A DNA stretch of 64,000 nt, taken from positions 55,114,852 through 55,178,851 of the forward strand of contig NC_089584.1 of NCBI RefSeq assembly GCF_019320115.1, read 5' to 3'. A program made the position numbers and the translations under genes. This document shows, one piece after another, positions 1-64,000 of the stretch. The stretch is from Miscanthus floridulus. Its lineage: Eukaryota; Streptophyta; Magnoliopsida; Poales; Poaceae. Each line of letters opens with the position of its first letter. Position 1 is the stretch's first letter. The notes under the pieces were generated by a model. The model had not been told where the DNA came from. It did no database searches and saw only the letters and a list, made by a program, of their open reading frames with translations.

Positions 1-669
1 CATATTTAGGAGGCCACATGTTCATATTCACTAATGCTCCTTTTGATGCCTTGATGAGTGACGATGTAACCACCACACCCTCCAACTTGAGGAACATTGA
101 GTTTATTCTTTGCTTTGCTAAGAAGCTGATAGGGTTGGAGGGGTCCTATGATCCTAAGGCTGGTCAACATGTGAATGTCTGCTAAGGTCGCTATCATAGT
201 CCCATGTCCAAACATGAAGGCATTGAACGCATTGGACCAAAAGTAAGAAGCGGATTTGAGTAATGGTTCATTCTTCTTCATGTTAGATAGAGATAGGGTT
301 ATACATTGATCCAAGTCATGGGTTACCCAAGTGGCCCAGTGTGTTCTTGCGACCCTACGGTACTAATACCTTTAGCTGTCCAATTGATGCGGCCAAGCTC
401 GGAAGGTTCTCTTCTAGACTGATGAACTCATATCAAACTGCTTAAAAGGAAGCCTATTAGTTTCTAGGTTGGTGACCTTAGTCGAATCTAGATCACCCAT
501 AGGCCCTAGAAAGTATGTGTTTTAGCATTGGCCATTGGGATCAGAATTTCATTCTTGAGCTCCTAAAAGTAAATAGGGAAAAAATGAATTCAAGAGCTAG
601 GACTGGTTGGAATTGACTATTAGGGGAGTGATGGATTTGTACCTCTGGGACATGGTCGACAGTCACCAT
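1..669 (-). pseudogene. Antisense plant-mobile-domain (PMD) gene, N-terminal part, in element A
   Basis: On the minus strand a 27-nt exon 1 (669-643) reads MVTVDHVPE and ends at a GT. A short intron (642-563) ends in TTTTAG, and exon 2 opens with ELKNEILIP. Further in, a PMD core is legible: DLDQCITLSLS, then ASYFWSNAFNAFMFGHGTM, then MLTSLRI. The same exon structure and residues occur in the PMD gene at 33541 in element C, so both descend from one intron-bearing gene. Several in-frame stops (TAG, TAA) break exon 2, and the window edge removes the C-terminal part. PMD proteins (PF10536; Arabidopsis MAIN and MAIL1) are host proteins linked to silencing of transposable elements. The start is chosen because exon 1 is identical in length in both copies. 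Confidence 0.8.
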
Positions 670-1001
670 TAAACCTAAGTGCTAGATCTAGATCTGCAAA
701 ACAAGTTTGGTAGTGTAGTCCTCTGGCCAAAATACCGTTCCCCAGAAGCCAGGTGGTGATGGGGTCCTTCACAAAATTTGAAGCCTGAATCTGCTAGGGT
801 TTGAAACTCAAAGACTACGGCACGAGAGGAGTAGAAGCAGAACAACCGAATAAAAACACAAGGGTGATTTAGGGATTTATATCAACCTTCAATCTAAGCT
901 AAGAGGATAGAGCGACCAAATGAAGAAGATAGGGGTTTTAGAGTGAATGCATGACGCATGCAGCAGTCATGAGAGATAATTTTGGAATAAAATTATTTTA
1001 T

Positions 1002-1020
1002 CCCAAAATTGAGGGGCATG
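1002..1020 (+). other. Polypurine tract of element A
   Basis: The purine-rich run AAAATTGAGGGG followed by CATG lies immediately upstream of the LTR start TGTTGACACTG. The same arrangement (AAAATTGGGGGGCATG before TGTTTACACC) is seen on the minus strand at 33262-33247 in element C. It marks the plus-strand priming site and therefore the orientation. Confidence 0.8.
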
Positions 1021-2742
1021 TGTTGACACTGAAATTTGGTTCGGGACATGAAGGCCCAGAGTTTTGGGGTTTATTAAAGAAAGCCAAAATATTCAGCTAG
1101 ATCAGCTAACCTAATTACCCTCAAGATCAGCCAAATGATGATGACGTTATCCCTAGGATAAACTTCAACAGGCGAGACATGGTGGCAAAAAGGCAGGAAG
1201 ACACGTCGAACTCCATAGACGGGGAAGATTGGGGTCCAAGTTGTTCTAATTTAGGATGTTTTGTTCTCTTTTTCAAGTTTTGGTAATCAGTCTTGTTTGA
1301 CCAGGACTCATAGTCAAGCCTCGAGTATAAATATTGAACCCCAGCTATTGTAATAGATATCTCTGCGATCAATCAAAAACCCGTACCTTTACTTTTTGGC
1401 TTATGCCACCCTTTAGGAGTAGGAGTAGAGTAGATATCGATGAGTTCTTTGGGCAAGAGTTGTTGCATCGGTTAGGTCCGACCTCTGGTTTGTTTGATAG
1501 TATCCGTCATGACTTATACTTTGTTTATAAGGCTGCATCGGTTAGGTCTGACCTCTTGTAAGCTTTATCAAGTTTTATCAGTAGTTGTAAGGTTGCATCG
1601 GTCTGGCTTGATCTTGTGCAATTTCTGATACAAGTTACCCCTTGATTCTTATCAAAATTTATAAGGTTGCATCGGTCCAGCTTGATCTCATGCAAATTTT
1701 GATACGGATTAGTTATCGGTTAAATCTATTAAGATTGGTAGGGTTTCCTTGCTATTTTGAATATATTTGCTAGTTATAGATCTTGTTATAATTAGTATTC
1801 TTACTATTTGTAACAACATCACCCCTTGCTAGATTAAGATTGAAACAGATCAGCTTTATATCTCGTTAAACTATCGTCTTGTCGCTTTACACAGTCTTGA
1901 TCTCACTTTGGTGATGGTTTTGGCTAGATTAGTCATTTTGTTCCAATCTTGATCAAAGATAACATGTGGTCAAGGCATGTTTGATCCTAAATAAAGCTTG
2001 TTAGTTGATGAAATCTAGTCTAGAACTGCTATTGGCTTCTATCGATCTGGTCGACCCCCACTGTTAGCATTATAGATTAGAAATTATCAATTAACAAGTC
2101 TTGCTTACAGTCAAACATAGTCTCTGGCTGCATGCTATGTTCGCATCGGCTATTTAGCCGATCACCTGCGCTTTCACGATCGTAACATGCTTTCACGATT
2201 CTATTGAGTGTGTACAGGCTCGTATTCTTTGAAGGTTTAATCTGTTATCATTATTATGGCTGCCATCGATCTGGTCGAACCCCACTATTAGAGATAATAG
2301 ATTGGATCTGATAGGTTTATGGATCTATCAATATTTAATGGTGGAGTGTTTGCATGTTATGAGCTTACTTTCACTAGAATCAGCTATTTTAGCTGATAGC
2401 CCGCTTATTGAGAATATATTGGCTATTCATATGTTTGTACTTGCTCTTATCCTGGTCAAAAGCTAGTATATTTCTCAATTAATACTAACGCTTTCATGTT
2501 TACTCATCATAACCTTACATGCTCTCATGATCATCGGTTGTTAAGATATATATAATCGAATATTTGATGATTGTCGATGTGCTTATTTTATTCGTCTTGC
2601 ATTATGAACATGCTGGATATCGACTCTTTAGTCGATAGCCTTATCTCATTGGCTACTTAGCCGCACATTTGGAACTATCTAGAGCAACACCAGCATGTTT
2701 CACCTTAAATTACTGATCAATTTTTCCTCCTTGTCAATTACA
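1021..2742 (+). repeat. LTR of element A
   Basis: The LTR starts TGTTGACACTG after the polypurine tract and ends at TCAATTACA, just before a leader with a primer-binding-site-like TGGCACGCC. It resembles the LTR of element C at 57423-58966 (minus strand): both share the end block CACCTTAAATTACTGAT and repeated TGCATCGGT motifs. Its length is about 1.72 kb against about 1.54 kb in element C. Confidence 0.75.
1461..1705 (+). repeat. TGCATCGGT tandem motif array in the LTR
   Basis: Four spaced copies of a unit containing TGCATCGGT followed by a GACC or GATC half lie at about 1463, 1533, 1593 and 1677, roughly 60 to 80 bases apart. Inverted-strand equivalents (GGTCGACCGGATCGATGCAG) occur three times in each LTR of element C, at about 32645-32820 and 58365-58545. 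The position inside the LTR suggests promoter or enhancer repeats, but that is inference. Confidence 0.65.
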
Positions 2743-2884
2743 GGGTCAAATTCATTGGCACGCCCTAGGTCACGACCATCCGATCTAGTGTTTCCCTAAG
2801 GTCGGGGAGAGCTTGGGATCTGCTCCATGCGGTTTCTCCCAGCTTGTTGTGTGTCCTTGGCGGCGAGGATTGGCCCATCGCTTT
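2743..2884 (+). other. Leader with candidate primer binding site after the LTR
   Basis: Directly after the LTR comes GGGTCAAATTCAT and then TGGCACGCCC (from 2756), which fits the TGG start of a primer binding site. The following ~130 bases resemble the leader of element C. Sequence similar to the F-box pseudogene begins at about 2885, so the leader is truncated there. Confidence 0.55.
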
Positions 2885-3780
2885 TCGCTGTTGACACACT
2901 ATAACCCCCACTCAGCCACCTCCCCTACCTCCTCCTCAATCAACGTAAGTCGATCATGCCGCTTCGCCTCTCCAGCCCTCTGTCTCCTTGATGTCCTCAC
3001 ATCATAGCTCCATCCACCCTAGCAATCATGTTACTGATGACGCTTCCTAACACATGCAAATTGTGATCGCCACACACCTCGCTATGACCTCGGATCGACC
3101 CATGCACGACCTCCGCAGCGTATAGGTGACCTTCTCATCAAAGCATCGCATCTGTGGTGACCCCGCCATTGATTGGTGTCTAGCACTAGATCGGTTTAGA
3201 CGTGGGATGATAGGGCTAACCCCATCGACTACTATGCCCTCCTTGCTAGCCTAACCTAAGTCGGCAACTCGAAGGCTTGCTTCCTCACCAAGATACAAAT
3301 CATATTCATGGAAAAACACAACCTCCAGTCATGCCTCGATGATCTTGCCTGCATCACCAATGGTGGGCCCAATGTGGTAGCCTATCTGGTCACCCTAATG
3401 CTCTATAGGCACAGTGGCGATGTCGGCGACAATGACACTGTGAAGCGGTACATGAGATGAGTCGAGGGCGAGCAAGAATCACGGGCAGCAGTAGTAGACC
3501 AACGAGTTGGTGGCTAAGCAACAAGGGGTGTGTGCTGTGCCGTGACCCAGCCATTAAGGTGATCTACAATACGATGTGGGCACCATTGTCGTTGTCGCCA
3601 CAAGCATAGGTGCGCGGCGATCTTCCGTGCGCAGGTGGCATCTGCGGTAATATTATTGACGGATGGGAACTTAGGGCTCTGTATTGCAGCGAGGACTGTA
3701 GTCTTTGTCAAGAAATCCAATTTTTCAAATGGGAATTTAGAATAAGAGACTAGTAATTCAGTCTTTACGTGTGAGAGTGA
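2885..3780 (+). pseudogene. F-box pseudogene, copy 1
   Basis: The stretch is co-linear with the better-preserved minus-strand copy at 24272-23434. Legible pieces are YYALLASLT, then ACFLTKIQIIFMEKHNL, then CLDDLACITNGG, AYLVTLMLYRHSGD and RYMRxVEGEQES. These belong to a grass F-box family resembling At2g35280-like proteins, whose C-terminal part is rich in such blocks. The F-box itself appears deleted here: the region after the first ATG-like position does not match the LPNELAIEIASHL segment of copy 2. Frameshifts and TAG/TGA stops are frequent, so no product is expected. The copy is the left arm of the inverted repeat. Confidence 0.65.
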
Positions 3781-4192
3781 ATTACTCCCTCTGTCCTGAA
3801 ATGTAGTGTATTCTAGCATTTGAAATTTGTCCACAAATATAGTGTATTCTGTAGCTTTTGATTTCCTGATGATTTTGCTTTTCTATTGTTTTGTTTTGTT
3901 TCAATTATATTTGTTTCCTTTAGGGATGCAATGAAAGTACTCATATGAAACAGTTCCCTGTATAATGTGAGATGTGTCCGGCCTGGTTAGATTTACAATG
4001 CTCAGACTTTCTTGTGTGTGTAGTAAAATTTGAATAGCTTTGTGACTCCTCCGTTAGGCACTAGATTGATGCAAGACTAGATCGGATCAATTCCATTATG
4101 CGTGTTTACCACACTAGAAAGAGAACCAGAAAGAAACTTGCAGGCAAAACAAACTAACTAGGGCTAGAAACTGGCTACCAAATGACCCCTGG
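2885..4192 (+). repeat. Left arm of a large interrupted inverted repeat
   Basis: The arm runs from the F-box pseudogene through the left end of the mariner-like element to GCTACCAAATGACC near 4192. Its reverse complement is found at 5213-5589 and continues at 23433-24480; the interruption between these two parts is the Copia element. Before that insertion the arms were about 1.3 to 1.4 kb each with a loop of about 1.0 kb (4193-5212). Confidence 0.75.
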
Positions 4193-5212
4193 TTCAGTAG
4201 TAGTAGTCATTAGTGGCTTTGATCTATGTTGAACCCAACTCGTCTTATTTTCATGACTGCTTCAGTCTTCAGTTTGTAACTCGTCAGTCTTCAGCCTTTA
4301 GTCTACCCCTCGACTGTTGTGACTGCTTGTGTGCTCCTGCATTCTTGTGCAGACATGCACGCATGGGTGGCGTCAACAGCCTATTGTAGCAGGGACATCA
4401 TCTCATGGCCCATCGCATTGATGTGCCGCGGTGAAGCAACACTGCCAAACCATGAAAATGTCTCATTGCTCGTTGGTCATGGGGTGGTACTTTGTATTAA
4501 CTGGGTTGAACTCTATTGAGCATGGTGTAGCTCAAGTCATTTGGTTTCTATTTGTTTTTTTGTTGCCTTGGTGTCTTTGTCAATCTTTGTTGAACTTACA
4601 AGAACCTTGCAGCGAGAAGCAAGTCTTGCCTCAGTCTAATGCAGAGTTGAGTAGCCATTGGTGTGAAATGTTATTGGACACGTAAGAAAGTCCGACCTCT
4701 ATACATTTGGACGCGTCTGACAGTATCCTCCATAGTTTTTTCTCATTTTCCTGTGATGCTTGTTACTATATCGTTTACAAATTTTAACTTTGACTAACTT
4801 TATTGGAAAGAGTAACAACATCTATGACATAAATTGCAAGGGAAGATACGTAAAGAAAGAGTAACAACATGTGTGTCCCAACTCCTAATATAAGGAAGAT
4901 ACATCAAATGCAACGTGACAAAACATCAAATGGAACTTTATTTACTCCTCTACTTATGACTCCGAGAACAAGCGAACATAGGACTAAAGTTTAATAGCAA
5001 AGATCCTAGGGTGTTTGGTTTAGGTGACTCAAAGAGACTAAAGCAATTCAAAAAGACCAGAGCACCCCTATTAATTGCCTAGGATCTTTGCTACTACCAC
5101 AGTATTGAGGGGTAGGGGTGTCTTTTTTGGCCCTCTGCATGTCTGCGTTTACTTTTGTTGAACTTTATATTAGGTGGGTTAGACTCTATTGAGCTTGGTG
5201 TAGATTAGGTCC
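4193..5212. other. Loop of the inverted repeat, no supported gene
   Basis: The loop carries an imperfect direct repeat (ACTCTATTGAGC followed by TGGTGTAG at about 4510 and 5175), one copy of a dispersed repeat near 4620-4732, and a small hairpin at 4995-5093. A stretch near 4900-4980 (AAATGCAACGTGACAAAACA, TTATTTACTCCTCTA) resembles the 3' ends of the minus-strand genes at 26820 and 27826. Short open frames here have no recognisable product. Confidence 0.5.
4995..5093. repeat. Small hairpin MITE-like repeat
   Basis: A perfect 16-base inverted repeat (TAGCAAAGATCCTAGG at 4995-5010 and its complement at 5078-5093) flanks a 67-base middle that contains GTGTTTGGTTTAGGTGACT and GACTAAAG. The GGTGTTTGG/GACTAAA wording is common in small grass MITEs. 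The family is not assigned. Confidence 0.5.
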
Positions 5213-5590
5213 TTTGGTCATTTGGTAGCGGGTTTCTAGCCTCTGTTGGTTGGTTTTGCCTATAGGTTTCTTTCTGGTTCTCTTTCTAATTTGTAGTATG
5301 GTAAACATGCATAATGGAATTCATCTGATCTAATGCCTAAAGGAGAAGCCACATAGCTATTCAAATTTTACTACACATGTAAGAAAGTCCAAGCATAATA
5401 ACTCTGACCGGGCTGGACACATCTCATGTTATACAGAGAAACCTATTTCGTACGAGTACTTTCGTTGAATCCCTAAAGGAAACAAATAAAATAGAAACAA
5501 AAGAACAGGAAATCAAAGGCTGCAGAATACACTATATTTGAGGATAGATTTCAAATGCCAAAGTACACTATATTTTAGGATGGAGGGAGT

Positions 5591-7214
5591 TAAAAGCATC
5601 TAGGCCCCTAGTTGGGTTTGGGTGATTAATGACAATACGTGATTATTGTGACTAATGTGTGTTTTACAGAGGCAATTAAGTTAGGTCATGGTAATGGTGA
5701 TTGATTGGGCAATCAAAGTGGTCATGCCCCTACAATGGAAATCATTTTGGTTTTCAAAGGATGGACGACAAGGTTAAGGATGGACTAGTTCTAAGTGTCG
5801 ATTGGAGTTGGAGAGACACTTAGAGTAGTTTAGGACTTTGTTTTTCCTTTAGCCGTACTATTAAGGGGGGTATGAACGCGTAGCTTGACCTAGGTGAGTC
5901 TAGTGAGTTAGGTGTGATGCACACTTGCTAAATCTAGCACTAGGTAGCTCCTTAATAGTCCTTTGATCCAATGGAGCAAACTTCATTCACATATGATCAA
6001 GAGTTGGAAGTGAATGGAGGGTCAAATACTGACCGAACGTTGGCTCCGGTGTGACCGGACGCTGGCTTAGGGTCTAGTCAATTCATTTGGCCAAGGTGAA
6101 AGCATCTGGAAGTGACTGGACGCTGCGAGGTCAAGTGACCGGACGCTGAGGGCCAGCGTCCGGTCGACTCTAGTAAGGTCCTAGAGAGGGAGAATCCTAA
6201 TCGGATGCGTCCAGTCATTGCTGATCGGACGCTGATCAGGTTCCAGCTACTGACCGGACGCTGCTCAGCAAGTGACTAGACGCTAGGGGTCCAGTGTCCG
6301 GTCAACATCAGTAAGGTTCCAGTGAGGGGAAATCGTGACCGGATGCGTCCGGTCAGTGCTGACCAGACGCTGGCAGCGTCCGGTCAACACTAAATCACTG
6401 AAGTTTAGGGTGTACTGACCGAAGCGTCCGGTCAACATGACCGGAGCGTCCGGTCACCCCATAGAGGCAAATAACAGTTCATTTTTTAGCCGGTGTTATA
6501 AATACAACCTCCGCTCGTGTGGGGGGGTACTTTTGCTCATTCCAATAGCTGAGAAACATGTTTGAGAGTGCCAAGAAGAGCAAGGTCCTAGTGAGGTGAT
6601 TGAGATTTGAGAATCCCAAAGAGAGGCCTCATTAGTGAGATCAAGAGTAGCAAAGTGTGCATCCACCCTTCTCATTAGGCTTTTCATGGTCAAGTGAGAG
6701 TTCATGCTTGTTACACTTGGTGATCGCCATCACCTAGATGGCTTGGTGGTGATTGGGAGTTTAGTGATCATCCGGCGGAGCTTGTGGGTGACCCAACTCA
6801 AGTTGTGAGCGGTTGTGGGTGATTCACCGCGATGGAGTGTTGAAGAATCAACCCATAGAGAGCAATTGATCCTTGCGTGGATCAAGGGAGAGCTACACCC
6901 TTGTGCGGGTGCTCCAACGAGGACTAGTGGGAGTGGCGACTCTCTGATACCTCGGCAAAACATCACCACGTTCCTTCTCCTCTCTTTACTTTAAGCATTT
7001 ACTTTGAGCAATTCATTACTTGTCATTTACATTCCTAGAATTGTCATGCTAGAGTATGATTGGAACTTAGGGTGCTAAACTTTTGTGCATTAGATCAATA
7101 CAAACACTTTATAGGCACAAGGGGTTAATTCAGTTAACCATAGGTTTTGATTATTGCAAAGAAATTTGTAATTAGCCCAATTCACCCCCCCTCTTGGGCA
7201 TCTTGATCCTTTCA
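5591..7214 (+). repeat. 5' LTR of Copia element 1
   Basis: It starts TAAAAGCATCTAGGCCCC (the 3' LTR has the canonical TG start) and ends CATCTTGATCCTTTCA, followed at once by the primer binding site. It is 68 bases longer than the 3' LTR; most of the difference is one block of GACCGGACGC units near 6280-6350 that is missing in the 3' copy. CpG-to-TpG differences between the LTRs are common. Confidence 0.92.
6030..6465 (+). repeat. GACCGGACGC / GCGTCCGGTC motif array in the 5' LTR
   Basis: About twenty direct and inverted copies of a 10 to 14-base motif (TGACCGGACGCTG and its complement CAGCGTCCGGTCA) occur at irregular spacing. The motif recurs in the 3' LTR (about 22300-22660), in the spacer after pol (13290-13580) and in a second Copia family (59600-60080). 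The inverted pairs could fold and are rich in CpG. Confidence 0.85.
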
Positions 7215-7228
7215 ATTGGATCAGAGCC
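7215..7228 (+). other. Primer binding site of Copia element 1
   Basis: ATTGGATCAGAGCC directly follows the LTR end and matches, with a missing T, the ATTGGTATCAGAGC site complementary to initiator methionine tRNA used by most plant Copia elements. Confidence 0.8.
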
Positions 7229-7266
7229 TCCTGCTCACATATTTAGGCTTAACTGCCTAGAGCAAG

Positions 7267-9655
7267 ATGTCTCATGGGGATGGACCTCCTCCTATCTTTG
7301 AGGGAGATGATTTTCCTTATTAGAAAATTCACATGGAGGCGTATCTAGAAGCTCTAGATGTTGGTATTCTTAGAGCCGCCTCACAAGGCTTCCCACAACC
7401 TCAGGATGCTACTCACCTACAATGCGATGAGGTGAACTACGAGAAGTGGAATGCAAAGGCTCGAAACACCATCTTTAGAGGCCTTTGCAAAGATGTGTTC
7501 AATCGGGTGAGGAACCACAAAGATGCCCATGCACTATGGTCGGACGTTTGTGCGCTCCATGAGGGAACTAAGAGTGAGCGTGAGGAACGCTATCATCTTG
7601 TCATGAAAAAGCTCAACTCTTTTGAAATGCTTCCTAAAGAATGTGCTAATGAGATGTATTCACGTTTGAATGTTCTTGTAGAGGAAGTCAATGGGCTTGG
7701 ACTCACTCAAATGCAACCATCTGATGTTGTAAGAAAGATTTTGAGTGTCCTCCCCATTGATAAATATGGACATATTGTGACCGTGCTTCATCAAGGTGAT
7801 CTTTCCACTACTACACCAACACAAATTTTGGGAAAGATAAATGCTCATGAGATGTACATGCACATCACGCCACAAGATGGCTCATCCTCTACCAAGAAGA
7901 AAGATAAGGACTTAGCATTCAAAGCTAGTCAAGAGAAGGGTAAAGCAAGACTTGAGTATGAGAGCTCAAGTGATGATGAAGTTGATGATGAAAGTCTTGC
8001 TCTCAAGGTGAAGAAGACCGCCATGATGCTAAAGAAGCTCAATAAGAGTGGCATCAAGTTTGATGGCAAGAAGAAGAAGTTCTTCACTAGCTCTAGAAGG
8101 AAGCCAATCTCCAAGATGGATTGCTTCAATTATGGAGAACTTGGTCATCTAGCACACCAATGCACTAAGCCCAAGAAAGACAAGTTCAAGAACAAATACA
8201 AGGGCAAGAAAGATGACTCAAGCAATGAAGAAGAAGAAGAACAAGCCATACAAGAAGAGAGATGTCAAGAAGAGGGACTTCCACAAGAAGAAGAAGAGTG
8301 TAAAGGCATACATTATTGGTGATTGGCTCACGGACATTGATTCATCTAGTGCCTCATCCGATGCTGATAGTGACAATGAGAAGGTGGCCACAATTGTTAT
8401 CAACTCTTCATCATCTTCATTGCCACCACCGCCATCATCCTCTAGACACCTATGCCTTATGGCCAAGGGTGACCGCAAGGTATCTAACAATGATGATAGT
8501 AGTGATGATGAGCATGCTAGTGATGATGATAGCGATAGTGATGATGATGAATATGAATCACCTTCTTATGATGATCTTGCTAGATTGCTAAAACAATATA
8601 CTAAGATCATTATAAAAACTAGAGCTAAGAATGAAAAGCTAGAGGCTAAAAATGATGCACTTTTAGCAAAATGTGATATAGCCGAAAAGGCTAGTGTTGA
8701 GCTTAGAGAAGCAAATGATGCTATATCATCCAAACTCAAGGAGCTCAAATCTTCTAAGAAAGAGCTTAAAGATAAACATGATAAACTTGAGAGGACACAT
8801 AATGTGCTCATCACTAGCCACAACAATCTAAGAGAAGAATATACTACTCTTAAGGTTAATCATGATAATCTTGTAATTGCTCAAGAATTCTTATCCAATG
8901 AACCACATGATGCTACTAACGATGTTGTTAAGATTGATATAGCTACATCATGTGATGACTTGATTATTGAGAGCATTGAGCAAAGTTCTAGTAGCAAGGG
9001 AAAGCAAGTGGTTGAAGCCGATGATTATGATGAGTTTGTCAAGCTCAAGAATGACAATGAAAAGCACAAGAAAGATCTTGAAGAACTCAAAACCACTAAG
9101 TGGCTAGAAACTATTGTTCATGATGATGGTTTGATCCTTGAGAATGAGAAGCTCAAAGATGAGAACAAGAAGCTCAAGGAAGAGAAAAACAATGATGCTC
9201 TCAAGGAAGAAAACAAGAAGCTCAAGTTGGAGAAAGAGCATCTTAAGATTGGATTGAGCAAGTTCACTAGAGGCAAGCATCTTCAAAGTGAGCAACTAAT
9301 GAACACCGTCATGAAGATGGATAGAAGTGGCATTGGGTACTTGGCAAATCAAGAGAAGAAGGCTCAAGCTCAACAACAACATAAGTCCAAGCCAAAGCCA
9401 AAGAGATGTTTTGAGTGTGGACAAGAAGGCCACTTTGCTCATGAGTGCCAAACTCCACCACCACAACCCTTGCCCAAGCATGCTAGACCTTTTGCCTTCA
9501 ATGCTCACTACATGCTTAGAAAGGATTCTAGTGGAAAGATGAAAGTCATGTTCTTAGGTCCTCCCAACAATAATAGACCCAAGAAAATTTGGGTTGCAAA
9601 GTCACTTGTTGAGAAGGTGAAGGGCCCTCAACAAGTTTGGGTTCCTAAAGCTTGA
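7267..9655 (+). pseudogene. gag of Copia element 1
   Basis: Gag builds the particle that packages element RNA. The frame opens at 7267 (MSHGDGPPPIFEGDDFPY), is stopped at once by TAG at 7321 where TGG (W) is expected, and continues with a UBN2-type gag region (YEKWNAKARNTIF, LSVLPIDKYGHI). A CCHC knuckle with the second Cys replaced by Tyr (CFNYGELGHLAHQC) follows near 8120. A one-base frameshift in the GAA-repeat tract at about 8225-8245 moves the reading to the next frame, which runs to 9655 through a Ser/Asp-rich stretch, a long Lys/Glu coiled coil and an intact knuckle CFECGQEGHFAHEC. Two knuckles and a coiled coil fit SIRE-lineage gags of about 800 residues. Confidence 0.88.
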
Positions 9656-9669
9656 TCTCTTGTGTGTAG

Positions 9670-12600
9670 GTGAACTACAAGACTGGTGAAAGTCATTGGG
9701 TTATTGATAGTGGTTGCACACAACATATGACCGGTGATCCTCGTATGTTCACCTCACTAGATGAAGAAGTAGATGGACAAGAAAGAATCATATTTGGAGA
9801 TAACTCAAAGGGCAAGGTCAAAGGATTGGGCAAAGTGGCTATATCAAATGATCATTCCATCTCCAATGTGCTATATGTTGCTTCATTGAGTTTCAACTTG
9901 CTATCCGTTGGACAATTGTGTGATCTTGGCTTCCAATGCTTGTTTACCGAGAAGGAGGTTGTTGTATCCAAGAAGGATGATGATCATGTGATATTCAAAG
10001 GATTTAGATACAACAACCTATATCTAGTGGACTTCACCTCCGAAGATGCAAACTTGAAGACATGCCTATTCATCAAAACAACACTTGGGTGGCTATGGCA
10101 TAGAAGACTTGCTCATGTTGGGATGAGCTCACTCAAGAAGCTAATGAAGAATGATTTGGTGAGAGGGTTGAAGGATGTGAAGTTTGAGAAGGACAAGCTT
10201 TGTAGTGCATGTCAAGCGGGCAAGCAAGTTGCAAATACCCATCCAACAAAAGCTTTCATGTCAACCGCAAGAGTGCTAGAACTCCTTCATATGGATTTAT
10301 TTGGACCAACAATATACAAGACTTTGGGAGGAAATCTTTATTGTCTTGTGATTGTTGATGACTATTCAAGGTATACATGGGTATTCTTCCTTCATGATAA
10401 ATCCAAAGTTGCATCTTGTTTCAAGAAGTTTGCCAAGAGAGCACAAAATGAATTTGAAGTGAAGCTTAAGAAGATAAGGAGTGACAATGGGAAGGAATTT
10501 GACAACAAAAACATAGAAGCCTACTATGATGAAGTTGGGATCAAGCATGAGGTCTCCGCAACATATACTCCTCATCAAAATAGTGTAGTTGAGAGGAAGA
10601 ACCGGACATTGCTCACTCTTGCAAGAACAATACTTGATGAGTACAACACCCCTAAAGCTCTATGGGCGGAAGCAATCAACACCGCATGCTATGCATCCAA
10701 CCGCCTATTCCTTCAAAAGTTCCTTGGCAAGACACCTTATGAGTTGCTCAATGGGAAGAAGTCGGACGTCTCCTTCAGGGTGTTTGGTTGCAAATGCTAC
10801 ATCTACAAGAAGCGGCAACACCTAGGAAAGTTTCAAAGATGTTGTGATATTGGTTTTCTTGTTGGTTACTCATCAAAGTCCAAAGCATATATAGTATTTA
10901 ATCATGCCATCGGCTTGGTTGAAGAAACATATGATGTGGAATTTGATGAATCTAACGGCTCCCAAGGAGCACATGAGAATCTTGATGATGTAGGTAATGA
11001 ACCATTGAGGGAGGCTATGAAGAACATTCCGGTTGGAGACATCAAGCCTAAAGATGATGAAGATGATGTACAAGTGATTGATCCACCTTCTTCATCAAGT
11101 GTGCCACAAAATGGTGAAAAAGATGGGAGAGTAGAAAATGAAGACACTCATGTCTCCCATGATCAAATGGTGGTACTAGCACAAGATGTTGATGCTCCAC
11201 AACCTCCTCCTCAAGTGGTCAATAGAAGAAATACACCTCTACTTCAAGATCATCCACAAGATCTCATCATAGGGAGTCCATCAAAGGGTGTAATGACTCG
11301 ATCACAAAAACTTGCTTCATTTATTGCTCATCACTCTTTTGTCTCTTGCTAGGAGCCTACTAAGGTAGAAGAAGCTCTTCAAGATCTGGATTAGATAAAT
11401 GCCATGCATGAAGAGTTGAACAACTTCACCTGCAATGAAGTTTGGACTCTTGAAGAGCGATCTAAAGGTGCAAGAGTCATTGGAACAAAGTGGGTGTTCT
11501 AGAACAAGCAAGATGATCAAGGTGTTGTTGCGAGGAACAAGGCAAGACTAGTTGCAAAGGGGTTCTCTCAAGTTGAAGGTTTGGATTTTGGAGAGACCTT
11601 TGCACCGGTTGCAAGATTAGAAGCCATTCATATCCTCCTTGCATATGCATCACATCATGAAATGAAACTTTATCAAATGGATGTGAAAAGTGCATTTTTA
11701 AATGGCTTTATTAATGAACTAGTCTATGTTGATCAACCTCCTAGGTTTGAAGACCCTAGATATCCTAATCATGTTTATAGGTTGTCCAAGGCATTATATG
11801 GGCTTAAGCAAGCCCCAAGAGCTTGGTATGAGCGCCTTCGAGACTTCCTCATTGAGAAGGGTTTCACAATTGGGAAGGTCGACACCACACTATTCACCAA
11901 GAAGCTTGATGGGCATATCTTCATTTGTCAAGTGTATGTTGATGATATCATCTTTGGATCATCAAATGAAGACTCATGCAAAGAGTTTGGTTAATTGATA
12001 TCGAAGGAGTTTGAGATGTCAATGATTGGAGAGCTTACATTCTTTCTTGGTTTTCAAGTCAAGCAAATGAGAGAAGGGATTTTCATCTCTCAAGAGAAAT
12101 ATACTAATGATCTTCTCAAGAGATTCAAGATGGATGAATGTAAGCCAATCAAGACACCAATGCCAACTAATGGACATCTCAACCTAGATGAGGGAGGTAA
12201 CCCGATTGATCAAACTCTCTACTGCTCTATGATTGGTAGCTTGTTATATTTGACCGCATCTAGGCCCGACATCATGTTTAGTGTGTGTATGTGTGCTAGA
12301 TTCCAAGCTAATCCTAAGGAAACTCATTTAATTGCCGTAAAAAGAATCCTTAGGTATCTTAAGCACACACCAAGCATTGGCCTTTGGTACCCCAAAGGAG
12401 CTAGATTTGAATTAGTTGGCTATTCCGATTTGGATTATGCCGGTTGCAAAGTTGATAGAAAGAGCACATCCAGAGGGTGCCATTTGCTTGGTAGATCACT
12501 TGTGTCTTGGTCCTCCAAGAAACAAAATAGTGTGGCCTTGTCCACCGCCGAAGCATAATACATTGCCGCGGGTGCTTGTTGTGCACAAATACTTTACATG

Positions 12601-12951
12601 AAACAAACTTTACTAGACTATGGTGTAGTTCTAGAAAAAGTACCTCTTTTGTGCGACAATGAAAGTGCGGTAAAACTTGCAAACAATCCGGTTCAACTCT
12701 CTCGCACCAAGCACATAGATATCCGCCATCACTTTCTTAGAGATCATGTTGCAAAGAATGATATATCACTAGAGGGTGTAAGGACCGAGGATCAATTGGC
12801 AGATATCTTCACTAAACCGCTAGATGAGGCAATATTTTGTAGATTGCGGAATGAGCTCAATGTGCTTGATTTTAGTAACTTCACTAAAAAAATGAGCTTG
12901 TGTTGTCCCTTGCATTGCATTGTAATATACAACATGTTTAATGTTTTGTAA
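9670..12951 (+). pseudogene. pol of Copia element 1 (protease-integrase-RT-RNase H)
   Basis: One frame runs the full length, interrupted by TAG at 11350, 11392 and 11500 and TAA at 11992 and 12556. In order: protease (WVIDSGCTQHMT), integrase zinc-binding part (HRRLAHVGMSSL, CSACQAGKQ), integrase core (HMDLFGPT, VIVDDYSRYTW, RSDNGKEF, and Glu in SVVERKNRTLL), reverse transcriptase ([39 protein letters not shown], catalytic YVDDIIFG), and RNase H (GYSDLDYAGCKVDRKSTSG-like, STAEA, CDNESAVKLA, RTKHIDIRHHFLRD). The order integrase before RT defines Copia. The stops make it inactive, although the catalytic residues remain. No ATG opens the frame; it begins after an in-frame TAG at 9667, so gag and pol are in different frames. 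Confidence 0.93.
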
Positions 12952-14392
12952 TGCATATAGGGCTTGTCTAACATGGTTAAGATAACCGCCAAAAAACGTG
13001 TGAAGAAGCTTAACCTTGGATCAAACTTGACAAGCAACTAGATTTACTTACAAGTATTGCATTGCATATGCATGAATGTTGTTTTGTCGTTTGTCTTCAA
13101 ATTGCCCTCTTATTGCCTATTTTCTTAAAAAGAATTATAGCCTAAGGCAAAATATTTTTAAAAACTTGAGGGTTTGAGAGAGGTCACTCACATCAGTCCC
13201 AATTGGTGTTTATTTGGATCTTATTTGAGTTGGGACTTGATTGGGAACAGGCAGCATGAAAGACTTTGAAGATTTGCTGGAAAAAGAGTGATCGGATATT
13301 GCACCAGACTCTGAAGTCCACCGTCCGATCAGTTCATAGGAGGTGAACTTGTTGCGAAGGAGTGACTGGACTCTGGCTTTTAGTGTCCGGTCAGAATGCG
13401 TTTCAGCGTCCGGTCGTGTGGAGAAGGCGAAGGTTGTATTGACCGAACTCTGGCTGCGTTCGATCAGTGTCCACCGGACGTGTCCGATCATGATTCTAGA
13501 GGAATTGGACCTCTCTGGAATCGATCGGACGCTGGGTGGCAGCGTCCGGTAGCTGCCACCGGAGTGTCCGGTCAATAGGAATCGTGCGGTTTTAGGTCTC
13601 TTTTCCTGTTTCCTATTCTGACACATCGGGGGCCACCATATAATCTAATTTCTCCACGTGCCGCCTGACCTAACTCGTCCCCATGCCAACTTCGTCGCCT
13701 GTCCATGCAGCCGTGCCCTAGCCGCCAACATCGCCGGTGCCTACATCGCCTGCTCCTGCACCAGCGCGCCACCACAATCTTGTCTACCACGCAGCAAGCC
13801 CCCCCATGCCTGCCCAAGCGCCCGCGCCACCACATCTTTTGCTACTGCCGCTGCCTCCCACGCGCCCATGCACCGCCTCTAGTCCATGCCGCTGTGCTCC
13901 AGTGCCACCATTCGCACCCTGCCTAACACCGCCATCCACACCCTACCTAACACCGCCGCCGAGCCCCTGTTCCAGCACTGACGAGCTCATGCCCTAGCTC
14001 CACCCTCGCTGCAGCCAAGCTCGAGTGCTCTCATTGCATTGCTCGGTCACCGATCTTTGATGAGCTGGAACCCTAACCCTAGCTTCACGATTCGGTGGTT
14101 TCCCACATGACGTTTCTCTTCTTCTCGGATCACCGATTCGTCAGGTAGCAAGCCCATGTTTCAATTTCATACCTAATTGCTTGCTTTCTTAGGATTTTGT
14201 ATCTCTAGATGCATAATTAAAATTATTTGTATATCCTATCTATTCTATCATGTAGCGAGCCGGTTCCATTGAGGTCTCAGTGGCAGTTGTCAGCCAACTT
14301 AGGGCCAAGCTCGCGAGTACAGAACGAGGCCAAGCCTCGGAAGTGACAGTTGATCTTTGTCAGTGGCAGTTGTTTCTTCTCAGATCCATCAG
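12952..14392 (+). promoter_or_regulatory. Spacer between pol and the third ORF, with promoter-like and intron-like features
   Basis: The spacer holds a second GACCGGACGC/GCGTCCGGTC array (13290-13580), then a TATA-like CCATATAATC (13636-13645), a C-rich untranslated-leader-like stretch, a telo-box-like AACCCTAACCCTAG near 14071-14084, and a plausible intron. The intron could start at GTAGCA (14145) and end at one of the AG sites at 14255 or 14280. The third ORF starts at 14393. The combination looks like the 5' end of a separate transcription unit; no transcript evidence is available. Confidence 0.4.
13290..13580 (+). repeat. Internal GACCGGACGC-type motif array
   Basis: About ten degenerate copies of the LTR motif (for example GCGTCCGGTCG, GATCGGACGCTGG, GCGTCCGGTAGC, GTGTCCGGTCAA) lie in the spacer downstream of pol, outside any LTR. 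They alternate in orientation like those of the LTRs. Confidence 0.75.
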
Positions 14393-16964
14393 ATGGCTCA
14401 TACGAAGAATGTCGGAGGTGGTCCCAGTGATGAGGATCCGAGGCCCCTACCTCACCAGCCTACAGATCCAAAAGGCAAGGTGACAAAGAAGTTGGCAGTA
14501 AGGAAGTGCAAGTATCCAGATGCAGAGACTGTGAGAGCCGTCATAGTTGCAGAGGCCGCAGAGCGTGCTGAGAGAGGAGGTGCTCACAGTGGAGTCTAGA
14601 TTGCTGATCAGCTTTCACCAGAAGCGAGGGCTACACTTGAGTGAGTTGAGCACCTTCATGGTGGTCTAGCTAGGACTCTCATGATTGGAGGATAGTGTGT
14701 TGCCATTGATGAGGATCAACCTTAGGGGGGTCACAGTAGCAGCCACAGGCAGCAGAGCAGACTTAGGAGGCACAGCCAGCATAGCAGACTTAGGAGGGTG
14801 AGCAGGCCAAGTAGGTCGAGGAGACAGAGCCAGCACATCAGCTATAGTTACACCGCTCTGGTCATACCCATGCTCTAGTTACACTAAGGCCAAACACTCA
14901 GCGAAGGGGTTCTCATCCACCGCCTAGACCACAGAGTCCGCCTCTAGTGACCCATCTTGACCTGAGGGCCGCCACGGCCAAGCAGGTGCAGCAGCTGAGG
15001 TTTGTGGACTTTGAGGTGTGGTTTCCACCTAGGAGGGATGAGAGAGCATCATAGGGCTTCTACACACCACTCCAGGAGGATTTCTATAATGCCTATCTCA
15101 ACAGTGGAGCAGTATTTAGATCATAGAGGATGTGCAACATAGAGTCTATAGTAGCAGTAGCTAGAGAGCACATTCGCCCGTATCTTTCCTATTTACTAGG
15201 CTAACAGATCTGATTGGATAGATAGGCCTGTATGTTCCATCTTGGGTTTGATAGTTCTATGCTACACTCTAGATTGACACGCAGCATAGGTTTATACACT
15301 TTGCATTCGAAGGCAGAGACTACCGGCTAACGAGCACTAGGGTCAGGGAGATACTCAGGCTTTAGGAGTAGCCAGTCAGGCTTCATGAGGTTTGCTATGG
15401 ATAGACCACACCCCCTAGACGCCCTCATGGTGGTATGGTGCCCCCTACGGACTTGGTTCATCACTGTTTCACAGAGCCCTTTGGCGAAGGGTTGAGAAGG
15501 AACCCCAGTGATCTCACTCCCACTGCTCGCATGATTGAGGCTATCATGAGGAGGACATTACTTCCAAGGATGGGATACAGAGAGGGATTGACTCGTATAC
15601 AGCTATGGCTTCTCAACTCTCTGATGCAGCAGACAATTTTTGATATTTGGGATCTTCTTCTGTCAGAGATGGAGGACACTATAGCTAAGGGGTTCAGAGG
15701 TCATAGGTAGCTACCCTATGCTCACTGGATCACATTCCTTATCCACAGAGTAGTTACAGTTAGACCACCTGAGATGCTTGTAGAGTATAGTGGTGCTATG
15801 ATAGAGTTCCCTACTTATAACCTGTCTCAGATGATTCGCCATAGTACACCACAGGCACCTAGTCAGTCACGTCGTCGTCTAGAGGTGCCAGAGACTGCAA
15901 CCCAGCACAATGATATTATCAAGGCTATTGCAGCTATAGAGGAGTAGCTTGCTCAGTAGGAGGGGATGGTCGCGAGTGACCCTAGTGACAGTTCTGATGA
16001 TGACTACCAGCCTATTCCTCAAATGCCTCCACGATGACATGATGTTGAGGCCGGTAGCTCTAGTTCCGCTCCACCTGCACCACAGACAGATCCAGCTCTC
16101 CTTGCTATACTTGAGCGGATGAGGTAGGACTAGGCACGATAGGCTCAGGAGATAGCTGCTACATTTGCTCAGTTCCAGACTCGGCAGGACGAGTTTTAAT
16201 GATAGCAGTTAGCTATTCAGCAGCAGACATAGGCTCTACAGCAGCAGCAATAGGCCATGCATCAGTAGTAGATCCTCATGCAGCAGCAGCTTATCAGATT
16301 CATGCAGCATGTAGTGACAGCAATTGAGGCCCCACTGCCATAGCCTTCGCCCCAGATTGGTCAGCCTGCCACCACTTCGATGACTCCAATGTTACAGCCT
16401 AGTGGGCTTCAGAGTCAGGGATAGCCACCAGCATAGTTTGCTTCACCTACAGAGTAGGTGTCCCAGTATTTTGCTTCGCCAATGATAGCCCTATAGTTCA
16501 CACCTCTTTAGACGGGCTTCACACCAGCTGAGACGTCGTCGCTGCTAGTGCCAGACACTTCAGTCTCCAGGAGTCTTGGAGTGACCTTCAGCGAGTTGAC
16601 AGGGAAGCCTACTGCTCCATGCCTGCATGTTCTAGGTCCTTCTACAACTACACCTATCACAGCGACTACAGAGACGCTCCCCTCCTCAGTGGCATCATCA
16701 GAGCCGGCTGCTTCAGTTATACCAGCATAGCCTACAACAGCTTCAGTCCTTGATCCAACCTAGACTGCTTCAGCATCACTTCCAGCTACAGAGGGTTAGA
16801 CAGCTCAGAGCTCAGGATCAGATGATGATGGCACCTAGTTCCACCTCGCTCCTCGTACCTCAGCGCCTGGCTCATCCACTGCAGCCCCGCCGATCGACCC
16901 TTAGGTTTTGGTGTTTGATGCCAAAGGGGGAGAGGGTTCGAGTATGTTAGGCTTAGGGGAGTGA
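14393..16964 (+). pseudogene. Third ORF of Copia element 1 (env-position protein of unknown function)
   Basis: The frame opens MAHTKNVGGGPSDEDPRPLP, then a basic stretch (KGKVTKKLAVRKCKYPD) and an Ala/Glu-rich helix. One frameshift lies between about 14600 and 15430, after which the frame continues with PFGEGLRR, TARMIEAIMRRTLLPRMGY, TRIQLWLLNSL and FDIWDLLLSEMEDTIAKGF, then a long Gln-rich low-complexity tail and a Pro/Ser/Thr-rich end, stopping at 16962. It resembles the extra ORF carried after pol by many grass SIRE/Maximus elements and similar to so-called putative plant transposon proteins; I see no signal peptide or membrane segment that would support an envelope role. More than twenty in-frame stops are present, nearly all TAG where CAG or TGG is expected. 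Confidence 0.65.
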
Positions 16965-17264
16965 CATATCTAGGGGGAGCTTAGTTATTATATTAGCTTA
17001 TCTATTTACATTTGGAGTTTTTATGTGTGATACATTATGCATTCATGTTTACTACTATATTTATGTGATAGTGATATCTATGTGATCATGGTATATGACA
17101 TGTGTGCTCTCTACTTTGAATTCTTTATATGTCATATCACTTGTGCTATGCTCATTTGCTTTGCTTCCATGTTTTACTTCGATGCAAATGAGCTTTATTA
17201 CTTGTACTCATGCTTATTTCATATCTTTTGAGTACATCATGTTGGCTTGGGTCATATAAGCTTG
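16965..17264 (+). other. 3' untranslated part of Copia element 1
   Basis: This AT-rich stretch includes a polypurine-like run (CTAGGGGGAGCTTAG near 16970). It ends in the 5-base target GCTTG (17260-17264) of the nested solo LTR and resumes at 21752. I see no gene. Confidence 0.6.
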
Positions 17265-20200
17265 TCTAACACCCTTGGTGTTAAGCATGCACTTAACCTT
17301 GACATTGCATGATCATAAGCATCCATGAGCATGCATGTGCATGAGCATCTCAATTGCTATACCATGTTAGCTTACATTTCATGTGTATTACTTAATTACC
17401 TTACTTAAGTTAGGGTTTACATGGAACCAATTTATGAAATGTGTGTGGAACCTTGGGAATACCTTAAACATGTTTAGAGTAGCATAAGGAACCACTTTGG
17501 TATTCATGGCTAAGTCTAGTTTAGTCTCTAAGTCATTGATATGGTGTATGACATTATTTTAAAGTGCCATGTTTGACCTAGTTTGAAATATGTGATAGAA
17601 TCTTTGCATGGCAGTGAACAGTTAAACAAAGATGTAGTAATTGAGTAGATCAACAACTTTTATGTTTGGGTCTTGAGCTAAATCAGTGCATAGCTTAGTC
17701 TTTTTGAGTTTCAAAAATCAACAATTCATTGATTTCCAGCACTTAAAATTTTCTAAGTCCAAAAATCGGTTTACAGTTTCGCTGGCCCTACTTTGTGATG
17801 ATTTTACTCTTGATTCTTTGAGAACTAGACTATGATCCTTTAATAGAAGTTGAAGATGGTATATAGCTCTATGACTTTGGTTTGAAGTGTTTGCACTTAT
17901 GCTTCACGGTTTAGGAGATAGAACGATGTTAACTTGTGCTATCAGGCCAGAAATCGCCGCACTGATGGCCACCTCGCTCGGCTTCAGTGGCCGACCGAGA
18001 CAGAGCTTGGCCACCGCGTGGAGGCTACACGTCGCCGACGGCCTGACCGGCCAGGCCACGTCGGGCCTAAGCTCGGCGATTGAAGCCCCAGCACTCCACC
18101 GAGAGCCCCCTGTGCCACATTTCATTTCCTGCCTTCTCCCTCGCCTCCGCGCTCGCCCGCCGCAAGCAGCGCAGCAGCTGCCACAGTGCCGCCATCGCCA
18201 TTGCCGGCCAGAGCGCACCGCATCCCTCCTCCATCTTCGTCGTAGCTCCTTCGTGACCCTACCACATCACCGCGCCTCTTTTGCTCGCTAGCCGCGCTTG
18301 GTAAGGCCGCCGCACCACTCACGGACTCACCGGTGTTCCGCTGCCTAGCTCCGTCACCGTGGCCGCATTGTCTCCGTCCGCCATTCGCCGTAATAGTAGG
18401 TGAGCTAGCTTCGTAGTCGCGCGTTGATGTTTGGCATAGCCCTGGCTTGCGCTTCCATGGCCGGCTCTGGCATATCCCCGTCATCCCATGTCGCCGCTCC
18501 GCCATGAGCGCCGCCACCATTGTTAGCTCCGACGATTGGTCCTAATAAGTAGCTTAGCGTGTGCGCCTGGTAGTGGGGATGCTCGTAGTGTGGTTGCCAT
18601 CGCCGGAGACGCCGCCACCGGCGAGCTCCATCGTTCCCGCGCCGGTCCGCGTCGGCTACCCTGTTTCTGTGTCTTTGACACGTGGGCCCGGCTGACCGGT
18701 GGACCCCAGTTGTCAGCGACTATGTATTAGAAGATAGTTCAAAAGTTCCAATTTCTAGTGCTGTTTTGTAAATTTTGTAACTCCAAATTGGTAGATCCAA
18801 ATTGAGTACTTCCAATTTTGTTAGACTCACAGTTAGGTCTAGTATTTAAGAAACATATGTCTTGAGCACTTTATGTAGAAATTTTGGATGAATTAAATAG
18901 GATTTTGAAATGTGTTTTTAGATGCATGCAAACTTGTTTGAATTTTATATTGAGTTTCTGTTGTCCAAAAATTATGAAATTTTGTGGGTAATCTATTCTT
19001 GCTTAGTAGAAGCTCTAGTTAATATTTCAGAGCTAGTGCATGTGTAGTTTTTTAGTTATAGAATTTCCTTTTATCAATGGATGGATCTTGTGTGAATTTT
19101 CATAATTTTTCTATAGATCCAGTATAGGTAAAATTTGGTGAGTACTGTTCTTATGCTAGAATGATGCTAGGAAAAATGAGAAATCTAGTTGCTTGACACT
19201 TTTCGCTAAGGTTTCCTAATTATGCCATTTGAAGCCATTCTGCCTTACCAATTTTGTGTAGGTTGTTATACTTACTCAAAGGGTGTGAAATTTTTATGGT
19301 AGTCTACTTAGAGCATGTAGTACCTACTGTAATTGTTGTAGATTTAATGGTGGAGTTTTCATGTATGTTTACCATTTCCCCTAATTAATTAAATAAATTA
19401 AGAAAAGCATTAAAAGAAATGTTTTGGTGATGAACACCCTACTTTCTGGTGTTCTTGTGATATGTGTAAGATGTGAGTAAAGTTAATTTGGTCCATTTAT
19501 GTGTTTGTAACATAAGTCAATAATTATTGTTGGCATTATGACCCTCTGGACAGATCTGGGGACTTTAGGAAGTTCCCCATGATATTTTGGTTTTCTGTGA
19601 ATATGATGAATACAAGAGTTGTAGATAATTTATGTATCTAGCTTCCTGTCAAAAATTGAGGGCAATTGGCCCAGTAGTTTAGAAACTACAGCTGTTTAAA
19701 GTTAGGTTCCAGTCTTACCTACTCTCTGTCTTGTGTGGACAGAGTTCTGTTGATTTATGATTTCGACCTGGTAAAGGTTTGAATCATACTTTGAGGTCTG
19801 AAAATGAATTGTAGACAATTTCATAAGCTTTCCAAATTGTCTTGTTTCATATCATTTGGATAAATATAACTCCAGTTAGGATGAAAACTTGTAACTGTCA
19901 TGTGTAACTTAGATATTGCTTTGTGTGAAATTTGTAAATAACTAGAGAAGAGATATGCACCTACTAGGTAAATAAGGAGTTAGCATTGTTATCATTTTGC
20001 TACATAACATCATTGTCACAGCATGTACACTATGTTATCACATCCTCCGTGATCCATCTTATGCATTCATGGTACTTATTTATGCATATGCATGCAATAG
20101 GTGCAACCGAGGGAATCACCCTAGTGGAGCTCGACGCCGAGCAGCAGGAGGAGCATCAGGAAGTTCAGCACCTGGAGGTCCCCGGAGAAGGAGAGCCTGA

Positions 20201-21751
20201 AGCCGACCACCTTCCCGAGTGCCCCGATCACCAGCCTTCGACGTTTGTGAAAGGCAAGCCCCGGAGCATTATAAGTCTCCCTATGTTATTAATGTCACTT
20301 AAAGTTATTCGTATTGCTGCATTACGTGACAGGAGTTGTTTGGAAACCATTGTTGCATATTACCTTCCTTGACCAGAAATATCTACCATGAATCCTATTT
20401 AAGTCCTGGAACGTTTATCATGCTTAGCTCTGCTTAGACCGGTAGAAGTCGGGTGATTTCCTGTCACCTGCGAGCTATAGGTGATAACTTAATCACGGTT
20501 GGCTATATTGTGCTATCGTGGAACATAACCTGGTATTGTTGAATAAATGGAGACCGGGTGGAATCTTATATGTGATATTGTAGTGACTCCACCTGTGTCA
20601 TTTAAGGACCAGACGTTGGAGATCATCTTGTCATGTTGAACGCAGCCTCTCACATAGTTGGTTGGATAAGTCGTTCCGACCACGAAGCCGAGTAGCTCAT
20701 CTCAGGCCGGGACCATGAGTAGTTCAAGTGTGCACTCTGGATGGTAGTAAGGATGTGCGGAGAGCCATTGGCGTAAGCCCAAGGGTGGGTTAGAGTCCTG
20801 ATCACCCTTGGCAGAGTGGTTCTCTGATTGTGCGGTGCTGGTCGTACCCACGAATTTGGTTCCTGATTTGTACCAAAGGTGACCTAAGGCTACCTTCGCG
20901 AGGCATGCCTGGGTGTGTGTTAGGAATATTTCCCCAGCTGGGTAGGAATCGATTCGAATCGCCGTCTCTCCCGGATAGTGAGAACTTGACTTGAGTTCCT
21001 TTCATCGTAGTAAGTTATGGAAAGGATGAAAATGATGGTTATGAGATTATGCAAGAACTCAACTGGATATGGTTATTATTGTGATAAATTAATGGTATCA
21101 ACATGTTTGGCATAGGATAGTTGCTAATCTAGTATGAGACAGGATTAATAACTAGTGATTTCCAATTAAAGAGATGTTGGATAACTTATGCTTTTCTGCA
21201 AATAATGTCTACCAGCTCTACTTATAAAGCCTTGTATACTCCTTGGTGTCTTAGTATTTTAGTCGGACGGGTAAGTCTCGCTGAGTACCTTCTCGTACTC
21301 AAGGTTTTATTCCCTTTGTTGCAGATAACGTTATGTTTCATGGCTACTGCAAGAACTGTCTTGCTCCTGCTGTGGATGAGGACTAGGACCATGGGCAATG
21401 GTCATTCTGTTTTTCATCTCACCTTTGTGCTTTTGGTTGGAGACGACTATGACACTGGCTTCGTATTAAACTACGTGTGATGTTTATGTTAAACTACTTT
21501 GCTTCCGCTACTTTCAAACTTGGTTTGTAATAATTATTCAACTCTGATGTATAAGACCTATTTGTGAAATGTGATGTAAAATGTGACTGGTTGTGTTGAA
21601 TCTCTATGATCTTGGTTTGTATGTTGGTTGTTTGAGATCCTTCATGATTTCGTTGGACTACCGGGTTTATATGGGCTCAAGTATGATGGTTTGATCGCTT
21701 CAGTGATTGCTATTGTACTTGTGCTCTTATAAATTGGACGGTTCTGTGACA
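17265..21751 (+). repeat. Nested Tekay-type solo LTR
   Basis: The sequence starts TCTAACACCCTTGGTGTT and ends GGTTCTGTGACA, matching the ends TGTAACACCCTAGGTGTT and GATTCTGTTACA of the Tekay-type LTRs at 38452 and 49208. It is flanked by a perfect target duplication GCTTG (17260-17264, 21752-21756). Internal co-linear blocks are shared, for example around 19150-19260 against 40850-40960 on the opposite strand, and a coding-like block at 20070-20281. No internal retroelement sequence remains, so it is a solo LTR formed by LTR-LTR recombination after insertion. Open frames in its GC-rich middle (17900-18700) are not supported as genes. Confidence 0.88.
20070..20281 (+). other. Coding-like block inside the solo LTR
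   Basis: The block translates to AIGATEGITLVELDAEQQEE, an acidic middle, and ECPDHQPSTFVKGKPRSIIS. The LTRs of the complete Tekay-type element carry the same block (ECPDHRSCNFVKGKPQSILS) in the same place and orientation. An AG precedes it (ATGCAATAG), which could be a splice acceptor. Conservation between two diverged LTR families suggests a coding history. Confidence 0.5.
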
Positions 21752-21756
21752 GCTTG

Positions 21757-21871
21757 CCCAACACTTTTTGTTCTTATTGCCAAAAGCTTATATGAACCAA
21801 GCATGTTAAAAACCTCATCTCTTTCATGTACTCGAGGTAGTATTGTCATCAATCACCAAAAAGGGGGAGAT
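21757..21871 (+). other. End of the 3' untranslated part and polypurine tract of Copia element 1
   Basis: After the solo LTR the Copia sequence resumes with CCAACACTTTTTGTTC and ends in AAAAAGGGGGAGAT (about 21858-21871), immediately before the TG of the 3' LTR. This is the plus-strand primer of the element. Confidence 0.85.
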
Positions 21872-23427
21872 TGAAAGCATCTAGGCCCCTAGTTGGGTTT
21901 CGGTGATTAATGACAATACGTGATTACTATGACTAACGTGTGTTTTGCAGAGACAATTAAGTTAGGTCACGGTAATGGTGATCGATTGGGCAATCAAAGT
22001 GGTCATGCCCCTATGATGGAAATCATTTCGGTTTTCAAAGGATGGATGACAAGGTTAAGGATGGACTAGTTCTAAGTGTCGATTGGAGTTGGAGAGACAC
22101 GTTAGGACTTTGTTTTTCCTTTGGCCATACTATTAAGGGGGTATGAACGCATAGCTTGACCTAGGTGAGTCTAGTGAGTTAGGTGTGGTGCACACTTGCT
22201 AAATCTAGCACTAGGTAGCTCCTTAACAGTCCTTTGATCCAATGGAGCAAACTTCATTCACATATGATCGAGAGTTGGAAGTGAATGGAGGGTCAAATAC
22301 TGACCGGACGCTGGCTCCGATGTGACCGGACACTGGCTCAGGGTCCGGTCAGTTCATTTGACCAAGGTGAAAGCATCTAGAAGTGACCGGACACTGTGAG
22401 GTCAAGTGACCAGATGCTGAGGGCCAGCGTCCGGTCAACTCTAGTAAGGTCCCAGAGAGGGAGAATCCAGATCGGACGCGTCCGGTCATTGTTGACCGGA
22501 CGCAGATCAGGTTCGGGCTACTGACTGGACGCTGCTCAGCAAGTGACCAGACACGTCCGGTCAGTGCTGACCAGACACTGGCCAGTGTCCGGTCAACACT
22601 TAATCACTAGAGTTCAGGGTGTACTAATCGGAGCGTCCGGTCAACATGACCAGAGCATCCGATCACCCTGTAGAGGCAAATAACGGTTCGTTTTTCAGCC
22701 GGTGTTATAAATACAACCTCCGCTCGTGTGTGGGGGTACTTTTGCTCATTCCAACAGCTGAGAAACAAGTTTGAGAGTGCCAAGAAGAGCAAGGTCCTAG
22801 TGAGGTGATTGAGATTTGAGAATCCCAAAGAGAGCCCTCATTAGTGAGATCAAGAGTAGCAAAGTGTGCATCCACCCTTCTCATTAGGCTTGTCGTGGTC
22901 AAGTGAGAGTTCGTGCTTGTTACTCTTGGTGATTGCCATCACCTAGATGGCTTGGTGGTGATTGGGAGTTTGGTGATCATCCGGCGAAGCTTGTGGGTGA
23001 CCCAACTCAAGTTGTGAGCGGTTGTGGGTGATTCACCACGATGGAGTGTCGAAGAATTAACTCGTAGAGAGCACTTGATCCTTGTGTGGATCAAGGGGGA
23101 GCTACACCCTTGCACGGGTGCTCCAACGAGGACTACTGGGGAGTGGCGACTCTCCGATACCTCGGCAAAACATCACCGCGTTCCTTCTCCTCTCTTTACT
23201 TTAAGCATTTACTTTGATCAATTCATTACTTGTCATTTACATTCCTAGAATTGCCATGCTAGAGTAGGATTGGAACTTAGGGTGCTAAACTTTTGTGCGT
23301 TAGATCAATAGAAACACTTTCTAGGCACAAGGTGTTAATTGGGCTAACCATAGGTTTTGATTATTGCAAAGAAATTTGTAATTAGCCCAATTCACCCCCC
23401 CCCCTCTTGGGCATCTTGATCCTTTCA
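21872..23427 (+). repeat. 3' LTR of Copia element 1
   Basis: It starts TGAAAGCATCTAGGCCCC and ends GATCCTTTCA, followed by the target duplication GGAGT. Compared with the 5' LTR it lacks one block within the GACCGGACGC array. Like the 5' LTR it ends in a poly-C run before CTCTTGGGCATCTTG. Confidence 0.92.
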
Positions 23428-23433
23428 GGAGTA

Positions 23434-24272
23434 ATTCACTCTCTCATGTAAAGAGTGAATTATTATTTTATTATTCTAAGTTCCCATGCGAACAACTCAA
23501 ATTCATGACTAAGCCTACAATCCTCGCTGCAATACACAACCCTTCCTTCCCATCCATCTACAGCCCTTCCTTCCTTCCCATGCAAACAACTCAAATTCAC
23601 GGCGCCTATGCACAAGAGATCATCACGCACCTATGCCAGCGGTGGCAACAACAATGTGCTCCACCTTGTTTCACGAATCACCTCGGTGGTCGCCTCATGG
23701 CAGCACAGCACACACCCATTATTGCATAGCCACCTACTTGTTAGTCCACCGCCACCGCCCGCCACCGCCACCCATGATTCTTCCTCGCCATTGACCCATC
23801 TCATGTACCACCTTGTAGTGTCATCGTCGTGGGCATCGCCATTATGCCTATAGTGCAATATGGTGACCAGATAGGCTGCCAGATTATGCTCGCCATCTAC
23901 AGCACGAGCAAGATCGTTGAGGCATGGCCCAAGCCTATGGTTTTCCATGAATACGATTAGTATCCTAGTGAGGAAGCAAGCCTCTAGGTTATCGAGTTGG
24001 GTCAGGCTTGCAAGGAGGGCATAGTAGTTGCCAAGATCATCCCACCCTAGCCCACGTCTGCACTAGTCCAGTGCCACACACCGACTGATGGTGGGGTTGC
24101 CGTAGATGCGGTGCATGGACAAGCAGGTTGTCCATAGGCTGTGGAGGTAGTCCATGTGCCGCTCCAAGGTCGCAGTGAGGTGGCTAGCAATCTCAATGGC
24201 CAGCTCATTAGGGAGAGCTAGCAATAGCAACGTGGTGTGTTGCCTTGCCTCCATGATTGTCGGCGTTGACAT
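23434..24272 (-). pseudogene. F-box pseudogene, copy 2
   Basis: The minus-strand frame opens MSTPTIMEARQHTTLLLLAL and then LPNELAIEIASHLTATLERH, an F-box-like segment near residues 18-45. It continues with TTCLSMHRIYGNPTISRCVA, YYALLASLTQLDNLEACFLT, a block with AAYLVTILHYRHNGDAHDDD, and a Cys-rich CNNGCVLCCHEATTEVIRET. F-box proteins connect substrates to SCF ubiquitin ligases. TAG and other stops lie after VALD and LPPLA, and there is at least one frameshift. This copy keeps the F-box that copy 1 lacks. Upstream, a TATA-like element (24471-24480) fits a former promoter. The family resembles At2g35280-like F-box proteins; that name is from memory of the family, not a search. Confidence 0.7.
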
Positions 24273-24470
24273 CGCGTGATGCAGAGCACAAGGAGGCCAT
24301 CCGAGGGCTTATGCGATGGTGTGGATGGAACTATGGCATGTGTGTGGATGGAGATACGGCATGTGGATGGTGGCAAGATGGAGGGCTGGAGAGGTGGAGC
24401 GACGCGATTGACTTACGTTGATTGAGGAGGAGGCGGGGGAGGTGGCCGAGCAGGGGTTATAGTAGGGGTT

Positions 24471-24480
24471 CTTAAATACC
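24471..24480 (-). promoter_or_regulatory. TATA-like element of F-box copy 2
   Basis: On the minus strand GGTATTTAAG lies about 200 bases upstream of the ATG at 24272. It fits a TATA box for the decayed gene. Position and sequence are the only evidence. Confidence 0.35.
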
Positions 24481-25770
24481 CTTTGTGAACTAGTGTTGGA
24501 ACTCGCAACGACGACATAGTTTAGATTACCGAGTCGGTGGGCGACGGAGCAGACAAGATAGTTCAGATTACCGGGAATGCGGAGTTTTCTAGTTGTCTTT
24601 TTGATCTGCATGTTTCTTTCTATTCACATTTTTTACTGCACACGTAAGAAAGTTCGACCATTGTACATTTCATCTTGTAGGATAGTATATAGTGTCATCT
24701 GTACACTTGAAAGTCATAGCAAATTGAGTGCATTTGTTCATAGCTAACAAAAGTAGTCCTAGCCCCACATCATACATTGAAAACATTAATTTTTTATGTG
24801 AGTACAACTTGCCTGATAGGTTGTGCTACAAATAGCAGCTGCACTGGTTGTTGCTTCATGCATGAAGTAATAGTAAGGTAGGAGTACATCTTTACTTAGT
24901 AGTTGGATTCCTGAAGCGGCAGCGTCAACCACAGCCTTGGTAGTGTAGTCTATCAGAACCTATGAAATCATGTAGACATCTCTAGCTAGTTGCTACCCCT
25001 CAACTGCTATGAGCCTACAACTGCTTGGATTAGAGAGCACTGTATACTTCATCGGATGACAAAAGGTCCGACCATCTAAAATATTCACTACTCGGATACT
25101 AGTAATGGTGAACGTTGTGCGGTCACGTCAAAAGCCTGTTCCAGCCCTGGCGTCCCTATGTGTACAAAGCCTAGCCTCACTCCCGTTATATAGCCATCTC
25201 TAGCTAGCTGATTACATCTGCTCCTCTAACTAAGAGAAATTGCCTTTGGTCTGCCTGACTGCCCCTTGATTGTTGTGTGTCCTCTTCACAACCGCACTAG
25301 GCTTTCAAGTCTCAAGCATGTTATGGTAGTCAAAAGCTCTTATTCTAAGATGCACTTCTTGTGTCCAGCTTTCCTGCGTATTCACTTCACTCTCGGCAAC
25401 CGCACAAGGTCTATATGGGAGGAGCATCCCCCTTCCCTCAAAGATTTTTAATTTTGACCATATATATAGAGAAGTATTGATGATTATGATGCATAATAAG
25501 TATCATTACATTGATCTTAAATTATATTTTCATAATAAGCCTAATTGGAGATCTAAAGATTATGTGTCAAACTTTGTTCAACATGCAAGAATCTTGCAGC
25601 GAGGACCATTTCTTGCCTCAGTCTAATGCAAAATAGAGGAGCCATTGGTGTTGAAATGTTACTACACACGCAAGAAAGTCCGACCTCTATAGGTTTGAAC
25701 GCATCTAACAGTATACTATATCCTTTGTGGTTTTGAGTGCTGCAGCAATTTGTGTGGATTTGTTTATATA
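24481..25770. other. Low-copy-looking intergenic DNA with dispersed repeat copies
   Basis: No supported gene lies here. Two copies of a dispersed repeat are seen, one near 24645-24700 (GCACACGTAAGAAAGTTCGACC) and one at 25600-25730. A TATA-like CGTTATATAGCC near 25184-25195 precedes a stretch of short open frames without recognisable product. Confidence 0.4.
25600..25730 (+). repeat. Dispersed repeat with AAGAAAGTCCGACCTCTA core
   Basis: The unit reads TTGCAGCGAGG, then TCTTGCCTCAGTCTAATGCA, CCATTGGTG, GAAATGTTACTACACACGC, and the core AAGAAAGTCCGACCTCTATA. Related copies lie at about 4600-4732, 27590-27660 and, shorter, 24645-24700; degenerate cores also lie in the arms of the mariner-like element (about 4005 and 5380). 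The element class is not clear. Confidence 0.6.
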
Positions 25771-25910
25771 GGAGGTAAAACTAATCTCGGGCTCACGCCA
25801 TACATTAATCCCTGACCCAAGTTATAGGGGATAAAACTTTACCTTCTTTAAGGAATTTGAAGGTACACAATACACGTGACAACGTCCCTCTCTATCTTGG
25901 CTCCCCTCTC

Positions 25911-25995
25911 ATTTATAAGTTGGCAGGAGTAGTCATTATGTTACAAACTAGTCACCCCCTCCCCCCTCTCTCTCTCTTGCTGGCTCCTTCCCTCG
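25911..25995 (+). promoter_or_regulatory. TATA-like and CT-rich leader of the GRF zinc-finger gene
   Basis: CATTTATAAG at about 25911 is followed by a CCCCTCCCCCCTCTCTCTCTC tract near 25955-25978 and, about 90 bases on, by the ATG at 26063. TATA box plus CT-rich leader is a common plant promoter layout. This is positional evidence only. Confidence 0.4.
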
Positions 25996-26062
25996 ATGCA
26001 GCTCTATCGGTGCCATGTCCCACTAGATCCAATCCTCTCGTGGTAGCACCGCATCAAACAGG

Positions 26063-26547
26063 ATGCATGGACAGAGTAGCTCCCTGACAATAGATCAGTT
26101 GATACATATGGTTGGTGAGGAGACTGGCCTACCATTGGTGATTTGCCCCTACTACAAGCTTGCTAGAGTGATTGAGCGATGGTCTACAAAAGAAAATCTG
26201 AACCTTGGGTGTGTCTACTTCAAGTGCCAGAGGAATAGGGTGAGCTTCTTTGTCACTTCTTCTGCAGTAACTATTGCAATGCTCGGTTTAATCTTTTAAA
26301 CAAATTTGTGCAGTATCCGAAACTCTATGGCTACTAACGACAGTATCTTGAGGATTTGAAAAAGTCAGGCATGATCCAAGTTAGGCTAATGGACTTAGAG
26401 GAGGAAGGAAGCAAAGGCCACTCGAATGGCAGAGCTGACATCAAAGCATTGGAACTCAGCATGTAGAACCTACAGCAGAAGTTGAACATATTTTTCCTTT
26501 GTTGTGTTCTGGTTGTTGGGTTTGGAATCATGTATTATGTGTATTGA
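26063..26547 (+). pseudogene. GRF-type zinc-finger membrane-anchor gene, two exons, decayed
   Basis: Exon 1 (26063-26239) starts MHGQSSSLTIDQLIHMVGEE and carries a GRF-like zinc-finger half: VICPYYKLARVIERWSTKEN, then NLGCVYFKCQRNR. The second Cys of the usual CPxC is Tyr here. An intron (GTGAGC at 26240 to GTGCAG ending 26313) is in phase 0. Exon 2 (26314-26547) encodes a coiled-coil stretch (RQYLEDLKKSGMIQVRLMDL), NLQQKLN, and a hydrophobic C-terminal segment IFFLCCVLVVGFGIMYYVY that can be a membrane anchor. Grass genomes carry many such short GRF proteins with a C-terminal anchor; function unknown. A TAA after YGY and a TAG before NLQQ interrupt exon 2. It is convergent with the gene at 26820. 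Confidence 0.65.
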
Positions 26548-26596
26548 AGTAGGTCATCAACATGTTAGATTTGAAATGCTATGTTTTGTACTAGCT

Positions 26597-26680
26597 ATGA
26601 CGATGTATGAAGAATAGTAACTTGTTGAGAAGGTGTTTGGTATGATGATGTATGAAGAATAGCAACTTATTGAGAAGTCC
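26597..26680 (+). repeat. 45-bp tandem duplication
   Basis: Two adjacent units, each with ATGANGATGTATGAAGAATAG and CAACTTRTTGAGAAG, start at 26597 and 26642. They lie in the likely 3' region of the GRF gene. I attach no function. Confidence 0.6.
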
Positions 26681-26718
26681 ATCAACAAGGGAAGTACATA
26701 AGTAAGAGTAAAAACATG

Positions 26719-26735
26719 TACTCCCTCCGTACTCC
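26719..26735 (+). repeat. Isolated Stowaway-like terminus
   Basis: TACTCCCTCCGTACTCCC matches the usual end of Stowaway/mariner MITEs. I found no matching opposite end nearby, so this may be a remnant or a chance match. Confidence 0.35.
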
Positions 26736-26819
26736 CAACATAATGAAGATACATCAAATGCAACATGAGATACATCAAATGCAATGTGAGATACATTAAA
26801 AGGAACTTTATTTACTCCT

Positions 26820-27407
26820 CTACTCATCGTCGGTATCATTGTCCTCATCCTTGTTGTTGGTATCAATATCATCGTCCTCCTCTATAGACATGAGTCCCTT
26901 TTGCTCGTCAGCGGTGATGCGGTTGGCCACCTGCACAGCATCAGCACGAACTAGGTTGCACCAGTGCTTCTTGATGTTGTGGGTGGTGCTGATTCCCTAT
27001 GTTATGATGCTAGTGTCAAAGCCATCTATCGGGCTCTGGTAGCAGGTGAGGATGTACTCCGTGTTGTCCACGCAATTCTTGTTCAGGTAGGCTGGCAGTT
27101 CTTCTAGGACATTGGTGAGTTGGTGAAAAATGAAGACGTAAATGCTCACCTTTTCCTCCCAAGGTGAGTTGAGGGTGCCTAGATCGGTGTTCTAAAGCAC
27201 ATGCCTAATCTTCAAGAAAGCCTTACTCATGATGCCAACGGCCCAATCATCACTATCTCCAAAGGGATCCACCAGAGCTTCATCTTGATTCACCACGGGC
27301 ACGGCGTCATCCTCCTTCACCATGGGCATGGCATCATCCTCCTTCACCATGGGCATGGTGTCATCCCCCTCCCGTGCATGCTTTGTAGAAGGCTCATCCT
27401 TCGCCAT
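26820..27407 (-). pseudogene. Unknown acidic-tailed protein gene
   Basis: The minus-strand frame of 196 codons opens MAKDEPSTKHAREGDD and has three tandem copies of a 9-residue unit (MPMVKEDDA). It continues with MSKAFLKIRHVL, NTDLGTLNSPWEEKVSIYVF, IFHQLTNVLEELPAYLNKN and YILTCYQSPIDGFDT, and ends in an acidic tail (EEDDDIDTNNKDEDNDTDDE). TAG stops after RHVL and after DTSIIT break it; otherwise the frame is uninterrupted. I do not recognise a named domain. It lies convergent to the GRF gene and upstream-to-downstream with the F-box gene at 27826. The uninterrupted frame apart from two amber codons suggests it was a real gene recently. Confidence 0.55.
27292..27372 (-). repeat. 27-bp coding minisatellite
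   Basis: Three adjacent 27-base units encode the repeated MPMVKEDDA-like nonapeptide near the N terminus of the unknown protein. Units differ by a few bases, so this is an older duplication kept in frame. Confidence 0.75.
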
Positions 27408-27589
27408 GGCAGTGGCTAAGAGTGAAGTAGGTTTGGTGAAGGCAACCGCACATTCCTAGCAATTTTAGATCTGTAGTGGGAATGGGAGGGCTCAAGAAAG
27501 GAAGGAAAACAAGTGGAGTTGCGGAAGAGATCATGGTGGTTAATATATCACTACTATAGAGGAGCTATTGGTGTTTTTTAGAACAAAGA

Positions 27590-27660
27590 TGAGTCATTGG
27601 TGTTGAAATGTTACTACACACGCAAGAAAGTCCGACCTCTGTAGGTTTGAACACGTCTGA
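27590..27660 (+). repeat. Dispersed repeat copy
   Basis: This copy contains TGTTACTACACACGCAAGAA and AGTCCGACCTCTGTAGG, and matches the repeat at 25600-25730. It sits just downstream of the ATG-proximal side of the unknown gene and ahead of the F-box gene end. Confidence 0.6.
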
Positions 27661-27825
27661 CACACTGCGCAGACCTTAGCTTACATTAGAAACAAGTTAA
27701 AGTTGCTACAAAATAATGTCAACATTCATCCAAGAGAAAATTAACATGTCCAAAGACAATCAAACAACATTAATTCATTTAAAAAATGTCATGACAGAGA
27801 GATACATCAAATACAACTTTATTTG

Positions 27826-28933
27826 CTACTTTGCTAATGACTCCAACTCTGCGAACAAGGGAACATAGGGAAGATAGTAAGGTCTGCCGATGATTTCTGG
27901 CAGGATGTCACATCTATACAGAATGTAATGTGTAGGGATGACATGAACTTTTTTGCTATCCATGTTATATGCGATGACAGCTCTTTCATCCCAACCCCAA
28001 CAAAAAAAATTAAATTCCATTTTGGGTAAACTATAACCTCTGTGTAGCAGACTCAAGATCACAGTAACCCATTGGTTTCTTAGTCTTTCCAAACAACTAA
28101 CGCAGACTGATAATATGCTTCAATGTCCATTTATTAGTACCATAGTCTTCAAGGATCCAAATTGAAAGCTTGAACATATTGCGACCACCAACAGTACATT
28201 GACACAAGTGACCCTAAGCCTGATGGATGGAGCATGAAAAACCATGTGGCCTATTAGGAATTTTCCTCCATGTCTTTTCCTCCATATCCACAGCAAGTAT
28301 ATGAGGGTAATAACCCTCCCAGTATCCAATATAGTGCAGACAACCATTAAGAAACACAATTGCTGATTTTGAAGATGTCACCTGAGCCTCCTCGCCCCAT
28401 TTAGATTCCTTAAAGATCCATGCTATAGTTTTAGATGAGTAGATGTCCACACCCACGCACTCACCATCCTCCTTCATATATTCAATCACATGGAAGTGCG
28501 AGGAGGCAGTGGAATCGAACCCCAATTGAGCCTTATTAATAGAATGAATGCTAGGTGGCAGTACCTTCAACTTCTGGGTTGCTGGATTGCAGACAATATA
28601 GCGGTATCCATCAGCCCCAAGGCACTAGCATAGGATGAGTCCATTGCAGCAATATGTGATATCTACATTGTCCATGGTGAAGGGCAAGAAGGACAAGGAG
28701 GGGTGTTCATCGGTGATGCTGGTGAAGTTTCGATGGTCGTACAAACCATCATAGAAGAAGTCGGGCATAGTCTAGGGCAACAACTTATGGTTGACCGAGA
28801 TGAGGCATTTCTAGGAGCGGCAAACATATTTGAAGCAGAACAAGGAGCGGGCGGGGTGGCATCGGAGGATCTTGACAATGACATCATCCATGAGGCTGGC
28901 TAGTGCATTCCTCTTGTTGGGGGCCTCCTCCAT
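27826..28933 (-). pseudogene. F-box protein with F-box-associated domain, decayed
   Basis: From 28933 on the minus strand the frame reads MEEAPNKRNALASLMDDVIV, then KILRCHPARSLFCFKYVCRS, a degenerate F-box. It continues with HPSLSFLPF, CCNGLILC, YIVCNPATQKLKVLPPS, FHVIEYMKEDGECVGVDIYS, WIFKESKWGEEAQV and AVDMEEKTWRKIP, then GGRNMFKLSIWILEDYGTN and a C-terminal AYNMDSKKVHVIP. This is the layout of At5g07610-like F-box proteins, SCF adaptor subunits whose C-terminal domain binds substrates. Stops after VCRS, LLP, LILC and HQA are all TAG; a frameshift lies near 28100. The gene is therefore a recent pseudogene. A TATA-like TTATATATTAAG is upstream at 29396-29407. Confidence 0.8.
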
Positions 28934-29499
28934 TTCATCAGTGGGCTATAGGATGAGAGCTTGATAAGTAATGAGGTCACTGAAGAGGAAAATAATCCAA
29001 CAAAGATCCATCAGTGAAGTCCATAACTCATACCAAAGTGCAACTTTAACAACCATTAATAATTTTCATGGTATGACCTCATCTAAATTTAGAGTAGCAC
29101 CACATAGATATATATATAACTCAAACTAGAGTAGCAGTTAATGGAGTTGTAACCATTACAATTTTAGCTAAATCAAGTCTAATCTTCACACTTACAATCA
29201 ATACACGAGCTCAGAGCTTCTTCCATATGAGACAGACAAAGATTAAGAGGACTACAATTACAACAATTTTGAAGGAGAAAGAGGGTGGAGCAGCTATTGT
29301 GTTTTGAAGACAGAAGTCATCAACATGAGCTAAGAGTGGATTTGAGTTGGTTCTTGACTTGAAGGCAACAATTCCATCATCATAGGAGTTGTACTTAATA
29401 TATAAGAAGCAACAGGAAACATATGAACTTGTTCCTAGCAGTTAGGCCAGTTGTAGTAAACTCCTGGCTAACGGCCATTGAAAACAACATAGCAGGGAC
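28934..29499. other. Upstream region of the F-box pseudogene
   Basis: This AT-rich stretch has no supported gene. On the minus strand TTATATATTAAG (29396-29407) could be the former TATA box, with the leader running down to the ATG at 28933. Confidence 0.4.
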
Positions 29500-32062
29500 A
29501 TGTGGTAGAACCACCTAACCTAATGCCTCTAGGAGTACTTGTCTTCCTTTAGACCCTAAGTACCCAAGGGAGGACACCAAATTACGTAGTTCCATCAAGC
29601 ACACCCCAAGGGAGGACCCAAAAATCCACATTTTTCCATTAGGATCACAAATGAGAGAATAAAGCTTACAACATTTTAGCCATTTCTTCATCACTTTCCA
29701 TGTAACATCAGAGTATAATATTTATTATTTATAATAGCGGAATATGAACATGTTATCGGAGTAATGAACAATTTAAGTTAACAGTGGAATATAAACATGT
29801 GATCAGAATTACAGCGGAATTAAAGATCTATTCATGACATGATGAAGCATTGATATATAAACTATGACAATAGATTATAAAACTTCCATTTATAAAAACA
29901 TTTAGTGAGAGTTATAAAAAAACTATGATCGTAGCATAAAGGAATCCTCTCTGAGCCCACTAGGAGGAATCTACACACAAGGGTTGGCTCTAGCATCCAC
30001 CTATCACCTGCAATAGGGGGAAATAAAACCCTAACTACTCAATTGTACTTAGCAAGACTTACCCAATAGGAGGAAAGAAAAAGACTCCAAGGATATATAA
30101 GGCTATCTGGCTTGTGGGTTTATTGCATCTGCATGAAGCATTACTAAGTGTGTGTCCTTATATTCAATTTTATTAGCAGTCATCATTAGTTCATTAACAA
30201 ACCATTCTATGTAAGCACTAGTGCTACTTTCAAGCAGGTGGTAAGCAATCAGAATCATTTTACCATCTTTCATCTTCCAGTTCTTACTACGGTGCTAGAT
30301 TGTAGATAAGTCGTACTAACATGGTGGTGATTCGTGAATCAATGTGCCCAGCTAGGTACCCCAAAACACATGCCCCGCTTGTACCCCAGGCACAAGCAGG
30401 ACCAACCCACTACCCTCCTATCACGGGGTCTAGGTCCCCGTCCAAACTTGGACTCCAAGCCCCCGCCCCTGAGTCCTGGACTCAATGCGGTGCTAGGACC
30501 TCCACCCAAAAAGCACCCTAAAAGTCAATCTGGAAAGAGCCAAAACAAATGACAAGAGAGTAACAAGTCTTCCCTGCGCCCATACCCAAGTATGTGCTCG
30601 GGATAATAAGTCTGTGACTTGCCTAGAGTCCAATGCAACGGCCAGTCCTTAACCGACACAGATAGGGAAAACAGTGTAACCAAGCTATGCCCCGTTGGCC
30701 GCAGGACACAACCTCTTACACCCACCAATACCCAAACCATATCCCTGCCCAGTCTCCATTTTTCCTTTCCACAATTTTATCATGGGTGATAATAATATAG
30801 TAACAATAATAATATATTTCATATCTCTCGAGAGTGATAGGCAATCACTCGACTTCTATTGGAGTCCTGTAGCATAGCAATCTACATGATCCTGTCATAC
30901 TAGTAAGACTCATAGGATAAAGATTTATATATGCAAGTGTGTTTCATTCAGCTCCTTAAAACTTAATGCACAAGCATAATTAAAAGTGCAGAATAATAGG
31001 GGTTATGCATCGGGGCTTGCATATGTAAAATATAACCAAAAGTTAGTATTCCATCTTCATGACATGATTCCTGGCACCATCTTTTCAGCTACTCCAATTG
31101 ATTACACGATCCATCATCGACCCTATTATGATATGCAATATGATGCAGAGATGATGCAACAGTTAATTAACAAGGCAACAACAACTCTTAAACAGAGTAC
31201 ATACTATGAACTAACAAACTAGCTCTAATGACTAACATACTAATCTACGTATCAACATCATCGAGAAAGGTGTCATTTCCCAACATGTGTTTCTTTATTT
31301 CATTTATTTGATTTACTATATATTCAAACTAGGCCTCATTAACTACTCTAGTAAACTAATTATTATTGGGCTACAAAAAATACAGTGAGCAGCTAATAAT
31401 ATTAGGAATTTACTGTGAAATTTTTAGAGTCAGCACTATCACCATTTTCTCACAAAAATTCCCACAAGTTCACATTTTAACAATACTAAACATTTTAAAA
31501 TAATTAGAGCAACCCTAGAAACATTTTAAAACTAGATGAACTAATTACGCTAATAGATAGATTAGATAGATCATGATTTTAGGAGCCTAACAAAATTGGT
31601 TTCACCATTTTTGGACATCTACACAATTTTATTTTGAATTTACAAATTTACCTTATACGCTAAATTAGAAATTGCTCTAGAAATCGAAAAGGGCTGGTGG
31701 CAACGACCTCGGCCCAACGCGAAACACGTGCACGCGGCCCAGGCGGGGGCAGGGCGTGCACGCGGCCATAGGCCATGGCCCACGACACGGCGAGGGCGGC
31801 CCATCGCAGCGCAAACGTCCCAGGCGTGGGCAGCACAAGGCACGGTGGCGGCAGGTCGACCCAGCTGGGAAATCCCAGGGCGCGTTGTCCATTTTGCAAA
31901 AAGGACCCTAGGTTTTTAACTAATAAACCTACGATCTAGCTCACTATTCAAATGAGTCATCTGTTCTTCACCTAGCACCCTATATTTTCCTATCTTCACC
32001 GTTCCCCAATCCCCGAGCATCACCAAAGCAGAGCACCATGGCGGGGACGATCCGACGGCGAC
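29500..32062 (-). repeat. Diverged Tekay-type LTR fragment
   Basis: The stretch is co-linear, on the same strand, with the LTR at 38452-43068. Shared landmarks are TCAGAGTATAATATTTATTA near 29710 against a TCAGAGTGCAAATAAAATAT block, CAATCACTCGACTTCTA near 30842 against AAATCACCTGACTTCTACC, TTAATGCACAAGCATAA, AATAATAGGGGTTATGC with GGGGCTTGC near 31005, AT-rich repeats and a GC-rich block at 31690-31890. It is cut at about 32062 by element C. The family differs from the two other Tekay-type LTRs here. Left boundary is approximate. Confidence 0.55.
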
Positions 32063-33246
32063 ATACAATAATAAGATCATGGGGCTAACACATCTTTCAA
32101 CCTATCTTTACTTCAACGGTCTCATGATGCGAACTATTCGTGAAAGCACTCGATATCAGCTAAAATAGCCGATTTAGGCATAGTGCACAGTTAAGGTCAT
32201 GCCCTATCAGGAACAGATCTACCAAATAGCGATCCCCACTCCACGGTGCTAACAGTGGGGTGTGAGGCAGAATCACACAGGCCATGATAACGGGCTATGG
32301 AACGGTTTTCGCTAGCCAACAGATCTTCTCAAGCCAAAACATGCCTTAACCGCACACTATGCGCGATCAAGATTGACATAAAACGGCTTAACCGCACACT
32401 ATTCTCAAGACAAAACATGCCTCATCATTTAAAGTGCGGATTAGATCAAATTTAGATTAACAAACAATGAGTTAAAAAGGATATAAGGCCGATCTAGATT
32501 AATCCCAATCGGAGATAGTGATATTGCTATTATTAAATAAATAATGGAAGCAATAAGTAATATCGGTAACTTAATGAATCTATCCGAAGGAACGCCACCC
32601 TTAGATAGAGCCGATAACTTGACCTTAATCTAGTATGAGCAGTGGAGGTCGACCGGATCGATGCAGCCGTACTTGAACTAGACAAGAGTCGATAACTAGC
32701 TTATACCAAAGTCGCAGTGGAGGTCGACCGGATCAATGTAGCCGTACAAACAGAAGTATAAGCCATGACGGTACTTATAGACAAGCAGTGGAGGTCGACC
32801 GGATCGATGCAGCCGTACTTGCTGAAGAACTCGCTGAGATCTACTCTACTCCTATGCCTAAGGGGTGGCCAGAGCCAAAAAAGTAAGTAACTTGTATTTG
32901 ATTGATTGTGTCCCTTTACAATAGCCAGGGTCCAATATTTATACCCAGAGCCTAAGCACAAATCCTACTCAAGTATGACTCGGTACAATCTTTGGTATGA
33001 AGAAAATATTCCTAACTTAAGATAACTTGGACCCTAATCTTTCCCTTTTTGTAGAGTCCGATATGTATCTTCCCCACGCCAATCGCGGCTCATTATCGTT
33101 ATCTGCTGACGCCATTTAAAGAGAGACGATTCTAGTGTCGCACCCGAACCGGCTGATATCGATCCTCAGGCAACCGATTCCTTGATTGGCACAAACTTGG
33201 AAGCCTGCAAGTTCCTGCATTCTTCTCCCAAATTTTGGTGTAAACA
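32063..33246 (-). repeat. 3' LTR of element C, truncated
   Basis: It matches 57826-58966 of the 5' LTR (for example AATAATAAGATCATG with GGCTAACACATCTTTC). About 400 bases of the outer end are missing; the join at 32062/32063 leads into the Tekay-type LTR fragment. Three units GGTCGACCGGATCGATGCAG (or close) lie at about 32645-32820. Confidence 0.8.
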
Positions 33247-33262
33247 CATGCCCCCCAATTTT
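33247..33262 (-). other. Polypurine tract of element C
   Basis: On the minus strand AAAATTGGGGGGCATG ends directly at the LTR start TGTTTACACC. It sets the element orientation and shows that the PMD gene is antisense to the element RNA. Confidence 0.85.
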
Positions 33263-33454
33263 GGGATAAAATAGTTTTATTCCAAAATTCTAGTTTATTG
33301 GTTTACCACGTTCTATCCTAAGATGTACGCATAACTTCTGACTTCCCGGCCCGAGTCTTATACAACAGCCCAATAGTATCTCCTTCGACTCACTTGGCCT
33401 TTTTGCTTTCTCCTTCTTTCTCGAGCCAACTTCAACAGCTGACACCGTCACCGC

Positions 33455-33475
33455 CAAGGCTCTAAACCCTAGCAA
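33455..33475 (+). promoter_or_regulatory. Telo-box-like leader of the antisense PMD gene
   Basis: CTCTAAACCCTAGCAAATCC lies about 80 bases upstream of the ATG at 33541. Element A has TTTCAAACCCTAGCAGATTC at the matching place on its minus strand (about 809-790). AAACCCTA motifs are common in plant promoters and leaders. Conservation in two families suggests that the antisense gene has its own promoter. Confidence 0.4.
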
Positions 33476-33540
33476 ATCCTATGTTCTATCGAGCCATCAT
33501 CCAAGTGATCTTTGTCAGATTCAAACCTATTTCGGCTACA

Positions 33541-36500
33541 ATGGTGACCACTGACCACGTCCCTGAGGTATGCCTCCAAGTCTCCACTCTCCAAGCATCA
33601 ACGGCTACTTCATATTTCTTTTCTTCTCAAATTTATTTTGTCCGATTTCTAGGAAATGAGGAACAAAATCTTGATTCCATCAGCGGTTACTTCCAATGTC
33701 TATTTTCTTGGGCCCATGGGTGATCCTAATCCATCTAATTTCATCCATTAAGAAACTAAACAAATCCCCTTCAAATAGTATGTAGTTGATTTGTCCTCTT
33801 GTAATACCAAAACTCCCTTCAGAAATTGGTCAAAGATGCCTAAGGGATGGAGAAATTGGTTCCATAGGGTGTCTGAGAAAAAGGGTGGAGATTGGGAACT
33901 TTATGATCTGAATCAATGCTTGACTCTTTCATTGTTTGGGATGGAGAGGAACGACTCACTTCTGATTGCTGCATCTTATTTCTGGTCCAATGCCCAGAAT
34001 GCTTTCATCTTTGGCCACGGCCCAATGACTATCACCCTAGCCAATGTGTACATGTTGACCGGCCTTAGAATAACTAGATCAATACAGCCTTATGAGTACT
34101 TGAGTGCTGGTTCCAAGAAGCTAGCCAAAATATCAGACTGTTCAGGATGGGTAGGCTACATTCTAAACCATATTGAGGTTGGATCAGCTGTTAGCGAGAG
34201 AGAATATGTGGCTTTTCTAAACATGTGGCTAGAAAGATTCATCTTCTGTGGGTCATCTTGTGGACCAACTTATAATCACAAATTTATGGTAGAACATCTG
34301 GTAGCAAGTAAGAGTATTCCCCTTAGAAAATATCTATTAGGAGCTGCTTACCATCTGATGCACCAGGTAGCTGCCCAATTGCTAAAGAATGAACCAGTAC
34401 ACACTATTAGTGGCCCTTAGTGGTTGATACAGTTATGGCTGAACCTGTATATGCAGAAAATTGTAAGTTATGATCTTAGAAACTTGAGCTTTCCTTCCTC
34501 CACCTTTGATGAGGAATACAAGGGTGAAGAAGGAAGAACATGTCAGTGCATGAGCTACGGTGAAGCTGCATCGGCCAAAGTAATTCATGTCGATATTGGA
34601 CATCTCTTCAAAAAGTTTTAAAGAGGGTTCGATGTAGATGTTCTGACTTGGTTGCCCTATGATAATGATGAGAATGATGAGCTGATTTTCTCATTCAAAT
34701 TTTGATTTGAGTCAGGTTGTTCAGACGAGGCGGCGGCTGCAATTTTTAATTCCTTCATCAAGCCCTGCGTTCCCCCCGCTGAATTTTGTCACGGTCATGG
34801 CAAAATGGTTATAGGCTCCACCCTTCTAGGCAACCTTCTGACTTATGAGTTCTATAATCTATCTTTCATAGCCTATTAGTTTGGCTTTGGACAGCTCCCC
34901 CCTCAATTGTTCTTTAGAAACATATTGAAGCCAAGAGAAGACATCAGTGAGGTGATGGAAGCCTCCAGAGTGTTTCAATTGGGATCGAACCTTCCTTCCC
35001 TTTGCGTGCATGACTGGATCAGAGTCAAGTGCTCTTCTACTCTCTTTGACTCTTGGTGGCAAGAATGGCACTCCCATCTTCCCTGTAGGTTGGTCCATCC
35101 TTTGTGTATAACCCTAGATGGAGAATTTGTTTTTGACAGAGAGGTAACTTGCCATTCCTTTTCAAGAAAATTGTTCGATGAATTCCTCTACCAACCATTC
35201 TAATTGACCTTTTTAGGATGCCAAATTTCATCCTCCAAGCTTGGATAGGAAGGGGCGTCCCATAGATTACCAGCCACCATGTCAGTTTCAAGAATTAGAT
35301 CGGCAACCCTTCACTAAAGAAGTTGATGAAAACTCATGCTGCCTTCATTATCATGACATATCAATCTTCAAAGCGTAAGGTAGCTCACAGGACAACCCAG
35401 AAAACCACTGCTAGGAAGAGACTTCGCAGAATGAGACCATTAGCTGCTTAGGTAAACAATTTATCTCCTTAAAATGTTATTCAACTGCTGATCCCGTTCT
35501 TTCACAGCTATCGAGCATTGCGTCCCAACCTGCTCTAGGTGTGGGACTACTATCCTAGGCATTTGATTCAGCGTCAACTAAACCCCCATCGGCTGATCCT
35601 CAAGAGGAGTTGATTTTGGTTGAAATAACTAATGCTTCCATAACAGCAGAAAATGTGAGTTTTCCTTTATGCTTGTCAGAGCATTTTCTTTAACTTTTAA
35701 TCTATTCGGCTTCCATTCTTCATCTGGCTTTTTACCATACCAGATACTTCTTGAGGAAACACCCACGTAAGAGTAGGAGCCAGACAATCCACTTAAGGAT
35801 CCTGCCAGTGTCAAAGGCGATCCTATTGATTCCCCAGCTCAGCATGCAACTGATGGTTAGGAAGTTAAACATCCCCTTTATTCTTCTGCAATAATTATGA
35901 ACTAAAATTGGACATTGCAGATACCAATGTTGAAAGCTCAGAGCCGATTCAACCAGATGCTATTAGTGCATCATCAGCTATCCCTTCTTTTTAGGTAGAG
36001 GCTACTATGAAAAATGTATTGCGTTCATCTCGTCATTCATTTCATCATAAACTGATCCAATCCTCATAATCAAGATTCTCTTTAAATGTAGGCATTCGAT
36101 CTTCTAGCCCTGACCTACTCTTTCAATCTTGAGGAGTATCTTGATGGAGATTAAATCAGTTTGTCAGCCACTTCTTCCAAGGAAACCTTGCCAAAAGAGA
36201 CCAAGAATCAGCTAAGAGATGTTCTGCCAATGTTTGAGAAGAATATAGCTGATTTGGTCCAAGATACTGATCCAATGCATAGAGTCTTCTTGGCCATCAA
36301 GGGTAATCCATCCCCAGTTCTCTCTAGAGTCTTGTCTCCCTTTTCTATCTTTGAAGATCAGGTCCTGAAGGTGAAACAGGCTTAGAGGAATCTATTTGAT
36401 TGTGAAACTTTATTGGCCAAGGGGAACTCTAATAGGCAAGAGGCAAAAGAACTATCACAGTTGATTGATCACTTGAATAGCTCCTTCCTCAGTATTGATC

Positions 36501-36780
36501 CAGAATTGTCTCACTAGAAGCCAGGCATGCAGAACTTGAGAAGGAACTGGGAAACGTGAAGGCCGCCATTGATCGTCACAAGTCCACCCTGGCTCAAATA
36601 CCTAACGCCATTTAGCAAAAGAAACAGGAACTGCTGGCCAAAGTCAGAGAAGGTAGAGCTATCTGAAGTAGCCTTGAGAGCATTCCTGGATCAATCGAAG
36701 AGGATAAGCAACATATCACAGAAGTTGATGCTATCTGGCTAGAAGTACTAAAAGAAATCCAGGATGTTCTAGAATCATAA
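33541..36780 (+). pseudogene. Antisense plant-mobile-domain (PMD) gene of element C
   Basis: Exon 1 (33541-33567) reads MVTTDHVPE. The first intron (33568-33652) ends TTTCTAG and exon 2 (33653-35143) opens EMRNKILIPSAVTSNVYFLG. The PMD core follows: LYDLNQCLTLSLFG, IAASYFWSNAQNAFIFGHGP, NVYMLTGLRI, AFLNMWLERFIFCGSSCGP, LGAAYHLMHQVAAQLL, and LPPQLFFRNILKPREDISEV. Intron 2 runs 35144-35216; exon 3 starts DAKFHPPSLDRKG. Smaller exons separated by GT-AG introns lead to a stop near 36780. PMD proteins act in transcriptional silencing of transposable elements in Arabidopsis; a role here is inference. In-frame TAA, TAG and TGA codons make it a pseudogene. The introns imply it was never reverse-transcribed as a sense mRNA. 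Confidence 0.85.
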
Positions 36781-37169
36781 TTCATGTATCATATATTTTG
36801 TGTAGAATCAATGACAGCCACATCCTCTGTCGTCTCATTATACTTCTTGTTTTGGCTTAAAGAGCCAATTTGAAACAGTCGATTCCAAACTTCTAATCTT
36901 AATCCAATTAAGTCTGAAAACACGTCTTTTATTAAGAGAGACCTTTGATCTTCTATCTTTAGTCACCCGGTGCCATATTCTCTTCGATATTAGTGAGGTG
37001 GCACTTCACCTTATATTAATTGTGGTTGCCTTTTGCACATCCCGAGGCGTCCACCTCCTCGCTCTATGGCTTCAAATATCGGCTGAGGACTCCGGCCTCG
37101 AACATATCTGCACTTGCAACCGTTCCTATTCCTTTGCTTTTCTCTGCCCTCGTAGATCCGATCAACTTC

Positions 37170-38037
37170 ATGGCCGGCGAGAAGAACCATGGCAAGCATG
37201 AGGCGGAGGAGGTCCCAGAGGAGAACATGCCGATGAACCAGCGCCTCCGACGCATGAGGTGAGATCAACATATTCTGCTTGTGATGACAAACTATTCTAA
37301 TTTGTCTGTAGATTCATTTTGAATGACAGTCTTCGTCCTCTTCCTAGGGCCGGCGAGCCCTCTGATGTTGTGTCTTCCGTGCCGGCCTCATCGTCGGACT
37401 CCTCCGACTCGTACAATGGCGATGATGCCCGGTGCTTCCTTCGAGAGTGGAGGGCGGCCCAGGACCACTATTCCGAGGCAACTTGAGAAAATGGTCAGCT
37501 CGAGATCCACTCTGAGGTTTCTTAGGCTGCCCTTCACACCGCCGAAGAAGAAACTAGCGCCATTCGAGCGTGGCTGGTTGAATCCAATGCCATGGTGGCG
37601 GGTAAGATGAATTCCTGAAATGCCTCCACTCTAATTTCCACTGCCTTTGTCTTGATAGTTTTTCTGTTCCTGTGACTGCTAGCCCTAATGGTGCAGCTGG
37701 AGTCTCTCCAACTGGCGGCAAACACAGCCACGGACGCCGTCAATGCTTGGGGTTCCCTCATCAACGCTCGTCTCCAAGACATCCCAGCTCGCTTTAGGAG
37801 ATCGCCCTCCATGGCGTTCATCATGGTGCGTCAGTGGCGCTAACCGTGGCACAAGTCCAGACTAGGTATGAGCTCCACGCCATGGAGACCGGTTTCCCAA
37901 TGGGTGATGGCCCTGAGGAACATGAGGACCTGATGGAAGAATTTGTCGTAGCGGCGGAGGCCATCGTGGATATCACATCCGCTTAGGATGTGGTGAACAA
38001 GGTCTTCGATTAGATTGTACTTAGGGCGAACAAATGA
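37170..38037 (+). pseudogene. Second antisense gene of element C, unknown function, three exons
   Basis: Exon 1 (37170-37258) encodes MAGEKNHGKHEAEEVPEENM and PMNQRLRRM. Exon 2 (37348-37601) encodes PSDVVSSVPASSSDSSDSYN, REWRAAQDHYSEAT and, after a stop, HTAEEETSAIRAWLVESNAM. Exon 3 (37683-38037) encodes QLESLQLAANTATDAVNAWG, SLINARLQDIPARF, then (after a frameshift) MEEFVVAAEAIVDIT and VNKVFD. Introns are GT-AG. I do not recognise a domain; Ser-rich and helical segments are all that can be seen. It follows the PMD gene by about 400 bases on the same strand, so the two form a captured pair. The sequence context suggests it belongs to the same cassette; stops are TGA, TAG and TAG. Confidence 0.6.
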
Positions 38038-38451
38038 ATGAAATCTTTTGCTCTTCTATGAACGTGTCTTAGTGCAATGCCTCTATACATGTCATGAATG
38101 TTTTTGTTTTATTCTTTGCTCTGGAGGCGATACATATCGTATCGGCTTTTATGTCTTTTAAGTTTCTTCATTTTTGAACTAGAGGCGATACCTTTCTGGT
38201 ACCAGCTATTAGAGCCGATGACTAAACAAATTGGCTATCAAGTGTTGATCAAATGTCAGTATAATATTCCTTCAAATATGTTTCATCGATTGTTATTAAC
38301 AGGTTGCACCAGAACTCTTCAAACCAAAGGTTAAACGATCGATCGATCCAAAGCAAGCATCTCATCAAGTGCAACAGAACTTCATTTAAGAAATCCATCA
38401 ATTCTGACTCGTACTTAGGGTTCCATTTATCATTCACATGTCGGCCTAAAC
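38038..38451 (-). other. Inner flank of element C next to the Tekay-type insertion
   Basis: The minus strand continues from the gag-protease part across the insertion (target TAAAC at 38447-38451). It has short open frames (MNDKWNPKYESELMDFLNEV at 38437) without a recognised domain. No RT or integrase motif is present. Confidence 0.5.
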
Positions 38452-41400
38452 TGTAACAGAACCAACCAAATTATAAGAATGTAAGTACAAAAACAATCAC
38501 CGAAGTGATCAAATTCCTATACTTAAGCTCCCATAATCCCGGTAGTCTGGAAATCACGACCGTAGTGATTCAACACACACATCATTCGTTACAACATTTC
38601 ACAAGTGGCATCCGGATTACATCCATCAGAGTGCAAATAAAATATTACAACCCAAGTTCAAATTTGCGGAAGCAACATAGTTTAGTACATAACTTCATAG
38701 TTTCAAATACATTGCCAGATCTTAGTCATTTCCCACAAAAGCATCTTCAGGTACGAGAACTAGGAGAGACCGCGGCCAACGGTCTAGTCTTCATCCCCAG
38801 CCGGGAGAAGGCAATACTTGCAGCAACCAAAGTAGAACTGGTCATCTGCAACAGGTGGGAGATAAACCCTGAGTACGAGAAGGTACTCAGCTAGACTTAC
38901 CCGTCAAAACCAGAAATAAAAGACACCAAGGGTCATGCAAGGCTTATGAGGTGGGCTAGCTTGACATAGTTGCATAAAAGAGCTTATGAATATAGTGACC
39001 ACTTTAAACTTAGCATCAAGTTTATCATCATTTACCTATCCACTAGATTAGCACCTGTACTATAGCACTCACTTATTAGGAGCAAACAATATTAACCATA
39101 GCAGGTATAATCAGGCTGTCATCATCATATCATCATTTCTGAACCATTATGTTATTTAGTGTATCTACTTTGGAGATAAGCCCGTCAAGTTCTCACTCAC
39201 CAGGAGAGACGGCGACTCAAATCGAATTACAACTCAGCTAAGGGGGTATTCCTAACTCTCACCCTGGCACACTTTGCAAGGGTAGCCGTGGGTCACCTTT
39301 GGGACAACTCAGGAACCAAATTCGCGGGTTCGATCAGCGCTAGCACTCTCAGGGATTGCCCTTCTGCTAGGACGATCAGGACTTTTAAATCACCTGCCCT
39401 TGGACTCATGCCTACGGCTCCCTTCCGAGGCGTACTTTATACTTATCGACTCCTGGCCTGAGGTGAGCTACTCGGCTTCGTGGTCGATCTCTGGACCCGG
39501 CCAACTAAGAGAGAGGCATGCATTCAACATGAACAGGAAAGGCTCCAAGATTCGGTCCTTAAGCGACACAGACGGAGTCACTACAAACCGGCAAGCCTCC
39601 GCCCGATCTTCATTTCAAATTAAGACAGGTTCTTTTCCACGATAGCAAATATAGCCAACCGTGCCATATGTATATTCCTATATCTCGTAGGTGACAGGAA
39701 ATCACCTGACTTCTACCACGTTTAAGCAGGGCTAAGAACTACACGAGCCTGAGCTACATAGGATTTAGGGTATCAATATCTGGACAAGGATTGGATAACC
39801 AATGCAGCAAGTGTTTGCATCCAACACCTAAACTTAATGCAACAATATATATGTAACAATAATACTTTAACTGCATTTCAGAAATTAGGAGGCTTAATAT
39901 GCTCTGGGGCTTGCCTTTCACAAAGTTGCACGAACGGTGATCCGGGCACTCAACGGCGACGTCGTCTGGCACTTCTCCTGAGGGCTGCACCTCCTGAACC
40001 TCCGGTGTTGGCTGCTGCTGCTCCTCGCTCGGTTCCTCGAATTCTAGCAAGGTCACTCCTTCTGGTACACCTATTGCATGCCGATGCACAAGATAAATAT
40101 CATGGATGCATAAGGAATGACTTGATGCTCATGATGAATGGATCACAGTAAGTGTTTAACGAAAACATCACTGGACACTCGTTTACCGATTAAGAATAGC
40201 TCTATTCAAATCACGTTAAAACATGTATCTCACTTAACTTGAGGAACAAGATCAACTTACCTAACTTGCATAACCTAAGATAAAGATGCTCATCTTCAGT
40301 TAAAGGCCTAACACCTAGGAACATTACCACAAGCTTAGGAATAGTAAAGGCATACTTAAATCAACAGTTAAAGTTTCATATGCAAACGAGCAGTTCTTTA
40401 TTTAATCACAACAAGAGTTCTACAATTTCAAATGACTCACAAGAGGACATTCTGGAAAGCTTATGAAATTCTCTACAAATCATTTATAAACATCAAAGCA
40501 TGATTCTTACATTAATCGAATCGAATTCAAGTAAACCTAGAATCCTTCCAGAAATAGCAGGTTTACTAAATTAAATATTTAGTGATGATGCAAAAGCAAA
40601 ATTGGACCAAACCAAGTTAACCAGCTTGTGGTGCATACTAGAGGAACCTCAGAAAGTATGGTGCCAACCTCTAAATAAATTATTTAATGTCCTTTTCTAA
40701 TTTATTTAGTTAATTAGGTGATTAAAGCAACATATAGTAAAACTATACAGAAAAATCTACAAAAATTACAGTAGCTACCTCATGCTTCACATAGACTACC
40801 ATAAAAATTTCAAAGCAATTTGTCAAGCAGGACTTGCTGTATCAAAAATAACAGATGGCAGGGCTATTTCTAGCATAATTAGGAAACCCTATTGAAAAGT
40901 GTCAAGCAACAGATTTCACATTTTTCCTAGTATCTTTCTAGCATAAGAATAGCATTCACCAATTTTTACCTCTACTAGATCTATAGAAAAATTATGAAAA
41001 TTCACACAAGATCCATCCATGCAAACAAGAGAATTACCTAACTCTTACCTACAGTGTGCAAAAAGTATGAAAATTTAACTACAAGTTATTCATGATATGA
41101 GCAGTACACCATAAAAATTTCATGCCATTTGGAGCTACATAGGAAAAGATATAATTAACCCTATTTCCCACATGATTAAAAGAGATAATTAGCAACTCCA
41201 TTTTTCATAACAGAACATGGCATAAATTATATTTTTAATATAAACTAGACATTACCAGGAACTCAACAAAATTGGAACCACATCATTTGGATCTACCAAC
41301 TAAGAGATACACATTTTTGAATATGTACTCAAATCTGTGAAAAAGAATGAAACAAATAAAAATGGAAAACCTAACCACTACTGCTGGGCCGGCCCGGAAG

Positions 41401-43068
41401 AACACGGCGGTCCGTGAAGCACACGCTAGCGCAGCCAGAACACGGCGTGGCCCAGGTCAGCTCCCGCCTGCGCTCGGCGACTGACAAATGGGTCCCGCGA
41501 GTCAGCGAGACAGATAGGGGAGGGAAGGAGAACGACGGCATAGCTCGTCACCGGTGGCAGTTCCGGCGAGGCCATCGGTGCCAACGTGTTCACCTCACCC
41601 GTGCTCACCTAGGGATACCATCTATTGTAGCTATTCCAGCGGCTAGAGGAAATGACGATGGCCATGGCGGTGCACGGCCGTGGTTTGGCTAGCTCCAGCG
41701 AGGCGACGACGTCACGGCCCTAGTGGTCGACCCTACGAGCATCAGTACCACTCACAGGACCTAAAGCAAGGGAAAAAAGGAGGCAGCAAGAGGCTCAAGC
41801 GGCACAGCCACATGCGAGCTCGGCCGGCGGCGGTCATGGTGACCCGGTGGAGCCGCCCTCACGATGAGCTCTACCTGAGGCGAAAACAAGATGACGGTGG
41901 GGTCGAGGATGTGGAGGAGCTCACGGTGGTGCTGTGGTTCAGAGGAATTGGACAATGGCGCTCGGTTTTGGTGGATTTGGCTCGGCGATGGCCACGGCTT
42001 GCCGGTCGTTGTGCTCGCGTGGAAGAGGATGGCAGAGGGTGAAATGGTGATATGAAGAGCGAGTGAGCAAGGCGCTGGCTTTCATCAGGGAGCACGGACG
42101 TGTGACATGGAGACGCTTGCAGAGCATGCACGCCACGTGGTGGTCAGCCCCTGAACCGGTTGGCCACGGCGTGCTCTGACGGTTTTCTGAAATGGCTGAA
42201 TCGACGTCCGATGGCACGATTGACAGCATGACTTTGACGATCTATATCTCCCAAACTATGGCGATCTGGTTCATGGTATAGTTGACAAAATTGAAGATCT
42301 AAGTGAGGACTACAACTTTGTCAATTGGAGCTCGAGTTGGTTTGGCCTGGTTAGGGAGATACAAGGCTCCAAACAATGATACACGAAACTGGAAATCAAC
42401 TCTTGGACTTAGAAAAATTCTAAGTGTAGAATTCAACCCCAAATCTTACTTGTGGGCCATGTTTGAGACTGTTCCACACATTTTCATGGGTTGGTCATAA
42501 AATAACTTTTGTTCCTTGATAAATTGGCTACAACTTTGGTAAAGGGTGCACAGCCATGCAAGGTCTCTAGGTTGGACTTTTGAATCAGTCAAACAGTGTC
42601 ACTCTATGGGTCATTCTAAGTCAAACCTCCCCTAGAGGGCAATTTGGTCATTTTGGTCCACATGAACAATGTCCCATCAATTACCCTAAGTGTAGTTAAG
42701 GTGTATTAGACCATAATTCACCACTCTACACAAGTGCTACACCAACTTCTAAGTATCACATGTGATGAAGCAACAAAACACTCAATTTTACTCTAATGTT
42801 GCAATTCCATGTTTCACATGTTTCATGACTTTGTTGTAATTTTAAACTTGTCATATTACTACCATGTTGCCATGTTTCAAGGTATGAGAAACTCATGTTG
42901 CATTCACATATTGCACTACTACCATTCACAAGCAATCAAGTATGAAACAAACATAATTGAGAATGTTGCATATACATGTTTCAGTACAATGGCATGATGA
43001 GGTAGATGATGCACATGTTTATGAGATGAAATGCAATTTTGTGGGAGCCAAACACCTAGGGTGTTACA
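38452..43068 (-). repeat. 3' LTR of the Tekay-type element
   Basis: On the + strand it runs from TGTAACAGAACC to CTAGGGTGTTACA; on the element strand it therefore starts TGTAACACCCTAGG and ends GGTTCTGTTACA. It has an AT-rich inner half and a GC-rich block at 41380-42180. Open frames on either strand in the GC-rich block overlap each other and lack family motifs. Confidence 0.92.
39886..40089 (-). other. Coding-like block inside the 3' LTR
   Basis: On the minus strand the block reads AIGVPEGVTLLEFEEPSEEQ, PEVQEVQPSGEVPDDV and VECPDHRSCNFVKGKPQSIL. It is open throughout. The solo LTR at 20070 carries a clearly related protein sequence. It starts without a good ATG, so splicing or readthrough would be needed. 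Confidence 0.5.
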
Positions 43069-43080
43069 GCCCTCCCCCTT
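43069..43080 (-). other. Polypurine tract of the Tekay-type element
   Basis: On the minus strand AAGGGGGAGGGC precedes the LTR start TGTAACACCC directly. Confidence 0.88.
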
Positions 43081-43089
43081 AGAAAAATC

Positions 43090-44470
43090 TCATCCTGAGA
43101 TTTGGAAAGCGTACCATTCAGTAAAGAAAGTCAGAAAATTTTCCTTTAGATAATCTTCCCGCTCCCATGTTGCATCCCGATCACTATGATTACTCCAAAC
43201 TACCTTGTATAACTTAACTACTCGCACGGGCTTCTCCTCATAAGAAAGATCAGATTTCAAGTTGATTCTCCTCATTGCTACTCTTTCCTCGGGAATACGG
43301 AGACACTTCTTCAGCTGAGACACATGGAATACCAGGAATATAGCTCCCATTTCACGTGGTAGATCGAGTTTATAGGCTACTCTTCCACTTTTCTCGATAA
43401 TTTGGTAAGGTCCAATATATCGAGGCTCAAGCTTCCTTTTAATTCCAAAACGTTTTACTCCTTTCATAGGGGATACCTTTAGATAAACATGGTCACCTAC
43501 TTCAAACTCAATAGGTTTTCTTCTCTTATCAGCATAGCTCTTTTGTCTAGCCTGAGCGGCAGTCATATTCTTCTATATAGTTCGAACTTGCTCTTCAGCT
43601 TCTTTTACAAAATCAATACCATAGAATCTTCTTTCTCTGGGTTCCACCTAGTTTAAAGGAGTCCTACACTTGCGGCCATATAGCGCTTCAAAAGGAGCCA
43701 TTTTGATACTCTCTTGATAACTGTTGTTATAAGAGAATTCAGCGAGAGGCAACCATTCCTCCCAAGAGCCTTTGCAAGAGATAAGACAAGCTCTAAGCAT
43801 GTCTTCAAGAATTTGATTAACATGCTCAGTCTGTCCCGGTTTGCGGATGATAGGCAGAACTACGGATTAGATGAGTGTCAAGATTCTAATGTAAGCACTC
43901 CCAAAAGCAAGCCGTGAATTGTGGTCCTCTATCTGAAACAATGGATTTGGGTACACCATGGAGACGTACCACTTGTTGAAAATAAATATCAGCATAGTTG
44001 TGAGGGTGATAGGTAGACTTGACCGGAATAAAGTGAGCGGATTTGGTTAGACGATCCACGATAACCCAGATGGAATCACAACCCTTTTTGGTAGTGGGTA
44101 ACCCAACAATGAAATCCATAACAATTTCTTCCCACTTCCAGCCAGGAATAGAGAGTGGCTGCAATAACACGGGCCTCATGTGAATAGCCTTGACTCTACA
44201 ATAGTTATCACACCTTGCCACATAGGCTGTGATTTCTTTCTTCATCTTGGTCCACCAATAATACAGCTTGAGATCTTGATACATTTTACTGCTACCAGGA
44301 TGGATAGATAATCTAGAAGAATGGGCTTCAGCCATAATTTGATTTCTAAGTTCTTTGTCTTTGGGTACTACAAGCCTATCATTAAACCAGAGAATTCCTT
44401 TGTCATCGACCCTAAAGTGCTTGATCTCCTGCTCTTTCATCTTCCGCTTGATATGAAACACACCCACATC
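43090..44470 (-). pseudogene. Integrase with chromodomain-like C terminus (Tekay-type element)
   Basis: The frame from about 44467 shows the end of the spacer and HHCC region (SIHPGSSKMYQDLKLYYWW, then CDNYCRVKA) and the core (DFIVGLPTTKKGCDSIWVIV, DRLTKSAHFIPVK, VSDRGPQFTACF with the second Asp). After a broken stretch (43880-43570) the C-terminal part runs 43566-43090: KRRKPIEFEVGDHVYLKVSP, GVKRFGIKRKLEPRYIGPYQ, FHVSQLKKCLRIPEE, and finally VVWSNHSDRDATWEREDYLK ENFLTFF. The last block matches the chromodomain-like end of chromovirus integrases, which is thought to guide insertion to heterochromatin. Stops between the two parts make it inactive. Confidence 0.85.
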
Positions 44471-44570
44471 AGTCTTCTAGAGTTTGATAATTCGACTTCT
44501 AAGAGAGCAATCCATAGTGATATTGTGGAGTACTACAGGATGAAGGAGGTGTGCCAGATGAAAGTCTTCA

Positions 44571-46340
44571 CTAACTAAGGAATTGCAATGGGCCTTTCTG
44601 CCTTAAGGCATCAGCAACCACATTTGCCTTACCAGGATGGTAGTGTACTTGAAGGTTGTAGTCTTTGATTAATTCTAACCATCGTCGTTGACGCATGTTC
44701 AACTCGGGTTGAGTAAAGATGTACTTGAGACTTTTATGGTCAGTATAGATGTTGCACACATTACCTAGCAAGTAATGTCTCCAAATCTTCAGGGCATGAA
44801 CAACTGCAGGCTAGCTCTAAGTCATGGGTAGGATAATTGACTTCATGTTTTCGAAGCTTGGCGTGAAGCATAAGCAATGACTCGGCCCTCCTGCATAAGA
44901 ACACACCCCAAACCAGTGCCACATGCATCACAATAGACATCAAAAGGCTTCTCGATGTCAGGTTGTGCCAATATAGGAGCAGAAGTTAGTAAGGTCCACA
45001 AAGTGTGGAAAGCCTCTTCACACTTCGGAGTCCACACAAACTTCTCATCCTTTTGAAGTAGTCGAGTCATGGGCTTGGTGATTTTTGAGAAATCCAGGAT
45101 AAAGCGATGATAGTAACTAGCCAAACCTAGGAAACTTCGGACTTCAGTGACTGTAGTAGGTGCCTTCCAATTTAGGACTTCTTGCACCTTAGTAGGGTCA
45201 ACCGAAATCCCATCTCCAGATAACACATGACCTAGAAAAGGTATCCTTGTTCAACCTAGAATTCGCACTTGCTGAACTTAGCATAAAGCTGGTTGTCACG
45301 TAATCGAGTTAAAACAATTCTCAGATGTTTCAGCATGTTCTTCATCATTCTGAGAATATACAAGGATATCATCAATGAACATGATGACGAACTTGTCCAA
45401 TTCCGGCATGAATAATGAATTCATCAGGTACATAAAGTGTGCCGGAGCATTTGTCAACCCAAAGGACATGACAAGATATTCAAACAAGCCATAACGAGTA
45501 GAGAAAGCTGTCTTAGGTATATCTTCAGGATGAATTTTGATCTGATGGTAGCCAGACCTCAAATCGATCTTGGAGAATACCTTAGCTTTGGAGAGTTGAT
45601 CAAACAGAATATCAATGTGAGGAAGAGGGTATTTGTTCTTGATAGTAATAGCATTAAGGGGGCGATAATCCACTGCACATGCGTAGAGACTCAGTCATTC
45701 TTCTTCACAAAGATAGCCGGACAACCCCAAGGAGAAGAACTAGGCCGAATCAAACCTTTCTTTAATAGCTCATTCAACTAAATCTTCAGCTTCAGCCAAC
45801 TCATTAGGGCGGCATTCTATAGGGCCTTCAAGAAATAGGAGCCGTACCCGGAATGAGTTCTATCTTGAATTCTACTTCTCGGTCCTGAAGGTAATCTAGG
45901 CAAGTCATCAGGGAAGACATCTGGAAACTCACAGACAATCGATATATCCTCAATGGCTTTGGCTAGGGTAGCATTGGCTTGTATTGTGGATAGCGATATC
46001 ATAAGGCAACTGCACTAGAAAACCCTTCTTATCCATAGGATCACTCAACATTACCACACAGGTTGATGTATCGATCAACACTCCACTTCCCACTCATCCA
46101 CTTCATCCCTAGGATTACATCGATTCCTACCCCTGGCAGAACTACAAGATCTACAAGGAACTCTCGATCCCCAATCTCAATCTTTACATCTTTAACTACT
46201 TGGTTAGTCATGATATTATTTCCTAGCAGCACTAATATAATAACCACCCTTGACAATTGTAATCACATTCATCTTATGCTTAGATGCAAAAGTAGAACTC
46301 ACAAAGGAATGTGAAGCACCAGAATCAAAGAGCACAACTG
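44571..46340 (-). pseudogene. Protease, reverse transcriptase and RNase H (Tekay-type element)
   Basis: Protease: DSGASHSFVSSTFASKHK near 46340-46280, then after a frameshift NQVVKDVKIEIGDREFLVDL and GVGIDVILGMKWM (46256-46041). [57 protein letters not shown] and the catalytic [10 protein letters not shown] (45673-45300). RT connection and RNase [41 protein letters not shown], then [20 protein letters not shown] and VADALRQKG (45226-44571). The Gypsy order is protease, RT, RNase H, integrase. Several frameshifts and stops separate the blocks. Confidence 0.88.
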
Positions 46341-46429
46341 CTAGGGTGATCATTAACAAGAAACTTACCTAGCGGTGACCACTTCACCAGTAGGAATTTC
46401 CTCCACAGTAGTGTAGTGAACATGCCCCT

Positions 46430-47454
46430 GACAGGACGTTTCCCTAAGCATTCTGCTTGGGAGGATAGGGACAAGTACTAGCCCAGTGACCAGGCTTGTT
46501 ATAGTTCTAGCACTGGCCTGTTAGCTGGTGGGACATTGGAGCTGCCCTGCCTAGAGGTATTCTTTGGCAAGGAAATTGTGTACCCCTTGCGGAAACCAGT
46601 TTTAGCTTGATTCTTCTTCTGAGGTGGGCGGTACCAGACATTAGCATTGGGTGGACGATATTGGGTTTTGGATACCACTGGTGCCTTAGACTAAGAAGCA
46701 CCTGCCTCAAAGTTTCTTTTACGGGTCTTGGAAGCAGCATATACCTTATCATTTTTCTCCTGAGTCAGGGTGTCACTGATAAACTCATTGAAGGTGACGC
46801 TTGCAGTTGCCCATAGACTTCATTAGTTTAGGGGAAAGTCCCCTCTTGAAACTAGCTATCTTTTTGGCATCAGTATCAATGAACTCAGGAGCATACCTCG
46901 CCAGGTTGTTAAATGCCTGGAGGTATTCATTAAGACTCTTGTTGCCTTGAGTTAGCTTTATGAACTCGGTATGCTTAATTGCCATGAGACTAGGAGGGAT
47001 AAAATGTCCTCGGAAAGCTACTTGGAACTGGTCCCATACCACCTTAACGTTTGTAGGGAAGGTGGTCTGGTGATGGGTCCACCAGATGCCTACAGGGCCT
47101 TAGAGCTGGTGTCCTACATACGAGGCCTTCATACCTTCGGTCAATCAGAGCAATCCAAACCTTTGCTCTATCGTACTCAACCATTCATTAGCTTGTAATG
47201 GTTCTTCTGCCTCTCTAAAGATAGGAGGCTTTGTATCCATGAAGTCCTTAAAGCTACTATACTGGTTTGGCTCTGGTCCCTAGCATACATGTCAATCATC
47301 ACGGTTAGCCAATTGGCGCATAGCCTCAGCTAGCATGCGCTGGCTTTCGATGACTGTCTACATTAGCTCAGCTGGTGTGGACGGTGGAGGAGGTGGTTGT
47401 TCCTCATCTCCAAGGCTACTGACCGCGACTGAAGATTATAAGCCATCTGTGAAA
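46430..47454 (-). pseudogene. gag of the Tekay-type element
   Basis: A Pro-rich N-terminal part (EEQPPPPPSTPAEL) is followed by the gag core: FKDFMDTKPPIFREAEEPLQ, ANEWLSTIEQRFGLL, GPVGIWWTHHQTT, then VWDQFQVAFRGHFIPPSLMA, LTQGNKSLNEYLQAFNNLAR and SFKRGLSPKLM. The CCHC knuckle near 46510-46470 is damaged: a stop follows the first Cys and the second Cys is Tyr (NYNKPGHWASTC). Stops are TAG, TAA or TGA at positions where Gln, Arg or Trp is expected. A TTTCACAG just before 47454 could be a splice acceptor joining the upstream ORF, which is not proven. Confidence 0.75.
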
Positions 47455-47861
47455 TGTATAGCCAATGAGCACTGACGATGTGGAAAATTGTGTAGATGAA
47501 TTGTATAATTATGCCCAACTGAGTCCATTAGAGAGAATGAATTTATACAATCAATAGAGGCACAATCATTCATCATAATCACACAACTCATCAAGCGCAT
47601 CAATTGACATATTAATGCGATGAACTTAACCAACAATGAGATCTATAGACCACACAGCCAGAAATTATCAAAGGCTCACATACGTGGAGCATAACACATT
47701 TGATAGGTTACATCCAAGCCATAGAGGTTCCAAACTTACATCCAAGATAACATGGGGTTCGATATTATATCCCAACGATTAACTTATTATAAAGCTACTC
47801 GTTCGTGCATGAGGATCAACAAAAGACTAGCTCTAGCACATTAGCTAAGTAGTAAGCTAAA
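47455..47861 (-). other. Spacer between the H3-like ORF and gag
   Basis: About 400 bases without a supported frame, rich in A/T. On the minus strand a GT follows the end of the upstream ORF (GATGCGTAG) and TTTCACAG lies at the end, so an intron is possible but the phase does not obviously join the two frames. Confidence 0.4.
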
Positions 47862-48446
47862 CTACGCATCATCCTCGGAGTTAGTGTTGAAGATCTCTCC
47901 TCCATCTTCATCACTAGTAGGTTCTAACTCCTCATCTTCCTCCTCTCCGGGTGGAACATCCTCAGGTCCATTAACCTTAATGTCATCATCATCTTCAGCC
48001 ATGATGACACCAGAGCCCATCTCATCCTCATCATTAGGGGGTAGGAGAGGGTGAAGTTGATTGTGTAATAGGTGAACCTCCTCATGGAGATGGTCATTGT
48101 ACTCTTCTGCAACTGCCAACTGCTGCTCCAGCTCAACCTGTCACGCTCTCAACGCATTCTCTTCGTTCTAGGCTTCATTCCACTGGTTCAGCACGTGAAT
48201 CAACATACGTTCATAGTTGCGGTGAGCAACTGTCAACCTCTGAACCTCCAGGGTCTCTTGATCCTATTCCTGTGTTACTTGCTCCAAATGGTGCTAAGCC
48301 GCACTCCTCTCAGCAGTCACCCGAGCCATCTCTGCCCTCAGCCTTTCCTCCTCAGTAGGCTCAGGACAGGGCCCACGAGGAGCTAACTGGTGACAAGGCA
48401 CCCTGCCTCCGATGGACTTACGAGCGGTGCATTTTGTGCGCGCCAT
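47862..48446 (-). pseudogene. ORF upstream of gag with a histone H3 tail-like N terminus
   Basis: One minus-strand frame of 194 codons starts at 48446, about 760 bases after the 5' LTR. Its first residues are MARTKCTARKSIGGRVPCHQ followed by LAPRGP. Against the canonical H3 tail ([20 protein letters not shown] then A) 15 of the 21 positions after Met are identical, including Arg2, Lys4, Arg8, Lys9 and Ser10. The rest is unlike a histone: a Glu/Arg-rich helical stretch (EEERLRAEMARVTAERSAA), a coiled-coil-like part, and an acidic tail (EDDDDIKVNGPEDV, GGEIFNTNSEDDA). TAG codons (first at 48296) and one TGA interrupt it. An extra ORF (orf0) before gag is known from rice RIRE3/RIRE8; whether this is its counterpart needs comparison. 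Function unknown. Confidence 0.75.
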
Positions 48447-49190
48447 CTGTAGCAAAAAGTTGCAACGTAAGGGGAGAATCATTTAAGGGATATGAAATTT
48501 AATTAGTCGAGACCATCAAATTTTTAAAGGAGGGAGTAATGCAAGAAATGTCATGTATGCTTGAACATGATGCATGCATGATCCGTACGTCCTCACAAAC
48601 CTAGAAAAATTTAAAGGCTAGCAAAATATACGGTGGCATACATACATTCTCTCATATACGGTAGCTAGTCGATCTACAACGATACGTTGTTAGTGTACCT
48701 GCAGCAAATTTATTTCAGCCCCATAATTTCCCAAAAAGGCATGTAAAGTAAGCAGTAAACTAAATACTTTCATACATACATCCCCCGATGTATATACTCT
48801 AGTATCACAGCTACCCGACAGAGATACCCACACTTAAGTACTCTCATAGATACATGATCGAACATATAAGTATGCGAGCAACCACAACTACTCTCCCCTA
48901 GACCGACGGTTGGACGGTCATGCTCTCACAACTCCCACTTACCAAAGCATAGAGGTATTTGATCCATACATTACCACCCAAGCAGATGGCATCCATACAA
49001 TAGCACGCCGTATGGACAATGAAACAGAAACAAGTAAGAACCCCCCCCCCAAGTTAGTACTTTAATAAGCCACCTAAGAGTCCTTATTTGGGCATAAAGG
49101 ATATGACCACTGGCAATACTTAGTATTTAATTTAGAATTTTCACAAATACTTTTGTTTTAAATACACAAATGACATGTTTAGTGTCGAAT
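48447..49190 (-). other. 5' leader of the Tekay-type element
   Basis: About 740 bases between primer binding site and the H3-like ORF, without a supported gene. It includes a C10 run (about 49030-49040). TTTTTGCTACAG directly before the ATG at 48446 resembles a splice acceptor. Confidence 0.5.
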
Positions 49191-49205
49191 CTTGCTCTGA
49201 TGCTA
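49191..49205 (-). other. Primer binding site of the Tekay-type element
   Basis: On the minus strand the LTR end is followed by GC and then TAGCATCAGAGCAAG. This matches with two differences the TGGTATCAGAGC site complementary to initiator methionine tRNA. Confidence 0.7.
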
Positions 49206-49207
49206 GC

Positions 49208-52200
49208 TGTAACAGAATCGACCAAATTATAAGAACGTAAGTACAAAAACAATCACCGAAGTGATCAAATTCCTGTACTTAAGCTCCCATAATCCCGGTA
49301 GTTCAGAAATCACGAAGGATTTCAAACAACTCTCGACATACAAACCAAGACCATAGTGATTCAACACACACATCATTCGTTACAACATTTCGCAAGTGGC
49401 ATCCGGATTACATCCATCAGAGTGCAAATAAAATATTACAACCCAAGTTCAAATTTGCGGAAGCAATATAGTTTAGTACATAACTTCATAGTTTCAAATA
49501 CATTGCCAGATCTTAGTCATCTCCCACAAAAGCATCTTCAGGTACGAGAACTAGGAGAGACCGCACCCAACGGTCTAGTCTTCATCCCCAGTCAGGAGAA
49601 GGCAATACTTGCAGCAACCAAAGTAGAACTGGTCATCTGCAATAGGTGGGAGATAAACCCTGAGAACGAGAAGGTACTCAGCTAGACTTACCCTTCAAAA
49701 CCAGAAATAAAAGACACCAAGGGTCATGCAAGGCTTATGAGGTGGGCTAGCTTGACACAGTTGCATAAAAGAGCTTATGAATATAGTGACCACTTTAAAC
49801 TTAGCATCAAGTTTATCATCATTTACCTGTCCACTAGATTAGCACATGTACTATAGCACTCACTTATTAGGAGCAAACAATATTAACCATAGCAGGTATA
49901 ATCAGGTTGTCATCATCATATCATCATTTCTAAATCATTATGTTATTTAGTGTATCTACTTTGGAGATAAGCCCGTCATGTTCTCACTAACCGGGAGAGA
50001 TGGCGACTCGAATCGAATTACAACTCAGCTGAGGGGGTATTCCTAACTCTCACCCTGGCATACTTTGCAAGGGTAGCCGTGGGTCACCTTTGGGACAACT
50101 CAGGAACCAAATTCGTGGGTTCGATCAGCGCCAACACTCTCAGGGATTACCCTTCTGCCAGGACGATCAGGACTTTTAAATCACCTACCCTTGGACTCAC
50201 GCCTACGGCTCCCTTCCGAGGCGTACTTTATACTTATTGACTCCCAGCCTGAGGTGAGGTACTCGGCTTCGTGGTCGGTCTCCGGACCTAGCCAACTAAG
50301 AGAGAGGCATGCGTTCAACATGAACAGGAAAGGCTCCAAGATTCGGTCCTTAAGCGACACAGACAGAGTCACTACAAACTGGCAAGCCTCCACCCGGTCT
50401 TCATTTCAAATTAAGACAGGTTCTTTTCTACGATAGCAAATATAGCCAACCGTGCCATATGTATATTCCTATATCTCGCAGGTGACAGGAAATCACCTGA
50501 CTTCTACCACGTTTAAGCAGGGCTAAGCACTACACGAGCCTGAGCTACATAGGATTCAGGGTATCAATATCTGGACAAGGATTGGATAACCAATGCAGCA
50601 AGTGTTTGCATCCAACACCTAAACTTAATGCAACAATATATATATGTAACAATAATACTTTACTGCATTTCAGAAATTAGGAGGCTTAATATGCTCCAGG
50701 GCTTGCCTTTCACAAAGTTGCACGGACGGTGATCCGGGCACTCAACGGCGACCTCATCTGGCACTTCTCCTGAGGGCTGCACCTCCTGAACCTCCGGTGT
50801 TGGCTGCTGCTGCTCCCCGCTCGATTCCTCGAATTCTAGTTAGGTCACTCCTTCCGGTACACCTATTGCATGCCAATGCACAAGATAAATATCATGGATG
50901 CATAAGGAATGACATGATGCTCATGATGAATGGATCACAAAAAGTGTTTAACAAAAACATCACTGGACACTCGTTCACCGATTAAGAACAGCTCTATTCA
51001 AATCACTTTAAAACATGTATCTCACTTAACTTGAGGAACAAGATCAACTTACCTAACTTGCATAACCTAAGATAAAGATGCTCATCTTCAGTTAAAGGCC
51101 TAACACCTAGGAACATTACCACAAGCTTAGGAATAGTAAAGGCATACTTAAATCAATAGTTAAAGTTTCATATGCAAACGAGCAGTTCTTTATTTAATCA
51201 CAACAAGAGTTCTACAATTTCAAATGACTTGCAAGAGGACATTCTGGAAAGCTTATGAAATTCTCTACAAATCATTTATAAACATCAAAGCATGATTCTT
51301 ACTGTTAATTCAAATCGAATTCAAGTAAACCTAGAATCTATCCAGAAATAGCAGGTTTACTAAATTAAATATTTAGTGATGATGCAAAAGCATAATCAGA
51401 CCAAACCAAGTTTACCAACTTGTGGTGCATACCAGAGGAACCTCAGAAAGTATAGTGCAAACTTCTAAATAAATTATTTAATGTCCTTTTCTAATTTATT
51501 TAGTTAATTAGGTGATTAAAGCAACATATAGTAAAACTGTATAGAAAAATCTACAAAAATTACAGTAGCTACCTCATGCTTCACATAGACTACCATAAAA
51601 ATTTCAAAGCAATTTGTTAAGCAGAACTTGCTGTATCAAAAATAACAGATGGCAGGGCTATTTCTAGCATAATTAGGAAACCCTATTGAAAAGTGTCAAG
51701 CAGCAGATTTCACATTTTTCCTAGTATCTTTCTAGCATAAGAATAGCATTCACCAATTTTTACCTCTACTAGATCTATAGAAAAATTATGAAAATTCACA
51801 CAAGATCCATCCATGCAAACAAGAGAATTACCTAACTCTTACCTACAGTGTCCAAAATGTATGAAAATTTAACTACAAGTTATTCATAATATGAGCAGTA
51901 CACCATAAAAATTTCATGCCATTTGGAGCTACACAGGAAAAGATATAATTACCCCTATTTCCCACATGATTAAAAGAGATAATTAGCAACTCCATTTTTC
52001 ATAACAGAACATGGCATAAATTATATTTTTAGTATAAACTAGACATTACCAGAAACTCAACAAAATTGGAACCACATCATTTGGATCTACCAACCAAGAG
52101 ATACACATTTTTGAATATGTACTCAAATCTGTGAAAAAGAATGAAACAAATAAAAATGGAAAACCTAACCACTACTGCTGGGCCGGCCCGGAAGAACACG

Positions 52201-53863
52201 ATGGCCCGCGAAGCACGCGCTAGCGCAGCCCAGAACATGGCATGGCCCAGGTCAGCTCCCGCCTGCGCTCGGCGGCTGACAAATGGGTCCCATGAGTCAG
52301 CAAGATAGACAGGGGAGGGAAGGAGAACGACGGCATAGCTCGTCGCCGGTGGCAGTTCCCGCAAGGCCATCGATGCCAACGTGTTCACCTCACCTGTGCG
52401 CACCTAGGGATACCATCTCTTGTAGCTATTCCAGTGGCTAGAGGAAATGACGACGGCCATGGCGACGCACGGCCACGGTTTGGCCAGCTCCGGTGAGGCG
52501 ATGGCGTCACGGCCCTAGTGGTCGACCCTATGAGCATCAGTACCACTCACAGGACCTAAAGCAAGGGAAAAAGGAGGCAGCAAGAGGCTCGAGCAGCATA
52601 GCCACGTGCGAGCTCGGTCGGCGGCGGTCATGGTGACCTAGTGGAGCTGCCCTCACTGTGAGCTCTACCTGAGGCAAAAACGAGATGACGGTGGGGTCGA
52701 GGACGTGGAGGAGCTCACGGTGGTGCTGTGGTTCAGAGGAATCGGACAATGGCTCTCGGTTTTGGTGGATTTGGCTCGGCGGCGGCCACGGCTTCCCGGT
52801 CGCCGTGCTCGCGTGGAAGAGGATGGCAGAGGGTGAAATGGCGATATGAAGAGCGAGTGAGCGAGGCGCTGGCTTTCATCAGGGAGCACGGACGCGCGAC
52901 GTGGAGACGCTAGCAGAGCATGCACACCACGTGGTGGTCAGCCCCTGAATCGGTCGGCCACGGCGTGCTCTGACGATTTTCTAAAATGGCTGAATCGACG
53001 TCCGATGGCACGACTAATAGCGTGACTTTGATGATCTATATCTCCCAAACTATGGCGATCCGGTTCATGGTATAGTTGACAAAATTGAAGATCTAAGTGA
53101 GGACTACAACTTTGTCAATTGGAGCTCGAGTTGGTTTGGCCTAGTTAGGGAGATACAAGGCTCCAAACAATGATACACGAAACTGGAAATCAACTCTTGG
53201 ACTTAGAAAAATTCTAAGTGTAGAATTCAACCCCAAATCTGACTTGTGGGCCATGTTTGAGACTGTTCCACACATTTTCATGAGTTGGTCATAAAATAAC
53301 TTTTGTTCCTTGATAAATTGGCTACAACTTTGGTAAAGGGTGCACTAGCCATGCAAGGTCTCTAGGTTGGACTTTTGAATCAGTCAAACAGTGTCACTCT
53401 ATGGGTCATTCTAAGTCAAACCTCCCCTAGAGGGCAATTTGGTCATTTTGGTCCACATGAACAATGTCCCATCAATTACCCTAAGTGTAGTTAAGGTGTA
53501 TTAGACCATAATTCACCACTCTACACAAGTGCTACACCAACTTCTAAGTATCACATGTGATGAAGCAACAAAACACTCAATTTTACTCTAATGTTGCAAT
53601 TCCATGTTTCACATGTTTCATGACTTTGTTGTAATTTTAAACTTGTCATATTACTACCATGTTGCCATGTTTCAAGGTATGAGAAACTCATGTTGCATTC
53701 ACATATTGCACTACTACCATTCACAAGCAATCAAGTATGAAATAAACATAATTGAGAATGTTGCATATACATGTTTTAGTACAATGGCATGATGAGGTAG
53801 ATGATGCACATGTTTATGAGATGAAATGCAATTTTGTGGGAGCCAAACACCTAGGGTGTTACA
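49208..53863 (-). repeat. 5' LTR of the Tekay-type element
   Basis: Ends and internal order match the 3' LTR. It carries about 36 extra bases near 49315-49350 (GGATTTCAAACAACTCTCGA) that the 3' LTR lacks. The target duplication TAAAC follows at 53864-53868. Confidence 0.92.
50683..50886 (-). other. Coding-like block inside the 5' LTR
   Basis: The same block as at 39886-40089: AIGVPEGVT, a TAG where Leu stands in the other LTR, then LEFEESSGEQQQPTPEVQEV and VECPDHRPCNFVKGKPWSIL. The differences from the other LTR are few, so they say little on their own about selection. Confidence 0.5.
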
Positions 53864-53959
53864 TAAACCCATATTCAGAACTAATGCTTATTTTCCCTTA
53901 TTCCAACGCCGACGCGAAGCCATGACTTCTAACTAAAACAAACTCTCAGAGCCGATTGC

Positions 53960-56900
53960 TTGCATCGGCTATTGGCTCTCATTGCTAATCTTAATGAAGC
54001 CTCCTTCCCATAACTTGCTAGAAAAGTATTCAAAGTCTCCTAGCTCCCAAAAGACTGGATCGGCTGTTGCGATACTTATAGACTCATCAGCATGAACCAA
54101 TTCGACATCATCTCCATGCCATTGAATCAAACACTGATGCATGGTCAATGGTACACAACAGTTCGCATGAATCCAATCATGACCAAGGAGCAAACTCTAC
54201 GACCCTTTTCCATAGATGATGAAGAATGTGGTGAGCAGGGTCTTACTTCTAATTGTTAGTTCGACATTTATTGCCCCTGGGTCTTAGACGCATTACCTCC
54301 AAAATCCTTAAGCATCATGTCAGTCTCCATCAGATTTCTTGGTCCCTTGCTAAGTTTATGAAAAGTGGTGTAAGGCATGAGATTGACAGAAGCACCTCCG
54401 AACACCAACATGTTGTTCATCAGCTTCCCATCAACCAAACCTTTTACATATAAAGCTTTTAGGTGCCGATGCTTAATTAGATTATCAAATATTGCTTGTT
54501 GTATAACCGTTAACTTGGCAACTATCTCCTCATACTCCGATTCATTGAAATCCGAATAAACTTCTTGATCTGCTGGAGCTCTGAACTCTGATGGCAACAG
54601 AAAAGCCATTTGAATATTAGCCGATGGTTGCTTTCTATCGACTATTTGCATAGCACGCCATACTTAAGGTTTACCAGATGCCTGAGCCTATTCCAACTCT
54701 TTATTCCTTAGGCATTGCACCCTTCTCTTCTGGCTTCTTGTTAAACCTCCTAGACACCACTGGCCTTCCTGCCAAACATATTTTCTCTCATTGACTTCTT
54801 CTCCGTAATCAGTCCAGCCTTGATCAATAACTCTTTTTCCAAGCCGATTATGAACACTTCCATTTTTTAAGCGTCGATCCATGTTATTATGATGATATGC
54901 ATCTTGAGCATGGATAGACCGGCAGTTGGTTTGAAATTGCCTAAAATCCCAATATTGATCGCTGCATTCTAGACAGTCATGTCTGGTAGGCAACTTCAAA
55001 CCTTTATTCCAGCAATGTCTGAAGGAAGGACAATTCCAATGTGATTTGGCTTGTTTCCTTTCATACCTCTCTTTTTCTAGTTGACGCTGGTATTCTTGAT
55101 CTTCTAACCAACGCTGATAATCCTTTTCTTTCTACCGCTACCACTTATTCAACAGAATTTGAGATGTAACCCATAGCTTTGTTGCCCCTTCCTTTGACGT
55201 TTCTCCCTGCTCATACCGACTCTTTTGCTTATCGCGATGTCTTTTAATTTCCCTGTATTCGTCGACTGATATTTGCATCTTGGGATCGATTGTTCCAGCT
55301 TCTCTTGATTTGGTTGATGTTAGGACCTTAGTCTTTCCTTTGAGTAGCCTAGCATCAACTTTGTTTTGATCTCCTAGGAAAGGATTATCATCAACTTTTA
55401 TTTTCCGAGGCGTATCAAATTTGAGCTTTCCTTGTTGAATAGCCCTCTGTATATGCTGCCAGAAAATTCTGCATTCATTAGTGGAATGACAGGTAGTGTT
55501 ATGGAACTTGCAAAACTTCTTATTCTTCAACTTATTAGGGGGCAACATAACATGATTATCGGGCAACTTGATCTATCCTTTCTCAAGTAGGAAATCGAAG
55601 AGCTTGTCTGATTTTGTGACATCAAAGTCATAGCTCTCCTCGACTCCTCTTCCCTAAGGATTTGGCACTATTACTGTCTTCTTGCCCTAATTGACTCTTC
55701 TTCTTTATCTTCATAGCCATCATCGACTGAGTATGGATTATAAGCTTCAGCCACTGTGGTACTCTTCTAGAATCGGGTATCTCTGCGCATACTCTGGAAT
55801 TGGCTATTGAGCGCTGCCACTCGTTGAGCCAATTGACCAAAGTTGTCAAATTCTTGCCCCAGTAGCTTTTCTTTCCACATTGGCAGCATTCCTTGAATGG
55901 CTAAGGTAGCTAACTGATCATCAACCAAGTTTAATGAGAAGCATAAGTTTCTAGTCTCTCGGAACCTCTGAAGAAACTCAGTGCTCGATTCATTAGTCTT
56001 CTGCCTTATAGTTGTCAGATCGGTAATCTTCTTTTTTCTAGTTCTAGTATAAAAAATATGTATGAAATTTCTTTTCCAGATCTGCCCAATTGGCAATTGA
56101 GTTGACTGGCAGTGATGAAAACCAACTGAAGGCTAGTCTTGATAGGGACAAGGAGAAGAAACAAACTCGATGGTCCTCCTTGACTGATGCCTCACCCAAT
56201 TGTGTAAGATAACGACTAACATGTTCTATCATGCTTGTACTGCCTTGGTCAGTGAACTTAGCAAACTCTGGAAGCCTGTAATTTGCATGAAAAGTGACCA
56301 AATCATACCATTCTAGATATGGGCATTTGTATGAAAAGGTCTACCCCTTTGGCTTCAGATCGAACTGATTCTTCTTCATCTCGGTCACCTTTAGCAGCAA
56401 CTCGTCAGCATGAGAATTTGGATTTATCTACACCTACTGACCCATCTATGGATTGAAATCCCATGTGCCTTGATACCCTGGATTTAGAATCATGTGAAGG
56501 GTGTTATAATCTATGCCATAATGATACCCTTGTAGAATCTCTACCTACTGGGTCCTTTGTTGGTTCGCTGCTTGAAGTCTCTGGGTTATAGATATGAGGA
56601 TCTATATCCCTATGGATCATTTGAACTGATGGTGCTATTTTGAGCCGATGACGGTATGTGGCCCGATGTGCCAAAATTAATCACCTGTTTCTAACCTTGC
56701 CCCACCGGCTGTTGCACATGCTGTACTGATGGTCTAGGATTATACAATATATGATTTGTAGGAGTACCTTGAGCTTGTTCAGATGGACTCTGAACTGCCT
56801 AGACATCATCATTACCAGTTGGTGTTGTTTCTTGATGACTGGTACCGACTTGATTAGTCCCTTGGGTCGATGGATATGGAATATTCTAATAAGCCAGCCC

Positions 56901-57335
56901 AACTTGACCAACTAGAAACCCATGAATCACCTCTTTCATGGCATTGTGGAATGTGTCCAAGAAAGCTTCATTATGGCTTGATATGGTGTCACGAATAGAT
57001 TTGTTTACAATTTTCATAAAGAAACATCTGTCTTTAGCTTCAACTGTATCTGTCTATCTGTGTAATAGAACTCTTGGTAGTGGATATTTCTAAACAATTA
57101 TGTTGTCACATGTTTTGGTGTAGGACAACAAATACTTGTTCTGAAATTCTTCTATAGCTTTGCCGATGACATCTTTATCTCCATCAGGTAGATCTTCATA
57201 ATGTACCATAAGGATGTCGTTGTTGTTGTGAACCACCATGACAATTGTGGTGTCCCACCGGGCATGCCAAGAACATGCGTCGGCATGAAATTTCATCCCA
57301 TGCCAAGGGCACACGAGCAAGCTAGAAGGGTCCAC
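53960..57335 (-). pseudogene. gag-protease polyprotein of element C
   Basis: N-terminal part (57335): MDPSSLLVCPWHGMKFHADA and VVHNNNDILMVHYEDLPDGD. Gag core (56301-55767): FAKFTDQGSTSMIEHVSRYL, LSRLAFSWFSSLPVNSIANW, DLTTIRQKTNESSTEFLQRF, LATLAIQGMLPMWKEKLLGQ. A Cys/His-rich part follows (CKFHNTTCHSTNECRIFW, 55510-55440). A linker with KRRVQCLRNKELE leads to the protease: LVFGGASVNLMPYTTFHKL (54440-54370; the usual catalytic Asp-Gly-Gly is Phe-Gly-Gly here) and LLGHDWIHANCCVPLTMHQC (54190). After that the frame fades with no RT. Many stops, mainly TAG. The order and motifs fit Tat-like Gypsy elements of grasses. Confidence 0.8.
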
Positions 57336-57422
57336 TCGATGGAGCTATAGATTCGCCTGGCTTCAGCGTAGAGATGACCGATCCTGCGCACTCCTCCCAA
57401 GACATGCCAGTCAATTTGACAC

Positions 57423-58966
57423 TACAATTGACAATGAGAGAAAGCTAATCAGTAATTTAAGGTGGAACATACCGGTGTTGCCAGATAGTCCCGAATGTGC
57501 GGCTCTGAGAGCCGATATGGAAGGAAATCGACTAAATAGTCGATTCCAGCATACTCATAAAGATAAATCAATTAAAGCTCATGGAAGGTAAATCGGTTAT
57601 CGTTCAGGATAGATCTCGATATTTAGACAAACATTAGTCAATGGCAAGCGGATGTCAACAATGATTAGTTTATGCTAAGCCAATGACTACAAGCAACCGA
57701 ATCCCTTTTGTATAAATGAAATAGCTCATCATCATTTAACCATTTAATAAAGATAAATCTAATAAACATATTAGATCTCATCTTTCACTATGACCAGTGG
57801 GGCATGAGGCAGAATCATGCAGGCTATAATACAATAATAAGATCATGAGGCTAACACATCTTTCAGCCTATCTTTACTTCAACGGTCTCGTGACACGAAC
57901 TGTTTATGAAAGCACTCGATATCGGCTAAAACAGTCAATTCAAGAATAGATCTACCAAATAGTGATCCCCACTGCACGGTGCTAACAGTGGGGTGTGAGG
58001 CAGAATCACACAGGCCATAATAACAGGCCAAGGAACAGTTTTCGCTAGCTAATAGATCTACTCAAGACAAAACATGCCTTAACCGCACACTATGTGCGAT
58101 CAAGATTGACATAAAACGGCCGATAAAAACACAACTCAACTCTTAAAGTGCGGATTGGATTAGATCAAATTCAGATTAACAAACGATGAGTTAAAAAGTA
58201 TATAAGGCCGATCTAGATCAATCCCAATCGGGCGAAGTGATATTGTTGTAATTAAATAAATAATGGAAGCAATAAGCAATATCGGTAACTTAATGAATCT
58301 ATCTGAAGGAACACCACCCTTAGATAGAGCCGATAACTTGACCTTAATCTAGTTCGAGTAGTGGAGGTTGACCAGATCGATGCAGCCATACTTGAACTAG
58401 ACAAGAGTCAATAACTAGCTTATACCAGAGTTGCTGTGAAGCTCGACCGGATCGATGCAGTCGTACGAACAGAAAGTATAAGCCATGACGGTACTTATAG
58501 ACAAGCAGTGGAGGTCGACTGGATCGATGCAGCCATACTTGCTGAAGAACTCACAGAGATCTACTCTACTCCTACTCCTAAGGGGTGGCCAAAGCCAAAA
58601 AAGTAAGTAACTTGTATTTGATTGATTGTGTCCCTTTACAATAGCTGAGGTCCAATATTTATACCCAGAGCCTAAGCACGAATCCTAATCAAGTATGACT
58701 CGGTACAATCTTTGGTATGAAGAAAATATTCCTATCTTAAGATAACTTGGACCCTAATCTTTTCCCTTTTGTAGAGCCCGATATGTATCTTCCCAACGCT
58801 GATCGCGGTTCATTATCGTTATCTGCTAACACCATTTAAAGAGAGCCGATTCTAGTGTCGCACCCAAACTGGCTGATATCGATCCGCATGCAACCAATTC
58901 CTTGATTGGCACAAACTTGGAAGCCTGCGAGTTCCTGCATTCTTCTCCCAAATTTTGGTGTAAATA
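57423..58966 (-). repeat. 5' LTR of element C
   Basis: On the element strand it starts TATTTACACCAAAATTTGGG (TG start mutated to TA) and ends TGTCAATTGTA, before GTGTCAAATTGACTGGCATG. It carries the three GGTCGACCGGATCGATGCAG-like units at about 58365-58545. It is the full-length version of the truncated 3' LTR. Confidence 0.8.
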
Positions 58967-59106
58967 GAAGGGTGCTTGGGTCGAGCTGGGCGTCTAAGCA
59001 TGGTAAAGGCCGAGCAGCGGCTAAGAAGGGCATCGGTGTGTGACCACGGTGCCAAGCATCCAATGTTTTATCGCATACAGCATGAATGGAGCCGGCATCG
59101 CGACAG
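58967..59106. other. Short remnant between element C and Copia element 2
   Basis: About 140 GC-rich bases without a gene. They may continue the Tekay-type LTR fragment that ends at 32062, but I cannot show this. Confidence 0.3.
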
Positions 59107-61045
59107 TGAAAGCTCTAGTTTGGTTTTGGTGAATTGATGAAACTCTAAGTGCTAACCTAGTTTATCAAAGTGATCATGAGATAGGTAGCACATTCCAAGT
59201 GGTGAAGCAAATGAAGATCATGACATGATGATGGTGATGCCATGGTGATGATCAAGTGCTTGGACTTGAAAAAGAAGAAAGAGAAAAACAAAAGGCTCAA
59301 GGCAAAGGTATAAATGGTAGGAGCTATTTTGTTTTGGTGATCGAGACACTTAGTGAGTGTGATCACATTTAGGATTGATAGTCATACTATTAAGAGGGGT
59401 GAAACTCGTATCGAAATGCGGTTATCAAAGTGCCACTAGATGCTCTAACTCATTGCATATGCATTTAGGATCTAGTGGAGTGCAAACACCATTGAAAATG
59501 TTTGTGAAAATATGCTAAAACATGTGCACAAGGTGATACACTTGGTGGTTGGCACATTTAAGCAAGGGTTAGAAACTTCTATGGTGGAGTGTCTGCTCGT
59601 AGAGTGTGGACAGTCCGACGGTGCCACCGGCGCTCTATACAGAAAAGATGGATGTCACTAGAAGTGACCAAACGCTGGCCTTGGTTGGACTAGTGCGTCC
59701 GGTTAGTAGAAGCTACAAAGACGCTGGCGTCGATCTTTGACCGGACACTAGGTCACTTAGTGACCGAACGCTAGAGGGTTGCATCCAGTCCTGCTGACAT
59801 GGCAGTGCACAGGGGAGACACCGAGTGACCGAACGCTGAGTCTGGTCAAGCATGACTGAACACGTCCGGTCGTGATTTCTCGTTTCTAGATGCTTACTAG
59901 AAACGACCGAACGTTGAGGTCCAGCATACGGTCACTTCGCAGCAGCACGTCTGGTCATCACTTGATCATTGGGATCGAGCGCTCAGTATTTGAAGAGAGG
60001 GGACACATGGTGTGCATCGCACGACCGGATGCTGGGGTCCTATGTTTGGTCGATATGATCGGAGAGTCCGGTCACCCCATGTTTAGTGCAGTGAGGAGCC
60101 CAATGGCTCTATTCATGGGGGCTCTCTATTTAAGCCCCATGGCTAGCTCAAGCTCACCCTCTTGGCTATTTGCATTGACATAGCAACCTTGTGAGCTTAG
60201 CCAAAGCCCTCCCACTCATCTCCATCATTGATTCATCATCTTTGTGAGATTGGGAGAGAATCCAAGTGCATTGCTTGAGTGTTTGCATCTAGAGGCACTT
60301 AGTGTTCGTCTTTCACAGTGGGATTCGCTTGTAACTCTTGGTGGTTGCTGCCACCTAGATGGCTTGGAGCAGCAAGGATCATTGAGCGGAGGTTGGTGAT
60401 TGTCTCTGGCTCCGATCGTGGTGATTGTGAGGGGTTCTTGACCTTTCCTCGGTGGAGAGCCAAAAGGTACTCTAATGAATTGCTCGTGGCTTGTGTGATC
60501 CTCATCTTGTGTTGGTTGTGTGGCACCCTATTGAGGATTTGGCGTGTGATGCCAATTAGCGCTTGAACCTCCAAGTGAGTGAATTGCCACAACGAGGTGT
60601 AGCTTGCCGGCAAGCAAGAGAACCTCGGTAAAAATCATTTTGTTCATCATTTGATTTTGAGGTGATTGGTCTTCATTGATATTGATTCTTGTGATTGATT
60701 GGTTCACTCCTCGACACGGCGGTATAACTATCTTGCTCTCTCTCTTTACATTACCGCAAACTAGTTATCAAGCTCTTTAGTGTAGCTAGTTATGAGAGCT
60801 TGTTAGTTTGGTTAGTGTGGCTCTTTAGTTAGTCTTTGAGAGCACACTAACTTAGTGTAGTGTCATAGCTATTGTGTGGTTAGAGACAATAGAAACTAAA
60901 GTTGTGGTAGGTGGCTTGCATTTTAAGTAGGCTAGTGCAACACTTGCTTCGCCTCATAATTGTCTAACCGGTTTGTTAAGTGTTGTTGTAGAAATTTTTA
61001 TTAGGCTATTCACCCCCCCCCCCCTCTAGCCATTAGGACCTAACA
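59107..61045 (+). repeat. 5' LTR of Copia element 2
   Basis: It starts TGAAAGCTCTAGTTTGG and ends ATTAGGACCTAACA, two bases before the primer binding site. A poly-C run (61012-61024) lies near the end, as in Copia element 1. The middle (59600-60080) holds degenerate GACCGGACGC/GCGTCCGGTC motifs. Confidence 0.85.
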
Positions 61046-61047
61046 AG

Positions 61048-61060
61048 TGGTATCAGAGCT
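61048..61060 (+). other. Primer binding site of Copia element 2
   Basis: TGGTATCAGAGCT is an intact match to the initiator methionine tRNA complement used by plant Copia elements. Confidence 0.92.
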
Positions 61061-61102
61061 GAGGTCACCGTGATTTGAGGCTTAACAACCTTCGGTGTAA
61101 AA

Positions 61103-63170
61103 ATGGCTCAAATCAACAACACCAAGAAGCCACCCAAATTTGATGGCACAAATTATCCATATTGGAAATCAAAGATGACCACACATATCAAGTCAATCAA
61201 TAGAAAAGTGTGGAAGGTGGTAGAAACCAAAATTGAGATTGGTGATCCAGAGAATCCCACCGTGGTCGAAGAAGTGCTTCTCCAAAACATTGGCATTGCT
61301 CTAAGTGTCATTCATGATGCAATTGATGAAAGAACATTTAAGCAAATCAAGAATATTGAGATGACTCATGAGGCTTGGAAGAAGTTGGAAGAATAATTTG
61401 AGGGCACTCAAGCCATGAAGGGTGCAAAGGCATACATTCTCAAAGAGAAGTTTGCAAGCTTCAAGATGAAGGAGGATGAGAGTGTGCTGAAGATGTTCCA
61501 TAGGCTTCAAGTGCTTGTCAATGATCTCAAAGCACTTGGAGAAGAGGTGAAGGACAAGGACTTCTCCCACAAGTTCTTGAGATGCCTACCTTCAAGATTT
61601 GGCACATTGGTCACTATTCTAGTGAGAAGTGGTTTGGACACCATGACACCAAACCAAGTGTTGGGAGATATAATGACCGATGATACATATAGAGATGATG
61701 ATGAGAAGGAAGAAAAGAAGGATAAGAAAGATGAGAAGAAGGATGAGAAGAAGAAGAGTGTGGCATTCAAGGCCACATCATCCAAGGGCAAGGCAAAGCA
61801 AGAAACATCAAGTGAAGATGATGGTTCATGGGATGATGATGATGATGATGAGAAGATGGCTCTCTTTGTCAAGAGATTTGGCAAGTTCATGGTGAAGAAG
61901 GGCTACCATGCTAGAAGAAAGAAATCTTCATCCAAGAACAAGGAAGAGTCAAGAAGGTGCTTCAAATGTGGAAGCAAAGATCATCTTGTTGCTCAATGTC
62001 CATACAATAGCGACAATGATGATGACAACAAGAAGAACAAGAAGGACAAGAAGGAAAAGAAAGATAAGGACAAGATGACCTTCAAGAAGAAGAAGGGTGG
62101 TTCATATGTGGTCACTTGGGATAGTGATGCTTCCTCAAGTGATGATGATGATAGTGATGATGATAAGACCACCAAGAAGAAGGCACTTGCAAGCATTACA
62201 ATCAATGAGAAGCCTTCTCTCTTCGACACTCCATCATGCTTCATGGCTAAGACCACTAAGGTACAAATTTATGATGATGGAAGTGATGAGGAACATGATA
62301 ATGAAAACAAAAAAGAAAGTGATAGTGATGATGATGAACCTACTAAGGATGAAATACTTGACATACTAGAAGATGCTAAAGAACACTTTGACATCAAGAG
62401 AAGGGAATGCAAAAGCTTGCATAAGGAACTAAAAGGCCTTAAGCAAGCCTTTGATGAGCTCAATGCATTTCATGAGAGGCTAGAGGAAGCCCATGAGAAG
62501 CTTGGCAAGGCTCACAAAAAGCTTGAAAAGGCTCATTCCTCTTTGCTTGATGAGCAAAATAAAAGAAGCATGTTGAAACTTGCAATGTAGGCTTAACTTG
62601 TGATATAATTGATGAATCATTATCTATGCCTATCATTGTTGCTCCCACTAACCCTTCTTGTAGTACTTCTACTTCCACCTCATCTAGTAGTGATGGTCTC
62701 ACTTGTGATACCTCACTAATGGTTGAGAATGAGAACCTCAAGAAGGAGGTCAATAAGCCCACTCACACCTTGGCTAAGGCCTATAGTGGTGAGGACCGCT
62801 TGCTTATGAGCTTGGGTAGCCAAAGAGCTTCTCTCTACAAAGAGGGATTGTGCTATATCCCCAAGAAAGGCAAGGCAGCCTTTGCTCCTCACAAGACTAG
62901 TTTTATGAAGAACAATGGTCGGTTTTACACTAGTTGCAAGCAAGTTGGTAATAAAGAGCATGAGTGCAAGAACAAGAGCAAAAATGCTAATGTATCCTCA
63001 ATTAAGATTAATTCTTTCTATGTGCTTACTAAGGGTACAAATGGTGTGAAGGCTAAGTTCATTGGTAAACCAAGGATGGGCTCAAAGGAGAAAGCCATTT
63101 AGGTACCAAAGAGCTTAGTAACTAACCTTCAAGGACCCAAGCAAGTTTGGGTACCTAAAAAGAATTAATC
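61103..63170 (+). pseudogene. gag of Copia element 2
   Basis: The frame opens MAQINNTKKPPKFDGTNYPY and shows the UBN2-type gag (YWKSKMTTHIKSINRKVWKV, LSVIHDAIDERTFKQIKNIE, EAWKKLEE). TAA at 61394 stands where CAA (Gln) is expected, and then FEGTQAMKGAKAYILKEKFA continues. A Lys/Asp-rich stretch and the knuckle CFKCGSKDHLVAQC (about 61960-62000) follow, then coiled coil (LEEAHEKLGKAHKKLEKAHS). A frameshift near 62560 leads into VGLTCDIIDESLSMPIIVAP, a second Cys/His part (CKQVGNKEHEC) and a TAG at 63100 before VPKSLVTNLQGPKQVWVPKK. Gag forms the element particle; the breaks make this copy defective. Confidence 0.88.
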
Positions 63171-63180
63171 TTCTTTTGTA

Positions 63181-64000
63181 GGTCAATTACAAAGCCGGAG
63201 GAAGGCATTGGGTTCTTGATAGTGGGTGTACTCAACACATGACCAGTGATGCAAGAATGTTCAACTCAATCAACACCAATGGCAATGATGGTTATGATAG
63301 TATCACATTTAGTGACAATGGCAAAGGCAAGGTCAAAGGGCTTGGTAAGATTGCAATATCCAATGACATGAGCATATCCAATGTATTGCTAGTAGAGAGC
63401 TTGAACTTCAATTTGCTATCCGTGGCTCAATTGTGTAATCTTGGATTCAAATGCATATTTGGGGTAGATGATGTAGAGATCATAAGTGTAGATGGCTCTA
63501 ATTTGATCTTCAAAGGCTTTAGATATGAGAATCTATACTTGTTTGATTTCAATGCTAGTGAAGCTAAATTATCTACATGATTGTTCACTAAGTCTAGCAT
63601 GGGTTGGTTATGGCATAGAAGGCTTGGTCATGTTGGAATGAAACAATTGAATAGATTGGTTAAGCATGACTTGGTTAGAGGCTTGAAAGATGTTGTGTTT
63701 GAGAAGAATAAACTTTGTAGCTACTGTCAAGCCAGCAAACAAGTTGGAAACACCCATCCTAAGAAAAGCATGATGAGCACTAGTAAAGCATTTGAGTTAT
63801 TGCACATGGACTTGTTTGGGCCAACACAATACACTAGCATCGGTGGTAACAAATATGGCTTTGTGATAGTGGATGATTACACTAGATACACATGGGTATT
63901 CTTTCTAGTGGACAAAAGTGATGTGTTTGCAACATTCAAATCATTTGTCAAGGGCATTCACAATGAGTTTGAAACAACCATCAAGAGAGTTAGAAGTGAC
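63181..64000 (+). pseudogene. pol of Copia element 2, N-terminal part
   Basis: The frame starts VNYKAGGRHWVLDSGCTQHM with the protease motif DSG. It then shows FSDNGKGKVKGLGKIAISND, LSVAQLCNLGFKCIF, a TGA at 63578 (after EAKLST), the integrase zinc-binding part (HRRLGHVGMKQL, CSYCQASKQ) and the beginning of the integrase core (LLHMDLFGPTQYTSIGGNKY, VIVDDYTRYTW, RSD at the window edge). It parallels pol of Copia element 1 block by block. RT and RNase H lie beyond the window. Confidence 0.9.

Follow-up and report, generated by a model that had tools for sequence, protein, structure and literature searches.

An H3-tail-like N terminus in the extra ORF of a Ty3/gypsy retrotransposon of Miscanthus floridulus, with a probable source in a host histone exon

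In plants, transposons are silenced through H3K9 methylation, which is read by DNA methyltransferases. The chromoviruses of Poaceae reportedly carry 5' extra ORFs, part of them with partial similarity to a histone H3 gene, as described by Steinbauerova et al. in 2011 (Genetica 139:1543). Those ORFs, like the one studied here (ORF0), are placed ahead of gag in elements with a chromodomain, a comparison made at the level of description. The H3 similarity of grass chromovirus extra ORFs was thus reportedly described already; the exon limits, the splice sites and the selection on the tail given below may be new, or may already be contained in the same work. Among parasite proteins, the histone mimics of SARS-CoV-2 ORF8 and hepatitis delta antigen are short internal motifs, unlike the likeness in ORF0, which spans 21 residues and is N-terminal. 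Both are presented as viral histone mimics, ORF8 with an ARKS motif (disputed, PMC10833455) and the delta antigen in PMC6972770, and they resemble our case in that a parasite protein bears an H3-like motif.

Tekay elements with 5' extra ORFs are named for maize, sorghum (Sb7), rice (Retrosat-2, RIRE3, RIRE8) and sunflower in PMC11728184. Compared by description, these ORFs are like ORF0 in lying before gag and in combining a long helix with disordered parts, and their nuclear location is predicted; on the other hand, some of them are likened by the authors to dsRNA-binding proteins. The word "histone" was not found in the excerpts of PMC11728184, PMC7264820 and PMC13317346, and in that of PMC9289625 it appears only in another connection than the extra ORFs. 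The latter paper describes orchid Gypsy elements carrying a host-derived m6A demethylase domain, which is similar to the present case in that a retrotransposon has retained a host coding piece, possibly affecting how the host controls it, while the domain itself is another one with no sequence relation to the ORF0 tail. A literature search found no paper describing an H3-tail-like extra ORF by its title or the start of its abstract, and, by the same titles and abstract starts, neither the exon-level origin nor the testable K9 hypothesis was found.

The window analyzed here is a stretch of 64,000 nucleotides of the Miscanthus floridulus genome (GCF_019320115.1; contig NC_089584.1, positions 55,114,852 to 55,178,851). 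The retrotransposon with the H3-tail ORF0 lies on its minus strand, with both ends intact. By LTR comparison, the 5' LTR occupies 49208..53863 and the 3' LTR 38452..43068 (both on the minus strand), and the element is flanked by a target-site duplication of 5 bases, GTTTA (53864..53868 and 38447-38451). The divergence between the LTRs is K2P 0.040, which at an assumed rate would mean an age of about 1.5 My for this pair. Next to the 3' side of the 5' LTR, a primer-binding-site-like stretch was delimited approximately and by eye at 49190..49206 (minus strand), and it presumably matches the initiator-Met tRNA. Pieces of gag (46785..47099; Pfam Retrotrans_gag, E 9.8e-17), reverse transcriptase (45296..45694; RVT_1, E 3e-25) and the integrase zinc-binding and core regions (43886..44476; Integrase_H2C2, E 7.3e-17, and rve, E 5.7e-5) follow on the same strand. 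With its two LTRs, target duplication and gag - RT - integrase order, this is a Ty3/gypsy LTR retrotransposon. ORF0 sits between the 5' LTR and gag, on the same strand, which is the position of the 5' extra ORFs of Poaceae chromoviruses.

The ATG of ORF0 is at 48446-48444 on the minus strand, a strand that was absent from an earlier note on this DNA. Its start (Met and residues 1-21; 66 bases, 48381..48446, minus strand) reads MARTKCTARKSIGGRVPCHQLA and, after Met, is identical to H3 residues 1-21 at 15 of 21 positions, with no gaps and at the very N terminus. The first in-frame stop, at 48294-48296, comes after codon 50 (48297..48446, minus strand, by in-frame translation), and a decayed frame continues to 47862. 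The whole frame (47862..48446, minus strand; 195 codons including stops), backed by 184 homologues at E<=0.001 and the model of the relative P0013, is composed of the tail, a linker, a long helix and an acidic end. ORF0 of the window copy reads MARTKCTARKSIGGRVPCHQLAPRG. H3 tails were the top phmmer matches of the 50-aa piece (E 4.8e-4, against 177,635 distinct PDB sequences), and the relative P0144 matched the H3 tail with E 1.1e-5. The in-register H3-like N terminus with 15 of 21 identities, which the earlier note had claimed, was therefore borne out and is family-wide; the H3 resemblance of the ORF0 start is confirmed as real and above chance. Both ARTK and ARKS, which had been called intact, are exact in the window copy. 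The placing of the element as Tekay-type is a label from that note and would be putative. The same note had attributed several mismatches to single C-to-T transitions from the histone residue; that applies to three of the six (I11, V15 and C17, where relatives have T, A and R) and not to residue 5, R14 and H18, since relatives have Arg, Leu or another residue at position 5 but in no case Gln, and the whole family shares R14 and H18. The supposition that the parent element was closer to the histone agrees with relatives reaching 18/21 identity to H3.

Homologue searches gave 184 matches at E<=0.001 (120 of these listed), 135 (120 of these listed) and 80, with 249 distinct proteins, from ENA and JGI contigs, among the matches listed. 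We scored the tail as present when at least 9 of 22 positions matched without gaps, and 159 of the 249 homologues among the matches listed carry it. The remaining 90 are below this rule and uninformative, as most of those printed begin within the helix or are cut. A family without the H3-like N terminus in its other members, the first outcome that the earlier note had set against its own reading, is not what we found, with 159 database proteins having the tail. Among these 159 tails of the matches listed, K9 is kept in 156, and K4 and K9 jointly in 130. Position 4 is Lys in 132, Arg in 25 and Gln in 2; position 14 is Arg in 148 and Lys in 5; position 18 is His in 153 and never Lys; Gln is found at position 5 in none; and just 63 have exact copies of both ARTK and ARKS. 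The script-defined group with no Lys at residue 4 (n=24; 23 Arg, 1 Gln) has K9 in 24/24, again among the matches listed. The highest H3 score, 19/22 including Met (18/21 without it), was reached by 3 of the first 124 tails counted. What would be expected at the sequence level of a histone mimic, an H3-like sequence with a modifiable K9 context, is present in this family.

As a separate observation, the Arg-4 group (MARTRTT...; P0193, P0211-P0222 and others) retains K9. It was not found in the M. floridulus genome among the best 150 of 7502 candidate places for P0193, and identity there was at most 81% for P0121 and P0193 (best 150 of 8548 and best 150 of 7502 places, respectively), so that the genome copies studied at the DNA level include neither the Arg-4 group nor the AEVTAAR group. 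Viral contigs searched for relatives of P0013 returned 20 pattern matches, with 0 confirmed.

The search of the own genome covered 2.68 Gb, and the element family is very abundant. Before scoring, there were 1011 candidate places for the DNA query (best 40 scored), 8548 for P0121 (best 150 scored) and 7502 for P0193 (best 150 scored). We assembled 88 copies, being the best 40 by DNA similarity to the window ORF0 (window copy included) and the best 50 by P0121, minus 2 duplicates; 48 of the 88 were picked via a protein query holding the tail, and the DNA query includes the tail too. The tail is in register in 88/88 copies, all from queries that contained it. In these copies, K9 is Lys in 88 and K4 is Lys in 87 (one stop), while position 14 is Arg and position 18 is His in all 88. 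ORF0 is open from the ATG through codon 134 in 34 of them.

Without correction, the tail seems relaxed (raw pN/pS 0.70, against 0.38 for the helix; 40 copies) because its Arg codons lie in contexts prone to methylation. When CpG and CHG transitions were excluded and the ORF-wide synonymous rate was the divisor, N/S for tail, linker and helix was 0.21, 0.14 and 0.32 in the 88 copies; 0.16, 0.08 and 0.25 in the 34 open copies; 0.28, 0.39 and 0.38 in the first 40 copies; and 0.14, 0.04 and 0.26 in the other 48. A regional synonymous divisor gave 0.54 for the tail and 0.28 for the helix (88 copies), or 0.44 and 0.37 (40 copies), so that the rank of tail and helix hinges on the divisor chosen, the order flipping with the regional rate. 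The noncoding leader changes at 0.0186 per opportunity (48 copies), more slowly than the synonymous sites of ORF0 (0.0344), and taking the leader as divisor makes every ratio about 1.85x higher with the order unchanged. The acidic end and the helix are constrained too, and the corrected N/S is below 1 in all parts of ORF0. Neutral evolution of the tail, the other outcome that had been named as contrary to the initial reading, did not occur (corrected tail N/S 0.21 to 0.54). We are confident that purifying selection has maintained ORF0, including its tail, in those lineages that spread.

The ARTK/ARKS codons, which had been specified in advance by the earlier note, have a ratio of 0.04 against 0.31 for the helix, and they were under the helix in 40/40 subsamples. 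We initially had a candidate case for specific selection on them, with 2% of random 8-codon helix sets being as low, and rejected it when the sets were drawn inside the query stretch, where the proportion as low became 0.07 (88 copies), 0.15 (first 40) and 0.18 (other 48). A choice bias is indicated for the 48 copies picked by the protein query, as their helix has 0.20 inside the query and 0.39 outside. An extra constraint on ARTK and ARKS, the contexts of K4 and K9, is suggested and is not significant against matched codons. Residues 5 (48429-48431) and 19 (48387-48389) concentrate most tail changes, at about 2x the synonymous rate after correction, which could be the result of either lineage divergence or positive selection.

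A putative splice acceptor, TGCTACAG, adjoins the ATG (48447..48454, minus strand), with its AG kept in 85/88 copies. The top donor-like site of the leader by match count is a putative GTAAGT (48937..48942, minus strand, read from 48942 to 48937), exact in 46 of the 48 copies with leader. Splicing between these candidates would excise 496 bases and with them an in-frame ATG at -36; the window leader has 26 ATGs, 19 of them inside the candidate intron. From that in-frame ATG, 12 codons upstream, the frame is open in 69/88 copies, and therefore an unspliced leader could leave the tail 12 residues away from the N terminus of the protein. We lean slightly towards an ORF0 made from a spliced leader, with the protein starting exactly at MARTK.

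For the origin of the tail, host H3 genes were located with an H3 protein query, and seven were fetched (L087-L093). In 6/6 intron-containing genes (L087-L091 and L093) the first coding exon stops after K23 at AAG|GT; these intron ends were read from the DNA, and the next exon of L093 is known only as a search match. The H3 similarity of the element stops at A21, two codons before the host exon end. L087-L091 have T31 in their second exon, which is the H3.3 form, and we take these five as H3.3 genes. CAG is directly 5' of the ATG in two of the five (L087 and L088), as in the element; L089 has TAG at this place, and L090 and L091 have CAG 22 bases upstream. Identical in-register runs between element copies and H3.3 genes have a median of 15 and a maximum of 23 bases. 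When each copy was compared with its random synonymous recodings, the H3.3 genes gave a median P of 0.02 (run) and 0.03 (identity), with P <0.05 in 65 (run) and 55 (identity) of the 85 copies with no stop in the tail. The same test against L092 and L093 gave a median P of 0.225 (run) and 0.19 (identity), and some copies have a run of 19 with L093.

We suggest that the tail derives, in all likelihood, from a host gene of the H3.3 type, whose first coding exon was taken up, probably together with the acceptor of the intron preceding the ATG; CENH3, presumably not the source, was set aside. The tail could otherwise be a product of convergence, a selected mimicry in which no histone exon was captured. 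Some room for this is left by the modest codon match to H3.3 (median P 0.02), which amounts to roughly one test because the copies share ancestry and is not significant for the window copy by itself. However, the best copies with 18/21 identities, the identical runs of up to 23 bases, the exon-like limits and the CAG|ATG make convergence unlikely. Chance likeness, or an artefact of a single decayed copy, would fit the stops in the ORF0 of the window copy, but it can practically be dismissed given the E values of 4.8e-4 and 1.1e-5 and the recurrence in 159 database proteins (among the matches listed) and 88 genome copies. The exon match would explain the source of one among many plant retrotransposon extra ORFs of unknown origin.

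In the model of P0013, built with 24 sequences (mean pLDDT 77.8, pTM 0.39), the tail and the acidic end are disordered, and a confident helix spans 32-134. The rest of ORF0 had been said to have no histone fold, in accordance with this single long helix and with the lack of Pfam histone matches in the window ORFs and three relatives; in the three ORF0 relatives no Pfam family was above the cut-off. The helix may dimerise, displaying two tails. As for the chromodomain-like segment pointed out earlier at the integrase end, a shortened stretch is found at 43135..43227 (minus strand) with a weak Pfam Chromo match (E 3.6e-4, below the cut-off), and it is fuller in relatives: the window copy is without about 12 residues that are found in 15/15 readable relatives (16 fetched, one with no match). 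By eye, the relatives keep one of three cage positions, the Trp. According to PMC6317226, type II chromodomains have neither cage residues nor a known partner, and our reading is that the relatives' chromodomain is probably of this type, with no full aromatic cage. The tail might be the ligand of this chromodomain, guiding self-assembly or integration, as had also been proposed, and both are indeed present in one element; nevertheless, self-reading is unsupported and very improbable because the chromodomain is, by this reading, of type II and is shortened in the window copy.

The history that we envisage would start with a chromodomain Ty3/gypsy element capturing an H3.3-type first coding exon from its host. 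This exon would have become the N terminus of the 5' extra ORF, which runs on into the long helix and the acidic end. K14 and K18 would have been lost early, while the K9 context would have been kept in every group seen and the K4 context in most. A coiled-coil ORF0 protein could then present H3-like tails to host H3K9 writers or readers, and the outcome might be a decoy weakening H3K9-linked silencing or a tether to chromatin. Such a host-directed K9-tail mimic, decoy or tether, is tentatively the most likely role, favoured because K9 is the lysine that every group has retained, with K14 and K18 lost and another residue standing for K4 in one group. The complete version, where the H3.3 exon would have become a true N-terminal mimic that blocks or hijacks the silencing H3K9 methylation loop, with K14 and K18 discarded, K9 kept and the retained H3.3 acceptor setting the tail at residue 1, appears rather doubtful as a whole. 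A family of such abundance, with an extra protein that starts with an H3 tail and has K9 as its best-kept lysine, would offer a direct way to examine interference with the H3K9 silencing loop.

The mimic reading is just slightly ahead of a plainer one, in which the captured H3.3 exon would be a mere short, basic and disordered N-terminal module (for nuclear entry, or RNA or nucleosome contact), the helix being the part that counts and H3 readers and writers playing no role. We regard this module as a real, if minority, possibility: the helix and the acidic end are also constrained, the ARTK/ARKS constraint is not significantly above that of matched codons, and the family persists with K4, K14, K18 and residue 5 altered. 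Nonetheless, K9 and its neighbors are the best kept and sites 5 and 19 are free, a pattern that a merely basic stretch does not need. The tail could also be a relic with no present use, carried by the rest of ORF0, as might be thought from the decayed window copy, the raw pN/pS (0.70 for the tail against 0.38 for the helix) and the weaker constraint on the tail than on the helix when the regional synonymous rate is used. This is rather unlikely, since all counts that exclude CpG and CHG transitions put the tail under 1 (0.21 to 0.54) and it has been kept in several groups.

Outside the element, direct repeats of about 1 kb, 90% alike, are found at 32207-33244 and 57940-58964, flanking it as a whole, and gag-like ORFs occur on the minus strand at 54268-56096, inside this repeat pair. 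From these outer repeats and gag-like ORFs, the studied element looks to be nested in an older LTR element. Within the same pair, a 209-aa ORF on the plus strand (33791-34420), opposite in orientation to the outer gag-like ORFs, matches the Pfam plant mobile domain (PMD, E 9.9e-12). Another repeat pair (5585-7214 and 21865-23427, 92-93% alike) surrounds copia-type gag and integrase ORFs at 7333-12558, and inside it, at 19077-21757, parts of the sequence resemble the LTR of the studied element at 73-79%, in inverted orientation.
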